Of a stretch of DNA of 64,000 bases, positions 1 to 64,000 are shown piece after piece (position 1 is the first letter of the stretch; every line of letters starts with the position of its first letter). The DNA is from Bifidobacterium platyrrhinorum (GTDB lineage Bacteria > Actinomycetota > Actinomycetes > Actinomycetales > Bifidobacteriaceae), in assembly GCF_010667645.1 (NCBI RefSeq), contig NZ_WHZV01000005.1:62001-126000 (forward strand). Direction: 5' to 3'. Under the pieces are notes generated by a model. The model was not told the DNA's origin. It ran no database searches and saw only the letters and a list, made by a program, of their open reading frames with translations. Made by a program: the position numbers and the translations under genes.

Positions 1-1
1 T

Positions 2-1000
2 GCGACAGCCAATGACGACACCCAGAAACGTCCGGCCTTGCAGCCGCAATTCCAATGGCTCAGCGCGGCTGACTCGGAGCCGTATGACTTCGCGGTCAAG
101 TGCGGATGCCTGCCCATCGTCCAGTTGAAGACACCGACCGGACGGGGGTGGTTCGAACCGCACATCCGCACGCTGAGCGCCATCGACCAGCAACGGTTCC
201 AGCGCTTCTGCATCCAGGAGATGCAGGCGTTCAAACAGCGTTGGGTGAGCGGCGACCTGCCCGAGTACTACACGAAGCAGGACCCGGCCGTGAAGGCGGG
301 CCGTGCGCGCGCAGGCGACAAGATCGACTACTCGACCATGTTCGAATTGGGCCCCGCAGCCTTGTGGCTCATGCCGAAGGACGCGAAGATGGGCGAAAGC
401 TCCGTCACCGATATCACCCCCATCGTGAGCGCTGCGAACACCGACATCAAGCAGTTGGCCGGCGCGTCCGGCACGCCGCTGTCGATTCTCAGCCCGGATG
501 TGTCCGGCAGCGCCGAGGGTGCAAAACTTACCACCCGCATGCTGCGTCTGAAGGTGCAGGACATGAACGCACGCGCCAATGACGCGTTCGTATTGCTGCT
601 CAGGATGGCGCTGACTGCGTCCGGTGAAAACGGCGACGCGTATCAGGAACGATTCGAGACGATGTGGGAGCCGGTCGAGACCCCGTCCGACTTGGAACAG
701 GCTCAGGCAGCCAGTTACGTGAAGGGCCTGCTGCCGGTGAAGACCATCATGCGCCGGTTCCTGAACATGAGTGAAATGGACATCGCCGAAGCCATGCAGG
801 ATTTGCAGGACACGGCGTTCGCGACCGCGCTCAGCCAGGAGAACACGCTGGTCAACGGCAAGACGTCCCAACAGTCCGCACCCACGTTGGACACGGCTTT
901 CGGCGCCACGCTCGACACCAGCCTCGCATCGGATGGCGGGACGTTCGACATGTCCGCCGATACCGGCGAAACGCTGGATTCCGATAACGGGGCCATGTGA
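2..1000 (+). CDS. Phage portal protein, C-terminal part (5' end outside window)
   Basis: The frame is open from the left edge (base 2) to a TGA at 998-1000, so only about 332 residues of a portal protein are seen. Portal proteins form the dodecameric ring at the capsid vertex through which DNA is packaged and to which the neck attaches. The call rests on position directly before a MuF-like gene and a scaffold gene, and on a portal-like C-terminal half: a helical segment around 'GTPLSIL' followed by 'EGAKLTTRMLRLKVQD', then a long helix-rich tail with 'LLPVKTIMRR'. The last 60 residues are low-complexity, rich in T, S, D and A. The stop overlaps the next ATG by one base (TGATG), so the two are translationally coupled. 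The upstream terminase is not in the window. Family assignment is good; no search was run. Confidence 0.8.
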   Translation, partial: ATANDDTQKRPALQPQFQWLSAADSEPYDFAVKCGCLPIVQLKTPTGRGWFEPHIRTLSAIDQQRFQRFCIQEMQAFKQRWVSGDLPEYYTKQDPAVKAGRARAGDKIDYSTMFELGPAALWLMPKDAKMGESSVTDITPIVSAANTDIKQLAGASGTPLSILSPDVSGSAEGAKLTTRMLRLKVQDMNARANDAFVLLLRMALTASGENGDAYQERFETMWEPVETPSDLEQAQAASYVKGLLPVKTIMRRFLNMSEMDIAEAMQDLQDTAFATALSQENTLVNGKTSQQSAPTLDTAFGATLDTSLASDGGTFDMSADTGETLDSDNGAM

Positions 1001-2076
1001 TGGCGACCGCAAGCCAGACGTTGAGCGTGCTGGAGCAACAGCGCGAAGCACTGGTGGACGCGTACATCCAACGCGCATGGAACATGTGGCGGTCGCTCGA
1101 CCCCGCCGACTGGTGGAACGACGCGATCACACAGGGAGTCGGCGCGTGGATAACGCAGAACCAGATGGCGTTCGTCAAGGCCATGCGCCGGCTGGGCATC
1201 AGCTACGCGGACATCATGCTGCGCATGGTCGGCGCCACGCCTGACGGCCAAGTGCCCGAATACGTGGTCACGCGCGACAACACCGACCCGTGGGCGGTGA
1301 GCGTGCGACCCTCGGACGCATACCGGCAGATGGCGGTACGCGATCCGACCATCCGGCCCGAAGCATGGGACAACCTCGACAAGGAGGTGCAGATGGCGGT
1401 CGACACATGGCTGAAAGCGGCCATGACGCGACTGTCCACCAATGCGAACGCGGACGGCCAGATCGCGATGAACGACGCGGCCACCCGCCGGTTCCGTGGT
1501 TCCGGCATCAGGAAATACCGGAGGGTCATCCATCCGGAGATGTCCAAGACCGGCACCTGCGGATTGTGCGCCGTGGCGGCCACGAACGTGTTCGGCACGG
1601 CGGACCTGCTGCCCATGCACGACAACTGCCGGTGCACCGTCGCCCCCATCACGGCCGGCAACGACCCCGGACTACTGCTCAACCGCGAGGACCTGGACAG
1701 CATCTACAAGGCGGCGAACAACTCCACGAGCGCCGCCGACCTGAAACAGCTTCGCGTGCAGGTGATGAACCACAGCGAGCTCGGCCCCATCCTCACCCAG
1801 AAGGAATGGCGGCAGAAGTACGACGACGGCACGCCCGCACCCGAATGGCATCGACCCGACCTGAACATGACCCGCAACGCCTACACGCGCATGTACATGC
1901 GCGCCAAGGAATTCCAGAAGCATTATCAAAGCGTCATGGATTCAGGCGAGGCGGAACAGTTCAGCTTCGAGGGCCGCTCCTACATTTTCCGCCCCTCGGG
2001 GCATTTGAAACAGGCCATGGCGTATCAGACGGCGTGGCTCAACTATCTGCGGTCGAGCCTAGGGCTTGCCGCCTGA
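1000..2076 (+). CDS. MuF-like minor capsid / head morphogenesis protein
   Basis: 358 residues starting at the ATG that overlaps the portal stop; a GTG three bases earlier (997) is the alternative. MuF-type proteins are minor head components linked to the portal that help capsid maturation, and some travel with the DNA into the host. The C-terminal half shows the cysteine/histidine signature of the family: CGLC near residue 187, then H-D-N-C-R-C about 20 residues later, a probable metal-binding or disulphide site. The N-terminal half is helical and rich in W and aromatic residues. Position between portal and scaffold is the canonical siphovirus head order. There is no fused toxin or nuclease tail: the protein ends soon after the 'SGHLKQAMAYQTAW' helix. 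Confidence 0.8.
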   Translation: MATASQTLSVLEQQREALVDAYIQRAWNMWRSLDPADWWNDAITQGVGAWITQNQMAFVKAMRRLGISYADIMLRMVGATPDGQVPEYVVTRDNTDPWAVSVRPSDAYRQMAVRDPTIRPEAWDNLDKEVQMAVDTWLKAAMTRLSTNANADGQIAMNDAATRRFRGSGIRKYRRVIHPEMSKTGTCGLCAVAATNVFGTADLLPMHDNCRCTVAPITAGNDPGLLLNREDLDSIYKAANNSTSAADLKQLRVQVMNHSELGPILTQKEWRQKYDDGTPAPEWHRPDLNMTRNAYTRMYMRAKEFQKHYQSVMDSGEAEQFSFEGRSYIFRPSGHLKQAMAYQTAWLNYLRSSLGLAA

Positions 2077-2091
2077 CGAAAGGAAGGCCAC

Positions 2092-2619
2092 ATGGCCGAC
2101 AACGAGGAAACCCAGACCACGCCGGACACCGAAACGGGGCCGCAGGTCAAGCCCGAAACGGGCGCGGACGAATCCGCGAACGTTCAGGCCGAACCGCAGA
2201 CCGATTCGGATGAGGTCGCCAAGTGGAAGGCGATGAGCCGCAAGAACCAGAAGCAGTCGGAGGCGAACCTCCACCAGCTTCAGCAGGTACAGGCGGAACT
2301 CGCCCAGATGAAGACCGACAACGCGCGCCTGACCGCGAAGAACACGCATCCGCAGATCACGGACGACGTGCTCGCGCTCTGCTCCGAAACGGAGCCCGAC
2401 AAGATTGCCGCATGGGCGGAACAGTACGCGAAGCTCAACCCGGTCAACGCCGGCGAAGTCAAGCCGAAGCCTGCGCGGAACGACCCCGAAGCCCTCAAGA
2501 CCTCACTGCTTGCGGAGAACCCGCAGGGCGTGACCAATCCGAAGCCCAAGCGCGGCGATGCGTACAAGCGTTCCCAGGAACGCCAGAAGTCCCGCCGCCG
2601 CAACCATAAGACCAACTGA
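2092..2619 (+). CDS. Capsid scaffolding protein
   Basis: 175 residues, highly charged, almost no hydrophobic core. It has an acidic Thr/Glu-rich N-terminus (1-45), a predicted coiled coil rich in K, Q, L and E (about 45-85, 'KNQKQSEANLHQLQQVQAEL'), and a strongly basic C-terminal tail (K and R in the last 25 residues). This composition, and the place between MuF and the decoration/capsid genes, is typical of phage scaffolding proteins that template procapsid assembly and are then expelled; the basic tail is the usual capsid-binding end. RBS AAAGGAAGG lies 8 bases upstream of the ATG. Primary sequence of scaffolds is poorly conserved, so the call is mainly by composition and synteny. Confidence 0.75.
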   Translation: MADNEETQTTPDTETGPQVKPETGADESANVQAEPQTDSDEVAKWKAMSRKNQKQSEANLHQLQQVQAELAQMKTDNARLTAKNTHPQITDDVLALCSETEPDKIAAWAEQYAKLNPVNAGEVKPKPARNDPEALKTSLLAENPQGVTNPKPKRGDAYKRSQERQKSRRRNHKTN

Positions 2620-2630
2620 AAGGAGCCGAT

Positions 2631-3443
2631 ATGGCTGTCCCCATTGAAATGGTGCATGGCACCGGCATCACCACCGTCGAGGAGAACAACGAGTGGCGTT
2701 TCGGCGAACAGGAGGGCGGCGTGGTCTCGGTCACGCTCGTCCCCGAACTGTTCAACGTCGCCGACGAGACCCTGAAGGGCAAGTACCTGACCGGTCTCGG
2801 GCCAAACGCCACGACCATCTACATCCGTTCCGGCATCCCGCTCGCCCTCATCACCAGCGGCGAGAACACGGGCGGCTACGGCCCGTATGACCCGGACGCG
2901 ACCGACGGCCGCCAGACCGCCATCGCCGGCCTGCTGGAGTCCACCATCGCCGTGAACATCACCTACTCCGGTTGGGATGTGGACGACGTGTACGTGGGCA
3001 TGCGCTACCGCGGCGACATCGTCAAGAGCAAGCTGCCGGTCGTCCCCGCCGACGACGCGGTGTGGGGCGGCGAATTCTACGACGTGGAGGAAGACAAGGT
3101 CACGGCCCTGTCCGGCATGAAGGCCTCCGCCACGCCGACCACGCCGACCATCGCCGACGGTTCCGTCACCAGTGCGAAGCTCGCCGCCGGCGCGGTCAAC
3201 ACCGCCGCCCTTGGCGACGGTCAGGTGACGGGCGCCAAGCTCGCCGCGAAGACCGTCACGAAGGACAAGATCGCCGACGGCGTGATCCCGACCGTGCCGG
3301 CCGCGCCCACGTGGGCCAACCTGTCCGGCAAGCCCGCCGCCGCAGCCGCAATCCCGGACCCCACCGCCGACACCGACGTGATGGCGAAGCAGAAGCTCAT
3401 CCTCGCCGCGCTGCGCGCATGGGGCATCATCGCCGCCAAGTGA
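2631..3443 (+). CDS. Head decoration protein with head-fibre-like repeat tail
   Basis: 270 residues. Residues 1 to about 155 look like a small capsid-stabilising (decoration) protein: beta-rich, with 'GGYGPYDPDATDGRQTA' and 'AVNITYSGWDVDDV', a layout common for lambda gpD-like proteins just before the major capsid gene. Residues about 165-225 change to imperfect decapeptide-like repeats (SVTSAKLAAGAV, NTAALGDGQVTGAKLAAKTV, TKDKIADGV), the 'tsAKLadgaV' pattern seen in trimeric head fibres and tail fibres. The end (about 230-270) is Ala/Pro-rich with a closing amphipathic helix. I infer a capsid decoration protein that also displays a fibre from the head surface. RBS AAAGGAG sits 7 bases before the ATG; an intrinsic terminator follows. 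Confidence 0.65.
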   Translation: MAVPIEMVHGTGITTVEENNEWRFGEQEGGVVSVTLVPELFNVADETLKGKYLTGLGPNATTIYIRSGIPLALITSGENTGGYGPYDPDATDGRQTAIAGLLESTIAVNITYSGWDVDDVYVGMRYRGDIVKSKLPVVPADDAVWGGEFYDVEEDKVTALSGMKASATPTTPTIADGSVTSAKLAAGAVNTAALGDGQVTGAKLAAKTVTKDKIADGVIPTVPAAPTWANLSGKPAAAAAIPDPTADTDVMAKQKLILAALRAWGIIAAK

Positions 3444-3462
3444 CGGCTCACCAACCGCTTCG

Positions 3463-3490
3463 AAAGCCCGCCTGACCGGCGGGCTTTCCC
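3463..3490 (+). terminator. Intrinsic terminator after decoration gene
   Basis: Ten-base perfect arms AAAGCCCGCC / GGCGGGCTTT around TGACC, between the decoration and major capsid genes. The T run is only three bases, so termination may be partial, which could help set the capsid-to-decoration ratio. Confidence 0.65.
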
Positions 3491-3511
3491 ATATCTGAAA
3501 GGATTCATCCA

Positions 3512-4570
3512 ATGGCTTTGGACAAAGACATCTTCCCGCCGAGCGAAGCCACCGAGGTCGCCCAGTCGGGATTCGACTACGTGAACGGCCTGACCCCGTT
3601 CTCCAAGGTGTTCCCGATGAAGTCGAACGACGGCGAGTGGGTCGCGTCGTGGACTCCGAACCTGCCGACCCTCGCGACGAAGGCCATGCAGCGCCGTGCC
3701 CTCGACGCGGAGATCGGCCACACGTCGATGAAGTCGCAGACCGCCGAACAGCATACGGGCCTGATCGCCCTGTCCGGTAAGGACCACATCACCGAACGTG
3801 ATATGGCCAAGCACGCGAACGACAAGCAGTTCATCCACGACACCGCGGAACTGAAGACCGAGCATCTGGGCCAGACCGCCGGCGTGACCCTTGAACTCGA
3901 ACGCATCAACGCGATGATGAACGCGAAGATCACCGTCAAGGAGAACGGTCTGAACGTGACCTACTCGTTCGAACGTCCCGCCAAGCAGCACGATCAGGTG
4001 CCGGGCGTCCTCTGGTCCGATGCGAAGGCCGACCCGGTCGCCGACGTTCAGGCGTGGATCGAGACGATGCGCAAGAACAAGGGCCGTGTCCCGCACGCCG
4101 TACTCACCACGTCGAAGGTCATCGACGCGCTGCGCACCAACGAGAGCTTCCGTACCGAGATTTCCGGCATGGACATCGAACACTCCAAGGCGCGCCTGTC
4201 GCGCGACGAGGTGCTGTCCGTTCTCGCCACGCAGCTCGGCCTGACCGAGGTGCGCATGATCGACCTCATGTACGAGGACCTGGAACTGGACGGCGGTTTC
4301 AAGATGGACGTGGACACGACCACGCTCATCCCGGACAAGACGTTCATCATGTTCCCCTCCTACAACGACGCCACGCTCGGCTTCACCGCCGACGGCCCGA
4401 CCGCCGAAGCGCAGAACTCCGAGTTCGAAATCAACAAGACCGTCAACGAGGGCCTTATCGGCGCGCTCATCTCCCATCAGGCGCCGTCCAACTACGACAT
4501 CTGGGTCAACGGCACCGCGCTGCCGATCCTGCAGGACGCGGTCAGCACGTTCAAGGCGAACGTCCTGTAA
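3512..4570 (+). CDS. Major capsid protein (lambda gpE-like fold family)
   Basis: 352 residues, the main building block of the icosahedral shell. The sequence resembles the 'major capsid protein E' group: N-terminal arm, then 'DYVNGLTPFSKVFPMKSNDGE', a long helix (ITERDMAKHANDK) and a C-terminal domain with 'KTFIMFP' and 'ALISHQAPSNYDIWVNGTALP', where a hydrophobic strand follows a helical loop. The length fits this family and position (scaffold, decoration, capsid, connector) is canonical. RBS AAAGGA, 8 bases before the ATG. It is separated from the decoration gene by a hairpin terminator and followed after 9 bases by the connector gene, so it is probably strongly expressed with its own initiation signal. 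Confidence 0.85.
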   Translation: MALDKDIFPPSEATEVAQSGFDYVNGLTPFSKVFPMKSNDGEWVASWTPNLPTLATKAMQRRALDAEIGHTSMKSQTAEQHTGLIALSGKDHITERDMAKHANDKQFIHDTAELKTEHLGQTAGVTLELERINAMMNAKITVKENGLNVTYSFERPAKQHDQVPGVLWSDAKADPVADVQAWIETMRKNKGRVPHAVLTTSKVIDALRTNESFRTEISGMDIEHSKARLSRDEVLSVLATQLGLTEVRMIDLMYEDLELDGGFKMDVDTTTLIPDKTFIMFPSYNDATLGFTADGPTAEAQNSEFEINKTVNEGLIGALISHQAPSNYDIWVNGTALPILQDAVSTFKANVL

Positions 4571-4579
4571 GGAGCACGC

Positions 4580-5008
4580 ATGGCGACCGTTGCGAGCATC
4601 GACTGGCTGAAATGGATGCAGGTGAACCTGCTCGACCAGCCCGGCCTCGCCGACGCGTATCCGAACGAGTGGATTCTGTCCCGCTGTCGGGTGGCCGCCG
4701 AAATGGCGGTCACCGAGTCCAGCAACACGGAACCCCGTTTGCAGTCAGGCGACCTGAGCGAGGAGACGTTCGCCTACGTGGTGTGCAGCATGGTCATCCG
4801 GGTCATGCGCTGGAGCCGGTTCAAGACCGAATCGAACGGCAACTACTCGTACACGGAGCATGACCCCCAATCGAACCCGCCCGGCTACGACGCCAGTCCG
4901 AACCTGTACGTGAGCAAACGCGAAAAGCAGTTGCTCGACGGGTACGCGGACGGGCGCGGCCCGATAGGCACAGTCGGTCTGGGCGTCCAACGCATCTACG
5001 GACTGTGA
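4580..5008 (+). CDS. Head-tail connector protein (gp6-like)
   Basis: 142 residues. It starts with a helical segment (ASIDWLKWMQVNLLDQPGLADAYPNEWILSRCRVAAEM) typical of small adaptor proteins that bind beneath the portal ring and form the first neck ring. The C-terminus ends in a short basic/hydrophobic tail (VGLGVQRIYGL), a common way for connectors to insert under the portal. RBS GGAGC lies 6 bases before the ATG. Assigned from size, helical N-terminus and position directly after the major capsid gene. Which precise ring (adaptor or stopper) it forms is inferred. Confidence 0.65.
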   Translation: MATVASIDWLKWMQVNLLDQPGLADAYPNEWILSRCRVAAEMAVTESSNTEPRLQSGDLSEETFAYVVCSMVIRVMRWSRFKTESNGNYSYTEHDPQSNPPGYDASPNLYVSKREKQLLDGYADGRGPIGTVGLGVQRIYGL

Positions 5009-5021
5009 ACGGAGGTGGCTC

Positions 5022-5546
5022 ATGGCCGGAATGGACTTGAGGCACCTGTACGACGACACGGACGTGGACGCGTTGGGCGGAGGCCACCTGTACGACGATG
5101 CGGACGTGGAGCCGCGCATCACGGACGACCTGCTGCACCGGGACATGATCGTGGTCCAGCCGATGCGCCTGTCCGAAACCCCGTACGGTTCCGGCACGGT
5201 CCCGGACGGGGACGCGTCCTACGCGTACTGTTCGTTCGAACCGCGCATCAACAAGAACTCGACGTTCTCGAAGAACTGGGCGCAGGACACCACGCCGCAA
5301 TCCTACGGCGGATTGCGCGAGGACGCGTTGGCGATCGTTTTGGCGCCGGAATGGCATGGGGACATCCACACGCAGTTCTGGCATGGCGACGACTGTTACG
5401 AGGTCGACGGCCCGCCCATGGAGATGAAGCATTCGTCCAAGCAGGCGTACCACTGGAACATCACGGCCCGTTGCATCGGCCACGCGTCGGATGCGGGCGT
5501 GAAGCCGCCCGTTCCTCCCGAAGGGAGCCGCACATGGGGTACGTGA
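5022..5546 (+). CDS. Putative head completion / neck protein
   Basis: 174 residues, mostly beta with few helices. After an odd acidic N-terminus containing a repeated H/R-L-Y-D-D (LRHLYDDTDVD and GHLYDDADVE, residues about 6-32), it contains 'EWHGDIHTQFWHGDDCYEVDGPPM', a short beta-barrel style segment resembling stopper/adaptor proteins. RBS GGAGG is 7 bases upstream. Its last 13 bases overlap the next gene, which starts inside its 'RTWGT' end, so the two are probably coupled. No family was recognised with confidence; function is inferred from position between the connector and tail terminator. Confidence 0.5.
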   Translation: MAGMDLRHLYDDTDVDALGGGHLYDDADVEPRITDDLLHRDMIVVQPMRLSETPYGSGTVPDGDASYAYCSFEPRINKNSTFSKNWAQDTTPQSYGGLREDALAIVLAPEWHGDIHTQFWHGDDCYEVDGPPMEMKHSSKQAYHWNITARCIGHASDAGVKPPVPPEGSRTWGT

Positions 5547-5884
5547 AACTGAAAAGCCCGAAACGGTTGAACACGGACATCGCGATCCTGTTCGGCGCGA
5601 AAGCCACCGAACCGATCGGGTTGAAGGTCGAGGCGAAAGCCAAGGGATTGGCGGACGCGAAAGCGAAACACTCGTCCGTGGCCGACCGCATCGACATCAG
5701 CCATCACGCGCACGGTTCGCATACGGCCGTGGTCATGTCCGTCAAGGGACGCGACAAGTCGCAGATCGCCTCGCACTTGGAGTTCGGCTATTTCAACCGG
5801 TGGCTGGAACACAAGTACGGCATCAAAAGCCCGTTGGCGTGGATGCCCGGACTGCACATCATGTCGGAGGCGAAGTATGTCTGA
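5534..5884 (+). CDS. Putative head-tail joining / tail completion protein
   Basis: 116 residues, starting at an ATG inside the end of the previous gene (RBS AAGGGAG 8 bases before). Small and basic, with a lysine/alanine helix (KVEAKAKGLADAKAKHSS, residues about 35-53), then 'HTAVVMSVKGRD' and 'LEFGYFNRWLEHKYGIKSPLAWMPGLHIM'. The 'HLEFGY...W.PG' ending is a pattern seen in small neck/tail-completion proteins of actinobacterial phages, where a helix precedes a conserved E-F-G segment. It overlaps the next gene by 8 bases. Exact role (HK97 gp10-like joining protein is the nearest analogy) is inferred. Confidence 0.5.
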   Translation: MGYVKLKSPKRLNTDIAILFGAKATEPIGLKVEAKAKGLADAKAKHSSVADRIDISHHAHGSHTAVVMSVKGRDKSQIASHLEFGYFNRWLEHKYGIKSPLAWMPGLHIMSEAKYV

Positions 5885-6344
5885 ACCGGTCATCCATGAC
5901 CTCGCGGTACGCGACCAGTTGGACGCGATGGGGTTGACCCGCCTGTACCTCGACAACATCCAATGGAAGACGCGCGACTTCAATCCGGTCATCCAACCCG
6001 AGGTCACGCCCGTCACGGATTCGCTTCTCTTGACCCGTGACGTGATCCTCTACCATTGCGGTCCGCCCACGCAACCCGACTGGAACCTGAAGGCGTGGAT
6101 ATGGCGGTACACGCTGCACCTGACCGTGTTGGGACGCGACCCGGAACGCGTGTTCCGCTTGTGCGCGTACCTGAACCGTTGCATCGCCATGTGGCCCCAC
6201 CTGCCCGGCACCGACCTGGGCAAGATCGGCCGACTGGTCGACAATCCCGGTTTCGAATCCGGTTCGACCGGAGATATGACCAGTTCGAAGAGCGTGGTCG
6301 CATGGCATTCCACGAAGCTCATCCAGGCGGCCTCTCCCCGCTGA
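5877..6344 (+). CDS. Putative tail terminator protein
   Basis: 155 residues. Tail terminators form a hexameric ring that caps the tail tube and sets its final length. The protein begins with a helix (VIHDLAVRDQLDAMGLTRLY), continues with beta strands (RYTLHLTVLGRDPERVFRLCAYLNRCIAMWPH), and ends with 'SKSVVAWHSTKLIQAAS', a strand-turn-strand ending common in this family. It lies just before the major tail protein and after three neck genes, the usual position. It overlaps the previous gene by 8 bases and is followed by a terminator. Identification is by size, fold-like pattern and synteny only. Confidence 0.55.
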   Translation: MSEPVIHDLAVRDQLDAMGLTRLYLDNIQWKTRDFNPVIQPEVTPVTDSLLLTRDVILYHCGPPTQPDWNLKAWIWRYTLHLTVLGRDPERVFRLCAYLNRCIAMWPHLPGTDLGKIGRLVDNPGFESGSTGDMTSSKSVVAWHSTKLIQAASPR

Positions 6345-6373
6345 CTCCCCTTATATCCAACACAACACATCGG

Positions 6374-6405
6374 AAACCCCGTCGGCCGTCCGGCCGCGGG
6401 GTTTT
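6374..6405 (+). terminator. Intrinsic terminator before major tail gene
   Basis: AAACCCCG and CGGGGTTTT arms around a GC-rich inner palindrome (GGCCG/CGGCC), ending in four T. It separates the neck genes from the highly expressed major tail protein gene. Confidence 0.7.
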
Positions 6406-6427
6406 CGCATATCTGAAAGGAACCATC

Positions 6428-7045
6428 ATGGCACTCGGATTCCATGACGAAAGCGTGATGACCGCCGTGCGCGGCGCGGTGTTCGTCGGCAATCCCAACC
6501 AGCTCATCGACAAGGCCCTGCTGCCGAACATCACCGTGGACTCGGAATCGTTCGGCACCGGCGCCGCCCTGTTCGAGAATCTTGGCCACATGAGCGAGGA
6601 CAACCTGCCGGAGTCGAACCTCGACGGCGGTGACGCGACCGTTCTCGGCACGTGGGCGAACCCGTCGTTCCGTACCCGCTACGACCAGACCACCGGCACG
6701 TTCACCCTGCACGCGGTGCAGTCCGACCGCGACCTGTTCAAGCTCGTGTACAACGGCGTGGACGATGCGGCCAGCGGCGGCGTGGACTTCAGCATCACGA
6801 AGAAGGCCACCAACAAGAGCCTGTTCCTCCTTTGGGCCGACACGGACACCAACGAGCGTGCGGGCATGCTCCTGCCGAACGTGGACATCACGTTCGACGC
6901 GCTGCCGACCCTGAACCAGGATTCGTTCAACCAGATCGACATCAGCGTGACGGTGAAGACGTCCAGCGCCCTGAACAAGAACGCGGACGGCAGCGCGAAC
7001 TACGTGCGCAAGTACTTCCAGGACGCATTCAAGACCGCCGCCTGA
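6428..7045 (+). CDS. Major tail protein (tail tube subunit)
   Basis: 205 residues. The subunit that stacks as hexamers to form the tail tube. The ATG at 6428 has RBS GAAAGGA 7 bases upstream; the reading frame is open further upstream but has no comparable signal. Features that fit: compact beta-rich sequence, 'GTGAALFENLGHMSEDNLPESNLDGG', 'SFRTRYDQTTGTFTLHAVQSDRDLFKLVY' and a C-terminal strand plus helix (INQIDISVTVKTS-like, then FQDAFKTAA). It lies between the tail terminator and tail assembly chaperones, flanked on both sides by hairpin terminators, as expected of a gene expressed at high level. No Ig-like decoration domain is fused. Confidence 0.75.
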   Translation: MALGFHDESVMTAVRGAVFVGNPNQLIDKALLPNITVDSESFGTGAALFENLGHMSEDNLPESNLDGGDATVLGTWANPSFRTRYDQTTGTFTLHAVQSDRDLFKLVYNGVDDAASGGVDFSITKKATNKSLFLLWADTDTNERAGMLLPNVDITFDALPTLNQDSFNQIDISVTVKTSSALNKNADGSANYVRKYFQDAFKTAA

Positions 7046-7059
7046 CCCCCCTGATTCTT

Positions 7060-7095
7060 CCCGGCCCGCGTGTCCTCCTATCCGCGCGGGCCGGG
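7060..7095 (+). terminator. Strong GC hairpin after major tail gene
   Basis: Eleven-base perfect arms CCCGGCCCGCG / CGCGGGCCGGG around a 14-base loop, 14 bases after the major tail stop. The following sequence is T/C-rich (ACCTCTCTT) rather than a pure T run, so it may act as a terminator or as an mRNA-stabilising 3' hairpin. Confidence 0.6.
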
Positions 7096-7150
7096 ACCTC
7101 TCTTCCCCGATAGGAGACATTCGATTCTTTTTCAGATAGGAGACACCATC

Positions 7151-7597
7151 ATGGCCGAAACCAAGACCAACGAGACCGAGGAGCAGCGCCTGCCGGAAAC
7201 GTGGGCGGAACTGAAACGCGAACCGTGGTTCAAGGACGTGCCGCAGCTCGCCAAGCCGTCGAAGCTGACCGTCGGCCAGTCCGCGGCGTTCGCCGTCACC
7301 CAGCAGCGCCTCGTCGAACGCGACAGGAAGCTGCGCGACATGGGCATGTTCAAACCCGCTGACAAGCGCGAGGACACGTGGGACGAGGCCGAGGCGACCG
7401 TACTCATCGCGGAGATCATCGAATACTCGAACGTGTTCTACCGGAGCATCGCGAAGAAGCCGGACGAATGGGACACGTGGACCGAGGGCCGTGACTTTAT
7501 GAACCTGTACGCGGTGTTCACCCAGCTCACCATGTTCTACACGAACGCACTGGGAAAATCCAGCGACTCGAAAACGCCCTCCACGAGTGCCGAGTAG
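7151..7597 (+). CDS. Tail assembly chaperone G (short form)
   Basis: 148 residues if read without frameshifting. Tail assembly chaperones bind the tape measure protein and are absent from the virion. Charged, helical (LPETWAELKREPWFKDVP, then QQRLVERDRKLRDMGMF), with the usual 'EAEATVLIAEIIEYSNVF' helix. At 7552-7558 the codons CTG GGA AAA create the heptamer G GGA AAA, a classic -1 slippery site; the last 13 codons after it are used only by the short form. The start ATG at 7151 has RBS TAGGAGA; a second copy of this RBS sequence lies 25 bases upstream. The tape measure gene follows, the invariant order for G/GT genes. Confidence 0.85.
   Translation: MAETKTNETEEQRLPETWAELKREPWFKDVPQLAKPSKLTVGQSAAFAVTQQRLVERDRKLRDMGMFKPADKREDTWDEAEATVLIAEIIEYSNVFYRSIAKKPDEWDTWTEGRDFMNLYAVFTQLTMFYTNALGKSSDSKTPSTSAE
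7552..7558 (+). promoter_or_regulatory. Programmed -1 ribosomal frameshift site (GGGAAAA)
   Basis: In the chaperone frame the bases read G|GGA|AAA. Slipping back one base joins the G frame to the downstream frame, which stays open from there to 8010. Both features are seen directly; use of the site follows from the conserved G/GT arrangement of siphoviruses. Confidence 0.85.
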
Positions 7598-8010
7598 AGC
7601 TCCAATCCGACTTCCAACACTATTACGGCATCCCGTTCCCCGACCTGCCGACCATCCTCGAACACCATGACCCCGCATTCCTATGCGCATTGATGGACGG
7701 ATTGGAAGGCTATGACGGGAGCCTGTACCGGGCATGGATGACCACGCATCATCCGCTCCCCCACGTCAAGGGCGACGACAAGCAGATGCGGCTGTCGCCT
7801 GTCACATACGGCCAATTGCAGATGCTCGCCCTCAACCAGGCGAACACGCTTGAGGCGATCCGCGTCATGCTCGCCCGACTCATGGGCGACAAGCGCACGA
7901 AACCGCATCTCATCCACCCGCCTTCGGACGGCAAGGAAACAACCAAACCCGCCGCCCCCACAAGGGCCGGCACGCTCCAGGGCGTGAACGCGTTCATCAC
8001 GGCGTTCTGA
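7558..8010 (+). CDS. Tail assembly chaperone GT, frameshift extension
   Basis: This frame has no good start of its own before 7690 and is best read as the extension of the previous gene after a -1 shift at the GGGAAAA site, giving a fusion of about 286 residues (136 + 150). The T part starts 'IQRLENALHECRVELQSDFQHYYGIPFPDLPTILEHHD', then 'MDGLEGYDGSLYRAWM' and a helix 'TYGQLQMLALNQANTLEAI'; the first two motifs fit the second tail chaperone of actinobacterial siphophages. Its end is Lys/Pro/Thr-rich. The GT product is expected to be a minor fraction of G and to recruit tail tube subunits onto the tape measure. Confidence 0.8.
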   Translation: MQRLENALHECRVELQSDFQHYYGIPFPDLPTILEHHDPAFLCALMDGLEGYDGSLYRAWMTTHHPLPHVKGDDKQMRLSPVTYGQLQMLALNQANTLEAIRVMLARLMGDKRTKPHLIHPPSDGKETTKPAAPTRAGTLQGVNAFITAF

Positions 8011-8016
8011 CACACG

Positions 8017-8044
8017 ACCCCCGCCACCAATGGCGGGGGTTTCT
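8017..8044 (+). terminator. Intrinsic terminator before tape measure gene
   Basis: Perfect arms ACCCCCGCCA / TGGCGGGGGT around CCAA with a short T-rich tail (TTCT). It lies between the tail chaperone and tape measure genes. Confidence 0.7.
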
Positions 8045-8064
8045 CATTCTCCGGGAGGCCCACC

Positions 8065-11000
8065 ATGGCATTGTATTCCGCCGGCGAGGTCGGCGTCGAC
8101 GTCGTCCCCGACACCAGTGGGTTCTGGGCCATCCTCAACGCGGAACTCCACTCCCGCCATCCCGAAGTGCACGTGGACGTGGACACGCGGGACGTGGGCA
8201 AGGCGCAGGCCCAGCTCAACCATCTCGACGGGCAGACGCTCACCAGCACCATCAAGGTCGACGGCGACTATTCCGGCTTGCACAAGTACGTACAGCAGAT
8301 GGATGCCGCCGAAAAGCAGATGCGGCGCTTCCAGCAGCAGTCCCAGTCTGCCGCGAAGTTCGACGCCCGACCGTTCCTCGTCGGGTTGAAGAGCATGCAG
8401 GACGGTTGGGGCGCCGCCAACAAGCGGATGCGCGACGAGTGGGCGAAGACCCATGACTCGCTCGACATCAAAGCCCCGTCGAACAGGGTCGAAGCCCAGC
8501 TTGAAGCCATCGGATATAAGTATGCGGCCCTCGGTGAGAAGAACACCGCCTATCAGAAGACGTTAGACGATCTGACCTCGAAGCAATCAGAGCTGTGGGC
8601 AAAGACCCGTGCCGACATGGAACGGTTCGCGGCCGAACAGAAGAAACTGACCGACGAGCAGGTCGCCAATGAGAAACGTCTGGCCGAAGCCGTCACCCGC
8701 ACCAACAAGCAGCGTGGCGCGTGGGCTTCTCAGGCGACGCAGGCCCAGAAGCGTCTCGCCGAAGCCGAAAAGGAACTGGCCGCCGCCCAGGCGAAGGGCG
8801 ACAAGGACGCGGCGAAAGCCGCCGAAGAGCGTATCGCCACCGAGAAGGCGAGACTTCGTCAGTATGAGAAGAGCACGGACGCTGCCGTCAAATCGTTGCA
8901 GAAGGTGCAGCGTGAGACCCAGAAAACCTCTGCCGCGATAGACAAGAGCCTGGCGAAAATCCAGAAGAGCATGGATTCGACGGCGAAGAACGCTGAGAAG
9001 GCGTTGAAGCCGTTGAACGCGGGCGTGGAGAAAGCGGTCTCCGGCAATCTCGATCTGTTCAGGAAGGCTGGCGCGGAGTTCGTCAAGGAGATTCACGCGA
9101 CCGCCGAACAGACGCGCATGGCGTTCGACCATTCCGGCCCGCTCACGTTCCTCCATAATCTCCAATCCGCGTCCAATGATGCGGCCAAGGAGCTGAAGCA
9201 GCTACGCGAATCCGAATCGGAGACCGCACGCACGCAGTCCATGCTCGCCGAGGCGTTCGATGATACGACCAACGCGATGCGCGGCAACGCGAAAGCCCGC
9301 ACCGCAATGGGGAAAGCGTTCAGCAAATCCTCGTTGCGCGACAACGCGGCTCAGACCGCCGAGCTCACGAAACGCCTCGACGAACAGAACGGTGAACTTG
9401 ATTCGCTGATCGACCATTTCAAGAAGGCCAAGAAATACGGGCTCGGCTTGAGTGACGAGTTCGGCGACATGGGCAAGCGAATCAACGCGGCACGCGACCA
9501 TATCGCCGGATTGCGCAAACTCGCGGAACAATCCCCCATCAGGGCGAAGTTCTCCCTCGACACGCTCGGCTGGGATAAAACCTACGCAAAGGTTCTCTAC
9601 GACGCCAAATCCCTTGCGCGTGAGCTTGACCGCGAATATGAGCTGAAAATCCGCATCGACAGCTGGAAGGACGACGCGGAACGACTGGAGAAGCGTCTCG
9701 ACCAGTTGAAGCACCAGCGGCTTGATGTGCCGGTCGATTTCGAGATGGACGAGAAGCGCATCATCGAGCGGATGCGCGAGGTCGCCGCTGAAATCAAGGC
9801 GAACCCCGAGCGCGCCGTCGAACTGGAAGCGAACCTCGAGCTCGACATGAAGCGGGCCGAGGAGAAGCTGAAGAAGTTCCGGGAGAAGAACGACGAGCTC
9901 AAGATGGACCTCGATCTTGAGACCGCGTTGGCCCGCGCCCACCTCGCGTACTTCACGCGTCCGCGCACGGTGGACATCTTCGCGAACTTCAAGGGCACCG
10001 ACATGGGCAAGATCCTCGCCGGCATGTTCTCTGGTTCGACCGGTTTGAAGGGCGTGGAGAACCAGTTCCAGCGTCTCGTGAACCTCATGGATTCGTTGGA
10101 CACGAAGGTCCCGAAGTTCGCCCTGTGGGGCAGCGCGCTCATGGCGGTGGGTGCCGGCGCCACGAACCTGGCCGGTTCCATCGGCGGCGTGGGCAAGAGC
10201 CTCGTCAGCCTGTCGAAGGCCGCGTACGCGGCCCCCGCCGCGTTGGGCACGGTGGCCGCCGGATTCTACGGAATCTACGCGGCCGCGCAGGTCGCGGGCG
10301 ACCGGTTCAAACTCGCGAACACCGCATTGAAGGACCTCCAGTCCACGGTCGGCAACGCGTTCTGGGATGAGGCCACGGATGCGATCACCCGCATGTCGAA
10401 CACGTTGGGCGGCGATTTCGTCCGCAATCTCGCGGAAGTGTCCGCCGAGGAAGGCCGCATGGCCGCCGGCATGGCCGACATCATCACCCGGGCGAACGAG
10501 GCGGGCCGCATCAACGCGATGCTCGACCACGCGACCGACGCGGTACGCAACCTGCGGCCCGGCGTCGAAGCGGTCGTGGACTCGTTCACCTCGCTGGGCA
10601 GGGTCGGCGGACAGTACGTGCCCCAGTTGACGAACTGGATCAGCCAGAACCTGACCCATTTCGCCATGTGGGCCGCGGAGGTCGAATCCGACAACGCGCG
10701 CGTGGAATCCGCCATGCAGGGCGTGAAGGAACAGGCCGGGTATCTCGGCTCGTCCATCGGCTCCCTGAAGGGCATCTTCAGCGGCGTGTTCGGCACGCTC
10801 GCCCAATACGAGAACGGCATCCAAGGATTCAGCGAAGCGTTGGAGGCCGCCGACAAGGCCGTGAACAGCGTCCGGTTCCAGGATTCGCTGACCGCGTGGA
10901 TCGACGGCGCCCAGCGCGCGCAAAGCATCGTACGCAACTCGTTCTCCAGCATCGGCGAGGACGCGTATTCGCTTCGCAACGAGGTGTACAACGCGTTCGT

Positions 11001-14000
11001 GGGCGCGGGGCGTGTGGTCGGTTCCACGATGGAGAACATCAGCCAACTGCTTGCATCGAGCGGTGCGGGTATCCGTGATTTCACGGACGGCATCGCGTCC
11101 GGCTGGTCCCGGGCGATGGACGCCATCGGTGACAGTGGCCCAGTGTTCTCGGAACTGCTGTCGATGGTCGGCTCGCTGGCGGACACGTTCGGAGGCACGT
11201 TCGCCGCGTCGTTGAAGGCGGCAAGCCCGATGCTGCGCGTCATCGCTTCCGCCACGTCCTCGATCTCGGAGGCGTTCAACAGTCTGCCGGAACCGGTGAA
11301 GGCCGCTGCTGGCCTGTGGGTCACGTTCGGCCGTGCGGGAAAGACCGCGATCACGAGTCTGAAGACCGGCATGCTGCAGAACATCCAGCAGACGCTGCAG
11401 TACAAGTCGACAATGCAGCAGTTGGGCGTGACCACGAAGCAGACTGCCATAGGGTTCCGCGAACTCGTCGCGGCGATGGACAGTCTGCGTCGCGGGCAGG
11501 TGTCCGGCGCGCTGAGCGGCAGCATCACAGGTGTGAGACAGTTGGGCGACAGCGCCGAGGAGGCGACCGCCAAGGTGGAGGGCGTGGCGGCTGCGGGTCG
11601 TGAGGTGGAATCATCCACCACGGTCATCACGTCAAGTTCCCGCAAAGCCGCATCCGGCCTGAGCGAGGCTGGCGAGGCCGCGTCCAAGAACGCGGGCCGT
11701 CTGTCCGCCGTGGGCGGCGCGTTCAAGTCGGCCGGCTCGCTGGCGAAAAGCGCAGGCGGGCTGATAGTGGATGCATTCGGCGGACCGGCCGGATTGGCCG
11801 TCACCGCCGGCATGGCGCTCGTCACCACCGCGATCAGCGACTACAGCCTCAAGGCCCAATCCGCCGAAACCGCTTCGCAGAACGTGGCTGACGCGATGAA
11901 GAACATCGCCACGTCCGCGCAGGACACGGCGAGCTCGCTGGGCGTCGTAGGCAAGGCCATCAAGGAAAACCTTGAGGATCCGAACTTCGGCGAGGACGGG
12001 CTTCAGGGGTGGATGGCGTCCCATACGGGCGGGGCTCTCTACGGCCAGTTCAAGGATGCCGCATCCGCGGCGTCGAAACTGGGGCTCAGCCTGGACGACA
12101 TGGCGAAATCCGTGGCCGGCGGCAAAAACCAGTACGCGGCACTTACCAAGAAACTGCAACAGTACCGGAAGGAGGCCTTAAAGAACCGCGACGAGACCGG
12201 CAAATCCATCAAAATCGACAAGGAGAAGATGGATGCGGTCAACAAGGTCGCGGACGCCGCCAAGAAAGCCAACGATCAGGCCTTGGAGGAAGCCAAGACC
12301 ACGGCGAAGAACAACGGGTATACGGAAGCGTACGTGCAGAAACTGTACGACATGGGCGAAGGCTACGACCAGATCGCGGCCAAAACCCAGTCGGCAACGC
12401 AGAAGGCCGAAAACTACGCGACCAGCCTGAAACTCGCCGCCCAGAACCAGCAGAATCATTCCAACGCGTTGATCGCCGCACGTTCCGCCGGCTCCCTCTA
12501 CCAGAAGACGCTGGACGGCATGGGCGACACCATCAAGCAGGTGAACGCGCTTGCGGCGCAGGGCCAACAGGTGTGGGACGATCAGGCGAACGATTTCAAC
12601 CTGACGACCGAAGCCGGCCGGTTGGCGTCGGACGCGCTGGGCACGTTGGCAACGAACGCGAAAAGCTACGTGAACGCGATGATCGAATCCGGCGACTCGC
12701 TGGATGACGTGAACGCGAAGAACGACAAGATGCGCGAATCGTTCTACAACACGGCATTGCAGATGACCGGCAACGCCGATGCGGCGAAAGCGCTGACCGA
12801 CCAGTACATGATGACCCCATCCGAAGTGGAGACCACGTTCAAGGCCCACTTCGAGAACGCGAAACTGGAACTGCTCCAGTATCTCGCACTCATCCGGGAC
12901 ACGTTCCCGGACGGCAAGGGCGACGCCATCTACAACGCGATCGTGAACGCGATCACCAGTGGCGCGGTCACGGACATCACCGGCCTGCAGCAGCTCGTGC
13001 AGAAATACACGACCGGCAACTATCAGGCCGTGGTCACCGCCGACGGCACACAAGCCCTGTTGCAGATGTCGACCATCAACCAGTTGGGCATCGAATTCGA
13101 CGGCGAGAACTACAAGACCACGCTGAGCGCGGAGGACCTTGCGTCCCCGCGCATCGACGAGGTCGTGGCCGCATTGTCCGCAAGCGGATTGGATGGCAAG
13201 ACCATTCAGATGATCCTGCAAGCGCAAGGCGACGCGAAACTCACCATCGACCAGACGCAGGACTCGTTGACCAAGCTCGGCGCGTCCGCCGATGACATCA
13301 ACATCATCATCAACGGTCAGGATCATTCCAAGGCCGAGGTGGACGCCGCCATCGAGAACGTGTCCAAGCTGACCGGGTTGAGCAAGGACACGATCAGGTT
13401 CATGATCGAGGCGACCGATGGCGCGTCCAAACCGATGGAGGACATCCAAAGGAAGAAGGTACCGCTGGCGAAGGGCGCGTCATTCGACATCACCGCGAAC
13501 GACGACGAGGCCAGTGTGACGCTCGCATCCTACAAGGAAAAGGACGGTCAGACCATCGCCGAGTCGAAGGTGGCGATCACCGGAGACGACCAGGTGACGC
13601 CTGTCGCGGACTCCGCGAAGCAGGCGATATGGCTGATCCCGACCCAGTGGGGCACCCTGTTGGCCGCGTCCGGCGATACCGCCGATGTCGCCAACGCCGC
13701 GAACACGGCCGTGGTGGCGATTCCTCAGGAGTGGCTGTCTTCGATGTTCGGATATGACGGCACATCCGCGCCGGCGAAAAACGCGGACGGTTCCGTTAGG
13801 AACATTCCTCCGCAGTGGGACTCCCAGTTGCGCGGATTGGATAATACGTCCGCTCCGGCCAAGAACGCCGCCACCGCGGTCAAGAGCGTCCCGGAATCCC
13901 GGGAGTCCCGCATCGCCGCCAAGGTGAGTGGGCTTGATGCTGTGAAGTCCTTGTCTTCCGCAATCGGCGGTTTGGCTTCCAAGACCATCAGCATCGTGAC

Positions 14001-14475
14001 CAACTTCATCACGCACGGCTCGCCGTCGTCGGGCCATCTTGCCACCGGCGGTCGAATCCTCGGCCCGGGCACGGCTACGTCCGATTCGATTCCGGCGTGG
14101 TTGTCGAACGGTGAGATGGTGCTCAGGGCCAGTTCGGTTCGCAAGCTGGATGCGAAGTACGGTCGTTCGTTCCTGAACGCGTTGAACGCGTACGGCGACG
14201 TGGACAGGGCCTTGCGCCCGTCCGCGTTCGCGTTGAACGCGCGTCGTCGCAATCAGGCGTACGCGACCGGCGGCAGGGTCAAGGCCGGCGACATGTCCTG
14301 GAACATCGAGTTGAATCCGGTCGTCAAGGTCGAACTGCCCGATGATTCCAAGGGCACGCAGATCACGAACAATGTGAGCATCGACGGGGTGCGTGCTTCG
14401 GACCGTCAGATCGTGGACGCGGTGCAGACCGTGATCCAGGTGGCGGGGCGTACGCGCAACATGCGCGTCAGGTGA
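8065..14475 (+). CDS. Tape measure protein
   Basis: 2136 residues, the longest gene here; its length sets tail length, and it helps DNA pass through the membrane. Residues about 130-330 and 360-560 are long charged coiled coil (repeated K/E/A/Q, 'KRLAEAEKELAAAQAKGDKDAAKAAEE' style). A hydrophobic block at about 685-745 (GAGATNLAGSIGGVGKSL ... AAGFYGIYAAAQVAG) and a second at about 1230-1260 are typical membrane-active segments. The C-terminus has the usual actinophage ending 'HLATGGRILGPGTATSDSIPAWLSNGEMVLRAS'. Between about 1850 and 1960 there are imperfect repeats with 'TSAPAKNA' and 'P.QW'. No peptidase or muramidase domain was recognised. RBS GGGAGG is 8 bases upstream, right after a terminator. 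Confidence 0.92.
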   Translation: MALYSAGEVGVDVVPDTSGFWAILNAELHSRHPEVHVDVDTRDVGKAQAQLNHLDGQTLTSTIKVDGDYSGLHKYVQQMDAAEKQMRRFQQQSQSAAKFDARPFLVGLKSMQDGWGAANKRMRDEWAKTHDSLDIKAPSNRVEAQLEAIGYKYAALGEKNTAYQKTLDDLTSKQSELWAKTRADMERFAAEQKKLTDEQVANEKRLAEAVTRTNKQRGAWASQATQAQKRLAEAEKELAAAQAKGDKDAAKAAEERIATEKARLRQYEKSTDAAVKSLQKVQRETQKTSAAIDKSLAKIQKSMDSTAKNAEKALKPLNAGVEKAVSGNLDLFRKAGAEFVKEIHATAEQTRMAFDHSGPLTFLHNLQSASNDAAKELKQLRESESETARTQSMLAEAFDDTTNAMRGNAKARTAMGKAFSKSSLRDNAAQTAELTKRLDEQNGELDSLIDHFKKAKKYGLGLSDEFGDMGKRINAARDHIAGLRKLAEQSPIRAKFSLDTLGWDKTYAKVLYDAKSLARELDREYELKIRIDSWKDDAERLEKRLDQLKHQRLDVPVDFEMDEKRIIERMREVAAEIKANPERAVELEANLELDMKRAEEKLKKFREKNDELKMDLDLETALARAHLAYFTRPRTVDIFANFKGTDMGKILAGMFSGSTGLKGVENQFQRLVNLMDSLDTKVPKFALWGSALMAVGAGATNLAGSIGGVGKSLVSLSKAAYAAPAALGTVAAGFYGIYAAAQVAGDRFKLANTALKDLQSTVGNAFWDEATDAITRMSNTLGGDFVRNLAEVSAEEGRMAAGMADIITRANEAGRINAMLDHATDAVRNLRPGVEAVVDSFTSLGRVGGQYVPQLTNWISQNLTHFAMWAAEVESDNARVESAMQGVKEQAGYLGSSIGSLKGIFSGVFGTLAQYENGIQGFSEALEAADKAVNSVRFQDSLTAWIDGAQRAQSIVRNSFSSIGEDAYSLRNEVYNAFVGAGRVVGSTMENISQLLASSGAGIRDFTDGIASGWSRAMDAIGDSGPVFSELLSMVGSLADTFGGTFAASLKAASPMLRVIASATSSISEAFNSLPEPVKAAAGLWVTFGRAGKTAITSLKTGMLQNIQQTLQYKSTMQQLGVTTKQTAIGFRELVAAMDSLRRGQVSGALSGSITGVRQLGDSAEEATAKVEGVAAAGREVESSTTVITSSSRKAASGLSEAGEAASKNAGRLSAVGGAFKSAGSLAKSAGGLIVDAFGGPAGLAVTAGMALVTTAISDYSLKAQSAETASQNVADAMKNIATSAQDTASSLGVVGKAIKENLEDPNFGEDGLQGWMASHTGGALYGQFKDAASAASKLGLSLDDMAKSVAGGKNQYAALTKKLQQYRKEALKNRDETGKSIKIDKEKMDAVNKVADAAKKANDQALEEAKTTAKNNGYTEAYVQKLYDMGEGYDQIAAKTQSATQKAENYATSLKLAAQNQQNHSNALIAARSAGSLYQKTLDGMGDTIKQVNALAAQGQQVWDDQANDFNLTTEAGRLASDALGTLATNAKSYVNAMIESGDSLDDVNAKNDKMRESFYNTALQMTGNADAAKALTDQYMMTPSEVETTFKAHFENAKLELLQYLALIRDTFPDGKGDAIYNAIVNAITSGAVTDITGLQQLVQKYTTGNYQAVVTADGTQALLQMSTINQLGIEFDGENYKTTLSAEDLASPRIDEVVAALSASGLDGKTIQMILQAQGDAKLTIDQTQDSLTKLGASADDINIIINGQDHSKAEVDAAIENVSKLTGLSKDTIRFMIEATDGASKPMEDIQRKKVPLAKGASFDITANDDEASVTLASYKEKDGQTIAESKVAITGDDQVTPVADSAKQAIWLIPTQWGTLLAASGDTADVANAANTAVVAIPQEWLSSMFGYDGTSAPAKNADGSVRNIPPQWDSQLRGLDNTSAPAKNAATAVKSVPESRESRIAAKVSGLDAVKSLSSAIGGLASKTISIVTNFITHGSPSSGHLATGGRILGPGTATSDSIPAWLSNGEMVLRASSVRKLDAKYGRSFLNALNAYGDVDRALRPSAFALNARRRNQAYATGGRVKAGDMSWNIELNPVVKVELPDDSKGTQITNNVSIDGVRASDRQIVDAVQTVIQVAGRTRNMRVR

Positions 14476-14484
14476 AAAGGTTGC

Positions 14485-14511
14485 GGGAGCCGGCCTCATG
14501 GGGTCGGCTCC
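14485..14511 (+). terminator. Hairpin after tape measure gene
   Basis: GGGAGCCG pairs with CGGCTCCC across an 11-base loop, 10 bases after the stop. The tail is TCTGATTT, so it is a weak or partial terminator. Confidence 0.5.
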
Positions 14512-14532
14512 CTCTGATTTCCGGGAGGTTTC

Positions 14533-16776
14533 ATGGCTGACGGTTATGGCAATGTGGTCGGTTACTGGCGGTGCCATGTGGCCGCATGGGTCACCTCGTC
14601 CGACGACACGTCGGACGTGATCCACGTGGAGGCGCGATGGCAGTCCATCGCCGCACACTGGAACTATTCCGGCTGGGTCGCCGCGACCGTGTGGATCAAC
14701 GGCCAACAGGTCAACCACACGAACAACTCCGGCAACCGGTACATCGACAACAGCGAGACCACCGTCCTGACCGGCGACCTGCGCGTCGCCAAGACCGAAG
14801 GCGCCCGCAACATCACCTGCTCCGCATCCATCGCATGGAACGGTTCCATACATCCCGGCACGTCGAACGCGAACGTGGGCGTGCCGGTCGCCGGCATCAA
14901 CTACAAAACCCCGAACCCGCCGAAGAACGTCACCTGGACACGCGTGGACGATACGGCCACGAACCTCACCTGGCAGGCCGCGTACGACAACAACGCGCTC
15001 AAACCGTGGAAACAGGTCATCATCGACCGCATCATGTACACGGACGGCGCCACGACCGGCGCAAGCTGGGGCAACGTGGCGACCCTGAACTGGAACGCGG
15101 TCAACTACAAGGCCACCGGCCAGAAGACGAACACGCGCATCGGCTACGCCCTGTACGCACGCAACCAGAAGGGCGACTCCAGCCACGTCAACCTCCTGTA
15201 CCTGTACACCACGCCCGCCGCGCCGAAAAGCCTGACGGCCGTCAAGACCGAGACGGGCGTCACCCTGTCCTGCGACGCGTCCAACACGTACCCGTACCGG
15301 CTGGAACTGCAACGCAAAAGCAACCTCGACACGGACTGGACCAGCGTCACGGACGACTGGCAGCCGGGCGCCACATGGCCCGCCACCACCGTCGACAGCG
15401 AACCGCCCGCAGGCACGGTCACCTACCGCGCACGCGTCATCCGCCCCGCCTACTCGGACGACACGACCAAGACCATCCTGACCGGCGAATGGACCGAATC
15501 CAACACCGTCACCACCATCACCCCGCCACTGGCACCCACCATCCTCACCCCCACGGCCGATGGCGTATACCCGGCCGGAACCTCGGTCGCGTTCGCGTGG
15601 AAGCCGAACCATCCCGACGGTTCCGCCCAATCCGCAGCCCAGGTCCAATACCGGTCGACGAGCGAAAGCACAGCCCATACGGCCGACGTGTCCTCGCAGA
15701 CCACAGTGCAGCAAACCATCAGTGGCACCGGCACGTATGTGATGCGCGTGCGCACGAAGGGTCTGCACGAGGATTGGGGCGCATGGTCGGATTGGGTGAC
15801 GTTCACCGTGGCGTACGCGCCGAGCGTGGTCGTCACCTCCCCATCCGGGGACATCACGGCCAGCCCGTTCACCGTCGCATGGTCCGTGGCGGACGAGACC
15901 GGCGTCTCACAGCAGCGTGTCACGATCCTCTCGGAGGGCGTGGAGAAGTATTCCACGCTCGTGGACCCGTCGGAACGCAGCCTCGTCGTGAACGCGTCGA
16001 AATACCTGCCGTCGAACAACGCCCGCCTGACCATCACGGTCGCGGTGCGCGGCGGCTCCTCGCTGACGGCGAGCACGAGCGTGCTGCGCGAGGTGAAATA
16101 CACTCCCCCGGCCGACCCGATGGTGGTCGTGGAAGCCGACGACGCGTACGCGGCGCACATCACCATCAGCTTCGGCACCCCCACGGGAAGCCAGCCGGAG
16201 ACCCTGTACGCGAGCGTGCACCGCATCCTGCCGGACGGTTCGGAACTGTTGATGGCCGACCGGCTGACCGACAACCAGCAGGCCGTGGATGTGCTGCCCC
16301 CGTTGAACCTCGACTACCAGTACCGGGTCGTCGCCTACGCCGCGTCCGGCGCCGTCGCGACCGTATTGCACACCGCGAACATCCAAGCCGATTTCGGCAT
16401 TCTGAACTTCGGTTCGGACGCGGGCCAGTACCTGAGGTTCGGATACGACATGACCGTGTCCCATACGAGGTCGCATCAGACCAGCGAATTCCATTTCGCG
16501 AGGGGCGACGGCGCCGACGCGTTCCCCAGCAGCTACGAGCTGAACCAGACCGACGGGTCCATGAACGTGACGGGCATGTGGGAGTGGGATCAGGAATGGT
16601 ATCTCAAATGCCTCGAACTGGCCGAGGAGTACGCGTACGCATGGTACCGGGAGCCTTCCGGTCTCAGGGCGTACGTGAAGGCGGAACAGTCCGTGAGCGT
16701 TGACGTGAAGGAACGCAAGGACATCCAGTATTCCGCGGATTTGACGCGCCTGACATGGGAGGAGCCCGTGCGATGA
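14533..16776 (+). CDS. Minor tail protein with fibronectin III-like repeats
   Basis: 747 residues. An N-terminal beta domain (1-130, 'HWNYSGWVAATVWINGQQVNHTNNSGN') is followed by at least four Ig/FN3-like domains, each beginning with a Pro-rich linker: PNPPKNVTW (about 135), TTPAAPKSLTAV (about 228), ITPPLAPTILTP (about 330) and a later one near PSVVVTSPSGD (about 434). W, Y and alternating hydrophobics mark the strands. The C-terminal domain (about 610-747, 'DAGQYLRFGYDMTVSHTRSHQTSEFHF') resembles the tail-tip region. The gene comes straight after the tape measure, the usual slot for distal-tail proteins. It overlaps the next gene by ATGA. RBS GGGAGG is 7 bases upstream. Confidence 0.75.
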   Translation: MADGYGNVVGYWRCHVAAWVTSSDDTSDVIHVEARWQSIAAHWNYSGWVAATVWINGQQVNHTNNSGNRYIDNSETTVLTGDLRVAKTEGARNITCSASIAWNGSIHPGTSNANVGVPVAGINYKTPNPPKNVTWTRVDDTATNLTWQAAYDNNALKPWKQVIIDRIMYTDGATTGASWGNVATLNWNAVNYKATGQKTNTRIGYALYARNQKGDSSHVNLLYLYTTPAAPKSLTAVKTETGVTLSCDASNTYPYRLELQRKSNLDTDWTSVTDDWQPGATWPATTVDSEPPAGTVTYRARVIRPAYSDDTTKTILTGEWTESNTVTTITPPLAPTILTPTADGVYPAGTSVAFAWKPNHPDGSAQSAAQVQYRSTSESTAHTADVSSQTTVQQTISGTGTYVMRVRTKGLHEDWGAWSDWVTFTVAYAPSVVVTSPSGDITASPFTVAWSVADETGVSQQRVTILSEGVEKYSTLVDPSERSLVVNASKYLPSNNARLTITVAVRGGSSLTASTSVLREVKYTPPADPMVVVEADDAYAAHITISFGTPTGSQPETLYASVHRILPDGSELLMADRLTDNQQAVDVLPPLNLDYQYRVVAYAASGAVATVLHTANIQADFGILNFGSDAGQYLRFGYDMTVSHTRSHQTSEFHFARGDGADAFPSSYELNQTDGSMNVTGMWEWDQEWYLKCLELAEEYAYAWYREPSGLRAYVKAEQSVSVDVKERKDIQYSADLTRLTWEEPVR

Positions 16777-17924
16777 CGGATTGGACGAAACCTTTCAAGG
16801 TGTCGTACCGGGTGATGCGTGTCAGCCGTTCGACCGGCAACGAGACGAGCCGGTTGGATTGGGTCGTGTCCGGCGGCAGCATCGAACGCAATCAGGACAC
16901 CGACATCTGCGAATCCGGTTCCCTGACCGTGGAGGGCGTGACCGACCTCGGTACCGACCGGGTGCGCATCTGGGCCGACTGCCAATGGCACGACGGTTCC
17001 ATGACAAGCGTCGCGTTGGGCACGTTCCTGCCCAACATCCCGACCCGCAGCGTGAACGGCGAGGAATCCTCGTCGCAGCTCGACCTGTACGGGCTGCTGC
17101 AGGAGGCCGCGGACGACATGTTCGAAACACCCATCAAGATCGGCAAGGGACGGAAGGCCGTGGACGCGGCGGCGGACATCCTCAAGGGCTGCAACCTCGA
17201 GGTCGCCGCCTACGACCCCGGCTCCTACACCATGTCGGAGGACTGGTCGTTCGGCCTGCGTTCCGACAAGGACAAGGACAAGGGGTCGACCAAACTGGAC
17301 GCGGTCAACGACCTGTTGGATTTGGCCGGCTATTCGAACGCGCGCACCGACGAGATGGGCCGCGTCGTGTTGCAGAAGTACGTGGAACCCTCGAAGCGAA
17401 GTCCGAAATGGACGTTCCGCGAGGGCGCGAACGCCACGTTCCTGACCACGATGACCGACGAACGGGACCTGCGCGAGGTCGCGAACGTGGTGAAGGTCAC
17501 CTACTACAACACTGACAAGGAGTATTCGTCGTCCGCGGTGGACGACGATCCGAACAGCGAGTTCTCCACCGTGAACCGCGGCCGGAGGGTCGCGCACGCG
17601 TACGAGTACTCCAGCATTCCGGACGAGGTCAAGACCGACGAGCAGGGGCGCAAGCTCGCCTCCGACAAGGCGTTGGAACTGTTGCGCACCGAACAGTCCG
17701 TGATCCACCGGGTCACGTTCACGCACGTGTACGCGCCGTTGAACCTGACCGACGTGGTCGACCTGGAATACCCGACCGGCAAGGTGTCCGGAAGGTTCGC
17801 GATCCGCACGCAACGCGTCACGTTGGACGCGGGCATTCCCATCGAATGCGAGGCGCGCACGTTCCAACGGCCCGGCGAACCCACGACCGTGTCCGAACCG
17901 GTCGCCTACAAGGAGGTCGTATGA
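16773..17924 (+). CDS. Tail-tip / baseplate hub-like protein
   Basis: 383 residues, starting at the ATG in the ATGA overlap with the previous gene (RBS GGAGG 8 bases before). It has the layout of hub or tail-associated proteins placed second after the tape measure: N-terminal beta domain (KPFKVSYRVMRVSR...TSRLDWVVSGGSIERN), 'VRIWADCQWHDGSMTSVALGTFLPNIP', a helical segment around 'AAADILKGCNLEVAAYD', 'LDAVNDLLDLAGYSNARTDEMGRVVLQKY' and a last beta section 'LTDVVDLEYPTGKVSGRFAIRTQRVTLD'. This order resembles the hub fold shared with T4 gp27-type proteins. It ends in ATGA with the following gene. No catalytic (peptidase or lysozyme) motif was seen. Confidence 0.65.
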   Translation: MTDWTKPFKVSYRVMRVSRSTGNETSRLDWVVSGGSIERNQDTDICESGSLTVEGVTDLGTDRVRIWADCQWHDGSMTSVALGTFLPNIPTRSVNGEESSSQLDLYGLLQEAADDMFETPIKIGKGRKAVDAAADILKGCNLEVAAYDPGSYTMSEDWSFGLRSDKDKDKGSTKLDAVNDLLDLAGYSNARTDEMGRVVLQKYVEPSKRSPKWTFREGANATFLTTMTDERDLREVANVVKVTYYNTDKEYSSSAVDDDPNSEFSTVNRGRRVAHAYEYSSIPDEVKTDEQGRKLASDKALELLRTEQSVIHRVTFTHVYAPLNLTDVVDLEYPTGKVSGRFAIRTQRVTLDAGIPIECEARTFQRPGEPTTVSEPVAYKEVV

Positions 17925-18613
17925 ACGCCGACCTGATGCGCGCCGGCTCCACGCTGGCCGAGATGATGCCCAAAAGCCGTGGCGCGGAAAGCGCCATCGT
18001 CCGGGTCGGCACCGTCAGCGCGGTCCATGGGGCGGGCGGCTATCTGACCGTCGACGTGGACATGAGCGGCGGCACCCTGACCGGCATCCAGGCCACGAGG
18101 GATTGCGCGAACGCGCATGTCGGGGACCGGTGCGTGGTCGAAACGTACGCGCACGTGAGCATCGCCACCGGCATCCTCGCCCGCCCCGGCGCCGGCGACC
18201 CCCTGTTCTCATGGTCGAGCACGTGGAGCGGCACCCCCGGCAACGAACCGTCCGACGGTTTCGCGGAGAAAACCCAATCCCTGACCGTGGGCGGTCTGAT
18301 CATGTGCGAGGTCGCGGCCGCGGTCAACGGCACCGGCGAATACGGCATGGCGTTCGAATTCCGCGACGCGGACGGCAAGATCGCCGCCTACTGGAACGCC
18401 ACCAGCCCGCAGAAGAACGGCGGCACCCTGCGATGGGTGACCACCGGCACCGTGCTCCTCCCCTACGACACGTACACGGTGAGACTGCTCACCTACCACT
18501 GGGGCAGCATGACCATCATCGGCACCGACTCGTCCGGCAACAGCCGCAAATGGCGCGACAGCGTATGGGGTACGGACGGCGTACCCCGCTACGCGCGCCT
18601 CTACCACCTCTAA
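17921..18613 (+). CDS. Baseplate-associated protein, beta-rich (unrecognised family)
   Basis: 230 residues starting in an ATGA overlap with the hub gene (RBS AGGAGG). A short helix (LMRAGSTLAEMMPK) is followed by an OB-like stretch 'VRVGTVSAVHGAGGYLTVDVDMSGGTLTGIQATRDC' and then a jelly-roll-like domain (about 80-230, 'FSWSSTWSGTPGN', 'GGLIMCEVAAAVNGTGEYGMAFEFRDADGKIAAYW'). The first part resembles the puncturing-spike/OB element found after hub proteins, the second a carbohydrate-binding type sandwich. I do not recognise the family. Context places it in the tail tip. Confidence 0.5.
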   Translation: MNADLMRAGSTLAEMMPKSRGAESAIVRVGTVSAVHGAGGYLTVDVDMSGGTLTGIQATRDCANAHVGDRCVVETYAHVSIATGILARPGAGDPLFSWSSTWSGTPGNEPSDGFAEKTQSLTVGGLIMCEVAAAVNGTGEYGMAFEFRDADGKIAAYWNATSPQKNGGTLRWVTTGTVLLPYDTYTVRLLTYHWGSMTIIGTDSSGNSRKWRDSVWGTDGVPRYARLYHL

Positions 18614-18622
18614 GGAGAACCC

Positions 18623-19036
18623 ATGCCTCCATTCCAGGAATTGTTCACCAGCACCGAGTTCTGGACCGCCGTGATCCTCGCTCTCTTGGGCGGCGGCGGT
18701 ATCGGCGGCATCGTCGGCGCCTGGGCGAACAAGGACAAGACCGAAGCGGACATCGACAACATCGCCGCCGAAGCCGCCCGGAAAATACAGGAAACGTTGG
18801 GCGCGACGGTCGAATCGTTGCGCACCCAAGTGGACTATCAGGAACAACAGATCGAACACTTGGAAAAGGTCCAGCGCAAGTATTTCACGGCCGTAGGGTA
18901 CACGCGTCGCCTGTTCCACTGGTTGCAGGATTTCTGCGAACTGGCTGAACCGGAGTTTCTCGCGCGTCATCCGAAACCGAATCTTCCGGACGAGCTTCGC
19001 CCGGACATCGCCCCCGAAACCATTGGTAAGGAGTAA
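18623..19036 (+). CDS. Small tail-region protein with membrane segment and coiled coil
   Basis: 137 residues: one hydrophobic segment near the N-terminus (about residues 13-33, 'FWTAVILALLGGGGIGGIVG'), then a charged helix and coiled coil (about 37-90, 'KTEADIDNIAAEAARKIQETL', 'YQEQQIEHLEKVQRKYF'), then a short Pro-rich end. RBS AAGGAG. Single-TM plus coiled-coil proteins often occur between tail-tip and fibre genes of Gram-positive phages; the role is unknown and could be structural or related to superinfection or lysis. Only 3 bases separate it from the next gene. Confidence 0.55.
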   Translation: MPPFQELFTSTEFWTAVILALLGGGGIGGIVGAWANKDKTEADIDNIAAEAARKIQETLGATVESLRTQVDYQEQQIEHLEKVQRKYFTAVGYTRRLFHWLQDFCELAEPEFLARHPKPNLPDELRPDIAPETIGKE

Positions 19037-19039
19037 ACC

Positions 19040-19873
19040 ATGACGAATGTCAAATTCAGTGTGAAGAAGCCCGACGGGACCGCGGTCGAAGGCAAGCTCA
19101 CGTTCACGCCGGTCCGCCGCTATTTCAACACGGCGAAGGACCTGATCCTCCCGTATCCGCGTTCCGTCGACCTGGACGATAAGGGCGCGGCCACGGTGGA
19201 CCTTGCGGCCACGAACGCCCTGTTCGTGTGGGGTGTGACGGTCAGCCCGTCGGACGACGCGAACCTCGCGTGGACCCGGTACGTGGAAGTGCCGGAAAGC
19301 ACCACGGAGGTCGCCTACGCGGACCTTGTGGAAGTGGATGCGAACACGCTGCTGCCCTCGTCGATGAACGGCGTGCAGCCGGTGAAGATGCGTCCCCCGG
19401 TCGACTCCCTGGCCGCGGCCGAGGAGGAGAGCGCACGCTACCCGGATTACCTGGTCTGGTACCCGGAGGGCGCGACCGAAAGCAAGGCACGTGAAATGGT
19501 CACGTCCATCGAACAGTTGCAGGCCCAGGCCGCGACCAGTGCGGCCATGGTCACTGCCACGAAGGCGCAGGTCGCGTCCGATGCGAGCATCGTGTCCGAC
19601 GCGGCCGTGACCGCCGGCATGGTCAGCGAGCACGTGACCGCCACGAAGACCGAGATCGACGTGAAGAGCACGGAGGCCACGGCCGCTATCGACAAGGCCG
19701 TGCAGAGCGTGCAGGATCGCGCCCAGTCCGCGCAGAACGACATCACCGCCGTGGAGGACGAGACCAAGCCGGACACCGATACGCATGACGGCGGCGCCAC
19801 CGGCACGCAGACCGGTGACGGCGAGACCATCCCGTCGACGTCCGATGTTGACGGCGAACCGGCTGAGGAGTGA
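19040..19873 (+). CDS. Upper baseplate / fibre-base protein with coiled coil
   Basis: 277 residues. Residues 1-100 form a beta domain resembling transthyretin/Cna-B-like or baseplate-upper N-terminal domains ('VKKPDGTAVEGKLTFTPVRRYFNTAKDLILPYPRSVDLDDKG', with strands ending 'YVEVPEST'). Residues about 135-240 are an Ala/Thr/Glu-rich coiled coil (QLQAQAATSAAMVTATK and following), the shape of a trimeric stalk. The tail end is acidic and disordered (DTDTHDGGATGTQTGDGET). RBS AAGGAG 5 bases upstream. It probably anchors the receptor-binding proteins encoded next; only 3 bases lie between it and the Ig-like gene. It has no visible ligand-binding domain. Confidence 0.55.
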   Translation: MTNVKFSVKKPDGTAVEGKLTFTPVRRYFNTAKDLILPYPRSVDLDDKGAATVDLAATNALFVWGVTVSPSDDANLAWTRYVEVPESTTEVAYADLVEVDANTLLPSSMNGVQPVKMRPPVDSLAAAEEESARYPDYLVWYPEGATESKAREMVTSIEQLQAQAATSAAMVTATKAQVASDASIVSDAAVTAGMVSEHVTATKTEIDVKSTEATAAIDKAVQSVQDRAQSAQNDITAVEDETKPDTDTHDGGATGTQTGDGETIPSTSDVDGEPAEE

Positions 19874-19876
19874 CCT

Positions 19877-20581
19877 ATGGCTGTGTTCCTGAACGGCCAG
19901 CGCATGGCCAAACCATTAATGAACGGGGTGACATGGAACGCGCTCTACAACGGGCGCAAACTCTGGGCCACCCCCGCGGACACGGTCACCAAAATCGAGA
20001 TTCTCTCGACGGATGGCAAGCCGGCACCCACCACGTTGCCGGTCGATGGCACGGTCGCCTTGGCTGCGCGCGCCACGTACGCGGACGGCCACCAATCCGA
20101 CCTGCTGACCGACCGGGGTGTGACGTGGGCGAGCCTGGACACGAGCGTGGCGACCATGTCGGGCAACACCGTCACGTGGAAGCACGGCGGCACGGCGTTG
20201 ATCACGGCACGGGTGGCGGGGTTCACGTCCGCCGCCCTGTCGATTGCGGCCGCGTACGCGCCGGAATCCGTCAGCGTATCGGATGACGCGGGCAAGCCCG
20301 TGGGCTCGGTGACCCTTCGCGCGGGCGAATCCATGAATTTGCAGGTGAAAATCCTGCCCATGGAAGCGTCGCAGGAGTTCACCGCCGCCAGCGGGGACGG
20401 GACGGTGGCCGTGGTGGGCGACGCGAAACCGACCGGCATCACGGTGTCGCCGGAGCCGGTGACATTGCGCGTGGGCGAAACCACGACCCTCGACGTGAAC
20501 ATCCTGCCCGCGTACGCGCCACAGGAATTCACCGCGGACATCGAGGACAAGACCATCGCAACCATCAACAGCAAGGAGTAA
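19877..20581 (+). CDS. Ig-like (BIG2) tail protein ending in mid-domain
   Basis: 234 residues. Residues 1-38 are an unusual head ('FLNGQRMAKPLMNGVTWNALYNGRKLWA') that may dock onto the tail. Then come one full BIG2-type domain (about 40-130, 'TLPVDGTVALAARATYADG...TVTWKHGGTALITARVAGF') and BIG2-like material to the end (VSVSDDAGKPVGSVTLRAGESMNLQVKILP; ITVSPEPVTLRVGETTTLDVNILP). The last residues 'DKTIATINSKE' are the first half of a BIG2 domain; the second half ('VAVTGLVPGETSLKLTADNG') is encoded after the stop, in the cassettes. The final codons AAG GAG also form the RBS for the next ATG five bases on, so the two are coupled. In phages BIG2 domains usually present adhesins or bind surface sugars. 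Confidence 0.7.
   Translation: MAVFLNGQRMAKPLMNGVTWNALYNGRKLWATPADTVTKIEILSTDGKPAPTTLPVDGTVALAARATYADGHQSDLLTDRGVTWASLDTSVATMSGNTVTWKHGGTALITARVAGFTSAALSIAAAYAPESVSVSDDAGKPVGSVTLRAGESMNLQVKILPMEASQEFTAASGDGTVAVVGDAKPTGITVSPEPVTLRVGETTTLDVNILPAYAPQEFTADIEDKTIATINSKE
20573..20578 (+). promoter_or_regulatory. Shared RBS for cassette 1, two possible starts
   Basis: AAGGAG is 5 bases before ATG 20584 (out of frame with the cassette body at ten G) and 9 bases before GTG 20588 (in frame at ten G). It lies inside the last two codons of the upstream tail gene. Confidence 0.6.
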
Positions 20582-20583
20582 TC

Positions 20584-21142
20584 ATGAGTGAATCTTTTAG
20601 GGGGGGGGGTGGCCGTAACCGGCCTCGTCCCGGGTGAGACGAGTCTGAAGCTCACGGCCGATAATGGTGTCGCGAAATCGGTGCCCGTCATCGTGCGGGA
20701 GAACCTGCTCAAGGACTGGCCGACAGCCACGTTCACCGCGGCCTCCGACAGCACGGGAATCCTGCCGTCGTACACGATCGCCGGCAACGTCATGACCATC
20801 ACTGGCAAGACCGGTGCCGCCGACCAGCGGGTCACCGCGCGCGTGAACCTGCCAGCCGGATTCGGCAGCAAGGTCACGGTCGGATTGGATTACACGGGGC
20901 CCGAGCTGACGGCGGACTCGACGCTCACACCCAACCTGATGACGGTCATCTCCGTAGGCGACCAGTACAAGCCCGTCGCCACGCTCCCGCTGCCCGAAAA
21001 GGTCACGCCCGGCCACTACCGGCTCGACGCGGTCCTGCTGACCGGAGCCACGCAGGTCGAAATGCGCATCGGCGTGTTCACCACCACGCCGTTCACCGTG
21101 ACACGCCTGGCCATCATGAAGACCAGCGAATACATCGAATAA
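20584..21142 (+). CDS. Receptor-binding cassette 1, poly-G phase-variable (OFF from its ATG)
   Basis: From ATG 20584 the leader reads M-S-E-S-F-R and enters ten G (20600-20609), after which this frame ends at TGA 20635. The long frame is shifted by +1 and runs to TAA 21140-21142. With nine G the product would be 185 residues: leader, second half of a BIG2 domain (VAVTGLVPGETSLKLTADNG), then a beta-sandwich module (ENLLKDWPTATFTAASDSTG ... VTRLAIMKTSEYIE) resembling carbohydrate-binding-type domains. A GTG at 20588 is already in the long frame at ten G (M-N-L-L-G-G-G), with a usable RBS spacing, so weak expression without slippage is possible for this cassette alone. A terminator follows. Confidence 0.65.
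20600..20609 (+). repeat. Poly-G tract 1 (10 G)
   Basis: Ten consecutive G immediately after the leader codons of cassette 1. One fewer G (or two more) would join the ATG to the long frame. Such tracts are prone to replication slippage. Confidence 0.9.
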
Positions 21143-21145
21143 GCA

Positions 21146-21180
21146 AGCCCCATACGGGGCTTTCATCATAAGGAGGCCCC
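21146..21180 (+). promoter_or_regulatory. Terminator overlapping an alternative RBS-masking hairpin (cassette 1/2)
   Basis: AGCCCC (21146-21151) and GGGGCT (21156-21161) form a short terminator with a T-rich tail. The same GGGGC could instead pair with GCCCC at 21176-21180, enclosing the AAGGAGG ribosome binding site (21170-21176) of cassette 2. The two pairings exclude each other. The same layout recurs at the cassette 2/3 boundary. Confidence 0.5.
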
Positions 21181-21183
21181 AAT

Positions 21184-21640
21184 ATGGGCGAAGCATTCAG
21201 GGGGGGGGGCTAGCGTCCGCGCCCTCAAGGAGGGCGACACCCTCGTCACCATCACCGCGGGCGCGCTGACGAAGACCATCCCGGTCAGCGTGTGGGGGAA
21301 CAAATGGGCGTTGCCCGCCCTGCCCGCCACGGTCAACGGCATCGAATTCACCGACATGGGCGACGGGCGCGTGCATGCGAAGGGCACGTCGACCGGGTGG
21401 GCGACCGTCCGCACCACCATGGCCCTGCCGGCCGGCGAGTACACGCTCGAACACACGCATGGCAGCGGCGACAGTCTGTTTTGCGAACTCAAATCCACTG
21501 ACGGCGCGGTCGACCTGTTCAGCCATTCCAGCGCGAACAGGGCGACGATCCCGGCGGGCGACTATCAGATGATCGTCAGCGTCCCGCCCTCCAAGACCGT
21601 CGACCAGACCATCACCCCCATCCTCAGGAAACTCAACTAA
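21184..21640 (+). CDS. Receptor-binding cassette 2, poly-G phase-variable (OFF)
   Basis: ATG 21184 (RBS AAGGAGG, 7 bases) reads M-G-E-A-F-R-G-G-G and then TAG at 21211 because the tract has ten G (21200-21209). The long frame is open at +1 and ends at 21640; with nine G it gives 151 residues: half BIG2 domain (ASVRALKEGDTLVTITAGAL), then a beta-rich module 'LPATVNGIEFTDMGDGRVHAKGTSTGWATV ... QTITPILRKLN'. This 'n-G-x-x-x-x-x-x-G-x-h-x-G-T' pattern recurs in cassettes 3 and 4 and in tail proteins of other Gram-positive phages. No in-frame ATG, GTG or TTG exists between the previous stop and the body until GTG 21290, so at ten G this cassette should be silent or truncated. Confidence 0.65.
21200..21209 (+). 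repeat. Poly-G tract 2 (10 G)
   Basis: Ten consecutive G followed by CTAG, so that the ATG frame meets TAG straight after the tract. Same phase error as tracts 1 and 4. Confidence 0.9.
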
Positions 21641-21675
21641 AGCCCCGATTGGGGCTTTCTTCATAAGGAGGCCCC
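21641..21675 (+). promoter_or_regulatory. Terminator overlapping an alternative RBS-masking hairpin (cassette 2/3)
   Basis: AGCCCC-GATT-GGGGCTTTCTT directly after the cassette 2 stop. GGGGC (21651-21655) could alternatively pair with GCCCC (21671-21675), enclosing the AAGGAGG of cassette 3 (21665-21671). It is nearly the same element as at 21146-21180, including the downstream bases up to ATGGGCG. Confidence 0.5.
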
Positions 21676-21678
21676 AAT

Positions 21679-22539
21679 ATGGGCGCGTTATCAATCACCG
21701 GCAAAACCATCGGCTCCACCAGCCTCAACCTCAAAACCGGCGCCATCACCAAAACCATCCCCGTCACCGTGAAATCCACAAACCTCCTGTCGTACGGGCC
21801 CGCCGAAGCCAACAATCTCAAGGCCACGGTCGCCGCGGACGGGTCGCTCGATTTGACCTCGACCGGGGACATGGAAGTCGGCAAGGGCGTCCAGTGGGAG
21901 CTCGACATGAGCATGCTCATCGGCAGGACCGTGACACTGTCCTACGAAGGCAGCGTCCCGTCGGCCATGATCGCGTCCGTCCGCAAGGCGGACACGACCG
22001 GCGGCGCGGGCGTCTACCAAGGCAAGAACAACCAGTCGTTCACCGTGGACGCGAGCATGAAGACCCTGATCTTGCGCGTCTACAAAGGAGGCAGCGCCGC
22101 CGGCCCCGTATCCGGCAACCTCAGGATCACACTCAACGAGGGTGCGACCGCATTGCCGTGGATGCGGCCCGATAACACCGGCCTCGCGGGGGGGGGATTT
22201 GAGTTAGCGAACCTGTGGCCCGTATTCCAGGCCGGGGCGAGCAACGGCGTGACCCTCACACCCGACACCAACGGCTCGTACACGCTCACGGGCACCCCCT
22301 CGGCATGGACCGCGTGGACCCAACCCATCACCCTCACCCCGGGCGTGTACCTCATGCTCCCCGGCGTCACGGGCACGGGCGCCACCGCGGCCGTCTACAA
22401 CGGCGACCCGGGCACAAGCCAACCGGTCACGGGCCGGTTCGAGGTCACCGAGACCGGTGAATGGACCGCGCGCATCTACACCGAAGAGCCCGGCAGCACG
22501 GTCGACGCGACCCTCCACCCGCGCCTCATCCGATCCTGA
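21679..22539 (+). CDS. Receptor-binding cassette 3, two modules, open (ON)
   Basis: 286 residues, the only cassette readable from its ATG through to its stop. Its 5' leader matches cassette 2 up to ATGGGCG, but the bases coding E-A-F-R and the G tract are missing, so the start leads directly into half a BIG2 domain (ALSITGKTIGSTSLNLKTGA, then ITKTIPVTV). Module one (about 35-165) is a beta-sandwich ('NNLKATVAADGSLDLTSTGDMEVGKG', 'LRVYKGGSAAGPVSGNLRITL'). A linker of three glycines encoded by nine G joins module two (about 172-286, 'NLWPVFQAGASNGVTLTPDT', 'VDATLHPRLIRS'), which resembles the modules of cassettes 2 and 4. RBS AAGGAGG, 7 bases. It is probably the receptor-binding protein made in the sequenced clone. 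Confidence 0.7.
   Translation: MGALSITGKTIGSTSLNLKTGAITKTIPVTVKSTNLLSYGPAEANNLKATVAADGSLDLTSTGDMEVGKGVQWELDMSMLIGRTVTLSYEGSVPSAMIASVRKADTTGGAGVYQGKNNQSFTVDASMKTLILRVYKGGSAAGPVSGNLRITLNEGATALPWMRPDNTGLAGGGFELANLWPVFQAGASNGVTLTPDTNGSYTLTGTPSAWTAWTQPITLTPGVYLMLPGVTGTGATAAVYNGDPGTSQPVTGRFEVTETGEWTARIYTEEPGSTVDATLHPRLIRS
22188..22196 (+). repeat. Poly-G tract 3 (9 G, in frame, between two modules)
   Basis: Nine G code the glycine linker of cassette 3 and keep the frame. The next bases ATTTGAGTTAG carry a stop in each other frame: a gain of one G reaches TGA and a loss of one reaches TAG, within three codons. Slippage would therefore cut the second module off cleanly. Confidence 0.9.
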
Positions 22540-22567
22540 CCATATCCAACCCATGAAGGAGAAAACC

Positions 22568-23042
22568 ATGTCCGAAACATTTAGGGGGGGGGGTCGCGGT
22601 TTCCGCGCTCACTCCCGGCACCACCCACCTGACCATCACCACGGGCGGTGTCGTTAAGACCATCCCCGTCACCATCTACCCGGCCGGCGTGTTCCCCATC
22701 CTCGATTCCATGCTGCCGAAGACCATAAACGGCGTCGTCTACACGACGGGCCCCACGCCGGGAAGCATCCACGCCACGGGCACGGTGACGGACTGGGGCG
22801 GGGTCAACCAGACCATCCAGTTGGAGGCCGGCGAATACTCGTTCGCCGGCACCAGCTCCGGCGACGTGAAGAACCTGTACGCGCAGGCCATACTGCCGGA
22901 CGGCACGACCGTGAACACCAGCAACGGGGATCAGGTCTCCTTCACGCTCACCGAGCCCGCGACGGTCACGCTCAGCGTGGTCGCCCGCAACGGCACCACC
23001 GTCGACGCGGACATCACACCCATCCTCACCAAAACCAAGTAA
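22568..23042 (+). CDS. Receptor-binding cassette 4, poly-G phase-variable (OFF)
   Basis: ATG 22568 (RBS AAGGAG, 6 bases) reads M-S-E-T-F-R into ten G (22584-22593) and then a spurious His/Arg-rich tail to TAA 22657. The long frame is at +1 and runs to 23042; nine G would give 157 residues: half BIG2 domain (VAVSALTPGTTHLTITTGGV, then VKTIPVTI), then a module 'LPKTINGVVYTTGPTPGSIH ... ITPILTKTK' clearly related to that of cassette 2. No in-frame start was found between the ATG and the tract. Unlike cassettes 1 and 2 there is no terminator between cassettes 3 and 4, so both lie on one transcript. The next gene follows after 10 bases. Confidence 0.65.
22584..22593 (+). repeat. Poly-G tract 4 (10 G)
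   Basis: Ten consecutive G after the leader M-S-E-T-F-R of cassette 4. Same length and same phase error as tracts 1 and 2. Confidence 0.9.
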
Positions 23043-23052
23043 AGGAGCACCC

Positions 23053-23196
23053 ATGCGACGGTTCGTGCTCTACCTGCTGGCGGGCATGACCGCCGTCGTA
23101 TGCGGTCTCCTCGCCGGGTTTCTCGTCATGTTCGTTCTCAGCGCCGCGACTCCCCTATTGGACTTGCTCGCGCTCTTCTATCTGATCGCCGCCTGA
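23053..23196 (+). CDS. Small two-helix membrane protein (possible holin partner)
   Basis: 47 residues: basic start (M-R-R-F), then two hydrophobic stretches, about residues 5-30 and 33-47, separated by a short A-A-T-P turn; almost no polar residues. RBS AAAGGAGC sits 5 bases before the ATG, and the gene is followed by a terminator and then the endolysin gene. A small membrane protein immediately before an endolysin is often a holin, antiholin or pinholin, but a better holin candidate lies after the endolysin, so the assignment stays open. Confidence 0.55.
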   Translation: MRRFVLYLLAGMTAVVCGLLAGFLVMFVLSAATPLLDLLALFYLIAA

Positions 23197-23219
23197 CAGG
23201 CGGTAATCCAACCGAATTC

Positions 23220-23254
23220 AAGCCCCACGGCCTCTTGCAGGCGTGGGGCTTTTT
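23220..23254 (+). terminator. Intrinsic terminator before endolysin
   Basis: AAGCCCCACG pairs with CGTGGGGCTT across a 12-base loop and runs into five T. It closes the receptor-binding and small membrane protein transcript. Confidence 0.85.
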
Positions 23255-23275
23255 CATACCCGAAAGGACCTTGAT

Positions 23276-24337
23276 ATGGCTGATTTCGTCAATCTCCAGC
23301 CCGACGAATACAAGCTCCTCAACACGCATTACAGCGCTGGACGCGAGGGTCGCACGATCAACAAGATCGTCGTGCACCACAACGCCGGCAACCTGAGCAT
23401 CCAGGGTTGCTGGAACGTGTGGCAGACCCGTCAGGCGTCCGCCCACTATCAGGTGGACGCCAACGGTCGCATCGGCCAGCTCGTCAACGATTGGGATACC
23501 GCATGGCATGCGGGCGACTGGGAGGCGAACCTCACGTCCATCGCTATCGAACATGCGGACATCAACAGCAGTCCGTGGGCGGTTTCGGATGCGACGCTCG
23601 AATCGGGCGCGCATCTCGTGGCCGCGCTCTGCCGCTACTACGGGCTTGGTCGTCCGACGTGGATGGTGAACGTGTTCCCTCATTCCGCGTTTTCGTCCAC
23701 GTCGTGCCCCGCGTCGCTCGCCGGCTCGCAGAACGCCGCCTACATGAAGCGCGCTCAGGAATGGTATGACGCGATGGCATCCGGCACGCAGCCGGGGCCG
23801 GCGCCGTCCGGCACCGCCCAGGGTGGCGGCGAACAGCATGAGAGCGAGGACAACGGCACCCCGGCCCGTACGCTCACCACGCACGTGCACTATGCTCTCC
23901 GTGTCCTGAACGGCGACTGGTGGCCCGACGTGACCGACTTCGGCAAGAACGCGGACGGTTACGCGGGCGCGCCCATGACCCAGCATGATCTCCTCGTCGC
24001 ATGGGTCGACAAAGGGCAGCTCCGCTATCGTACGCACAACCTCAACGGCGATTGGAACGACTGGGTGTCGAAGGCCGACAAGAACGATACGGTCAACGGT
24101 TGCGCCGGCATCCCCGGCGTGCCGATCGACGGCGTGCAGATGTATTACACGACGCCGGACGGTATGACCATGTCGCAGGTGTACTACCGTTCCCAGACCG
24201 CCGACCGTGAGGGTTGGCTGCCGGTCTGCTGCGACGACGGCTCCACGTACGACGCGTACGACGGTTGGGCCGGTATCCTCGGCGAACCCCTCGACCGTCT
24301 CCAGCTCGCCATTTCCGACGGCAACCCGTTCGCCTGA
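23276..24337 (+). CDS. Endolysin: N-acetylmuramoyl-L-alanine amidase with C-terminal wall-binding repeats
   Basis: 353 residues from ATG 23276 (RBS GAAAGGA, 7 bases); an in-frame GTG upstream lies inside the terminator and is unlikely. The first 160 residues form an Amidase_2/PGRP domain that cleaves the bond between MurNAc and L-Ala: 'NKIVVHHNAG' (zinc His), 'SAHYQVDANGRIGQLV', 'TAWHAGDW', and 'HSAFSSTSCP', where the His and Cys complete the zinc site. After a Gly/Pro/Ser linker (about 175-200), the C-terminal part has imperfect repeats with 'YRTHNLNGDWNDWV', 'AGIPGVPIDGVQMYY' and 'YRSQTADREGW', resembling clostridial hydrophobic-W (ChW) wall-binding repeats. No signal peptide, so export needs a holin. 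Confidence 0.9.
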   Translation: MADFVNLQPDEYKLLNTHYSAGREGRTINKIVVHHNAGNLSIQGCWNVWQTRQASAHYQVDANGRIGQLVNDWDTAWHAGDWEANLTSIAIEHADINSSPWAVSDATLESGAHLVAALCRYYGLGRPTWMVNVFPHSAFSSTSCPASLAGSQNAAYMKRAQEWYDAMASGTQPGPAPSGTAQGGGEQHESEDNGTPARTLTTHVHYALRVLNGDWWPDVTDFGKNADGYAGAPMTQHDLLVAWVDKGQLRYRTHNLNGDWNDWVSKADKNDTVNGCAGIPGVPIDGVQMYYTTPDGMTMSQVYYRSQTADREGWLPVCCDDGSTYDAYDGWAGILGEPLDRLQLAISDGNPFA

Positions 24338-24365
24338 CCCCTTATCCAGTAGAAAGGAAACCCTT

Positions 24366-24662
24366 ATGGCAGTAAACGACGGACATCTCGACAAGGACGA
24401 TATCCTCAGCGGCAGTGAGGCGGAGGGCCTGACCCTGTGGGGCAAGGCCGCCATCATCCGCGCCATCAAGACCGCCGCCCAGAGCGCGGTGGCCGCGATC
24501 GGCACCACCGCCGCCACCATCGGCAACGTGGATTGGCGTATCATCGGCGGCACCGCCGCCCTCGCCGCCGTCCTCAGCCTGCTCACATCAGTGGCCGGTG
24601 TGCCCGAGGCGGAGAACGGTGAGAACGTCGCCGTCATCGCCAAAGGCAAGCACGCCGCCTGA
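24366..24662 (+). CDS. Phage holin, r1t-like
   Basis: 98 residues from ATG 24366 (RBS AGAAAGGAAA). The core 'LWGKAAIIRAIKTAAQSAVAAIGTTAATIGNVDW' followed by 'IIGGTAALAAVLSLLTSVAGVPE' matches the r1t-type holin pattern: a charged amphipathic start, first hydrophobic helix (about 33-53), a short N-V-D-W turn, second hydrophobic helix (about 57-77) and a charged tail. Holins open the membrane at a set time to release the endolysin. It follows the endolysin and ends with a strong hairpin terminator, so it is the last gene of the late operon. Confidence 0.85.
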   Translation: MAVNDGHLDKDDILSGSEAEGLTLWGKAAIIRAIKTAAQSAVAAIGTTAATIGNVDWRIIGGTAALAAVLSLLTSVAGVPEAENGENVAVIAKGKHAA

Positions 24663-24672
24663 CCGTTAACCG

Positions 24673-24715
24673 AACCGCCCTGACGCTAGGCATCGTCCTA
24701 GGTCAGGGCGGTTTC
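24673..24715 (+). terminator. Intrinsic terminator ending the late operon
   Basis: Twelve-base arms AACCGCCCTGAC / GTCAGGGCGGTT with an inner CTAGG/CCTAG helix, followed by TTCGT. It is almost fully symmetric, so it could stop transcription from either side. Confidence 0.8.
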
Positions 24716-24744
24716 GTCGTATCCGGACGTGATATCATGCATCA

Positions 24745-24922
24745 TAGGCCCCACCACAAGTGGGGATGACCCGGTGAGCGGGCACGATTTCGTGGCGTTC
24801 CCCACTCTGGTGGGGATGACCCCATGGAAAAGTACGGTTACGTAGAGCTCTCCACCAATGTGGGGATGACCCCGTGAAGGGGCGTGATTACGTGGCGTTC
24901 CCCACCCGGTGGGGCTTCTTAG
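24745..24922. repeat. Four degenerate CRISPR-like hairpin repeats, 50-base period
   Basis: Units at 24745-24773, 24795-24823, 24845-24873 and 24895-24922 share (T)CCCCAC-n4/5-GTGGGGATGACCC; the last has lost ATGACCC. The layout matches type I-E CRISPR repeats (GTTCCCC...GGGGATGA.CC). The gaps are each 21 bases, too short for I-E spacers (about 32), and they resemble one another: gaps 1 and 3 share most positions (GTGA..GGGC..GATT.CGTG), and gap 2 keeps the ends. So this is a diverged tandem repeat, not a normal array. No cas gene is in the window. Candidates: a phage CRISPR-repeat mimic, the remnant of an array, or a structured 3' region. Confidence 0.65.
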
Positions 24923-24979
24923 AGAATCGGAATCGGTTCGCGTTTCCACTCAGCATGGGGCACGGCCGTGATTCCTCGA

Positions 24980-25474
24980 TCAACGTAAACCCAAACATTC
25001 TCGGGCCCACGACTCCACTTCCGCGTTCTCCTTGGCATCACCAAGCAACAGAAGCCACACGGCCGGCTGTTCCCTGCGGACATCGGCGGGGATAAGCAGC
25101 TTGATAAGGCCTTGCTTCTGAAGGAACTTGGCCGTCTGGCTCAGCCGGTTAAGGGCCGTGGTCTTACGGGCCGTCCTCATGGCTTCGAGGTTGCCGCCTT
25201 CCGCAAGTATCTTTGCGGCCTTCTCGCCCCCGGCAAGGGTGATGCCGAAGTCATCGGCCATGTGTTCCCAGCCAAGTGAATAGCACCGGCAGGCGAGTTT
25301 CCTTCGACGCAGCTCGTCGGTGGGAGGCCAATCATAAGCGTGGCTTGCCATGTATACGAGCATGTTGAGTGCGGTTGTATGGAGAGCGACCTGGCCTCCT
25401 CGGGGTTTAAGCAGCCGCCCTTCATGCCCAAGTCCCCACACCGCTTTGATGTTCTTGTACCCCATCCCGTCCAT
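24980..25474 (-). CDS. Unrecognised protein, possible winged-helix/replication-type
   Basis: 164 residues on the opposite strand to the late genes, ATG at 25474 with RBS GGAGGAAAGAC just upstream. The sequence has a helical N-terminal half ('LHTTALNMLVYMASHAYDWPPTDELRRRKLACRCY'), a middle with 'ADDFGITLAGGEKAAKILAE', and a likely winged helix (about 108-140, 'ALNRLSQTAKFLQKQGLIKLLIPAD'). This resembles the helix-turn-helix/wing pattern of replication initiators and small regulators, but I do not recognise the family. It is separated from phage late genes by the CRISPR-like repeats and from host ilvE by 430 bases. It may be a lysogenically expressed accessory gene or sit outside the prophage. 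Confidence 0.55.
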   Translation of the reverse strand: MDGMGYKNIKAVWGLGHEGRLLKPRGGQVALHTTALNMLVYMASHAYDWPPTDELRRRKLACRCYSLGWEHMADDFGITLAGGEKAAKILAEGGNLEAMRTARKTTALNRLSQTAKFLQKQGLIKLLIPADVRREQPAVWLLLLGDAKENAEVESWARECLGLR

Positions 25475-25840
25475 GTCTTTCCTCCATGTCTCGCGATACC
25501 ATCGGGGACATGGAATTGCCTAGCTGGTTTTCCATCACGCCTCGGGATGCGCCAACATCGCCGAGGCATTTTCTGTTATCGATTAAACAATACCACACGC
25601 TACCAATTAAGCAATAACGAACATTATCGATTCAATCCGCTGGACGCTATGGGTTAACTCATAAGATTACATGTATATACAAGTTAGATACAGGTTTTAT
25701 ACAAGACGACAAGGCCGAATTCACCCACGAAGACACCAAAGCCCCTGCGACACGCCGGGCATGCCATTCGTCAACGCGATGACGGTTTGTTGACGAATGT
25801 TTCCGAATGGACTTTTGTTCGAATATGCCTCCGGGAAAAA
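25475..25840. other. Intergenic region with small repeats, probable prophage/host transition
   Basis: No gene is supported here. AT content rises sharply at 25570-25710. It holds two TTATCGATT copies (25576-25584, 25624-25632), two TATACAAG copies (25676-25683, 25698-25705), and a perfect 11-base inverted repeat CATTCGTCAAC / GTTGACGAATG (25765-25775, 25789-25799; 13-base loop). Such small repeats suit an operator region or integrase arm sites, and the prophage right end may be here, but attL is outside the window so no att core can be confirmed. Confidence 0.4.
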
Positions 25841-25844
25841 GAAA

Positions 25845-25879
25845 GCCCGCCACCCCTTGCAAAACAAGGGACGACGGGC
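25845..25879 (-). terminator. Terminator after ilvE
   Basis: On the minus strand, GCCCGTCGTCCCTTG pairs (with a bulge) with CAAGGGGTGGCGGGC and runs into TTTCTTTTT. It ends the ilvE transcript. Confidence 0.8.
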
Positions 25880-25906
25880 AGTCATCGAACTAATGTTCGA
25901 TTCAGG

Positions 25907-27034
25907 TCAGCATACCTTCCACATCCAGTTGTGCGGATCCTCGATCTCGCCGAGCTGGATGCCGAGCAGCTCGTTGCGCAGGTCGACGGTCAGCTTGCCG
26001 GATTCGCCGTCGGCGACGGTCACGTCGAACTTCTCGGACTTGAAACGGCCGATCGGGGTGATGATGGCGGCGGTGCCGCAGGCGAACACCTCGGTGACCT
26101 CGCCGGACTTGATGTCCTCGAGCAACTGGTCGAGGGCGATCATGGTCTCGACCACGTCGATGCCGCGGTCCTGCATGAGCTGGATCAGGGAGCGGCGGGT
26201 CACGCCCGGCAGGATGTTGCCGGTCAGGGACGGGGTCTCCACGTGGCCGTCCTTGTGCACGACCATCATGTTCATGCCGCCGAGCTCCTCGAGGTAGGTC
26301 TTGGTGGCGGCGTCGACGAAGCAGACCTGCTGGCAGCCGTTCTCGATGCCCTTGTACTCGCCGAGCAGGGAGGCGGCGTAGTTGCCGCCGCACTTGGCGA
26401 AGCCGGTGCCGCCGGGGCCGGTGCGGAACCACTTGTCCTCGACCCAGATGCTCACGGGCTTGACGCCGCCCGGGAAGTACGGGCCGGACGGGGAGGCGAT
26501 CACGCAGTAGTCCACCTCCTGCGGGGCGCGCACGCCGAGGAACGGCTCGGAGGCGAACATGAACGGACGCATGTACAGCGTGTACTCGCGGCGGGACGGG
26601 ACCCAGTTCACATCACGCTTGACGAGCGCGGCGACGGATCCGATGAAATCGTCGATCGGCAGCTCGGGCAGGTACAGGCGCTTCGCGGAGTTCTGGAAAC
26701 GCTCGGCGTTCGCATCCGGACGGAACAGCCAGGTGGAGCCGTCGGCGTGACGGTACGCCTTGAGGCCTTCGAAGCATTCCTGCGCGTAGTGCAGCACGGA
26801 CGCGCCCGGGTCCATCTTGAGCGGCGCGTACGGCTCGATGCGACGGTCGCCCCAGCCTTCGCCCTTGGTCCACGTCATGTGGGCCATGTTGTCGGAGAAG
26901 ACCTGACCGAACGCCGGCTTGTCGATGAGCTCGTTGCGCTTGGCATCGGATGCGGGGTTGTCGTTCGGCAGGATGGTGAACGGCTCGACCAGCTTGTCGA
27001 GTCCCGCCGGATCGTGATGGGTGTTCTCAGTCAT
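25907..27034 (-). CDS. ilvE: Branched-chain amino acid aminotransferase
   Basis: 375 residues from ATG 27034; a GTG six bases upstream is possible, but AAAGAAG is spaced better for the ATG. PLP enzyme of fold class IV that transfers the amino group between glutamate and the keto acids of leucine, isoleucine and valine, the last step of their synthesis. Diagnostic segments: 'QECFEGLKAYRHADGSTWLFRPDANA', 'REYTLYMRPFMFASEPFLGV', 'TGFAKCGGNYAASLLGE' (containing the PLP lysine of the family), 'FVDAATKTYLEELGGMNM' and 'EVFACGTAAIITPIG'. Length is normal for the actinobacterial group. Its own terminator follows. It is the first clear host gene after the prophage. Confidence 0.95.
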   Translation of the reverse strand: MTENTHHDPAGLDKLVEPFTILPNDNPASDAKRNELIDKPAFGQVFSDNMAHMTWTKGEGWGDRRIEPYAPLKMDPGASVLHYAQECFEGLKAYRHADGSTWLFRPDANAERFQNSAKRLYLPELPIDDFIGSVAALVKRDVNWVPSRREYTLYMRPFMFASEPFLGVRAPQEVDYCVIASPSGPYFPGGVKPVSIWVEDKWFRTGPGGTGFAKCGGNYAASLLGEYKGIENGCQQVCFVDAATKTYLEELGGMNMMVVHKDGHVETPSLTGNILPGVTRRSLIQLMQDRGIDVVETMIALDQLLEDIKSGEVTEVFACGTAAIITPIGRFKSEKFDVTVADGESGKLTVDLRNELLGIQLGEIEDPHNWMWKVC

Positions 27035-27218
27035 GTTCACTTCTTTTGTTCATGCGGCCATCGCAATGGCCATTCGAAGGGATTGCCGCGCGCTTGTGGC
27101 GCCCGGTGCTGTTAGGTACTCTCGCACATCCCGATGCCCGGGATGCGCGACGGTTCACATTATGAAAAACCGTCGGTGCGGGTCCGGCACGGCCACAGTC
27201 CCGTGCCCGGAAAAGGAA

Positions 27219-27242
27219 GGACCCGCGAATGTTCGCGGGTCC
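27219..27242 (-). terminator. Terminator after rplY
   Basis: Perfect hairpin GGACCCGCGAA / TTCGCGGGTCC with a minus-strand tail TTCCTTTTCC, about 45 bases after the L25 stop. Confidence 0.8.
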
Positions 27243-27285
27243 TCACGATGGTCATGTCGTCTCGCCGGCCTCACGCCGGCGGCGA

Positions 27286-27915
27286 TCACTTGGCGTCGGC
27301 GGCCGGGGCGGCGGCAGCGTCGGCGGCCGGGGCGGCGGCAGCGGCCTCCGGGGCGGCGGTGGACTCTGAGGCGTCCTCCGGGACCTCGACGGTGACGACG
27401 GACTCCTCCGGATCCTCGACGTCCAGCTCGACGCCCTCCGGCAGGACGACGTCCTTGGCGAACACCTTGGTGCCGTCGGTCAGGCCCTCGACGCTCACGA
27501 CGATGCGCTCCGGCAGGTTGGCGACATCGGCGCGGACCTTGAGCTCCTGGATGTCGACGAACGCCACGGCGGCGCCCTTCGGGGTGCCCTCGACGAAGAC
27601 CGGCACCTCGACGTCGATCTTCTCGCCGGCTTTGACCTCGTAGAAGTCGATGTGCTCGATGATGCGCTTGACCGGGTTCTTCTGCACGTCCTTGACGACG
27701 GCCATGGCCTTCTCGTCGCCGAAGCTCAGCTCGAACAGGGCGTTGGTGTGGCGCAGGGAGAGGGTGGTCTCCTTCATCGGCAGGGCGATGAACTTCGGCT
27801 CGGCGCCGCCGGCGTAGATGGTGGCGGGGATGAGCTTGGCGACGCGCATGCGGCGGGCCGCGCCCTTGCCGAACTCGTTGCGGACGTTGCCGGTGAGGCT
27901 GATCTTGGTAGCCAT
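27286..27915 (-). CDS. rplY: 50S ribosomal protein L25, CTC (general stress) form
   Basis: 209 residues from ATG 27915 (RBS AAGGAG, 7 bases); the frame is open further upstream but the RBS decides the start. Binds 5S rRNA. Residues 1-90 are the L25 domain (SLTGNVRNEFGKGAARRMR, IPATIYAGG, 'HTNALFELSFGDEKAMAVVKDVQKNPVKRIIEHIDFYEV'), about 95-185 the TL5/CTC C-terminal domain ('EVPVFVEGTPKGAAVAFVDIQELKVRADVANLPERI', 'DVVLPEGVELD'). The last 40 residues are an Ala/Pro/Glu/Asp-rich disordered tail with AAPAADA repeats. The ilvE gene follows on the same strand after about 250 bases and a terminator, so the two are separate units. Confidence 0.93.
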   Translation of the reverse strand: MATKISLTGNVRNEFGKGAARRMRVAKLIPATIYAGGAEPKFIALPMKETTLSLRHTNALFELSFGDEKAMAVVKDVQKNPVKRIIEHIDFYEVKAGEKIDVEVPVFVEGTPKGAAVAFVDIQELKVRADVANLPERIVVSVEGLTDGTKVFAKDVVLPEGVELDVEDPEESVVTVEVPEDASESTAAPEAAAAAPAADAAAAPAADAK

Positions 27916-28018
27916 TGCGATGCTCCTTGGTTGTGTTACTTGTCGTTTCTGTCCTGTTTGACGCCACGACGCGCCGCAGAACATCCCAAGGAGGGAACAT
28001 TCACGCCGAGTCGATAAC

Positions 28019-28048
28019 GGAGGAACGGACCTTGCGGGCCGTTCCTCC
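28019..28048. other. Hairpin upstream of rplY
   Basis: Perfect ten-base arms GGAGGAACGG / CCGTTCCTCC, about 100 bases upstream of the L25 start and 110 before the divergent hydrolase. No T run on either side. It could be an rplY leader element; function unknown. Confidence 0.4.
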
Positions 28049-28156
28049 CTCGCCAAAGCAACAGCAACCAAGTATAGCGGGGCGCGGGACAACCGCGACG
28101 ATGGGCCACTACAATCGGACACAGGACCTGTTTTGTCGAGGAGTAGGGGGTCTGCG

Positions 28157-29158
28157 ATGAGGCGAATCACCAGGAACGCGCTGATCGGCGCCATGGCCGG
28201 AACGGTCATGCTCGGCGCCGGGCTGATGGCCGTGGGGGAACTGATGTTCCGCCTGTCATTGGACACCAGGTACGCGCATTGGATGGAACGGCTGATGGCC
28301 CGTGACGGCGTGACCGCCGCCTATCTGGAGACGCCGCACGCCGACGCCGACGAGGAGGCCGAGGCCGCGCGCTGGTTCGACAGAACGCGGCAGCCGGTGC
28401 GGATGCGCGGCGAGGACGGGACGGACCTGCGGGGATGGTTGTTCGATCCGGATTGCGCCTCCCCCGCCCCGCATCTCTACGCGATCAGCCTGCATGGCTA
28501 TTCCGGCGGCCCCAAGGACATGGCGAAATACGCGCACCGGTTCGCGCGCATGGGCTTCACCGTGCTGGTACCGGCCCAACGGGCCCACGAACCGAGCGGC
28601 GGGCGCTACATCGGCATGGGATGGCTGGAACGCGGCGACCTGCTGGGGTGGATATCGCTGATCGTCGCCAGCGACCCGGACGCGCGCATCCTGCTGCACG
28701 GCGTCTCGATGGGCGCCGCGACGGTGATGATGACGACCGGGGACCCCTCATTGCCCCGAAACGTGGAGGCCGCCATCGAGGATTGCGGCTACACATCCGT
28801 ATGGGACCAGTTCCTGTTCAACGCGAAGGGCATGTACCACCTGCCGTACCGCTGGATGGGGGGCCCCGTGGTGCGGTGCATGAGCGCCTCCTGCAGGCGC
28901 GCCGCGGGATACGGCTTCAGGGAGGCGACCTGTCTGCCCTCGCTGCGGCGCACGATCATCCCGATGATGTTCATCCACGGCGACGCCGACACGTTCGTCG
29001 ACCCCGCGTTCCTGGACCGCAACGTCGCGGCCTGCGCGAGCATCGACCGCGAGGTGCTCGTCGTCCCCGGCGCGACCCACGCGATGGCGGCCAGCACCGA
29101 TCCCGTCCTGTACTGGCGGCGCGTCACCGCGTTCGTGCAACGCGTGTTCGACCTGTGA
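28157..29158 (+). CDS. Membrane-anchored or secreted alpha/beta hydrolase
   Basis: 333 residues from ATG 28157 (RBS-like AGGGGG 5 bases before). An N-terminal hydrophobic segment (residues about 10-30, 'ALIGAMAGTVMLGAGLMAVG') after R-R-I-T-R suggests a signal anchor. The hydrolase domain shows the oxyanion/His-Gly motif 'ISLHGYSGGPKDM', the nucleophile elbow G-V-S-M-G (about residue 193), the acid 'FIHGDADTFVDP' and the catalytic His in 'GATHAMA'. This set resembles the family of small alpha/beta hydrolases with an N-terminal anchor common in lactobacilli and bifidobacteria. Substrate unknown; carboxyl esters or peptides are possible. Divergent from rplY and convergent with pntB, with a bidirectional terminator after it. 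Confidence 0.8.
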   Translation: MRRITRNALIGAMAGTVMLGAGLMAVGELMFRLSLDTRYAHWMERLMARDGVTAAYLETPHADADEEAEAARWFDRTRQPVRMRGEDGTDLRGWLFDPDCASPAPHLYAISLHGYSGGPKDMAKYAHRFARMGFTVLVPAQRAHEPSGGRYIGMGWLERGDLLGWISLIVASDPDARILLHGVSMGAATVMMTTGDPSLPRNVEAAIEDCGYTSVWDQFLFNAKGMYHLPYRWMGGPVVRCMSASCRRAAGYGFREATCLPSLRRTIIPMMFIHGDADTFVDPAFLDRNVAACASIDREVLVVPGATHAMAASTDPVLYWRRVTAFVQRVFDL

Positions 29159-29221
29159 CGCAGGGCGGGCCGCGCCCCTTTCCGGCCGCGCGCCCGCCCC
29201 GTCGGACCGGGATACGCGAAT

Positions 29222-29243
29222 GGCCCCCTCGAAAGAGGGGGCC
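29222..29243. terminator. Bidirectional terminator between hydrolase and pntB
   Basis: GGCCCCCTC-GAAA-GAGGGGGCC, a perfect 9-base stem with a GAAA tetraloop, between two convergent genes. Confidence 0.75.
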
Positions 29244-29268
29244 ATGTTCGGTTGGCGGAGACGCCGCG

Positions 29269-30693
29269 TTACGCGAGGAGTTCCTTCACGGAGGCGATGA
29301 CGGCCTGCAGGCTCTTCTTCGCGTCGCCGAACAGCATCTGCGTGTTGTCCTCGAAGTAGAGCTCGTTCTGGATGCCGGCGTAGCCCATGCCGCGGCCGCG
29401 CTTCATGACGACAACGTTCTGAGCCTTGTCGACGTCGAGGATCGGCATGCCGGAGACCGGGGTGCCGGGGCGACGGGCCGCCGGGTTGGTCACGTCGTTG
29501 GCGCCGACGACGAGGGCCACGTTGGCCTGCGGGAACTGCGGGTTGATCTCGTCGAGGTCGACGAGCTCCTCGTAGGGCACGTTGGCCTCGGCGAGCAGCA
29601 CGTTCATATGGCCGGGCATACGGCCGGCGACCGGGTGGATCGCGTAGGAGACCTCGACGCCATGGCCCTTGAGCAGTTCGCCGAGGTCGGCGAGCTCGCG
29701 CTGGGCCTGCGCCTGGGCGAGGCCGAAGCCGGGCACGAAGATGACCTTCTCGGCGTAGACGAGCTGGACGGCCAGATCGTCCGGCGTGGTCTCCTTCATC
29801 GTTCCCTCCGGACCGTCGCCGGCGGCGGCCGCGCCGGAACCGCCGCCGAAGCCGCCGGCCAGGACGGACAGCAGCGGACGGTTCATGGCCTGCGCCATGA
29901 GGATGGACAGGGTGACGCCGGCGGAGCCGACGAGCGCGCCGGCCACGATGAGGGCCACGTTGTCGATGGCGAGGCCGGACATGGCCACGGCGGTGCCGGT
30001 GCACGCGTTGAGCACGGAGATGACGACGGGCATGTCGGCGCCGCCGATCGGGATGACGAACACGAGGCCGTAGCACAGGGCGAACACGGTGGTCAGGATC
30101 GACCACAGGAGACGCTGGCCGGGCTGGACGCACAGCATGACGAGCGACAGCACGGACAGCACGGCGAACACGATGTTCCACACGCCCTTGCCGGGCAGGG
30201 CCAGCTTCTTGACCCACCGGATGCCCTGCAGCTTGCCGGCGGCGATGAGCGAGCCGGTGAACGTGACCGAGCCGATGAGGATGCCCAGGCCCGCGGTGAC
30301 AAGCACGACGAGGTCCGGGGCGCCCTCCTTGGTGAGGATGTCGTTGAGCGCCACGAGGGCGGCCGCGCCGCCGCCGACCGTGTTGAACACGGAGACGAGC
30401 TGCGGCATGTCGGTCATCTTGACCTTCTTGGCGGAGACGACGCCGGCGACCGCGCCGATCGCGATACCGACGACGAGCACGACGACCGCCGTAGAGCTGA
30501 CGAAGCCCTTGGCGAACAACACGACGAACGCCATGAGCACGGCGACGACCATGCCGAACGCGGAGATCTGGTTGCCCTTGCGCGCGGTCTTCGGCGAGTT
30601 CATGAAATGCAGGCCGACCACGAACATGACGGCGGAGAACAGATAGACGAACCAGGCGACGATGTCGATGGTTCCGACGGTTGCGGAGGCCAT
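29269..30693 (-). CDS. pntB: NAD(P) transhydrogenase subunit beta
   Basis: 474 residues. Part of the proton-translocating transhydrogenase that moves hydride between NADH and NADP+ in the membrane and supplies NADPH. The N-terminal half has about nine membrane segments (for example 'AWFVYLFSAVMFVVGLHFM', 'GMVVAVLMAFVVLFAKGF', 'TTVFALCYGLVFVIPIGG'). The C-terminal NADP-binding domain has 'VIFVPGFGLAQAQAQRELADL' , 'HGVEVSYAIHPVAGRMPGHMNVLLAEANVPYEEL', 'VGANDVTNPAARR' and 'MKRGRGMGYAGIQNELYFEDN'. It starts directly after the pntAB stop (TAAATG), so the genes are translationally coupled. The order pntAA-pntAB-pntB with a split alpha subunit is usual in actinobacteria. Confidence 0.96.
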   Translation of the reverse strand: MASATVGTIDIVAWFVYLFSAVMFVVGLHFMNSPKTARKGNQISAFGMVVAVLMAFVVLFAKGFVSSTAVVVLVVGIAIGAVAGVVSAKKVKMTDMPQLVSVFNTVGGGAAALVALNDILTKEGAPDLVVLVTAGLGILIGSVTFTGSLIAAGKLQGIRWVKKLALPGKGVWNIVFAVLSVLSLVMLCVQPGQRLLWSILTTVFALCYGLVFVIPIGGADMPVVISVLNACTGTAVAMSGLAIDNVALIVAGALVGSAGVTLSILMAQAMNRPLLSVLAGGFGGGSGAAAAGDGPEGTMKETTPDDLAVQLVYAEKVIFVPGFGLAQAQAQRELADLGELLKGHGVEVSYAIHPVAGRMPGHMNVLLAEANVPYEELVDLDEINPQFPQANVALVVGANDVTNPAARRPGTPVSGMPILDVDKAQNVVVMKRGRGMGYAGIQNELYFEDNTQMLFGDAKKSLQAVIASVKELLA

Positions 30694-30993
30694 TTACTTC
30701 TCCTCCCCCTTCTTCTTGTTGGACTTGAACATCTCGAGCATGCGGTCGGTGACGACGTAGCCGCCGACCACGTTCATCGTGCCGAGCACCGCCGCGAGGA
30801 AGATGAACGCGTAGGCGAGCGGCGAGTTCGCCTCGGCGGCGACGATGACGACGCCGACGATGACGATGCCGTGGATGGAGTTCGCGCCGGACATGAGCGG
30901 GGTGTGCAGGGTGGCGGGCACCTTGCCGATCACCTCGATGCCGATGAGCAGCGCCAATACGAACAGTGTGATGGAAACGACGAGCGTGGGCAT
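30694..30993 (-). CDS. pntAB: NAD(P) transhydrogenase subunit alpha, membrane part
   Basis: 99 residues with three membrane segments: 'LVVSITLFVLALLIGIEVI', a central one around 'IHGIVIVGVVIVAAE', and 'PLAYAFIFLAAVLGTMNVVGGYVV'. Basic and Lys-rich C-terminus (KSNKKKGEEK) on the cytosolic side. This is the membrane fragment of the alpha subunit, encoded separately from the NAD-binding part. It lies 16 bases after pntAA (RBS GGGGAGGGA) and touches pntB. Confidence 0.95.
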   Translation of the reverse strand: MPTLVVSITLFVLALLIGIEVIGKVPATLHTPLMSGANSIHGIVIVGVVIVAAEANSPLAYAFIFLAAVLGTMNVVGGYVVTDRMLEMFKSNKKKGEEK

Positions 30994-31009
30994 TCTTCCC
31001 TCCCCTTCC

Positions 31010-32164
31010 TTACTTCTCCTGGTTTTCGGACGCGGCCGGCGCTTCGGCGCGGCCGGCGACGACGAGCGCGTCGTCCAGCTCCTCGCCGGGGACCTGCGTG
31101 AGGCGGCCGTCGCGCACGAAGTGGGCGAGCACGTCGGCCACGTTGCGCGCGAGCAGGTTGGACGCGGTGGTGGCCACGCCGGAGGCCAGGTACGGCGCGC
31201 CGATGATGGTGACGCCCCCCTCGGTGACCGTGGTGCCGACCGTGGACCCCTCGACGTTGCCGCCCAGATCGGACGCGGCGCAGTCGACGATCACGGCGCC
31301 GCGGTGCAGGCCGGCGACGCCGGCCCGGGTGAGCAGCACCGGGGGCTTGCGGCCCGGGACCTTGGCGGTGGTGATGACGATGTCGAACCCGGAGGCCTTC
31401 TCGTCGACGGCGGCCTGCTGGGCCGCCTGCTCCTCGGCGGTCAACGCGCGCGCGTAGCCGCCTTCGCCCTGGCCCGCGGAGAAGTCGAGGCCGAGGTCGA
31501 GGAACTTGGCGCCGAGGGATTCGACCTCGCCCTTCGAGGCGGGGCGCACGTCGTACGCGGTGACGACCGCGCCGAGTCGGCGCAGCGTGCCGATGGCCTG
31601 CAGACCGGCGATGCCCGCGCCGAGCACGAGCGCCTTGGCCGGACGGATCGTGCCGGCCGCGGTGGTCATCATCGGCAGGAACGAGCCGTAGGCGTCGGCG
31701 GCGAGGATCGCGGCCTTGTAGCCCATCACGGAGTTCTGCGAGGTCATCTCGTCCATCGACTGGGCGCTGGACAGCTGACGGGGCAGCCGTTCGATGGCGA
31801 CGCCCACCACCCCGGCGTTGCCGAGCGAGGCGACGTAGTCGGCGTCGGTGAACGAGCCGAGCATGCCGATCACCCACTGCCCCGCCCTGAGTTTGGAGAC
31901 GGTCCCGGCGGACGGGCGGTCGACGAAACCGAGCGCGTCGGACCTGGCGATCACCTCGTCGCGGGAGGCGACGGTCGCGCCGGCGTTGGCGTAGTCCGCG
32001 TCCGTGTAGTGCGCCGCGGCTCCGGCGCCGCTTTCGATGAGGCAGGAGACCCCGCCCCTGCCGAGTCTGGTGACGATGTCCGGAGTGAGCGCGACGCGGG
32101 ATTCCGTATCCGACGTCTCGTTCAGCACGCCGAAAGCCACCGTGGCTTCCTTGAATTCAGCCAT
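31010..32164 (-). CDS. pntAA: NAD(P) transhydrogenase subunit alpha, NAD-binding part
   Basis: 384 residues from ATG 32164 (RBS GAAAGGG, 6 bases), downstream of a longer open frame without RBS. Binds NAD(H) and forms the peripheral domain of transhydrogenase. Segments: 'ESRVALTPDIVTRLGRGG' near the N-terminus, 'DQW'-type helix region 'LRAGQWVIGMLGSF', 'QSMDEMTSQNSVMGYKAAILAA' (mobile-loop area), the Rossmann motif 'ALVLGAGIAGLQAIGTLRRLGAVVTAYDVR', and 'VITTAKVPGRKPPVLLTRAGV'. First gene of the pnt operon; the region upstream is shared with the divergent acyl-CoA ligase promoter. Confidence 0.95.
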   Translation of the reverse strand: MAEFKEATVAFGVLNETSDTESRVALTPDIVTRLGRGGVSCLIESGAGAAAHYTDADYANAGATVASRDEVIARSDALGFVDRPSAGTVSKLRAGQWVIGMLGSFTDADYVASLGNAGVVGVAIERLPRQLSSAQSMDEMTSQNSVMGYKAAILAADAYGSFLPMMTTAAGTIRPAKALVLGAGIAGLQAIGTLRRLGAVVTAYDVRPASKGEVESLGAKFLDLGLDFSAGQGEGGYARALTAEEQAAQQAAVDEKASGFDIVITTAKVPGRKPPVLLTRAGVAGLHRGAVIVDCAASDLGGNVEGSTVGTTVTEGGVTIIGAPYLASGVATTASNLLARNVADVLAHFVRDGRLTQVPGEELDDALVVAGRAEAPAASENQEK

Positions 32165-32457
32165 GAGAGCCCTTTCTGACATTGGCCGTATCGAGTCATA
32201 CGCGGCCCCAGTGTAGCCGAATCCGCGCGCCGCGCCCGGGGAACACTCGCATGATGGCGCGCAGGATGCGTCCCGCGGCCTCCCGCATGACGGCCGCGGG
32301 ACGGACCGTCACGTCCTCCGGACGCCGCCGCGACGGGTCCGCAGGCCGTCTGCCGTATACGTTTCCCTACGCCACCGTAAGGTGACGTGTCGCGTCCGGG
32401 GCGCTAGACTGGCTGTTTTGAGACAGGACATCGCAGGAATTGGGCAAGGAGCATCAC

Positions 32458-34500
32458 GTGTCCGTTTTTTCCACGTTGAAGCAGCAAACCACGAACATCA
32501 CGCGCAAGGCGTTGCGCCTCGGCACCGATTTCGTGCATCCGGTCGGTGACGACGCGGGCAACGAACCCGACTACGCCGGCGAGGACATCGCCCGCGAGGA
32601 GTCCATCGAGCTGCCCCACACCGACGTGTGGGGGCCGGACCGTCCGACGGTCACCGAGATCGACCCGGCTTCGGGGCTGCTGACCACCACCACGCAGGGA
32701 AATCCCCCGCTGGACATGGGCATGTCGATCTACGACATCTACGCCGACCGCGCCGAACGCATGGGCGACGACCCGCTGTACACGTACAAGGAGGACGGCG
32801 AGTGGGTCACGAAGACCGCGAACGAGTTCCTCGCCGAGGTGCGCGAGATCGCCAAGGGCCTGCTGCACTACGGCCTGAAGAAGGGCGACGGCGTGGCGTT
32901 CATGTGCCGCACCTCCTATGAGTGGGATCTGACCGACGCGGCCGTCATGGCCTGCGGCGGCGTGCTGGCCACCATCTACGACACGGATTCCGCCGAGCAG
33001 ATCCGCAACATCGTCAACAACTCCGACGCCCGCTTGCTCATCGTGCAGGACACCGCCATGCGCGACAAGGCCGACGGCGCCGTCGAGGAATGCCCGTCAC
33101 TGGAGCACATCGTCTGCATCGAGACCGGCGGCCTGGACGAGATCAAGGCGTACGGCAAGTCCGTGTCCGACGAGGAGCTGGACGAGCGCATCGACTCGGT
33201 GCGGAAGACCGACCTGTGCTCGATCGTGTACACGTCCGGTTCCACCGCCGCGCCGAAGGGCGTGGAGATGACGCACGAGCACTACTGCCAGACGGCGTTG
33301 AACCTGCCCGATTACATGCCGGACCTGCTGCATGACAAGAAGAACACGATCCTGCTGTTCCTGCCCCAGGCGCATTCGTTCGCGCGCGCCATCAACTACA
33401 TCGTCGTCGCCTCGAACGTCCATATCTACATCGCGACCGGCATCAGGACGCTGATCTCCGACCTGCAGGTCGCCAAGCCGTCCATCATGATCGTCGTGCC
33501 CCGCGTGCTGGAGAAGGTGTACAACGCCGCCTCCCAGAAGGCCGGACACGGCGCAAAGGGCATGGTGTTCGCCTCCGCGGTCGTCGCCGCGCAGGACTAC
33601 ATGAAGGAGATCTCCGAAAAGGGCCATGCGGGCGCCCTGGCGCGCACCAAGCGCGCCGCGTTCGACCCGGTGGTCTACAAGTCGCTGCGCGAGGTGCTGG
33701 GAGGCCGCGCCAAGTGGATCGTCGCGGGCGGCGCCCCGCTCGACCCGGAGCTGATGGCGTTCTTCCGCGGCGCCGGCGTGCCCGTGTACGAGGGCTACGG
33801 CCTGACCGAGACGACCGCCCCGTGCGCGTTCAACGTGCTGGGCGTCCCGTTCCACGCCGGTTCGGTCGGCATCGCGTTCCCCGGCTTCTCGCTGCGCATC
33901 GCCGAGGACGGCGAGATCCAGGTCAAGGGCCGCGCCGTGTTCCCCCGCTACCACAAGAACGAGGAGGCCACCGAGACCTCCTTCACCGAGGACGGCTGGT
34001 ACGCGACCGGCGACCTGGGCCGCATCGACAACGACGGATTCCTGTACATCACCGGCCGCAAGAAGGACCTCATCATCACGGCCGGCGGCAAGAACGTGGC
34101 GCCCGGACCGATCGAGGAGGTCATCCAGCGTTGCGAGATCGTCTCGCAGGCGCTGGTGCTGGGCGACAAGCGTCCGTTCATCTCCGCGCTCATCACCCTG
34201 GACGAGGAGTCGCTGCGCCCGTGGCTGGCCGCGAAGGGTCTGGACGAGCATATGACGATGGAGGAGGCCGCGAACAACGCCGCGGTGCGCGCCGAGGTGC
34301 AGAAGTGGGTCGACCAGGCCAACGAGGGCGTCTCCCGCGCCGAGTCGGTCCGCAAGTTCATCATCCTGCCCGAGGAGTTCACGCAGGAGAACGGCCTGAT
34401 GACCGCGTCGATGAAGGTCATCCGCCCGAAGGTCATCAAGCGCTACGCGACGCTGCTCGCCACGCAGATGTACACGAAGAAGACCGCGCCGCGCCAGTGA
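32458..34500 (+). CDS. Long-chain fatty acid-CoA ligase (AMP-binding), copy 1
   Basis: 680 residues starting at GTG 32458 (RBS AAGGAG, 6 bases; an upstream in-frame TTG contains that RBS within its codons and is rejected). Activates long fatty acids to acyl-CoA through acyl-AMP. Motifs: P-loop 'IVYTSGSTAAPKGVEMTH' (about residue 263), 'LPQAHSFARAINY', 'GYGLTETTAPCAF', 'DGWYATGDLGRIDNDGFLYITGRKKDLIITAGGKNVAP'. It has an N-terminal extension of about 90 residues, rich in acidic residues, before the start of the adenylation domain, longer than in copy 2. Convergent with copy 2, with a hairpin between them. Bifidobacteria carry such FAA1-type enzymes for lipid recycling; exact substrate unknown. 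Confidence 0.9.
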   Translation: MSVFSTLKQQTTNITRKALRLGTDFVHPVGDDAGNEPDYAGEDIAREESIELPHTDVWGPDRPTVTEIDPASGLLTTTTQGNPPLDMGMSIYDIYADRAERMGDDPLYTYKEDGEWVTKTANEFLAEVREIAKGLLHYGLKKGDGVAFMCRTSYEWDLTDAAVMACGGVLATIYDTDSAEQIRNIVNNSDARLLIVQDTAMRDKADGAVEECPSLEHIVCIETGGLDEIKAYGKSVSDEELDERIDSVRKTDLCSIVYTSGSTAAPKGVEMTHEHYCQTALNLPDYMPDLLHDKKNTILLFLPQAHSFARAINYIVVASNVHIYIATGIRTLISDLQVAKPSIMIVVPRVLEKVYNAASQKAGHGAKGMVFASAVVAAQDYMKEISEKGHAGALARTKRAAFDPVVYKSLREVLGGRAKWIVAGGAPLDPELMAFFRGAGVPVYEGYGLTETTAPCAFNVLGVPFHAGSVGIAFPGFSLRIAEDGEIQVKGRAVFPRYHKNEEATETSFTEDGWYATGDLGRIDNDGFLYITGRKKDLIITAGGKNVAPGPIEEVIQRCEIVSQALVLGDKRPFISALITLDEESLRPWLAAKGLDEHMTMEEAANNAAVRAEVQKWVDQANEGVSRAESVRKFIILPEEFTQENGLMTASMKVIRPKVIKRYATLLATQMYTKKTAPRQ

Positions 34501-34504
34501 GGCG

Positions 34505-34524
34505 AAGTGGCGGTCCGCCACTTT
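34505..34524. terminator. Hairpin between convergent acyl-CoA ligase genes
   Basis: AAGTGGCGG / CGCCACTTT with a very short loop, right after the copy 1 stop; usable by either strand. Confidence 0.55.
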
Positions 34525-34559
34525 CCGATGCCGTATGCCTGGGACGCCCGGTTCCGGAT

Positions 34560-36374
34560 TCACTTCTTGCCGGCGTAGATCACGTTGTCGATGAGGTCGC
34601 GGTAGCGCTTGGTGATCGCCTCGCGCCGGGCCTTCATCGAAGCGGTGACGAGGCCGCTTTCCTCGGTGAAGTCGTCCGGCACGATCTCGAACTTGCGTAT
34701 GGATTCGGCGCGGGAGACGAGTTCGTCCGCCTGGTTGACGGCGCGCTCCACCTCGGCGTGCACGATCGGGTTGCGCGCGGCCTCGGCCAGATCGGCGCAC
34801 GGCGCCGCCCCCTGGGCTTCGAGCCACGTGTTCGTCTCCGCCAGATCGAGGGCGACGATCGCGGCGACGAACGGCTTGCGATCGCCGACGACGACGCACT
34901 GGTTGACGACCGGCGAGGTCATCACCGACGCCTCGAGTTCGCCCGGGGAGACGTTCTTGCCGCCGGCCGTGATGATGAGGTCCTTCTTACGGCCGGTGAC
35001 GGTGACGAACCCGTCGTCGTCGAGCGAGCCGAGGTCGCCGGTGTGCAGCCATCCGTCCCTGATCTGCTCCCGGGTGATCTCGGGATGGTTGTGGTAGCCG
35101 ACGCACACCGCGGGGCTCTTGATGCACAGTTCGCCGTCGTCGTCGATGCCCACGGCCGTGCCCTGCATCGGCAGGCCGATGGTGCCGATCCGGTATCCGG
35201 AGGTCGGGTTCACCGTGGCGGGCGCGCACGTTTCGGTCATGCCGTAGCCCTCGAGCAATGGCAGGCCGATGCCGTTGAAGAAGTGGGCGATGGACTTGTC
35301 GAGCGGCGCGCCGCCCGAGACCGCGTATTCGACGTGTCCGCCGAACACGTCGAGAATCGACCGGTAGACCAGCTTCGTATAGAACGCGTGCTTCAGGTTC
35401 AGCGGGAACGGGATCGGCTCGCCGGACTGCTGCGCCTTGGACCATGCGCGCGCGGCGGCGGTCGCGCCGGCGAAGACGCGCCCCTTGAACCCGGCGCCGG
35501 CCTTCTGCGAGGCCGCGTTGTAGATCTTCTCGAAGATGCGCGGCACGGCCAGGATGAACGTCGGCTTGAACGCGGCGAAATCGGCGAGGATGGTCTTCAG
35601 GTTCCCGGACAGGCCGAGCGTGACGTTGCCGGCGAAGCAGAAGAACTGCATGTACCGGGCGAACACGTGCGCCAACGGCAGGAACAGCCACAGCCTCGCG
35701 TATTCGGGCATGGCGATGGCCGGCATCGACCGGATGCCGGAATAGGTGATGAAGATGAAATTGCCGTGGCTCAGTTCGATGCCCTTCGGCGTGCCGGTGG
35801 AGCCGGACGTGTACACGATGGTGGCCAGATCGTCGCCGTGGATCGCCCGTTCGCGCTCACGGAACTCGGCGTCGGTGACGCCCTTGCCGTATTCCTCGAG
35901 CGTGTCGAGCGCGCCGAAGTCGATGACGTACACGTCGCCCAGATCGGGGCATTGCGAACGCACCGATTCGACCTTGTCCCTCTGCATGTCGTTTTCGGCG
36001 AACGCCATCCGCACCTGCGAATCATTGAAGATCATGCTCACCTGGGCGGGCGAGTTCGTCTCGTACACGGGCACGGTGAGCGCGCCGATCGACATGATGG
36101 CCATGTCGAGCGCCGTCCACTCCCATCGGGTCTTGGAGATCACGGACACGGCGTCTCCCGGCATGATGCCGCGGGCGATGAGCCCTTTGGCGAGCGCGAT
36201 GACCTTGTCGCGGAACGCGGCGGCGGTGAACGACCGCCACTCCCCCGTGCCCGGCTCCTTGTATTCGATGAGCGGCTCGTCCGGCGTGCGCGCGGCGCGT
36301 TCGTCGAGGATCGAGAACAGGTTCCGATCGGTGTCGATCGGCCGTTCCAACGGCCGCAGGTATTCCTTCTTCAT
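34560..36374 (-). CDS. Long-chain fatty acid-CoA ligase (AMP-binding), copy 2
   Basis: 604 residues from ATG 36374 (RBS GGGGGAGG, 4-5 bases); the frame is open upstream but lacks an RBS. Motifs: 'IVYTSGSTGTPKGIELSHGNF' region, 'LPLAHVFARYMQFFCFAGNV', 'GYGMTETCAPATVN', 'DGWLHTGDLGSLDDDGFVTVTGRKKDLIITAGGKNVSPGELE'. It is shorter than copy 1, lacking the long acidic N-terminus, and is more typical of the family. The two genes share the same core, so they are paralogues arranged tail to tail, possibly with different chain-length preference or one devoted to exogenous fatty acids. Confidence 0.9.
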   Translation of the reverse strand: MKKEYLRPLERPIDTDRNLFSILDERAARTPDEPLIEYKEPGTGEWRSFTAAAFRDKVIALAKGLIARGIMPGDAVSVISKTRWEWTALDMAIMSIGALTVPVYETNSPAQVSMIFNDSQVRMAFAENDMQRDKVESVRSQCPDLGDVYVIDFGALDTLEEYGKGVTDAEFRERERAIHGDDLATIVYTSGSTGTPKGIELSHGNFIFITYSGIRSMPAIAMPEYARLWLFLPLAHVFARYMQFFCFAGNVTLGLSGNLKTILADFAAFKPTFILAVPRIFEKIYNAASQKAGAGFKGRVFAGATAAARAWSKAQQSGEPIPFPLNLKHAFYTKLVYRSILDVFGGHVEYAVSGGAPLDKSIAHFFNGIGLPLLEGYGMTETCAPATVNPTSGYRIGTIGLPMQGTAVGIDDDGELCIKSPAVCVGYHNHPEITREQIRDGWLHTGDLGSLDDDGFVTVTGRKKDLIITAGGKNVSPGELEASVMTSPVVNQCVVVGDRKPFVAAIVALDLAETNTWLEAQGAAPCADLAEAARNPIVHAEVERAVNQADELVSRAESIRKFEIVPDDFTEESGLVTASMKARREAITKRYRDLIDNVIYAGKK

Positions 36375-36490
36375 GATCCTCCCCCGATCATGCATATGCT
36401 TGTCGCCACCGATTGTAGCCCGCCGGCCGCGATGGGCGTCCGTGCGTTCCGGACATCCGGTCGGACGCCGGTTCGGGGCCCGACCGGATG

Positions 36491-37111
36491 TCATTGCGCC
36501 GGTTTGAGCGCGATGCGCCTGCGCGACGCCATCGCCTCCGGGTCGAGGTAGTCGTCCTTCCCTCGCCGCACGCCCCAGTGCAGGCACGCGCCGTCGCAGT
36601 GGTCGCTTCGCCCGCCCACCTCGCCGAACCGCCGTCCGCGGGAGACCTGCGCCCCGACGGCCAGATCGGTGATCGCGGGTTCGAAGGTGATCGTGAGCCC
36701 CTTATGCCGGATGCTCACCACCTGTTTGCCGGCCACCTCCCCCGCGAACGAGACGACGCCGTCGCCGGGGGCGAGCAGCGCGTCCCGTTCGCCGGCCGCC
36801 AGGTCCATGCCCCGGTGCCCGGACATCCAGGGACGTTCGGGCGCGTCGAACGCACGGACCGTCTCGACCCGGGACAGCGGCCATGCCAGCGTGGCGCGGC
36901 ATGCTCCGGCGGCGTCTTGCGGATCCGTGCCGCGCCGGTCCGTCGCGGCCGATGCGGCCGACGCGGGTGATGCGGGCATCGCCGCCGATGACGCGTATGG
37001 AGCGGGTATACCCGCCGTTACCGTCTGCACGATTGTCAGCATGGCCGCCATCGCCGCCGAGCGGAGGCGCGGACGTCGGTTCCTTCGTGTTGCTCCGTCA
37101 TGTCCGTTCAT
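36491..37111 (-). CDS. M23 (LytM-type) peptidase-like protein, exported
   Basis: 206 residues from the ATG that follows GGAGCCACCG (start near 37111). An N-terminal signal-like segment with Arg-rich lead (RRNRRPRLRSAAMAAMLTIV, then A/S/P-rich to about 55) precedes a compact LytM domain: 'HRGMDLAAGERDALLAPGDGVVSFAGEVAGK', 'VVSIRHKGLTITFEPAITDLAVGAQVSRG', and 'CLHWGVRRG'. H-R-G-M-D and H-W-G match the HxxxD and HxH-type zinc sites only in part: the last motif reads H-W-G instead of H-x-H, so activity is uncertain and it may be a degenerate, regulatory LytM protein. It is upstream of a tRNA cluster on the same strand. Confidence 0.75.
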   Translation of the reverse strand: MNGHDGATRRNRRPRLRSAAMAAMLTIVQTVTAGIPAPYASSAAMPASPASAASAATDRRGTDPQDAAGACRATLAWPLSRVETVRAFDAPERPWMSGHRGMDLAAGERDALLAPGDGVVSFAGEVAGKQVVSIRHKGLTITFEPAITDLAVGAQVSRGRRFGEVGGRSDHCDGACLHWGVRRGKDDYLDPEAMASRRRIALKPAQ

Positions 37112-37277
37112 CGGTGGCTCCTTCGCCGTCGCGTCCGTCCCGGCGCATCCGTCGGGCTTCCCCTCCCACGATGACGGGGATGCGACGCCTTTGTCCATTC
37201 GTACGGATGATGTGTACAGAGGTCGCGGAAATCTTCACAAAACGAAAAACCCCGCTCCATGGCGGGTTTCCGGATGG

Positions 37278-37350
37278 AGCGGACAACGGGACTCGAACCC
37301 GCGGTCTCAACCTTGGCAAGGTTGCGCTTTACCAACTAAGCTATGTCCGC
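37278..37350 (-). tRNA. tRNA-Gly (GCC), copy 1
   Basis: 73-base cloverleaf, 7-bp acceptor stem GCGGACA/TGTCCGC, anticodon loop TTGCCAA with GCC, T arm GGGTTCGAATCCC. CCA not encoded. Identical to the copy at 37716-37788. Confidence 0.97.
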
Positions 37351-37383
37351 GTAGGATTCCCGCCGTGAGAAGCGGGATTCCAG

Positions 37384-37456
37384 TGGGCGATGTAGGAATC
37401 GAACCTACGACCCCTTCGGTGTGAACGAAGTGCGCTAGCCGCTGCGCCAATCGCCC
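37384..37456 (-). tRNA. tRNA-Val (CAC)
   Basis: Acceptor GGGCGAT/ATCGCCC, anticodon stem CTTCG/CGAAG with loop TTCACAC giving CAC, T arm TAGGTTCGATTCCTA. Confidence 0.95.
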
Positions 37457-37502
37457 GAAATCAATCGGTGTTCAGTTATCGGCCGAATCGCTTCGACCAT
37501 GG

Positions 37503-37574
37503 TGGGCGATACAAGATTCGAACTTGTGACCCCTTCCGTGTCAGGGAAGTGCGCTACCTCTGCGCCAACCGCCC
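37503..37574 (-). tRNA. tRNA-Val (GAC)
   Basis: Acceptor GGGCGGT pairing with ATCGCCC (one G-T and one mismatch-like position), anticodon stem CTTCC/GGAAG with loop CTGACAC giving GAC, T arm CAAGTTCGAATCTTG. Confidence 0.95.
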
Positions 37575-37616
37575 GGGCCTGCATTACAGTCAATCGAATC
37601 GCTTCGATCCGCTGAG

Positions 37617-37687
37617 AGGTGGGTACGAGAGTCGAACTCGTCTATACGGCTTTGCAGGCCGCTGCCTAACCGCTTGGCTAACCCACC
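37617..37687 (-). tRNA. tRNA-Cys (GCA)
   Basis: Acceptor GGTGGGT/ACCCACC with U discriminator, as expected for Cys; anticodon loop CTGCAAA giving GCA; 71 bases. Confidence 0.96.
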
Positions 37688-37715
37688 GTAAGGTCGTCAA
37701 CTCGTCGGACCTTAG

Positions 37716-37788
37716 AGCGGACAACGGGACTCGAACCCGCGGTCTCAACCTTGGCAAGGTTGCGCTTTACCAACTAAGCTATGTCCGC
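37716..37788 (-). tRNA. tRNA-Gly (GCC), copy 2
   Basis: Identical to the tRNA-Gly at 37278-37350; it is first in the minus-strand cluster Gly-Cys-Val-Val-Gly. Confidence 0.97.
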
Positions 37789-37955
37789 ATGCGGTCGTGG
37801 GGATTGCTCCCCGCCGAAGCACGAGTCACTACTATATCCATGTCGCCTCGTTTTGCAAAGCACGGCGTGTCGCACCACCGCCCACCGGGCACGCCCGTGG
37901 CGAAAACCGCATGAAACCAGGGGATCGAACGCTCCCGCATGGTTATTCTGGAACC

Positions 37956-38810
37956 ATGAGCGAGGAACGAGATCAGCGGGAGTGCGTACTGCTCGCCGCC
38001 TTCGAGGGATGGAACGACGCCTGCCAGGCCGCGACGAACGTGGTACGGCATCTAGTGTCCCGTTACGAGTCGCGCGAGATACGCCATATCAGCTGCGACG
38101 GGTACTACGACTACCAGGTGTCGCGCCCCATGCTGTGCCGTGTGACGGGACGCCCCCGCATCATCTGGCCGCAGACCACGTTCTACGAGATCACGCTCCC
38201 CACCGGCAGGCGCCTGTATGCGCAGATCGCCCCCGAACCGAATTACCGTTGGCGCGAATACTGCCGGCAGAGCCTGCATATCGCCGACGAGCTCGACGTG
38301 GACCGCATCGTCACGCTCGGCTCCATGTTCGCCGACTGCCCGCACACCCGCCCGCTGCCGGTCGACGTCTCCCATGATCTCGACGAGGCGGGCCGCAGCT
38401 GCGACTGCGGCGCGAACGACGACGAGGGAGGGTACAGCGGCCCCGTGGGCATCCCCACCGTGCTCGACGACATGGCCCGTGAGCAGTCGTTCGCCACCAC
38501 GTCGCTATGGGCGTCGATCCCCCAGTACTCAGGCAACGACGACTGCCCGCAGGCCACGCTGAACCTGCTTCGGCGGCTGGGGCGCGAACTGGGTCTCGGA
38601 TTCGACGAGGGCGATCTCGAGGCGCGCGCGAACGAGTGGAACGCGAAGGTCACGATGCTGCTGCGGTGCAGCGACCAGCTGGCCGACTACGTGCACCATC
38701 TCGAACGGGAATGGGACCGCGCGCAGGAGGCGCGCAGGGCGGCGTCCGAGAATCCGCGCCAGGCCGAACAGCTCGTGCGCGAGACCGAGGATTTCCTGCG
38801 CAACCTGTAG
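37956..38810 (+). CDS. PAC2 family protein
   Basis: 284 residues from ATG 37956, chosen because the PAC2 domain begins at once (VLLAAFEGWNDACQAATNVVRHL). PAC2 proteins are named after a eukaryotic proteasome assembly chaperone; actinobacterial versions have been linked to proteasome-like or unknown functions. Segments: 'IRHISCDGYYDYQVSRPML', 'IIWPQTTFYEITLPTGRRLY', 'RIVTLGSMFADCPHTRPLPV', 'GPVGIPTVLDDMAREQSFATTSLWASIPQY'. The C-terminus (about 215-284) is helical and charged, likely coiled coil. No proteasome genes are visible in the window, and function here is unknown. Downstream intergenic sequence is extremely GC-rich. Confidence 0.85.
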   Translation: MSEERDQRECVLLAAFEGWNDACQAATNVVRHLVSRYESREIRHISCDGYYDYQVSRPMLCRVTGRPRIIWPQTTFYEITLPTGRRLYAQIAPEPNYRWREYCRQSLHIADELDVDRIVTLGSMFADCPHTRPLPVDVSHDLDEAGRSCDCGANDDEGGYSGPVGIPTVLDDMAREQSFATTSLWASIPQYSGNDDCPQATLNLLRRLGRELGLGFDEGDLEARANEWNAKVTMLLRCSDQLADYVHHLEREWDRAQEARRAASENPRQAEQLVRETEDFLRNL

Positions 38811-38811
38811 G

Positions 38812-38880
38812 CGGCGGTTCGCGCCGCCGGCGGTTCGCGCCGCCGGCGGCGTCGCAGGTTCGGTTCCGCAACGCCGCCGG
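38812..38880. repeat. GC-rich repeat and hairpin region after PAC2 gene
   Basis: Two tandem copies of about 16 bases (GGCGGTTCGCGCCGCC) followed by GGCGGCG and later CGCCGCCGG. The copies are self-complementary and can act as a bidirectional terminator between convergent genes. Confidence 0.5.
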
Positions 38881-38895
38881 CGCTCCGGTCCGACG

Positions 38896-39687
38896 TCAGC
38901 CCAGCAGGGAACGGCACATGGAACGGTATTCGCTCACATAGCCGCCGCCGAAGAAGACGCAATGGCCGGCGATCGGGTACAGACGCCACAGGGTCATGCG
39001 GTCCTCCCAGCCGGCCTTGAGCGGGTGCACGCCCTGGTAGCCGTCGAGGATGTCGCGAAGATAGGTCATGCCGAACAGGCCGAGCATGGCCAGGTCCTCC
39101 TCGCGGTGCCCGCCGTGCGCCGCCGGGTCGATGAGCACAGCCTCGCTGTAACCGCGGTCGGCGGTCCACATCACGTTGCCGCTCCACAGGTCCCCGTGCA
39201 CACGCGCCGGCTTGTCGGAGGCGGCGCGGCCGAGCAGGTCGGGCAACGCGTCGACGACCCGTTCGGTCAGTTCCATGTCCCGCGCGTCGAGTTCGCCGCG
39301 ACGCATGCCGAGCTCGACCATCGGCAGCAGACGCCCTTCGGCGTAATACGTGACGGGATCGTCCCACGTGCCGGTCGCCATCGGCACCGGGTCCTGCAAC
39401 GGCCCGAAGTAGCAGGTGCCCTCGTAGCCGGCAGGCGCGGAACCGAAGTGGGGGGCTCCCGCATCGTGCATGCGGGCGAGCGCCGCGCCGAAATCATGCG
39501 CGGCCTTGACGGTGGGCATCGCGGAATGGACCTTCTCGATGTCGAGGTGGTCGTCCCCCCATCCGATCACCTGCACGACACGGGGGCCTCCCTGCGGCAT
39601 GGCCTCGCCGAGCCATTGGAGACCGCGCCCCTCGCATTCGAAGAACCCCTTCGGGGCGAAGCCCCTGCTTTTGCGATACGTATCCAT
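38896..39687 (-). CDS. Fructosamine kinase family protein
   Basis: 263 residues from ATG 39687 (RBS AAGGAG, 6 bases); an in-frame ATG seven codons upstream has no RBS. These kinases phosphorylate ketosamine (glycation) adducts to allow their removal. The sequence has the aminoglycoside-phosphotransferase-like fold: 'PVTYYAEGRLLPMVELG', the catalytic loop 'ARVHGDLWSGNVMW' (H-G-D and downstream N), the D of 'AVLIDPAAHGGHREEDLAML' (metal-binding D-P-A), and 'FGGGYVSEYRSMC' at the end. All key residues are present. The N-lobe is short ('KGFFECEGRGLQWLGEAMPQ', with E and L of the family). Convergent with the PAC2 gene. Confidence 0.85.
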   Translation of the reverse strand: MDTYRKSRGFAPKGFFECEGRGLQWLGEAMPQGGPRVVQVIGWGDDHLDIEKVHSAMPTVKAAHDFGAALARMHDAGAPHFGSAPAGYEGTCYFGPLQDPVPMATGTWDDPVTYYAEGRLLPMVELGMRRGELDARDMELTERVVDALPDLLGRAASDKPARVHGDLWSGNVMWTADRGYSEAVLIDPAAHGGHREEDLAMLGLFGMTYLRDILDGYQGVHPLKAGWEDRMTLWRLYPIAGHCVFFGGGYVSEYRSMCRSLLG

Positions 39688-39903
39688 GCGACGCTCCTTG
39701 GATGACATGGGTGCCTGCGGCCCCTACGGCCGGATGCCGTCCGGGCCCTGATCGCTTCCTCATTGTGTGCATTGTGCAAGACATCGCCCGGCCCGCGGGG
39801 AAAATGAGCACGGACTTAGCCCCCCTTGAGTACAGTGGGCATCGCAATTGACGAATGTCGAATGTCGCTTTCACCCGATGTCATCTATGAGGTTAGAGGG
39901 GTT

Positions 39904-40824
39904 ATGAATTTCTTCCAGGCGATCTTCCTTGGTCTCGTGCAGGCGTTGACCGAATATCTGCCGGTGTCGTCCAGCGCGCACATCCGCATCATCGGCGACC
40001 TGATGATCGGCTCCGATCCGGGCGCCGCGTTCACCGCCATCATCCAGATCGGCACCGAGCTCGCCGTGATCCTGTACTACCGCCGCGACATCATCCGCAT
40101 CCTGGGTTCGTGGTTCGGTTCGCTGTTCGGCAAGGAGGGCAAGGACTGGAGGTCCCGTCTCGGCGCGAAGAACCCGGATACGCAGATGGGCTGGTTCATC
40201 ATCATCGGCACGATGCCGATCCTCGTCGCCGGCCTGCTGTTCAAGGACGTCATCGAGACCACGCTGCGCAACCTGTGGATCACCGTCACCGTGCTCGCCG
40301 TGTTCGGCGTGCTGCTGTGGATCTTCGACGCACGTTCCAAGCAGGTCAAGACGATGAACCAGATGACCGTCAAGGACGCGCTGCTCTTCGGCGTGGGCCA
40401 GATGCTGGCCCTCATCCCGGGCGTCTCCCGTTCCGGCGGCACCATCACGTTCGGCCGTGCGATGGGCTACACCCGCGAGGACGCCGTGCGCGTGAGCTTC
40501 CTCATGGCCATTCCGGCCGTGTTCGGCGCGGGCATCCTCGAGGCGGTGTCCGCGGTGAAGGACGTGAGCGCCTGCGAGGCCACGAAGGCGGCCGACGCCT
40601 GCGCCGCGATCGGCGGCGCCGCATGGCCGGGCTGGGGGCCGACCATCGCCGCGACGATCGTGGCGTTCTTCGTGGGCTACATCGTGATCATCGGCTTCCT
40701 GAAGTTCGTGAGCATGTTCTCCTACAAGGCGTTCGCCGTCTACCGCATCGGCCTGGCCGTGGTGGTGGCGGTCCTGCTCATCGCCGGTGTGCTGCCGGCC
40801 ATCGACCCGTCCATGGCCGGATGA
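39904..40824 (+). CDS. uppP: Undecaprenyl-diphosphatase
   Basis: 306 residues from ATG 39904; an in-frame ATG upstream exists, but the family starts with M-N-F-F-Q-A-I-F-L-G. Membrane enzyme that dephosphorylates C55-PP to recycle the lipid carrier for wall synthesis; overexpression gives bacitracin resistance. Motifs: 'GLVQALTEYLPVSSSAHIRI' (E-x-L-P-x-S-S-x-G/A-H) near the N-terminus and 'ALIPGVSRSGGTITFGRAMGYTREDAVRVSFLMAIP' (P-G-x-S-R-S-G). Eight membrane segments. One loop (about 225-250, 'KDVSACEATKAADACAAIGGAAWPG') is longer and has two Cys, unlike the usual short loop. A perfect 26-bp inverted repeat follows, between it and dnaJ2. Confidence 0.96.
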   Translation: MNFFQAIFLGLVQALTEYLPVSSSAHIRIIGDLMIGSDPGAAFTAIIQIGTELAVILYYRRDIIRILGSWFGSLFGKEGKDWRSRLGAKNPDTQMGWFIIIGTMPILVAGLLFKDVIETTLRNLWITVTVLAVFGVLLWIFDARSKQVKTMNQMTVKDALLFGVGQMLALIPGVSRSGGTITFGRAMGYTREDAVRVSFLMAIPAVFGAGILEAVSAVKDVSACEATKAADACAAIGGAAWPGWGPTIAATIVAFFVGYIVIIGFLKFVSMFSYKAFAVYRIGLAVVVAVLLIAGVLPAIDPSMAG

Positions 40825-40872
40825 CCCGTGTGGCCCGCGCAAGAGGGGTACGGGCCACACGCGCAAGCCGCA

Positions 40873-40929
40873 CATATATGACGATCCCCCGCATACGGAC
40901 CGACCGTATGCGGGGGATCGTCATATATG
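40873..40929. terminator. Large perfect palindromic terminator between uppP and dnaJ2
   Basis: 26-base perfect arms (CATATATGACGATCCCCC... and reverse) around ACCGA. It is symmetric and separates convergent genes, so it ends both transcripts. Confidence 0.85.
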
Positions 40930-40957
40930 CACAGCCATGCGGCGCTGCCGTCAGGGC

Positions 40958-42115
40958 TCAGCTCAACGCGTCCTTCAATTTGCTGAAGAAGCCCTTCTTT
41001 CCGGCCTGGCCGGTGGCGGGACGGGAGCTCTGCGCCACGTGGGTGGCGTCGCCGTCATGCGCGGCGGCGAACTTCTCGATGAGGGATCGCTCCTCGTCGT
41101 CAAGCCTGGTGGGGATCTCGACGGCGATGTGCGCGATGAGGTCGCCACGCTCCCCCTGTTCGCGCATACGGGTCACGCCCAGCCCCTTGAGCGTGACCGT
41201 GTCCTCGGGCTGGCACCCGGCGGGCACGGTCACGGTCTGCCTGCCGTCGAACGTGTCGATCTCGAGGTCGTGACCGAGCACGGCCCAGCTCATCGGCACG
41301 CGCACCCAGCAATGCAGGTCGTCGCCGTCGCGGGTGAACTGCTTGTTCGACCGGATGCGGATGTCCACGTACAGGTCGCCGGCCGCGCCGCCGCCCTCGC
41401 CGACCTCGCCCTGGTTGGCGAGACGGATGCGCGAATCGTCGCGGATGCCCGCCGGCACCTTGACGCCCACGTTGCGGGTGACGCGCACGCGGCCGTGGCC
41501 CATGCACGAAGGGCAGGGCTTGGAGATGATGTCGCCGTGGCCCTCGCAGCGCTCGCACGGCGCGGAGGTCATCATCTGACCGAGCATCGTGCGCACGACC
41601 TTCTGGCGGAAGCCGCTGCCGTGGCAGTCCGGGCAGGCGGTCGGCTTCGAGCCGTCGGCGGAGCCGGAACCGGAGCAGTCGGGGCACAGGCCGAACGTGG
41701 TGATGCGCACCTGTTCGGTGCCGCCGAACACGGCGGTCTTCAGGTCGATGGTCATGCTGGCGAGCGCGTCGCGGCCGGGCTGGGTGCGCGGGGTGGGGCC
41801 CTGGGACCCGCCGCCGAACGCGCCGCCGAAGAAGGTGCTGAACACGTCGCCCATGTCCCCCATGCCGCCGAAGCCGCCGGCGCCGAATCCGGCCGAGGCG
41901 TTGGGGTCGTTCGGGTCGACGCCGGAATCGTACATACGGCGCTTGTCCGGGTCGCTCAGCACCTCGTAGGCGTTGTTGACCTCCTTGAACTTGTCCTCGA
42001 ATTCGGGTCCGGCGATGTCGGGATGGTACTTGCGGCTCATCCTGCGGTACGCCTTCTTGATCTCGTCCTCGCTCGCGGTGCGTTCGACTCCAAGCACCTC
42101 GTAGTAGTCTGCCAC
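40958..42115 (-). CDS. dnaJ: Chaperone protein DnaJ, second copy (dnaJ2)
   Basis: 385 residues. J domain at 1-70 with the H-P-D motif in 'RKYHPDIAG' that stimulates DnaK ATPase. A Gly/Phe region (about 75-110, '[14 protein letters not shown]') precedes four zinc-finger CxxCxGxG motifs: [24 protein letters not shown] and CPSCMGHG. The C-terminal substrate-binding domains follow ('[20 protein letters not shown]', '[30 protein letters not shown]'). It lies just after hrcA in one operon under the CIRCE site; actinobacteria keep another dnaJ near dnaK. Length and motifs are complete. Confidence 0.96.
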
Positions 42116-42175
42116 GGTTCGTTCGGTCCTTTATTTCGGTTGGTTGCTAGCGGGTTATTGTGCCATAAGGCGGGG

Positions 42176-43405
42176 TCAGCGCGTCTGCGGCGCGGGCGGT
42201 GCGCCGGCGTCCGGACCGCGGCCGTCGGCGGACGGGCCGCCCGGTTCCCCGCGGCCGTCCGGGGACGGCTCCCCGTGCGCGAGGAATGCGGTGAGGTAAC
42301 GGGCCACGGCCCGCACGGCGGAGATCGTGTTCGCGTAGTCCATGTGGGTGGGGCCTATCGACCCGACGAAGGCGACCGGTTCGCCGGCCGCGTCGGTCAC
42401 CGTCGCGGCGGCGGTCGTCTCTTCCCCGGTTCCGTCGTCACGGGCCGTTCCCACGGGTCCCGAATCGGGTTCGACGTGGTCCGCGTCGGGTTCCGCATGG
42501 CCGTATCCGCTGGTCACGACGGCGGCGTGCAGCAGTCCCGGCGTATGGGTCTCCGATCCGATGGCGACGCCGACGCCGTCCCCGCGCGCCGGCTCCTCGC
42601 TCAGCGCGCTCATCAGCCTCATGAGCACGACCTGCTCCTCGAGCGCGTCGAACAACGGTGCGAGGTCGGCCATCGTGCGCTGGTGGGCGAGGCTCGACGC
42701 CCCGGACATGTACAGTTCGGTGGCCCGCTCGTCGTCGGACATCACGGCGAACGCCTGCGCAAGGCCGTCGGTCAGCGCGCCGAGGCCACGGAACCGCGGG
42801 TCCGAGCCGAGGGCCCGCACCTGCTGCGAGGCCTTCGCGAGGGACAGCCCGGAGCAGTCGGCGTTCAACGCGTCGGTAAGGCGCGACGTCTCCTCGACGG
42901 AGGGCATCGACGCGACCGGCAGCGTGTGCTGCGCGACGCGTCCGGTGTCGGTGATGACGACGGCGAGCAACGTCGTCATCGACACCGGCACCAGCTCGAC
43001 GTGGCGCAACGTAGATTTGGCCAGGGACGGCGATGCGACCACGGCCACCTGGCCGGTGATCCGCGCGAGCAGGCGCGCGGCGCGCTGCAGCGTGTCCTGC
43101 AGGCTCGCCGACCCGGACAGGAAGCTGTCGATGCCGCGGCGTTGCGCTGCGGACAGCGGCACGACGGTGGCGAGCCGGTCGACGAAGTACCGATACCCCT
43201 TTTCCGTGGGCACGCGGCCGGCGGAGGTGTGCGGCTGGATGAGGTACCCCTCCTCCTCGAGCGCCGCCATGTCGTTGCGTACGGTGGCCGAACTCACCCC
43301 CAGGTCATGCTGCCTGGTCAATGCGGTCGACCCCACCGGTTCCTGGGAGCGGATGTAGTCCTCCACGACGGCGCGCAGGACCACCATGCGTCTTGTCTGC
43401 GGCAT
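42176..43405 (-). CDS. hrcA: Heat-inducible transcription repressor HrcA, long form
   Basis: 409 residues from ATG 43405 (RBS AAGGAGG; GTG six bases upstream less likely). Represses class I heat-shock genes through the CIRCE operator. The winged-helix N-terminus 'VVEDYIRSQEPVGSTALTRQHDLGVSSATVRNDMAALEEEGYLIQPHTSAGRVPTEKGYRYFVDRL' is fully conserved, followed by the GAF-like dimerisation domain. The family is usually about 340-350 residues; extra length comes from an acidic, T/D/E-rich insert around residues 300-335 ('EPDADHVEPDSGPVGTARDD') and a Pro/Gly-rich C-terminal tail. Both look disordered. It is followed by dnaJ2 and preceded by CIRCE. Confidence 0.95.
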   Translation of the reverse strand: MPQTRRMVVLRAVVEDYIRSQEPVGSTALTRQHDLGVSSATVRNDMAALEEEGYLIQPHTSAGRVPTEKGYRYFVDRLATVVPLSAAQRRGIDSFLSGSASLQDTLQRAARLLARITGQVAVVASPSLAKSTLRHVELVPVSMTTLLAVVITDTGRVAQHTLPVASMPSVEETSRLTDALNADCSGLSLAKASQQVRALGSDPRFRGLGALTDGLAQAFAVMSDDERATELYMSGASSLAHQRTMADLAPLFDALEEQVVLMRLMSALSEEPARGDGVGVAIGSETHTPGLLHAAVVTSGYGHAEPDADHVEPDSGPVGTARDDGTGEETTAAATVTDAAGEPVAFVGSIGPTHMDYANTISAVRAVARYLTAFLAHGEPSPDGRGEPGGPSADGRGPDAGAPPAPQTR

Positions 43406-43584
43406 GCGCACCTCCTTCGTTACGTACCCGACGGGTACATTTCACGCACAGTTCATGTCGGGGACCGACGCCCTCCATGCGCACGTCACCAAGGCGACGG
43501 CGAGGGGCCGGAAGGCCCTCTCGCGCGCACCTCCGGGACGCACGCGACGCGCATAATCGGCCCGAATATGCGGTATCCATTGTA

Positions 43585-43611
43585 TTAGCACTCCGCAACA
43601 CCGAGTGCTAA
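43585..43611. promoter_or_regulatory. CIRCE operator
   Basis: TTAGCACTC-N9-GAGTGCTAA, a perfect match to the HrcA binding consensus, 180 bases upstream of hrcA (minus) and about 180 bases before the tkt start. It is expected to autoregulate hrcA-dnaJ2. Since it lies between divergent genes, an effect on tkt is possible but unproven. The rest of the 43406-43793 gap shows no gene. Confidence 0.95.
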
Positions 43612-43793
43612 CGCGTTCGTCGTCAGCATAGCGCCACATATTGTGAACGCTAACAGAACAGAAGTTACCAAAACACGCCAAAATCACACCGCTACGTCGC
43701 GAAATGACGCTAGCATGGAAACCGCAATGTGAGGGCGACAGCGCCCGGCACAAGCCGGATACGCGGCCCGACCAAGCGGAAGGAAAGACATCC

Positions 43794-45902
43794 ATGACCG
43801 AATTCAAGGAGACCGAGCTGGACGAGCGCGCCATCAAGATGGCCAAGGTCCTGTCGGCCGACGCGGTTGAGAACGCCGGTTCCGGCCACCCCGGTTCCCC
43901 CGTTTCCCTGGCGCCCGTCGCCTACACCCTGTACCAGCACTTCATCAAGCACGATCCGAACGATCCCAACTGGGAGGGCCGCGACCGCTTCATTCTTTCC
44001 GGCGGCCACGCCTCCCTCACCCAGTACGTCCAGCTGTACTTCTCCGGCTACGGCGTGACCCTCGATGACCTCAAGCACTTCCGCGGCGGCGCGGACACCC
44101 GCACCCCGGGCCACCCGGAGTACGGCCTGACCCCGGGCATCGAGATGACCACCGGCCCGCTCGGCCAGGGCTTCGCCTCCGCCATCGGCTTCGCCTACGG
44201 CGAGCGCTTCCAGCGCGGCCTGCTCGATCCGAACACCCCGAAGGAAGACTCCCCGTTCTACCACAAGATCTGGGCCATCTGCGGCGAAGGCGACATCGAG
44301 GAGGGCATCTCCGGCGAGGCCGCCGCCCTGGCCGCCAACCAGAAGCTCGGCAACCTGACCGTGATCTTCGACGCCAACCGCATCCAGATCGAGGGCGACA
44401 CCAACCTGGTGCTGGCCGAGGACGTGCTCAAGCGCTTCCAGTCCTACGGCTGGTACACCGACGAGTTCAGCTTCATCCAGCCCGACGGCTCCTACAAGGA
44501 GGACGTCGAGGGCCTGGCCGAGGTCATCGCCAAGGCCGAGGCCGCCGCCCCGGACCAGCCGAAGCTCATCAAGGTCCACTCCCTGATCGCCTGGCCGACC
44601 CCGGGCAAGACCAACGATCCGTCCTCCCATGGCTCCAAGCTGGGCGCCGAGGCCGTCGCCGGCCTCAAGAAGCTGCTCGGCTACGACCCGGAGGAGAGCT
44701 TCCACGTCGACGAGGAGGCCCTCGCCCACGCCCGCAAGGTCGCCGAGCGCGGCCTCGAGGCCCACAAGGAATGGGACGAGAAGTTCGACGCCTGGCGCAA
44801 GGCCAACCCGGACAAGGCCGCCCTGTACGACCGTCTGAAGGCCGGCGAGCTGCCGGAGGGCTTCGACAAGGCCATCGACGACCTCGAGGCCACCTTCGAG
44901 GTCGGCAAGTCCGTCGCCACCCGCGGCGCCTCGGGCTCCGTCCTCAACGCCATCGCGGCCGTCATGCCGGAACTGTGGGGCGGCTCCGCCGACCTCGGCG
45001 GTTCCAACAAGACCGACCTCAAGGGCGCCGCCACCTTCGCGCCCGAGGAGTGCGCCACCAAGCAGTGGCCGGTCTGCAACGAGTTCGGCCGCCAGCTGCA
45101 CTTCGGCGTGCGCGAGTTCGCCATGGGCTGCATCACCAACGGCATCCTGCTCGGCTCCCACACCCGCCCGTTCGGCGGCACGTTCTTCATGTTCTCCGAC
45201 TACGAGCGCTCCGCCGTCCGCCTGGCCGCGCTGATGGAGATCCCGAACCTGTACGTGTGGACGCACGACTCCGTCGCCGTCGGCGAGGATGGCCCGACCC
45301 ACCAGCCGATCGAGCACCTGGCCTCCTTCCGCGCCATGCCGCAGCTCGAGGTCGTCCGCCCGGCCGACGCCTTCGAGACCGCCGAGGCCTACCGCTACTT
45401 CTTCGAGAAGAAGAACACGCTGCCGGCCGCCATGGTGCTGTCCCGCCAGGGCCTGCCGGTGCTCGCCGAGACCGCCGCCAAGGCCAAGGACGGCGTGCGC
45501 AAGGGCGCCTACGTCCTGGTCGACACCGAGGGCACCCCGGACGTCATCCTGCTGGCCACCGGTTCCGAGGTCCAGCTGGCCGTCTCCGCCGCCAAGACCC
45601 TGGCCGGCGAGGGCGTCAAGGCCCGCGTGGTCTCCGTCCCGTCGCTCGAGTGGTTCGAGGAGCAGGACGCCGAGTACAAGGAGGCCGTGCTGCCGGCCGC
45701 CGTCAAGGCCCGCGTCTCCGTCGAGGCCGGCGTTGCCATGCCGTGGTACAAGTACCTCGGCTCCTACGGCAAGCCCGTCTCCATCGAGCAGTTCGGCCTG
45801 CAGGGCTCCGGCTCCCAGAACCTCATCGACCTCGGCATCACCGCCGAGCACGTGGTGGAGGCCGCCAAGGCGTCCATCGCGGAGGTCGAGGCCGCCAAGT
45901 GA
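43794..45902 (+). CDS. tkt: Transketolase
   Basis: 702 residues from ATG 43794 (RBS GGAAGGAAAG); the upstream in-frame extension lacks RBS and homology. Thiamine-diphosphate enzyme that moves two-carbon units in the pentose phosphate pathway and, in bifidobacteria, in the fructose-6-phosphate shunt. Motifs: '[31 protein letters not shown]', '[19 protein letters not shown]', '[41 protein letters not shown]' (ThDP motif G-D-x-N), 'GREFAMGC'-type '[17 protein letters not shown]', and '[24 protein letters not shown]'. Length normal. transaldolase follows after about 100 bases, on the same strand; the pair forms a central carbon operon. Confidence 0.97.
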
Positions 45903-45999
45903 TCCGTCGGGTGCCGCCGCACGCTCCAAGGGCGGCGGCACCCCTCCCCCCATCACAAACCAGGTTTTATTCCATACGGAATATTTAGGAAGGAAAACA

Positions 46000-47103
46000 A
46001 TGACTGAAGCAACTCAGCGTACGTCCGACAACGGCGTCTCCATCTGGCTGGACGACCTGTCCCGCTCCCGCATCGAGTCCGGCTCCCTGCAGGACCTCAT
46101 CGCCAACAAGAACGTCGTCGGCGTGACCACCAACCCGTCCATCTTCCAGAAGGCCCTGAGCCAGGTCGGCCCGTACGACGAGCAGCTCAAGGAGCTCGGC
46201 AAGGTCGACGTCGAGACCGCCATCCGCGAGCTCACCACCACCGATGTGCGCAACGCCACCGACATCTTCCGCGAGATCGCCGAGAAGACCGACTTCGTCG
46301 ACGGCCGCGTGTCCATCGAGGTCGACCCGCGTCTGGCCCACGAGACCGAGGCCACCGAGAAGCAGGCCGTCGAGCTGTGGGAGAAGGTCAACCGTCCGAA
46401 CGCGATGATCAAGATCCCGGCGACCCTCGAGGGCCTGCCGGCCATCACCGCCACCCTGGCCAAGGGCATCTCCGTGAACGTCACCCTGATCTTCTCGCTC
46501 GAGCGCTACGAGCAGGTCATCGACGCCTACATCGAGGGCATCGCCCAGGCCGCCGCCAACGGCCACGACCTCAAGCACATCGGCTCCGTCGCCTCCTTCT
46601 TCGTCTCCCGCGTGGACACCGCGGTCGACAAGAAGCTCGAGGAGATCGGCACCGACGAGGCCAAGGCCCTCGAGGGCAAGGCCGCCGTCGCCAACGCTCG
46701 CCTCGCCTACGAGCTCTTCGAGAAGAAGTTCGCCGAGGATCCGCGCTGGGCCGATCTGGCCGCCAAGGGCGCCAAGGTCCAGCGTCCGCTCTGGGCCTCC
46801 ACCGGCACCAAGAACCCGGCCTACTCCGACTGCAAGTACGTCGATGAGCTCGTCGCGAAGCACATCGTCAACACCATGCCGGAGAAGACCCTGAACGCCC
46901 TGGCCGACCACGGCAACGGCGCCCCGTCCATCGAGGGCACCTACGAGGAGTCCCACGCCATCATCGACAAGCTCGCCGATCTCGGCATCGACTTCAAGGC
47001 CGTCACCGACAAGCTCGAGGCCGACGGCGTCGCCGCCTTCATCAAGTCCTGGGATTCGGTCATCGCCGACGTGCAGTCCGGCATCGACCGCGTCAACGGC
47101 TGA
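46000..47103 (+). CDS. tal: Transaldolase
   Basis: 367 residues from ATG 46000 (RBS AGGAAGGAAA). Transfers a dihydroxyacetone unit between sugar phosphates, paired with transketolase. Segments: 'ISIWLDDLSRSRIESG'-like 'SIWLDDLSRSRIESGSLQDL', 'NVVGVTTNPSIFQKA' (signature 1), 'KVNRPNAMIKIPATLEGLPAI' (catalytic Lys in M-I-K-I-P), 'ISVNVTLIFSLERYEQVIDAYIEG', 'VASFFVSRVDTAVDKKL', 'RPLWASTGTKNPAY'. It belongs to the type with about 360-370 residues found in actinobacteria. Ends in a strong hairpin terminator. Confidence 0.97.
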   Translation: MTEATQRTSDNGVSIWLDDLSRSRIESGSLQDLIANKNVVGVTTNPSIFQKALSQVGPYDEQLKELGKVDVETAIRELTTTDVRNATDIFREIAEKTDFVDGRVSIEVDPRLAHETEATEKQAVELWEKVNRPNAMIKIPATLEGLPAITATLAKGISVNVTLIFSLERYEQVIDAYIEGIAQAAANGHDLKHIGSVASFFVSRVDTAVDKKLEEIGTDEAKALEGKAAVANARLAYELFEKKFAEDPRWADLAAKGAKVQRPLWASTGTKNPAYSDCKYVDELVAKHIVNTMPEKTLNALADHGNGAPSIEGTYEESHAIIDKLADLGIDFKAVTDKLEADGVAAFIKSWDSVIADVQSGIDRVNG

Positions 47104-47164
47104 GACAGGCGCATCGTGCGGACTCCCACGTGTCCGCATAACGGCTGAATAGCTGGAATCGAAA

Positions 47165-47194
47165 GGCTCCCGACCGCAAGGTCGGGAGCCTTTT
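47165..47194 (+). terminator. Terminator after tal
   Basis: GGCTCCCGACC-GCAA-GGTCGGGAGCC followed by TTTT, a perfect 11-bp stem. Confidence 0.9.
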
Positions 47195-47275
47195 GGCTAT
47201 GGTGGGAGACGTTCCGTCCGCGACCCGGTATGCGCCAGGGCACGGGCCGACGGCCGGACGGGGAAAAGGAGAATC

Positions 47276-48613
47276 ATGCATCTGACCGCACGCCAACGCC
47301 TGGTGATGACCTTCACGTTCTTTTCGATGTTCTTCGGGGCGGGGAACCTGATCTTCCCGCCGTTCGTGGGAGCGCAGGCCGGAACGGCCGCCATGCCCGC
47401 ATCCGTCGGGTTCATCGTCTCGGCGGTGGGACTGCCCATCCTCGGCGTGCTGTCGGTCACGTTCTCCGGCGGGTTCGACGCCCTCGCGGGCCGGGTCTCC
47501 CCCGGGTTCGCACTGCTGCTGGGACTGGCCATCATCCTCACCATCGGTCCGTGCTTCGCGATCCCGCGCACGGCGACCACGTCGTTCGAGATGATGGTCG
47601 CGCCGTTCACGCCGGACGGGTCGAGATGGATCGCCCAACTCGTCTATTCGCTCGTGTTCTTCGTGCTCGCGTTCCTGTTCGCGCAGCATCCCGAGAAACT
47701 GTCCAAGGTGCTGGGAAGGTTCATGGGACCGCTGCTGCTCGTGCTCATCGCGGTGATTTTCGTCGCCTGCCTCGTGCACGGCGTCGGCACGCCGGGCTCC
47801 CCGTCGGGGGACTACTCGTCGAACCAGATGGCAAGGGGGTTCCTCGACGGCTACCAGACGATGGACCTGCTGGCAGCCCTCTATTTCGGCATCGTGATCT
47901 CCGCGAACATCCGGGCGCAGCGGATCGATGACGAACGCCAGGTGAGGCTGGAGACCGCGTACGCCGGCATCGGCACCGGCGCGCTGCTCGTCCTCATCTA
48001 CGGCGCGCTCGGATACGTGGGCGTCGTCTCGGGCACCATCGCGGCCATCGACCCGTCGAAGGACACCGGCGCCACCGTGCTCACCAATCTCACCTCGTCG
48101 GTGTTCGGCGCCGCCGGCACCGCGTTCCTCGGCCTGGTGTTCGTCGTCGCCTGCCTGAACGTGTGCACCGGGCTGATCTGCACGTGCGCCACCTATTTCC
48201 ACGAACGGTTCCGCACCGTCGCCGGGCATGGCGTGACCTATCGCGCATGGCAGGTCGTCTTCACCGTGTTCAGCTTCGTCGTCTCGAACGCCGGTCTGAG
48301 CCTCATCATCAAGGTGTCGGTGCCGGTGCTGTCCGCGCTGTATCCGATCGCCATCGTGCTGGTGCTGCTCGCGCTCACGCACCGCGTGTTCGGTTCGCGT
48401 TTCCCGCGCGTCTATTTCTGGACCGTGGCCCTTGTGGGCGTCGTCGCCTTCGCCGGCTGCGTCTCCTCCCTGACCGCCGTGGCCGGGGGCTCCCTGCCCT
48501 GGCTGGACGCGACGCTGGCGCTGCTGCCCCTGCAGGGATACCAGCTCGGGTGGTTGGCACCGGCGGCGCTCGGCGCCGTATTCGGCGTCATCGATTCGCT
48601 CGTGCGTCGATGA
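47276..48613 (+). CDS. brnQ: Branched-chain amino acid transporter (BrnQ/LIV-II)
   Basis: 445 residues, about twelve membrane helices. Sodium- or proton-coupled uptake of Leu, Ile and Val. The N-terminal family signature is clear: 'VMTFTFFSMFFGAGNLIFPPFVGAQAG', then 'ILGVLSVTFSGGFDALAGRVSPGFALLLG', 'GPCFAIPRTATTSFEMMVAPF', 'FLDGYQTMDLLAALYFGIVI' and 'SVFGAAGTAFLGLVFVVACLNVCTGLICTCATYF'. RBS AAAAGGAG, 5 bases. No regulatory element was recognised upstream. It runs convergent to the next gene with a gap of only 15 bases and no clear hairpin. Confidence 0.95.
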   Translation: MHLTARQRLVMTFTFFSMFFGAGNLIFPPFVGAQAGTAAMPASVGFIVSAVGLPILGVLSVTFSGGFDALAGRVSPGFALLLGLAIILTIGPCFAIPRTATTSFEMMVAPFTPDGSRWIAQLVYSLVFFVLAFLFAQHPEKLSKVLGRFMGPLLLVLIAVIFVACLVHGVGTPGSPSGDYSSNQMARGFLDGYQTMDLLAALYFGIVISANIRAQRIDDERQVRLETAYAGIGTGALLVLIYGALGYVGVVSGTIAAIDPSKDTGATVLTNLTSSVFGAAGTAFLGLVFVVACLNVCTGLICTCATYFHERFRTVAGHGVTYRAWQVVFTVFSFVVSNAGLSLIIKVSVPVLSALYPIAIVLVLLALTHRVFGSRFPRVYFWTVALVGVVAFAGCVSSLTAVAGGSLPWLDATLALLPLQGYQLGWLAPAALGAVFGVIDSLVRR

Positions 48614-48628
48614 TACGGCGTCGCCCGC

Positions 48629-49384
48629 TCACCGCGCTTTGGCCGCCGCCTCGTTGATGCAGCGGATCGCGTTGAGGGTGCGCGGGTAGCCGATGTAGGG
48701 CATGCATTGGGAGACGACGGCGATGAGAAACGCCTTCTCGTTGCCCACGCGCATGTTGGCGGCGGCATGGCTGGTCAGTTGCGGTTCGCATCCTCCCTGC
48801 GCGGCCAGGAAGCACAGGGTGATCATCTCGCGTCGGCGTACGTCGAGGCCGCCGCGCGTGTAGTAGTCGCCGAAGCAGTTGTCGGCGAGCCATTTGTTGA
48901 TGTGCCGGGTCTCCTCGGGGCCCGAAGCGGCGAAGCCGCGCATGCGTTCGCCGAAGATGCCGATCTGCGCCCGTTCTCCGGCGGCGGCACGCGTCTCCGT
49001 CGTGGTGGTCGATTGGCCCTCCAGCGGCAGGTCCACGCCCTGATCGACGAGGATGTCGTTGGTGAGGTTGAGGAACGGCAGCACGCGCCCGAATCCGAGG
49101 TAGGCGACCGCCTGGTAGACGATCTCCTTGGCCTGGACGGGGGTGACGCCGCTGCGCAGGGCGACCGGGAGCAGCATGCCGTAGGCGTCCGCGCCCTGGC
49201 TTCCGATCAACGTGGCGAGGATCGCCATCGAACGGGTCGGATCGTCGAGGTCGGGGTGGTTCGCGCCGGGCTCGTGCACCACCTCGTCGTACGCGAAACG
49301 GGAAAACAGGTCGATGAATTCAGGATCGCACTGTGCAAGCGTGGGTTTGCCGTCCGCGAACAGACCGCCTTTTCTGCCGAACAT
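48629..49384 (-). CDS. Carboxymuconolactone decarboxylase-like protein (tandem domains)
   Basis: 251 residues from ATG 49384 (RBS AAGGAG, 5 bases); the longer upstream frame has no RBS. Two CMD/AhpD-fold repeats: about 25-110 ('RSMAILATLIGSQGADAYGMLLPVALRSGVTPVQAKEIVYQAVAYLGFGRVLPFLNL') and 150-250 ('RRREMITLCFLAAQGGCEPQLTSHAAANMRVGNEKAFLIAVVSQCMPYIGYPRTLNAI'). The peroxidase-type C-x-x-C-x-x-x-H is absent: the second repeat has one Cys and a His seven residues later, so it resembles decarboxylase-like members more than AhpD. A role in redox or acid stress is possible but not shown. The gene stands alone. Confidence 0.8.
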   Translation of the reverse strand: MFGRKGGLFADGKPTLAQCDPEFIDLFSRFAYDEVVHEPGANHPDLDDPTRSMAILATLIGSQGADAYGMLLPVALRSGVTPVQAKEIVYQAVAYLGFGRVLPFLNLTNDILVDQGVDLPLEGQSTTTTETRAAAGERAQIGIFGERMRGFAASGPEETRHINKWLADNCFGDYYTRGGLDVRRREMITLCFLAAQGGCEPQLTSHAAANMRVGNEKAFLIAVVSQCMPYIGYPRTLNAIRCINEAAAKAR

Positions 49385-49525
49385 GGGGGCTCCTTCCATC
49401 ATGGGCGGCCATGCGTCCGCCGGTTCGGTCACCAGCGTAGGAGCCACGGGGGCCGCAGGCAAATGCCGCGCGGGACGTCCGGACCATGCCCGGCGGGCAT
49501 GCGGGACGGACGCCCCGCGCCGACG

Positions 49526-51058
49526 TCACGACTGCCAGTAGTAGTCGAAGAAGTCGGCGATCTTGGCGGTGGCGTCGCGCAGCACTTCGATGCGCGGCAG
49601 GTAGACGATGCGGAAATGGTCGGGCTCGGCCCAGTTGAAACCGCCGCCGCGCGTGATGAGGATGCGCTTCTCATGCAGCAGGTCGAGCGCGAACTGCTCG
49701 TCATCGTGGATGTTGAACCGTTTCACATCGATCTTCGGGAAGATGTAGAACGCGGCCTTCGGTTTGACGGCGCTCAGGCCGGGGATCGCGTTGATCGCGT
49801 TGTAGATGTATTCGCGCTGCTCGTAGAGACGGCCGCCGGGTACGATGTAGTCATTGACGCTCTGGTGGCCGCCTAGCGCGGTCTGCACGATGGACTGGGC
49901 GGGCACGTTCGAGCAGATGCGCATGTTCGCCAGCATGTTGATGCCCTCGATGTAGTCCTTGGCGATGCGCTTGTTGCCCGACAACACCATCCATCCGACG
50001 CGGTAGCCGGCGATCATGTGCGACTTCGACAGGCCGGAGAACGTGACGCAGAACAGGTCGGGGGCGAGCGAGGCGATGGACGTGTGCGTCAGCCCGTCCA
50101 TGACGAGGCGGTCGTAGATCTCGTCGGAGAAGATCATGAGGTGGTGCTCGCGCGCCAGGTCCACGATCTGCTGCAGCACCTCCTTCGGGTAGAGCGCGCC
50201 GGTGGGGTTGTTCGGGTTGATGAGCACGATGGCGACGGTGCGGTCGGTGATCTTGGCGCGCATGTCGGCGATGTCCGGGTACCATTCGGAGCCCTCGTCG
50301 CACACGTAGTGGACGGCCGTGCCGCCGGCGAGGTTCACGCAGGCGGTCCACAACGGGTAATCGGGGCTGGGGATGAGCACCTCGTCGCCGTCGTCGAGCA
50401 GGGCGGACATGCACAGGTTGATGAGCTCGCTCACGCCGTTGCCGGTGTAGATGTCGTCGATGGTGACGTTCGGCAGGTTCTTGAGCTGCGCATATTGCAT
50501 GATGGCCTTGCGCGCGGAGAACAGGCCCTTGGACGGCGAGTAGCCTTCGGTCTCCGTGAGCTGGTGGGCCATGTCGTAGACGACCTCGTCCGGCGTGCGG
50601 AAACCGAACGGCGCCGGGTTGCCGATGTTGAGCTTGAGGATGTGGGTGCCGTCGGCCTCCATGCGGGCCGCCTCGTCGACGACGGGGCCGCGCACGTCGT
50701 AGAGCACGTTGTCGAGCTTGTGGGATTTGCCGAAGGTGCGCCTGCGCGGGGGCACCGCATCCGCCGCGGCCGCCGGCGAGGACGATTCGGCGCCGCCGGC
50801 CACGTCACCGTGCTCCGCCGGCGCGGGGACGCCGGACGCGCCGCCGCCCCGGAGCCAGCCGGCATCCACGTTGAGTTCGCCGGCGAGGAAGTCGAGGATG
50901 TCCTCGCGCGGCATGGTCTTGCCGGCGACGTACTGGCTGATGTGGCTCTTGCCCATCCTCACGCCGCGCTGTTCGGCGGCGCGCACCAGGTCGACCTGCT
51001 TCAACCCCCTGTCGTTCATCGCCTCGTGCAGCCGCTCCGCGAACACCGCTGTGGACAT
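49526..51058 (-). CDS. Aminotransferase with N-terminal XRE-type DNA-binding domain (AlaT-like)
   Basis: 510 residues from ATG 51058 (RBS GGAGGA, 4-5 bases). Residues 1-65 are an XRE-like helix-turn-helix ('FAERLHEAMNDRGLKQVDLVRAAEQRGVRMGKSHISQYVAGKTMPREDILDFLAGELNVDAGWLRG'). A Pro/Ala-rich linker (about 66-105) leads to a class I aminotransferase of the alanine transaminase type: 'LKLNIGNPAPFGFRTPDEVV', 'GYSPSKGLFSARKAIMQYA', 'TGNGVSELINLCMSALLDDGDEVLIPSPDYPLW', 'IVLINPNNPTGALYPKEVLQ', and 'FSGLSKSHMIAGYRVGWM' with the PLP lysine. The fusion suggests an enzyme that also reads DNA. The bases just upstream contain a GTTCAATAT/ATATTGAAC palindrome, a candidate self-operator. Confidence 0.9.
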   Translation of the reverse strand: MSTAVFAERLHEAMNDRGLKQVDLVRAAEQRGVRMGKSHISQYVAGKTMPREDILDFLAGELNVDAGWLRGGGASGVPAPAEHGDVAGGAESSSPAAAADAVPPRRRTFGKSHKLDNVLYDVRGPVVDEAARMEADGTHILKLNIGNPAPFGFRTPDEVVYDMAHQLTETEGYSPSKGLFSARKAIMQYAQLKNLPNVTIDDIYTGNGVSELINLCMSALLDDGDEVLIPSPDYPLWTACVNLAGGTAVHYVCDEGSEWYPDIADMRAKITDRTVAIVLINPNNPTGALYPKEVLQQIVDLAREHHLMIFSDEIYDRLVMDGLTHTSIASLAPDLFCVTFSGLSKSHMIAGYRVGWMVLSGNKRIAKDYIEGINMLANMRICSNVPAQSIVQTALGGHQSVNDYIVPGGRLYEQREYIYNAINAIPGLSAVKPKAAFYIFPKIDVKRFNIHDDEQFALDLLHEKRILITRGGGFNWAEPDHFRIVYLPRIEVLRDATAKIADFFDYYWQS

Positions 51059-51078
51059 GTCTTCCTCCAAACCATGAA

Positions 51079-51098
51079 GTTCAATATCCATATTGAAC
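51079..51098. promoter_or_regulatory. Palindromic operator candidate upstream of HTH-aminotransferase
   Basis: GTTCAATAT-CC-ATATTGAAC, 9-bp arms, 21 bases upstream of the start codon (over the leader). More GTTCA half-sites follow (GGTTCAT at 51102, GTTCAA at 51121 and 51132), suggesting several binding positions near the promoter. Confidence 0.6.
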
Positions 51099-51157
51099 AT
51101 TGGTTCATAACCTAGAGGGAGTTCAAGACAAGTTCAATTCCATCCGCGCATCGTTTC

Positions 51158-51197
51158 GCATGCCGGACGGAGGGAATTGAACCTCCGCCCGGCATGC
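51158..51197 (-). terminator. Terminator after HAD phosphatase gene
   Basis: GCATGCCGG...GGAGG / CCTCC...CCGGCATGC, a long stem with an internal bulge and an 8-base loop, just after the HAD stop on the minus strand. Confidence 0.65.
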
Positions 51198-51210
51198 CAT
51201 GCGGGGGATC

Positions 51211-52068
51211 TCACAGCAGATGCGTCTCGATCCATTGGGCGACGCCGTCCTCGTCGTTGGACGGGCAGATTTCGTCGGCGATGTCGAGCACCTTGGGGTT
51301 GGAGTTCGCGACGGCGACGGAGCGGCCGGAGAACCGCATCATGTCGATGTCCACGAGGTCGTCGCCGAAGGCGATGGTCCGCTCCGGGGCCACGCCCATG
51401 CGCTTACACAGGGTTCCCAGGGCATCGCGCTTGTTGGCCTTCGGGTTCATGAACATATACAACGTGCCCTCCGAGACGGACAGCGCGAAGTCGTCGGGAA
51501 CCAGATGACGGATCGCCTCGCGCTGCTCACCTTTCGGGAACGCGATGATCTTGTCCGCGACGCCCGTGGGCACATCCGTTTCGGTGAAGTCGGTCAGGCG
51601 CCAGGTCTGGGTCTTCCAGTAGACGCTGACGTCGAAGTTCGTGTACCTCACGTCGTCCATGACGATGCCGACCTCGAGGCCGGGCATCGCGTCGAGCAGG
51701 GACCGGCATACCTCGCAGGCGCGCGACGACGGGAATCCGATCTTCATGAGATGGCCGTCGTCGGGCATACGGCCCGAGGTGAGCATGTCGTAGTCGGATT
51801 TCGCCGGATCGAAGTCGATGAGCGCGCCGTTGAGATAGATGCATGCGTCGACCGGCAGCCGCTCGGCGAGGGCGTAGCCGGTGCTCACGGGTCTGGCCGT
51901 GGCGATGGCGAACCGATAACCGGCATCATGCAGGCGTTCGACGGCTTCGACGGACCGCTCGGTGAGGTGTCGTCCCTCGAAGGTGGGGGCTCCGTGCAGC
52001 AGCGTGCCGTCGAGGTCCGCGACGATGAGTTCCGGAGCGCGGAGGCCATTCACGACGGCCCCGCTCAC
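51211..52068 (-). CDS. HAD-superfamily (Cof-type) phosphatase
   Basis: 285 residues starting at the GTG that overlaps the ldh stop (GTGA), with GAGGGG 6 bases before; a second GTG five codons later is possible. Cof/type-IIB HAD phosphatase: motif I 'LIVADLDGTLLHG' (D-x-D-G-T), motif II 'FAIATARPVS', motif III with K in 'MFMNPKANKRDALGTLCKRMGV' and motif IV 'TIAFGDDLVDIDMMRFSGRSVAVANSNPKVLDIADEI' (G-D-D-x-x-D). All catalytic residues are present. Substrates are usually sugar phosphates, FMN or other phosphometabolites; the partner ldh suggests a link to glycolytic flux but this is inference only. Confidence 0.88.
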   Translation of the reverse strand: MSGAVVNGLRAPELIVADLDGTLLHGAPTFEGRHLTERSVEAVERLHDAGYRFAIATARPVSTGYALAERLPVDACIYLNGALIDFDPAKSDYDMLTSGRMPDDGHLMKIGFPSSRACEVCRSLLDAMPGLEVGIVMDDVRYTNFDVSVYWKTQTWRLTDFTETDVPTGVADKIIAFPKGEQREAIRHLVPDDFALSVSEGTLYMFMNPKANKRDALGTLCKRMGVAPERTIAFGDDLVDIDMMRFSGRSVAVANSNPKVLDIADEICPSNDEDGVAQWIETHLL

Positions 52069-53015
52069 AGCAGCCCCTCGCAGTAGGAGCGGACGAGCTC
52101 GGCGGAATGGTGCAGCTTGGCGTGCTCCTCCTCGGTGAGTTCGAGTTCGACGATCTCGTTGGCGCCGTTGGCGCGCAGTTCGGTGGGCACGCCGAGGAAC
52201 ACGTCGTGCTCGCCGTATTCGCCGTCGAGGAGCGTGGAGACGGGCACGATGCGGCGCTCGTCCCACAGGATCGTCTGTACGATGCCGGCCACGGTGGAGG
52301 CGATGCCGAAGTTCGTGCCACCCTTCGCGGCGACGATCTCGTTGCCGCGCATGCGCGTCTTCGCCTCGATCTCGGAGGTGGAGACGGAGGCGAAACGGCT
52401 CTGGTTGTCCGCGAGGAACTTGGCGAACGGCTTGCCGCCGAGCGAGACGGTGGACCATGCGGCGAACTGGGAGTCGCCGTGCTCGCCCATGACGAAGCCG
52501 CCCACGTTGCGCGGGTCGAGTCCGGTCTCCTCGCCGATGATGGTCTTGAGACGGGAGGTGTCGAGCGCGGTGCCGGTGCCGAGCACCTGCGTGCGCGGCA
52601 GTCCGGAGCGCTTCCACGCGTACCAGGCCATCACGTCCACGGGGTTGGAGACCATGACGATCACGCCGTCGAACCCGGAGGCCATGACATGGTCCACCAC
52701 ATCGCCGACGAGGCCGACGGTGAAGCCGAGCTCGGCGAGACGGGTGGAGTTCTTCGGCGGCTTGCGGCCGACGGTGATGACGACGATGTCGGCGTCGCGG
52801 CAGTCGGAGTAGTCGCCGGCGCGCACCTTGACGTGGCGGTCCTGGAACTCACTGCCGTCATCGAGGTCGTGGCTCTCCCCCATCGCCTTGTCCGCGAAAT
52901 GGTCGATGAGCACCAGCTCGTTGCACAGGCCGTGCGTGACGATGCCGAACGCCGCGGTGGCGCCGACCTGGCCGGTGCCGACGATGACGACCCTGTTGCG
53001 GTTCATGGTGACCAT
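52065..53015 (-). CDS. ldh: L-lactate dehydrogenase
   Basis: 316 residues from ATG 53015 (RBS AAGGAGA, 5 bases); the upstream frame extension is not supported. Converts pyruvate and NADH to lactate, regenerating NAD+ at the end of the bifid shunt. 'RVVIVGTGQVGATAAFGIVTHGLCNELVLIDHF' (Rossmann motif with D for NAD), 'VSNPVDVMAWYAW', 'VLGTGTALDTSRLKTIIGEETGLDPRNVGGFVMGEHGDSQFAAWS' (active site His in G-E-H-G-D-S and the Arg/Asp pair). Probably one of two ldh copies common in bifidobacteria; the other is not in the window. The terminal GTGA overlap couples it to the HAD phosphatase. Confidence 0.96.
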   Translation of the reverse strand: MVTMNRNRVVIVGTGQVGATAAFGIVTHGLCNELVLIDHFADKAMGESHDLDDGSEFQDRHVKVRAGDYSDCRDADIVVITVGRKPPKNSTRLAELGFTVGLVGDVVDHVMASGFDGVIVMVSNPVDVMAWYAWKRSGLPRTQVLGTGTALDTSRLKTIIGEETGLDPRNVGGFVMGEHGDSQFAAWSTVSLGGKPFAKFLADNQSRFASVSTSEIEAKTRMRGNEIVAAKGGTNFGIASTVAGIVQTILWDERRIVPVSTLLDGEYGEHDVFLGVPTELRANGANEIVELELTEEEHAKLHHSAELVRSYCEGLL

Positions 53016-53070
53016 GTGTGTCTCCTTCAGTGTTATGGCCGATCGGGCCGCGGGACCCATAAACGAACGG

Positions 53071-53100
53071 GACCCATGACCGAACTGACGGTCATGGGTC
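53071..53100 (-). terminator. Terminator after secG
   Basis: Perfect arms GACCCATGACCG / CGGTCATGGGTC around a six-base loop; on the minus strand followed by CCGTTCGTTT. Separates secG from ldh. Confidence 0.8.
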
Positions 53101-53130
53101 TCCTGCGCATGTATGCGTGCGATCCGCGGA

Positions 53131-53379
53131 TCAGATGAGGTTGAACTTGGTCATCAGGCCGAGGGCGATGATGATCGCCACCCAGATCAGCGCGATGATG
53201 ACGGTCCAACGGTTCAGGTTCTTCTCGGCGACGCCGGAGGTGCCCGCGTTCTGGGTCAGGCCGCCGCCGAACATATCGGACAGGCCGCCACCCTTGCCCT
53301 TGTGCATGAGGATGAGCAGGGTCAGCAGGCAGCTGAGCACCACGACGATGATTTCAAGGGCGATCTTCAGAGCGGTCAC
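53131..53379 (-). CDS. secG: Preprotein translocase subunit SecG
   Basis: 82 residues from GTG 53379 (RBS GGAGGT, 9 bases). Small membrane subunit of the Sec translocon: first helix 'LKIALEIIVVVLSCLLTLLILMHKGKGGGLSDMFGGG' with the conserved H-x-G-x-G-G-G-L segment, then a Gly-rich loop and the second helix 'WTVIIALIWVAIIIALGL'. Typical length. It follows tpiA in the pgk-tpiA-secG order found in many Gram-positive bacteria. Confidence 0.93.
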   Translation of the reverse strand: MTALKIALEIIVVVLSCLLTLLILMHKGKGGGLSDMFGGGLTQNAGTSGVAEKNLNRWTVIIALIWVAIIIALGLMTKFNLI

Positions 53380-53454
53380 GGGTGGATTACCTCCGGTTTG
53401 GATTCGGTCTGCGCTCAAGCATAGCGCAACGTGCTGAAAAACGGGAAGGCCCGG

Positions 53455-54249
53455 TCAGCGGGTGGCCTTCTCGGTGAGCCGGCAGATCTTGGCGAGCTCG
53501 TCCACGTCGAGCGCGGCGCCGCCGATGAGGAAGCCGTCCACGTCCGGTTCCCCGATGAGCTCGACCGCGTTGCGGGACGAGACGGAGCCGCCGTAGAGGA
53601 TGCGCACGGTGTCGGCGACCCTGTCGTTGAACGTGGTCCGCAGGTCGTCGCGGATGGCCTGCGCCGCGTACTGCGCGGACTCGGGCGTGGCGACCATGCC
53701 GGTGCCGATGGCCCACACCGGTTCGTAGGCGATGAGCAGACGGGAGGCCTCGTCCTCGTTGAGGTCGCGGGTGACGTCGTGCACCTGGCCGACGGCGAAG
53801 TCGAGCTCGATGCCCTGGCGGCGTTCCTCGAAGCTTTCGCCGACGCACAGGATCGGCCGCATGTCCGCGGCGAGCACGGCACGCACCTGGTCGACGATGT
53901 TGGCGTCGTCCTCCGGGTGGTACTTGCGGCGTTCGGAATGCCCGATGATCACGTACGAGCAGCCGAGGTGCGCGATCATGTCGGCGGAGATGTCGCCGGT
54001 GAACGCCCCCTGGTTGGTGACGGACACGGATTGCGCGCCGTAGCGGATCTTCAGCTTGTCCGCCTCGACGAGCACCTCCACGCTGCGCAGCGAGGTGAAG
54101 GAGGGGAACAGCGCGACCTCCACCCTGCGGAAGTCGAAGTGCGCGTCGCGCAGCAGCCATGCGAGCTTCTGCACGAAGTAGGTGGCCTCGAGATGGTCGA
54201 AGTTCATCTTCCAGTTGCCCGCGACCAGCGGGATGCGTTCGGATGCCAT
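53455..54249 (-). CDS. tpiA: Triose-phosphate isomerase
   Basis: 264 residues. Interconverts dihydroxyacetone phosphate and glyceraldehyde 3-phosphate. Motifs: 'PLVAGNWKMNFDHLEA' (catalytic Lys), 'CSYVIIGHSERRKYHPEDD' (catalytic His), 'LIAYEPVWAIGTGMVATPESAQ' (catalytic Glu) and the phosphate-binding end 'ILYGGSVSSRNAVELIGEPDVDGFLIGGAAL'. Length normal. Middle gene of pgk-tpiA-secG; a hairpin at 54323-54359 lies between pgk and tpiA. Confidence 0.97.
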   Translation of the reverse strand: MASERIPLVAGNWKMNFDHLEATYFVQKLAWLLRDAHFDFRRVEVALFPSFTSLRSVEVLVEADKLKIRYGAQSVSVTNQGAFTGDISADMIAHLGCSYVIIGHSERRKYHPEDDANIVDQVRAVLAADMRPILCVGESFEERRQGIELDFAVGQVHDVTRDLNEDEASRLLIAYEPVWAIGTGMVATPESAQYAAQAIRDDLRTTFNDRVADTVRILYGGSVSSRNAVELIGEPDVDGFLIGGAALDVDELAKICRLTEKATR

Positions 54250-54322
54250 GGTCCCCCTTCAATGGGCCGCCGATGAACGCGGCCTCATGCGATGAATGAT
54301 ACGGGCGGGTGCGACAGACAGC

Positions 54323-54359
54323 ATTGGCTCCCCGTGCCGGTCGGGCGCGGGGAGCCAAT
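54323..54359 (-). terminator. Hairpin between pgk and tpiA
   Basis: ATTGGCTCCCCG / CGGGGAGCCAAT, 12-base perfect arms with a 13-base loop. It lacks a T run, so it may stabilise the pgk mRNA end or reduce read-through into tpiA. Confidence 0.55.
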
Positions 54360-54381
54360 GACGGTCCGCATCGGGATCAGA

Positions 54382-55587
54382 CTACTCGAGCACCTTCAGG
54401 CCCGGGAGCTCCTTGCCCTCGAGGAACTCGAGGGAGGCGCCGCCGCCGGTGGAGATGTGCGAGAAGCCGTCCTCCGGGAAGCCGAGGTTGCGCACCGCGG
54501 AGGCGGAGTCGCCGCCGCCGACGATGGTGAAGGCGCCGGCCGCGGTCGCGTCGACCAGGCCCTGCGCGACGGCCTTGGTGCCGGCCGCGAACTCCGGGAT
54601 CTCGAAGACGCCCATCGGGCCGTTCCACACGACGGTCTTGGAGTCGACGATCTTGTCGTGGAACAGCTTCTGGGACTCCGGGCCGATGTCGAGGCCCATC
54701 TTGTCGGCCGGGATGGCGTCGGCGGCGACGACCTCCGGGGCGACCGGGGTGTCACCGGCCGGGAAGCCGGCGTTCACGACGATGTCGGTGGGCAGCACGA
54801 GCTCGACGCCGTTCTTCTCGGCGGTCTCGATGTAGCCCTTGACCTTGTCGAGCTGGTCCTCCTCGAGCAGGGAGGTGCCGACCTCGTAGCCCTTGGCCTT
54901 GAGGAAGGTGAACACCATGCCGCCGCCGATGACGAGGCGGTTGGCCTTGTCGAGCAGGTTCTCGATGACGCCGAGCTTGTCGGAGACCTTGGAGCCGCCG
55001 AGCACGACGGTGAACGGACGCTCCGGGTTCTCGGTGGCCTTGGACAGCGCCTTGACCTCCTTCTCGACCAGCAGGCCGGCGGCGGCCGGCAGATCGGCGG
55101 CGACGTCGTAGTTGGAGCCCTGGGCACGGTGCACGACGCCGAAGCCGTCGGAGACGAAGACCTCGCCGAGGGCGGCGATCTTCTTCGCGTACGGAGCGCG
55201 CACGGCGGGATCCTTGCTGGTCTCCTCCGGGTTGAAGCGCACGTTCTCGAGCAGGACGACATCGCCGTCGTTCATCGCGGCGACCTTGGCCTGGGCGTCC
55301 TCGCCGTAGGTGTCCTTGGCCAGCGGGACCTCGATGCCGAGCAGCTCGCCGAGGCGGGCGGCCACGGGGGCGAGGGACAGCTCGGGAACGACCTTGCCCT
55401 TCGGGCGGCCGAGGTGGGCCATCAGGATGACCTTCGCGCCTTCCTCGCGCAGCGTCTTGATCGTCGGCAGGGCGGCCTTGATGCGGCCGTCGTCGGTGAT
55501 CGTGGTGCCGTCCAGCGGGACGTTGAAATCGGCGCGAACCAGGACGCGCTTGCCCTTGAGATCTCCAAGATCCTTGAGTGTCTTCAT
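54382..55587 (-). CDS. pgk: Phosphoglycerate kinase
   Basis: 401 residues from ATG 55587 (RBS AAGGAT); the larger open frame upstream is the shadow of whiA. Makes ATP from 1,3-bisphosphoglycerate. '[16 protein letters not shown]' (substrate Arg and Asp), '[12 protein letters not shown]', '[24 protein letters not shown]', '[40 protein letters not shown]', '[24 protein letters not shown]', and '[43 protein letters not shown]' (nucleotide site). Complete. First gene of the pgk-tpiA-secG group. Confidence 0.97.
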
Positions 55588-55652
55588 GAATATCCTTTCA
55601 TAACCGCTTTCGCGGGAAAGTGGCGATGTCTTGCCACTTCGCATAATACAAC

Positions 55653-55675
55653 AGGCCCGCCGGGGCGGCGGGCCT
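55653..55675 (-). terminator. Terminator after whiA
   Basis: AGGCCCGCC / GGCGGGCCT around a five-base loop, with minus-strand TGTTGTATT after it and a T-run on the other strand, so it can work in either direction. Confidence 0.75.
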
Positions 55676-55721
55676 GACACAGGATTTTTTGGAACGTCTT
55701 CGGGAAACGTTCCCGGAACGT

Positions 55722-56669
55722 TCAGGAACGCGCCTTCGCGGTCTTCTCCGCGAGCTGCAGCAGACGGCGGATGCGTCCGGCGATGGCGTCCTTGGAGATG
55801 GGGGGCTCGGCGATGCGGCCGAGCTCCTCGAGGCTGGCGTCGCCGTGTTCGAGGCGCAGCTGGCCGGCGGCGCGCAGGTTGTCCGGCACGTCCACGCCGG
55901 CCTCGTCGAAGAGTTCGAAGGCCTTGCGCACCTTGTCGCAGGCCTCGGCCGCGGCCTTGGCGGAGCGGCGCATGTTGGCGTCGTCGAAATTGGCGAGGCG
56001 GTTCGCCTTGGAGCGGGTCTCGCCGTCGGAACGCTTGCCGGTCCAGTCGCGCGCGGAGCGCATGGCCCCCATCGAGTTGAGCATGCGTTCGATGGAGTCG
56101 GGATCGGTGAGCGTCACGCGGTACGACTTGCTCAGCTGGCGCGGCTTGGCGGTGATGCCGAGGCGGCGGGCCAGGCCGGCGAGGGCCATCGCGGCCTCGT
56201 TGCACGGGCAGATGATCTCCATGTAGGGGTTCTTGCCCAGGTCGGACAGGATGCCCTTGGCCATGAAGGCGCCGCGCCATGCGGCGCGCACCTGGGCGAT
56301 CTTGCCCTGCACGATCTTGACGGGCAGGCCGCGCACGGCCTTGTTGCGGTCGATGAGACCGGTGGCCACGGCGAGGTTCACCGCTCCGCGCTCGACCTTG
56401 ACGACGTGGTACTGGTGGGAGCCCTTGGGAGTGGTGCGCGTCGAGGTGATGAGCTTGGCCTCGAGGTTGTACAGGTCCTCGATGTTCGTGCGCAGCCATT
56501 CGGCGGCGACGAGCGAGTCGAACGTGGCGAGCATGACCACTTGCTTCTGGGCGTTGTTCATGAAGCCGCCTGCGAAGCGAATCATGGCGGTGACCTGCGC
56601 CTTCCTGGCGTCCGCCTTCTCGTCCTCCAGCGCCGCGAGCTCGCTTTTCACATCATCCAGAAGAGCCAA
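55722..56669 (-). CDS. whiA: DNA-binding protein WhiA
   Basis: 315 residues, the usual length. WhiA is a transcription factor with an N-terminal LAGLIDADG-like domain and a C-terminal helix-turn-helix; in streptomycetes it controls sporulation, elsewhere it affects cell division and chromosome segregation. Segments: '[32 protein letters not shown]', '[32 protein letters not shown]', and the HTH part '[38 protein letters not shown]'. Located in the conserved rapZ-whiA pair of actinobacteria; the ATG at 56669 is preceded by AGGAGG. Confidence 0.94.
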
Positions 56670-56857
56670 GAGCCAACCTCCTAAGTCTCGTCCCTCTCAA
56701 TGGTTCCGGGGTTCGGGTCCGGCGCGGAAGATGAAGATCATGCCCCCGCTGTCCGCCGAACTTCCGTGATACCGGCCATCTTGGACAACCCTCGCGCCGT
56801 TCCCGCTTTTTCGCGATGGTCGTCTCGACATGTGGTCAGGGCCGCGAAGCGCGCGAT

Positions 56858-57790
56858 TCAGCGCCTTTTACGCTGCTCGCGGGCGGAAACCGTGACATCA
56901 AGCCCATGTGAACGCAAACGCTTCGCCAATGCCTCGCTCATGGCCACCGACCGGTGCTGGCCTCCGGTGCAGCCGACGGCGATGGTCACGAAGTGCTTGT
57001 CCTCGCGCGCGTATCCGTCGATGGCGACGAGCAGCGCGCGCTCGTAGGCGTCGAGGAACTCGGTCGCGCCCTTGCTGTTCAGCACGTAGTCGGCGACGGG
57101 CTTGTCCGCGCCGGTCAGCTCGCGCAGGCTCGGCACCCAGAACGGGTTGGGCAGGAAGCGCACGTCGGCGACGAAGTCGGCGTCGGTGGGGGTCCCGTAT
57201 TTGAACCCGAAGCTGAAGATGTGCACGGACACTGTCTTCGGCCCCGAGCCGACCATGGCCTCGTACAGTTTGGTGGACAGCTGGTGGATGCTCAGCGCGG
57301 AGGTGTCGATGACCGTGTCCGCGCGCTCCTTGAGGTTCTCGAGCAGCGCGCGCTCCTCGTTGATGCCGTCGATGAGGCGGTTGCCGTGCTGCAGCGGATG
57401 GGGGCGTCGCACCTGCTCGTAGCGTTTGACGAGCACGTCGTCGCTGGCGTCGAGGAACAGGATGCGCGTGCGCACGCCGAGATCGTCGAGGTGGCTGAGC
57501 ACTTCGTTGAGGTCGTCGAAGTATGCGCGCGACCGCACGTCGATGACGGCGGCGAGCTTGTGCACGCCCTTGCCGCCGCCGGCGTTGGTCATCATGTCGA
57601 CGAGGGGGACGAGCAGTTTGGGCGGCATGTTGTCCACCACGTACCAGCCCATGTCCTCCACGCAGTCGGCGGCGTGGGACCGCCCCGCGCCGGACATGCC
57701 GGTGATGAGCAGCACCTCGAAGCCGTCGGCGGGGTCCGGCTCGTTGCCCGTGGCCCCGTTGCGCGGGTTCGTGTTCGTTTCGGTGATCAC
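56858..57790 (-). CDS. rapZ: RapZ-like nucleotide-binding protein (GTP/ATP, YvcJ family)
   Basis: 310 residues starting at the GTG overlapping the aroE stop (GTGA). P-loop protein: Walker A 'LLITGMSGAGRSHAADCVEDMGWYVVDNMPPKLLVPLV', 'VIDVRSRAYFDDLNEVLSHLDDLGVRTRILFLDASDDVLVKRYEQVRRPHPL', and the C-terminal domain 'VHIFSFGFKYGTPTDADFVADVRFLPNPFWVPSLRELTGADKPVADYVL', 'VTIAVGCTGGQHRSVAMSEALAKRL'. In enterobacteria RapZ guides small RNA decay; in actinobacteria the role is less clear. The rapZ-whiA order is conserved. N-terminal 25 residues are extra and Asn/Thr/Gly-rich. Confidence 0.93.
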   Translation of the reverse strand: MITETNTNPRNGATGNEPDPADGFEVLLITGMSGAGRSHAADCVEDMGWYVVDNMPPKLLVPLVDMMTNAGGGKGVHKLAAVIDVRSRAYFDDLNEVLSHLDDLGVRTRILFLDASDDVLVKRYEQVRRPHPLQHGNRLIDGINEERALLENLKERADTVIDTSALSIHQLSTKLYEAMVGSGPKTVSVHIFSFGFKYGTPTDADFVADVRFLPNPFWVPSLRELTGADKPVADYVLNSKGATEFLDAYERALLVAIDGYAREDKHFVTIAVGCTGGQHRSVAMSEALAKRLRSHGLDVTVSAREQRKRR

Positions 57791-58764
57791 AGGGTCTCCT
57801 CCAATGCGCGCCTCATGGCGATCTCCAGATGGTCGTCGTCGACGGTGACGTCCTGCAGGCGACGGTCGGCGTCGGACGGCGGATCGTCGTCCCAGATGCC
57901 CGTCATGAGCAGCACCTGGATGAGCGCCTGGTACAGGAGCATCTCCTCGCCGCCGATCGCATGGCCGCCGTGGGAGCGCCATGCCTGCATGAGCTTCGTG
58001 GGACGCGGGTCATAGACCACGTCGAGCAGCATGCCGTCGAACGCGTCGCCGGGGCGGTCGAGCGTTTCGGCGAGGCCGTCCGCGGCATGCCCGGGAATCG
58101 TGTTGATCACGTAGTCGGATTCACGGGCGGCGGCGGTCACCCCGTCCGCGTCGGACAGGTCGATCTCGTCGTAGGGACGGCCTTCGACGCCGCGGAACGC
58201 CTTCGCGGCGGAGTCCAGTCCGAGGTCGCGGCCGGGGTGGCGCGCGGCGATGGTGATACGTTCGACGCCCGGCAGCATCAGGCAGGCCGCCGCGGCCGAC
58301 GTGGCGGTGTTGCCGTTGCCGATGATGAGCGCACGGCGTCCCGTCCGCCCGTTGCGATGCACGCCGAGTTCCCGGTCGGCGTGGTCGAAGGCCAGCTGGA
58401 TGCCGACCACATCGGTGTTGTAGAGCCTGATCGCCGGCTTCCCGTGGGGCCATGCGGGATCGTCGTGGGTGGATTCGTCCCAGTCGAGCACCGCCGTGTT
58501 GGCGACCCTGAGCTCCCGCGCCCACACGTTGCGGGGCGTGCCGTACGGCTGGATGGTCTTCTTGAGCGGCATCGTCAGGCTGAGTCCCCGCCACGTGGGG
58601 TCGAGCCCCTTGAGGAACCCGTCGAGGTCCCCCTCCCCCACCTCGTGCCTGTCGTACGTCCAGCCGTCGAGTCCGAGCGAACGGTACGCCGCGTTGTGCA
58701 GCACGGGCGACAGCGAATGCGCGATGGGCTTGCCGAGCACCGCGCACCGATTGGCGATCGTCAT
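57787..58764 (-). CDS. aroE: Shikimate dehydrogenase
   Basis: 325 residues from ATG 58764 (RBS AGGAGGGA, 4 bases). NADPH-dependent reduction of dehydroshikimate in aromatic amino acid synthesis. 'CAVLGKPIAHSLSPVLHNAAYRSLGLDGWTYDRHEVGE' (substrate Ser pair), 'GLSLTMPLKK' (catalytic Lys in M-P-L-K-K, in place of the common V-P-x-K), 'VANTAVLDWD', 'RLYNTDVVGIQLAF', 'ALIIGNGNTATSAAAACLMLPG' (a G-N-G-N-T variant of the usual G-A-G-G), and 'DVVYDPRPTKLMQAWRSHGGHAIGGEEMLLYQALIQVLLMTG'. It is about 40 residues longer than the usual enzyme, partly from the 'DWDESTHDDPAWPHGKPA' loop. Overlaps rapZ by GTGA. Confidence 0.9.
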   Translation of the reverse strand: MTIANRCAVLGKPIAHSLSPVLHNAAYRSLGLDGWTYDRHEVGEGDLDGFLKGLDPTWRGLSLTMPLKKTIQPYGTPRNVWARELRVANTAVLDWDESTHDDPAWPHGKPAIRLYNTDVVGIQLAFDHADRELGVHRNGRTGRRALIIGNGNTATSAAAACLMLPGVERITIAARHPGRDLGLDSAAKAFRGVEGRPYDEIDLSDADGVTAAARESDYVINTIPGHAADGLAETLDRPGDAFDGMLLDVVYDPRPTKLMQAWRSHGGHAIGGEEMLLYQALIQVLLMTGIWDDDPPSDADRRLQDVTVDDDHLEIAMRRALEETL

Positions 58765-58840
58765 GCTTCCCTCCTTGCCTTCCCGGTTCTCCCCGACCAT
58801 CCTACTCGGGCCGTCCGGACCGCGGACGGAAGCCGTCTCC

Positions 58841-61252
58841 TCATGGCCGGCGCGCGCCGCTGCCGCCGGCGGCGCCCGTATCGCCGGCACCGCCGGTTCC
58901 GTCCGCATCGTCCGCATGCAGGGCGTCATAGATGGCCTGCGCCTTGGCATGGCCTATTCCCCTGACCTGTTCCAGCTCCTCGACGCCGACGCCGCGCATC
59001 GCCTTGACCGAGCCGAAATGCGCGAGCAGCCGCTTCTGGTAGGCGGGCCCCACGCCGGGGATGCCGTCGAGGGCGCTGCGCAACGCCCCCTTGCGTCTCG
59101 TCTGCCGGTGGTAGGTGATGGCGAAGCGGTGCGACTCGTCGCGCACGCGCTGCAGCAGGTACATGCCCTCGGACCGGCGTTTGAGGATGATCGGGTAGTC
59201 GTCGTCCGGCACCCACACCTCTTCGAGCCGTTTGGCGAGCCCGCATACGGCCACGTCGTCGACACCGCAGTCGGCGAGCGCCTTCGCGGCGGCCATGGCC
59301 TGCGGCCTGCCGCCGTCGACGACGACGAGGTTCGGCTTGTAGGCGAACCGGTGCCGGTCCGTGTTCTGCTGGACCACAGCGTCGCCCGCGCCGGCGTCCC
59401 GCGCGGCCGCGCCCAGCCCGTCGCCGGCACCGGCGCGCGTGCCCGTCGCCGCCTCCGCGCGTCGTTCCGCCTCGATGCTCTCGCCGGAGTCGCCGGCGAT
59501 GTTGCCGTGACGGAAGCGCCGCGTCAGCGTCTCGTAGAGGGCGCTCAGGTCGTCGAGCGCGCCCTGGCCGTCCTTGCCGCGGATGGCGAAACGCCGGTAT
59601 TCGCTTTTCTTGGCGACGGCGTCCTCGAACACGACCATGGAGGCCACCTGGAAGGCGCCGCCGACCGTGTTGGAGATGTCGTAGCATTCGATGCGCAGCG
59701 GGGCTTCGGCGAGGCCCAGCGCGTCGGCGACCTCGTTCATGGCGCGGGTGCGTGCGCCGATGTCGGCGATGCGGCTCATCTTGGCGCGCGCCAGCGCCTG
59801 CGCGGCGTTGTCGTTCGCCCTGTCCATGAGCTGCCGCTTGTCGCCTCTGCCGGCGACGCGGATCGTGACCGCGCCGCCGCGCAGTCCGGTCAGCCATGTT
59901 TCGAGCTCCCCGCGCCGGGACGGTTCGAGCTCGATGGGCGTGATGACCTCGCGGGGCACCGGGGCGATGGGGGCGAGCAGGTCGGCGCGTCCGGTGACCT
60001 CCCGGCGCGCGTTGCGTTCGCGCGTCGCCCGCGCGCGGGACGCCGCGTCGGTCGCGGTCACACGCTGCGTGGAGCCGATGGCGTCGCGCCGTTCCTCGAC
60101 CTTCGCCGTCGCGTTCCCGTCCGCGCCGGAGGCGGCCGGCGCGTCGGGACGCGTGTCGGCCGCGGCGTCGTTGCGCGCGTCCGAGTAGACGCGCACGAGC
60201 AGGTCGGCCATGAGGTCGGCGTCGTCGATGTCCTCGACGCGTTCGACGCTCCAATTGCGTTCGCCGCGTATCGCTCCGGCGCGCACGTGGAAGGCGTGCA
60301 CGGAGGCTTCGATCTCGTCGGTGGCGAAGCCGAACACGTCGGCGTCGACCTGGTCGTCGAGCACGACCGCGTTCTGTTCGACGACGGTGGAGAGCATGGC
60401 GATCTCGTCGCGCAGGCGCGCGGCCTTCTCGAATTCGAGGTCGGCGCTGGCCTCCTTCATGTCGCGGGTGAGCTGCGCGATGTACGACCTGCCGAGCCTG
60501 CCGGTCATCACGCCGACGAGCCGTTCGCACATGCGCCGGTGCTCCTTCGCGTCGATGCGGCCGACGCACGGCGCGGAGCATTTGCCGATGGAGGCGAGCA
60601 GGCAGGGACGTCCCGTGAGTTCGGCCTTGCGGTAGACGCCGTCGGTGCAGGTGCGCACGGGGAAGGTGCGCAGAAGACGGTCGAGTCCGTGGCGCAGGTC
60701 CCACACCTTCGCGTAGGGGCCGAAGTAGCGGGTGTCGCGGCGTTTGCGGCTGCGCGTCACCCATACGCGCGGCACCGTCTCGCCGGCGGAGACCGCGAGG
60801 TACGGATAGGTCTTGTCGTCGCGGAACTGCACGTTGAACCGCGGGTCGAACTCCTTGATCCACGTGTATTCGAGGGTGAGCGATTCGAGTTCGGTGCCGA
60901 CGACGGTCCATTCGAGGCTGCGTGCGGTGAGCACCATGGTCTGCGTGCGTGGGTGCAGCAGGTACAGCGGCTGGAAGTAGTTGGTCAGGCGGTTGCGCAG
61001 GTTCTTCGCCTTGCCGACGTAGATGACGCGTCCCTCGCCGTCGCGCCATTTGTAGACGCCGGGCAGCGCCGGGATGTCCGAGGTCTTCGGTCGGAACAGG
61101 TCGCGCGAGTCGCCCAGCAGCGGCGCACCGTTGCGGTTCGTCCTCGCCGTCGGGCCGCCGGCGCCGGACACGTCGGCCGTCGCTTCCCCGCGCAACGCGT
61201 CGGCCGTCCGGCGCCATGTCTCCGGCGAGTGCCGTTCGATATCGTTGGTCAT
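58841..61252 (-). CDS. uvrC: Excinuclease ABC subunit C, long form
   Basis: 803 residues from ATG 61252. Makes both incisions in nucleotide excision repair. GIY-YIG domain at about 60-140 ('LPGVYKWRDGEGRVIYVGKAKNLRNRLTNYF', with Tyr, Arg and Glu of the catalytic set), Cys-rich 'GRPCLLASIGKCSAPCVGRI' about 205-225, UVR domain 'LTRDMKEASADLEFEKAARLRDEIAML', the RNase H-like endonuclease domain ('RIECYDISNTVGGAFQVASMVVFEDAVAKKSEYRRFAI', 'PNLVVVDGGRPQAMAAAKAL') and HhH repeats 'IPGVGPAYQKRLLAHFGSVKAM'. It is longer than most UvrC (about 600-680) because of an N-terminal 45-residue addition and two Ala/Thr/Arg/Gly-rich inserts (about 360-430 and 595-640). Confidence 0.96.
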   Translation of the reverse strand: MTNDIERHSPETWRRTADALRGEATADVSGAGGPTARTNRNGAPLLGDSRDLFRPKTSDIPALPGVYKWRDGEGRVIYVGKAKNLRNRLTNYFQPLYLLHPRTQTMVLTARSLEWTVVGTELESLTLEYTWIKEFDPRFNVQFRDDKTYPYLAVSAGETVPRVWVTRSRKRRDTRYFGPYAKVWDLRHGLDRLLRTFPVRTCTDGVYRKAELTGRPCLLASIGKCSAPCVGRIDAKEHRRMCERLVGVMTGRLGRSYIAQLTRDMKEASADLEFEKAARLRDEIAMLSTVVEQNAVVLDDQVDADVFGFATDEIEASVHAFHVRAGAIRGERNWSVERVEDIDDADLMADLLVRVYSDARNDAAADTRPDAPAASGADGNATAKVEERRDAIGSTQRVTATDAASRARATRERNARREVTGRADLLAPIAPVPREVITPIELEPSRRGELETWLTGLRGGAVTIRVAGRGDKRQLMDRANDNAAQALARAKMSRIADIGARTRAMNEVADALGLAEAPLRIECYDISNTVGGAFQVASMVVFEDAVAKKSEYRRFAIRGKDGQGALDDLSALYETLTRRFRHGNIAGDSGESIEAERRAEAATGTRAGAGDGLGAAARDAGAGDAVVQQNTDRHRFAYKPNLVVVDGGRPQAMAAAKALADCGVDDVAVCGLAKRLEEVWVPDDDYPIILKRRSEGMYLLQRVRDESHRFAITYHRQTRRKGALRSALDGIPGVGPAYQKRLLAHFGSVKAMRGVGVEELEQVRGIGHAKAQAIYDALHADDADGTGGAGDTGAAGGSGARRP

Positions 61253-61318
61253 ACACCACCATCCGCAACAGATTCTGCATAATATGCGACCGCATCCAAG
61301 GCGTTGCGACGCGATCGA

Positions 61319-61405
61319 GCGGCCGGCCGGGGCGTGCGGCGATCGACCGTGGGCTTGGCCGAACGGCCTGGAGTGTGTCGGGCGCCGCACGCCCCGGCCG
61401 GCCGC
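61319..61405. repeat. 23-bp perfect inverted repeat between uvrA and uvrC
   Basis: Left arm 61319-61341 (GCGGCCGGCCGGGGCGTGCGGCG-type) and right arm 61383-61405 are exact reverse complements, separated by 41 bases that contain a smaller GGCC/GGCC hairpin. No T run follows on either side, so a simple intrinsic terminator is not the full explanation. Confidence 0.75.
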
Positions 61406-61433
61406 GGACACCGGACGAACCGGAAACGGCGGG

Positions 61434-64000
<2,567 letters not shown>

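What the first reader, a model, noticed from the sequence alone, without database searches (positions are those of the whole stretch)
20584..23042. A bank of receptor-binding cassettes with poly-G switches in a Bifidobacterium-type prophage
Three cassettes (starts 20584, 21184, 22568) share a leader M-S/G-E-x-F-R and a run of exactly ten G, after which the ATG is out of frame with a long conserved body. In all three, one G less would open the gene. Each body starts with half a BIG2 domain and then a different ligand-binding-type module. A fourth cassette is open. Seen directly: tract lengths, frames, shared leader. Established: homopolymeric G tracts cause slipped-strand ON/OFF switching (phase variation), and bifidobacterial pilin genes are reported to use them. 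Inference: the prophage uses tract slippage to vary which receptor-binding modules are made, so a lysogen population would release phages with different host range. DNA-inversion shufflons of tail genes are known in bifidobacterial prophages as I recall; a G-tract bank of this kind I do not know.
Basis: partly seen in the sequence, partly recalled or inferred. Interest (0 to 1): 0.92.

Follow-up and report, generated by a model that had tools for sequence, protein, structure and literature searches.

The report
Phage tail modules behind G-run switches
A Bifidobacterium prophage carries a row of tail-protein modules set behind runs of nine or ten Gs, run lengths differ between closely related copies of these modules, and the phage therefore likely flips which modules its particles carry.

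Summary
Three cassettes share a leader (MSESFR, MGEAFR, MSETFR) and a G10 run that puts the start codon out of frame with a long body; the fourth is open but has a G9 run between two modules. A second, otherwise dissimilar phage contig of the same genome shares this 3.1-kb bank at 88% identity, with run lengths 9/10/11/10 against 10/10/9/10. Relatives carry coding-strand runs of 8-13 G at the same kinds of place; 19 of 48 usable sites are in frame, and at 14 of 16 usable linker sites both other frames stop within five codons, against 83 of 7024 control positions. This is the anatomy of a contingency locus in phage tail modules. Slippage in a population and host range were not tested.

The upstream anchor ends inside an Ig-like domain and cassette starts resemble the missing half, so modules may plug in non-covalently; a frameshift fusion is not excluded. 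Shufflon-type sites lie near the bank in the second contig and in 3 of 8 IMG/VR relatives, so it may add to the receptor-binding protein. Ten paper searches showed no such bank.

The parts
8065..14475 (+). tape measure protein gene (context)
   Evidence: phrog_305 E 6e-40
19040..19873 (+). gene of the phrog_28754 family (unknown function) in front of the anchor; its counterpart on the second contig matches at 66% DNA identity
19877..20581 (+). anchor gene: one complete Ig-like domain, then two first-half Big_2 units; the protein ends inside the second of these
   Evidence: Big_2 E 2.3e-16, best stretch profile 3-49/79; model; C-terminus at about the same place in 113 of 120 listed homologues (my count)
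20573..20578 (+). Shine-Dalgarno AAGGAG of cassette 1
   Evidence: sequence
20584..20609 (+). cassette 1 leader and G10 run (run 20600-20609), out of frame with its body
   Evidence: the second-copy counterpart has G9 and is in frame
20609..21142 (+). cassette 1 body
   Evidence: open frame; phrog_35081 E 3.2e-5 over its start only; dN/dS 0.58 against the second copy
21145..21190 (+). inter-cassette element: hairpin arms that can pair with the SD of cassette 2
   Evidence: 46 bp, 89% identical to 21640-21685; fold z -4.76, SD unpaired probability at most 0.01
21184..21209 (+). cassette 2 leader and G10 run (21200-21209), out of frame
21209..21640 (+). cassette 2 body
   Evidence: phrog_35108 E 1.4e-41 for 21290-21640; dN/dS 0.59
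21640..21685 (+). second inter-cassette element in front of cassette 3
21679..22539 (+). cassette 3, open: half-Ig-like start, module A, G-run linker, module B
   Evidence: phrog_35081 E 6.3e-49 and phrog_35108 E 1.9e-5; 512 homologues at E 1e-3 or better; model
22188..22196 (+). G9 linker run inside cassette 3, in frame here
   Evidence: G11 and out of frame in the second copy
22568..22593 (+). cassette 4 leader and G10 run (22584-22593), out of frame
22593..23042 (+). cassette 4 body
   Evidence: phrog_35108 E 6.5e-16 for 22596-23042; dN/dS 0.58 for its first part
23243..24337 (+). endolysin (context, downstream end of the bank)
   Evidence: Amidase_2 E 4.5e-23; phrog_3393 E 7.7e-72

Best explanation
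The locus is a bank of tail-protein modules in a Bifidobacterium prophage whose reading frames are open or closed according to the length of G runs, and replication slippage at those runs likely switches each module on and off. Shown: three runs sit behind short leaders with their own ribosome-binding motifs, one lies between two modules of an open gene, and run lengths differ between related copies. Inferred: the host polymerase slips at these runs during growth, as measured for bifidobacterial pilus genes; a lysogen population would then hold cells, and after induction particles, with different sets of modules on a common anchor protein. Predicted from fold: the modules bind carbohydrate on a host cell or in mucus. 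In the assembled state cassette 3 with both modules is the one in frame; cassettes 1, 2 and 4 are out of frame.
For: Observation and whole-genome uniqueness. Second copy of the bank with run lengths 9/10/11/10 against 10/10/9/10, in a contig with little other DNA similarity. Seven IMG/VR contigs with one matching leader: 10, 10, 9 (plus one base in the leader), 11, 10, 9, 9; eight with the matching linker: 9, 11, 10, 13, 11, 10, 9, 8; pairwise DNA identity of the seven leader regions 86-97%. Two genomes with identical 45-base upstream flanks and G9 against G10 (L243, L244). In 15 tail regions (199,757 bases) G9+ occurs 18 times on the coding strand and once on the other; shuffles mean 1.32, maximum 5. 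19 of 48 usable sites in frame. Both other frames close within five codons at 14 of 16 usable linker sites, against 83 of 7024 positions in the bodies behind all the runs. Of the 120 cassette-3 homologues listed (of 512), 20 end within a few residues after the linker and 100 continue into module B. Body-frame dN/dS below 1, and lower than in either other frame, for six of six segments compared. GGG is 37 of 377 glycine codons in nine phage genes, so G9-10 is not ordinary codon use. Slippage at bifidobacterial G runs is measured: G11 about 37%, G12 about 60% at bbr_0113 (PMC9187656, passages). Fold neighbours of cassette 3 include a CBM22 tandem (first in the PDB list) and phage tail fibres, CBM_CenC-type and receptor-binding proteins.
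Against: No reads were available, so mixed lengths inside one culture are not shown, and assemblies can misjudge G runs. dN/dS behind the runs (0.58-0.61) is higher than for the ungated anchor and module A (0.25, 0.24; Fisher p 9e-4): intermittent expression or diversification, but also relaxed constraint. Cassette 4 of the second copy carries a further one-base deletion, L208 has an extra base in its leader, and L250 has its linker run interrupted after seven G, so some members look decayed or locked. Four of 13 same-genus regions have no coding-strand run of 8 or more (L190, L191, L195, L201), nor have the relatives L158 (none of 7 or more) and L230. At the IMG/VR linkers bases next to the run change too, so length alone does not set the frame there. 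Cassette 1 has an in-frame GTG start at G10. Only 5 of 21 leader sites have both other frames closed within five codons. The fold lists also hold unrelated proteins (a monooxygenase, insecticidal proteins, seed storage proteins), and whole-model TM-scores are low (0.13-0.39 on the query).
Confidence: 0.75

Rival explanations
1. The bank is switchable but the modules are adhesion decorations (mucus or glycan binding) rather than the receptor-binding protein; host range is set by another tail gene.
For: The second contig has a Rin-like shufflon with its own variable tail gene next to the bank; that gene's best PHROGs are of unknown function, and calling it receptor-binding rests on its place in a Rin-like locus. 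Rin-type sites also occur in 3 of 8 IMG/VR relatives that carry the runs (L038, L208, L213; the other five are held over 4-6 kb only, so absence there says little). The cassette 3 model resembles carbohydrate-binding folds among others. Ig-like domains on phages are known for mucus binding (recalled, not looked up).
Against: The window itself has no Rin-type site, nor have the 13 same-genus regions, so here the bank might be the main variable tip.
Confidence: 0.5
2. The out-of-frame cassettes are silent spare parts: the G run plus the shared half-Ig seam is a place for recombination between modules and between phages, not an expression switch.
For: Two otherwise dissimilar phage contigs of one genome share this bank; cassettes share short stretches at 74-89% identity with each other; run and seam coincide; cassette 4 of the second copy is decayed.
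Against: Every cassette has its own SD and start codon. Natural in-frame copies of the same leader-run-body type exist (second-copy cassette 1, L189, L213, L214). Other frames are closed right behind most linker runs. Linker runs inside a gene are not needed for such a seam. Both roles can hold together.
Confidence: 0.12
3. The runs or the junctions act at the RNA level: RNA polymerase slippage or ribosomal frameshifting makes a fixed fraction of full-length or anchor-fused product, with no heritable switch.
For: Runs of this length can also slip in transcription (general knowledge, not tested here). The cassette start is in the -1 frame of the anchor in 10 of 11 junctions, and in these 10 that frame is open for 9-157 codons upstream, so a -1 frameshift could fuse anchor and cassette; only 6 of the 11 junction sequences are distinct.
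Against: Lengths differ between matching sites, which a fixed programmed site would resist. In the second copy of this very bank the start is in frame 0 and the frame is open for only 2 codons upstream, and an XXXYYYZ slippery heptamer lies in the last 33 anchor codons in 1 of 11 junctions.
Confidence: 0.12
4. Run lengths are assembly or sequencing errors and every cassette is really in frame.
For: G runs are hard to sequence; the B. breve reference length at bbr_0113 was not the commonest one in culture (PMC9187656, passages).
Against: Runs recur at matching places in many assemblies with lengths 8-13; both other frames are closed at most linker sites; truncated and full-length forms recur among 120 listed protein clusters. 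Errors would not place long G runs, nearly all on one strand, at module borders.
Confidence: 0.05

Closest known systems
G-tract ON/OFF switch of sortase-dependent pili in Bifidobacterium (Penno et al. 2022, PMC9187656; passages seen)
   Same: Same genus, same kind of run (G10-12 in the passages seen), run between two open frames near the gene start, length sets the frame.
   Different: Pilus genes of the host; here phage tail genes, four runs in 2.5 kb, several modules side by side, and a second class of run between modules. The words 'phage' and 'prophage' do not occur in its main text.
Rin shufflon of bifidobacterial prophages (Mavrich et al. 2018, PMC6109161; passages seen)
   Same: Varies a tail protein's C-terminal part in Bifidobacterium prophages; a Rin-like locus lies next to the bank on the second contig.
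   Different: DNA inversion by a tyrosine recombinase at 11-bp sites; the window has no such site, and the bank shows no recombinase of its own. The main text has no occurrence of 'homopolymer', 'G-tract' or 'frameshift'.
Likely diversity-generating retroelement beside tail genes in bifidobacterial prophages (PMC8705816; passages seen)
   Same: Tail diversification in prophages of the same genus.
   Different: Works through a reverse transcriptase; I did not search the window for one.
Simple-sequence contingency loci (Haemophilus, Neisseria, Campylobacter, Mycoplasma; as introduced in PMC9187656)
   Same: Slippage at short repeats shifts the frame or expression of surface genes.
   Different: Those are bacterial surface genes; here the genes are phage tail modules next to an anchor that ends in half an Ig domain.

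Membership tests
Slipped-strand contingency locus | simple repeat in the coding frame such that length sets the frame | tested here: met
Slipped-strand contingency locus | repeat length differs between otherwise near-identical copies | tested here: met
Slipped-strand contingency locus | out-of-frame state gives an early stop | tested here: met
   both other frames within five codons at 14 of 16 usable linker sites; at leader sites in 5 of 21, later in the others
Slipped-strand contingency locus | mixed lengths within a clonal culture, reversible | not testable with these tools
Slipped-strand contingency locus | phenotype follows length | not testable with these tools
   needs bench work
Rin inversion shufflon | TTCCCTAACCC-like inverted sites | tested here: not met
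   none in the window; five in the second contig
Rin inversion shufflon | tyrosine recombinase next to the variable genes | tested here: not met
   on the window's contig the two Phage_integrase matches lie at C5 25268 and 148583, more than 50 kb from the bank
Diversity-generating retroelement | reverse transcriptase and template/variable repeat pair | not tested
   no search for a reverse transcriptase was made
Bifidobacterial G-tract pilus cluster | sortase-anchored pilin genes | tested here: not met
   Pfam scan of the anchor and cassettes shows Big_2 and hits below cut-off only, no cell-wall anchor domain; neighbours are tail, lysis and head genes

The most novel reading that the evidence does not exclude
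A plug-and-socket tail: the anchor protein carries orphan first halves of Ig domains as sockets, each cassette starts with the missing second half as plug, and G-run slippage decides which plugs exist in a given cell. A phage particle would thus be assembled by non-covalent completion of a split Ig domain, with the combination of binding modules drawn anew by slippage in each lineage.
Probability: 0.27. Interest if true: 0.92.

Novelty: new variant of a known kind. Interest (0 to 1): 0.78.

Why it matters
The ways known to me for phages to vary their tail tips are DNA inversion and retroelement mutagenesis; this bank would be another, needing no enzyme of its own, only the host polymerase and a G run. 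Related runs occur in two genera of the host's family, in some cases near an inversion shufflon, and could help explain why bifidophages are hard to plaque: a given particle may lack the module that its host needs (inference). The split Ig seam makes a testable claim on how modular tail parts are joined.

Tried and rejected
Tried: near-identity DNA search of the tail region in 50,697 phage records, no match; tblastn of cassette 3 and of the 117-residue end of cassette 4 there, no match; protein search with cassette 4 found one protein only, whose contig has the window contig's length; viral-contig searches with cassette 4 and cassette 3 gave one and no relative, so I went on with DNA patterns. 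The five hits (L202-L206) have other contexts and were not used. The scan of named genomes gave three loci in two Bifidobacterium species.

Weighed: ribosomal frameshift fusing anchor and cassette. I first set this aside on the two copies alone (offset 2 against 0). Rechecking shows offset 2 in 10 of 11 junctions with the leader frame open upstream, but a slippery heptamer in only 1 of 11 and none in the window. So it is kept as a rival; its odds went from 0.08 to 0.12 and those of the plug-and-socket case from 0.30 to 0.27. Rejected: chance G runs. A sigma-70-type promoter scan of the bank found none.

Rows dropped: I left out loci that repeat a genome already in the list (L207, L210, L215, L241, L246-L249), judged by identical run flanks or contig length. 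From its 49 rows I dropped L211:4996, cut by the locus end, which leaves 48 sites and 16 linkers. The 11 sites of type 'other' take the longest open upstream frame as theirs, which may be wrong for a few. 113 of 120 anchors is my reading: 115 end 30-39 residues after the last RVGE-like motif, and two of these (P0234, P0238) run past the half-domain; the 120 are the listed part of 242 and include the window's own and the second copy's anchor.

Literature: ten searches, judged by titles and starts of abstracts, listed no paper on G-run switching of tail genes; only open-licence PMC papers were searched.
Full report
What is there. The window holds head, tail and lysis genes of a tailed phage: portal, protease, head decoration, major head protein, tape measure, tail protein, endolysin and holin. 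The host genome groups with Bifidobacterium: one same-genus genome, G104, has a contig of the same length (252,812) as the Bifidobacterium reuteri DSM 23975 contig found by name. Between the tail genes and the endolysin lie an anchor gene (19877-20581) and four cassettes. Cassettes 1, 2 and 4 have an SD, an ATG, a six-codon leader (MSESFR, MGEAFR, MSETFR), a G10 run and a body of about 143-177 codons that is out of frame with the ATG. Cassette 3 has no run behind its start and is open, but a G9 run lies between its two modules. These four account for every G run of eight or more in the 64 kb.

A natural experiment in the same genome. The leader pattern finds six places in the genome: three here and three in contig C12. 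C12 holds other tail genes (tape measure, Dit, minor tail protein). Apart from a 66% match over the preceding gene, a 98-base patch and a 97-base repeat match inside the anchor, its DNA similarity to the window is the bank: 88% over 3,145 aligned bases. In it cassette 1 has G9 and is in frame, cassette 2 has G10 and is out of frame, the linker of cassette 3 has G11 and is out of frame, and cassette 4 has G10 with a changed flank and a further one-base deletion downstream. Around run 1 the flanks are identical over more than 15 bases on each side, and only the run length differs.

Relatives. The module families phrog_35108 and phrog_35081 occur in 12 and 13 of 112 same-genus genomes, the window's own included, and phrog_35108 in 17 of 189 of the family, in 2 of 16 genera. 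Control genomes ring in 0 of 14 for phrog_35108 and in 1 of 14 for phrog_35081. In 15 tail regions (the window, C12 and the 13 regions behind the phrog_35108 hits; 199,757 bases), runs of nine or more G occur 18 times on the coding strand and once on the other; dinucleotide shuffles give a mean of 1.3 and a maximum of 5. Eleven of the 15 regions have a coding-strand run of eight or more; four (L190, L191, L195, L201) have none, nor have L158 and L230. The runs sit at two main kinds of place: behind a short leader in front of the body, and between two modules after a W-M-R/K-P-D motif. A third, rarer place is inside the Ig-like domain itself (L192, L200, L216). In seven IMG/VR contigs that share one leader site the lengths are 10, 10, 9, 11, 10, 9, 9, and at the matching linker in eight contigs 9, 11, 10, 13, 11, 10, 9, 8. 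L208 (the third leader value) also has an extra base in its leader, and at the linkers bases next to the run vary as well. Two genomes with identical 45-base upstream flanks have G9 and G10 (L243, L244). One relative, L250, has the linker run broken after seven G.

Frames. Of 49 sites (27 sources) one is cut by the locus end; of the remaining 48, 19 are in frame and 29 are not, not far from what random lengths would give. At linker sites both other frames are closed within five codons in 14 of 16 usable cases, against 83 of 7024 other positions in the bodies behind all the runs; the sites are related by descent, so this is not a count of independent events. At leader sites this holds in 5 of 21 only. 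Of the 120 listed homologues of cassette 3 (of 512), 20 end within a few residues after the linker, eight with the same read-out (LRGGAVN), and 100 run on into module B; one of the 20 is the second copy itself. So open and closed forms of the same gene recur among protein clusters.

Selection. Between the two copies dN/dS in the body frame is 0.58 (cassette 1), 0.59 (cassette 2), 0.61 (module B) and 0.58 (first part of cassette 4), against 0.25 for the anchor and 0.24 for module A, which no run gates; in each of the six segments the body frame has the lowest ratio of the three frames and no stop. Gated modules thus evolve faster (Fisher p 9e-4) yet stay open: in keeping with part-time expression or diversification, but relaxed constraint is not excluded. 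GGG makes up 37 of 377 glycine codons in nine phage genes of the window, so the runs are not ordinary codon choice.

The split Ig seam. The anchor matches Big_2 and its last unit stops at profile position 49-50 of 79. About the same end point recurs in 113 of 120 listed homologues (my count). The cassette starts look like the second half by eye (VAVTGLVPGETSLKLTADNG...). Pfam does not call Big_2 on these short pieces; three of four give weak hits to the ends of other families and one gives none. In L192 the run lies inside one protein in which Pfam finds Big_2 from position 4 to 78 of 79 across the run, which supports that the two sides belong to one domain. The best model of the anchor shows strands of a complete Ig-like unit (residues about 37-126) followed by two units with two strands each at pLDDT mostly 67-83 (mean 77.8, pTM 0.44); the other four models were poorer, at 59.6-65.8. 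In the model of cassette 3 the start (residues 1-38) and the linker are mostly below 50 in pLDDT, module B is mostly 80-95 and module A near 70. This fits an incomplete domain waiting for a partner, but low confidence alone proves nothing. Both models are monomers; no two-chain prediction was made. The frame relation of anchor stop and cassette start is -1 (offset 2) in 10 of 11 junctions, and there the leader frame is open for 9-157 codons upstream, so a frameshift fusion is possible in principle; against it, the second copy has offset 0 with only 2 open codons, and a slippery XXXYYYZ heptamer is found in 1 of 11 junctions, not in the window.

What the modules may bind. The cassette 3 model matches a CBM22 tandem first in the PDB (E 6.6e-5), followed by a mixed list (a monooxygenase, insecticidal proteins, seed storage proteins), and in the viral library phage tail fibres, a CBM_CenC-type protein and receptor-binding proteins (best E 1.4e-9; the module-sized match A0A8S5QH97, uncharacterised, at rmsd 1.8 over 111 columns). 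Carbohydrate binding is a prediction. In C12 a 297-residue tyrosine recombinase and five TTCGCTAACCC sites, one base off the published Rin site TTCCCTAACCC, adjoin a variable tail gene directly upstream of the bank. That gene's best PHROGs are of unknown function; naming it receptor-binding follows its place in a Rin-like locus. L038 and L213 have four such sites each and L208 one, of 8 IMG/VR relatives with the runs; the window and the 13 same-genus regions have none. So where a Rin-like locus can be recognised, the bank is an addition to it.

A second layer. The 46-bp elements in front of cassettes 2 and 3 fold so that the SD is buried (unpaired probability at most 0.07 in four of four copies; z -4.76 and -5.16 for the window pair). 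Folds that leave the SD free cost about 8-12 kcal/mol. Whether this couples one cassette's translation to the next is open.

Verdict. The anatomy of a multi-run contingency locus in phage tail modules is solid; heritable switching in culture, the joining mechanism and the ligand are inferred. Neither the ten literature searches (listings) nor the passages seen in PMC9187656, PMC6109161 and PMC8705816 describe it.

Noticed in passing
L009:3651-6809 (G000:C12): Rin-like inversion shufflon: tyrosine recombinase, five TTCGCTAACCC sites (one +, four -) and a variable tail gene, directly upstream of the second copy of the bank; two tail-diversifying systems side by side.
   Followed up: partly
window 21145-21190 and 21640-21685: Repeated 46-bp element that buries the SD of the next cassette in a very stable hairpin, with a competing fold that frees it; possible translational control.
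   Followed up: partly
window 19877-20581: The anchor contains two consecutive first-half Big_2 units without second halves (by eye three in relatives such as P0128), so there could be several sockets per anchor.
   Followed up: partly
L250:3200-3240 (-): A relative's linker run is interrupted (seven G, then A), which may lock the switch.
   Followed up: no
window 33474-35568: About 2.1 kb that matches its own reverse complement at 65% (self-comparison): a large imperfect palindrome, perhaps two related genes facing each other.
   Followed up: no
window 37275-37788: Cluster of five tRNA genes with a 74-base stretch of tRNA-Gly(gcc) present twice at 100% identity.
   Followed up: no
L007:1501-1524: Another same-genus genome (G008) has a start codon, four or five codons and a G10 run, perhaps a different gene behind a G-run switch.
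   Followed up: no
L192:3996-5363: Natural one-chain version: G9 run inside an intact Big_2 followed by a large C-terminal part without a Pfam match.
   Followed up: partly
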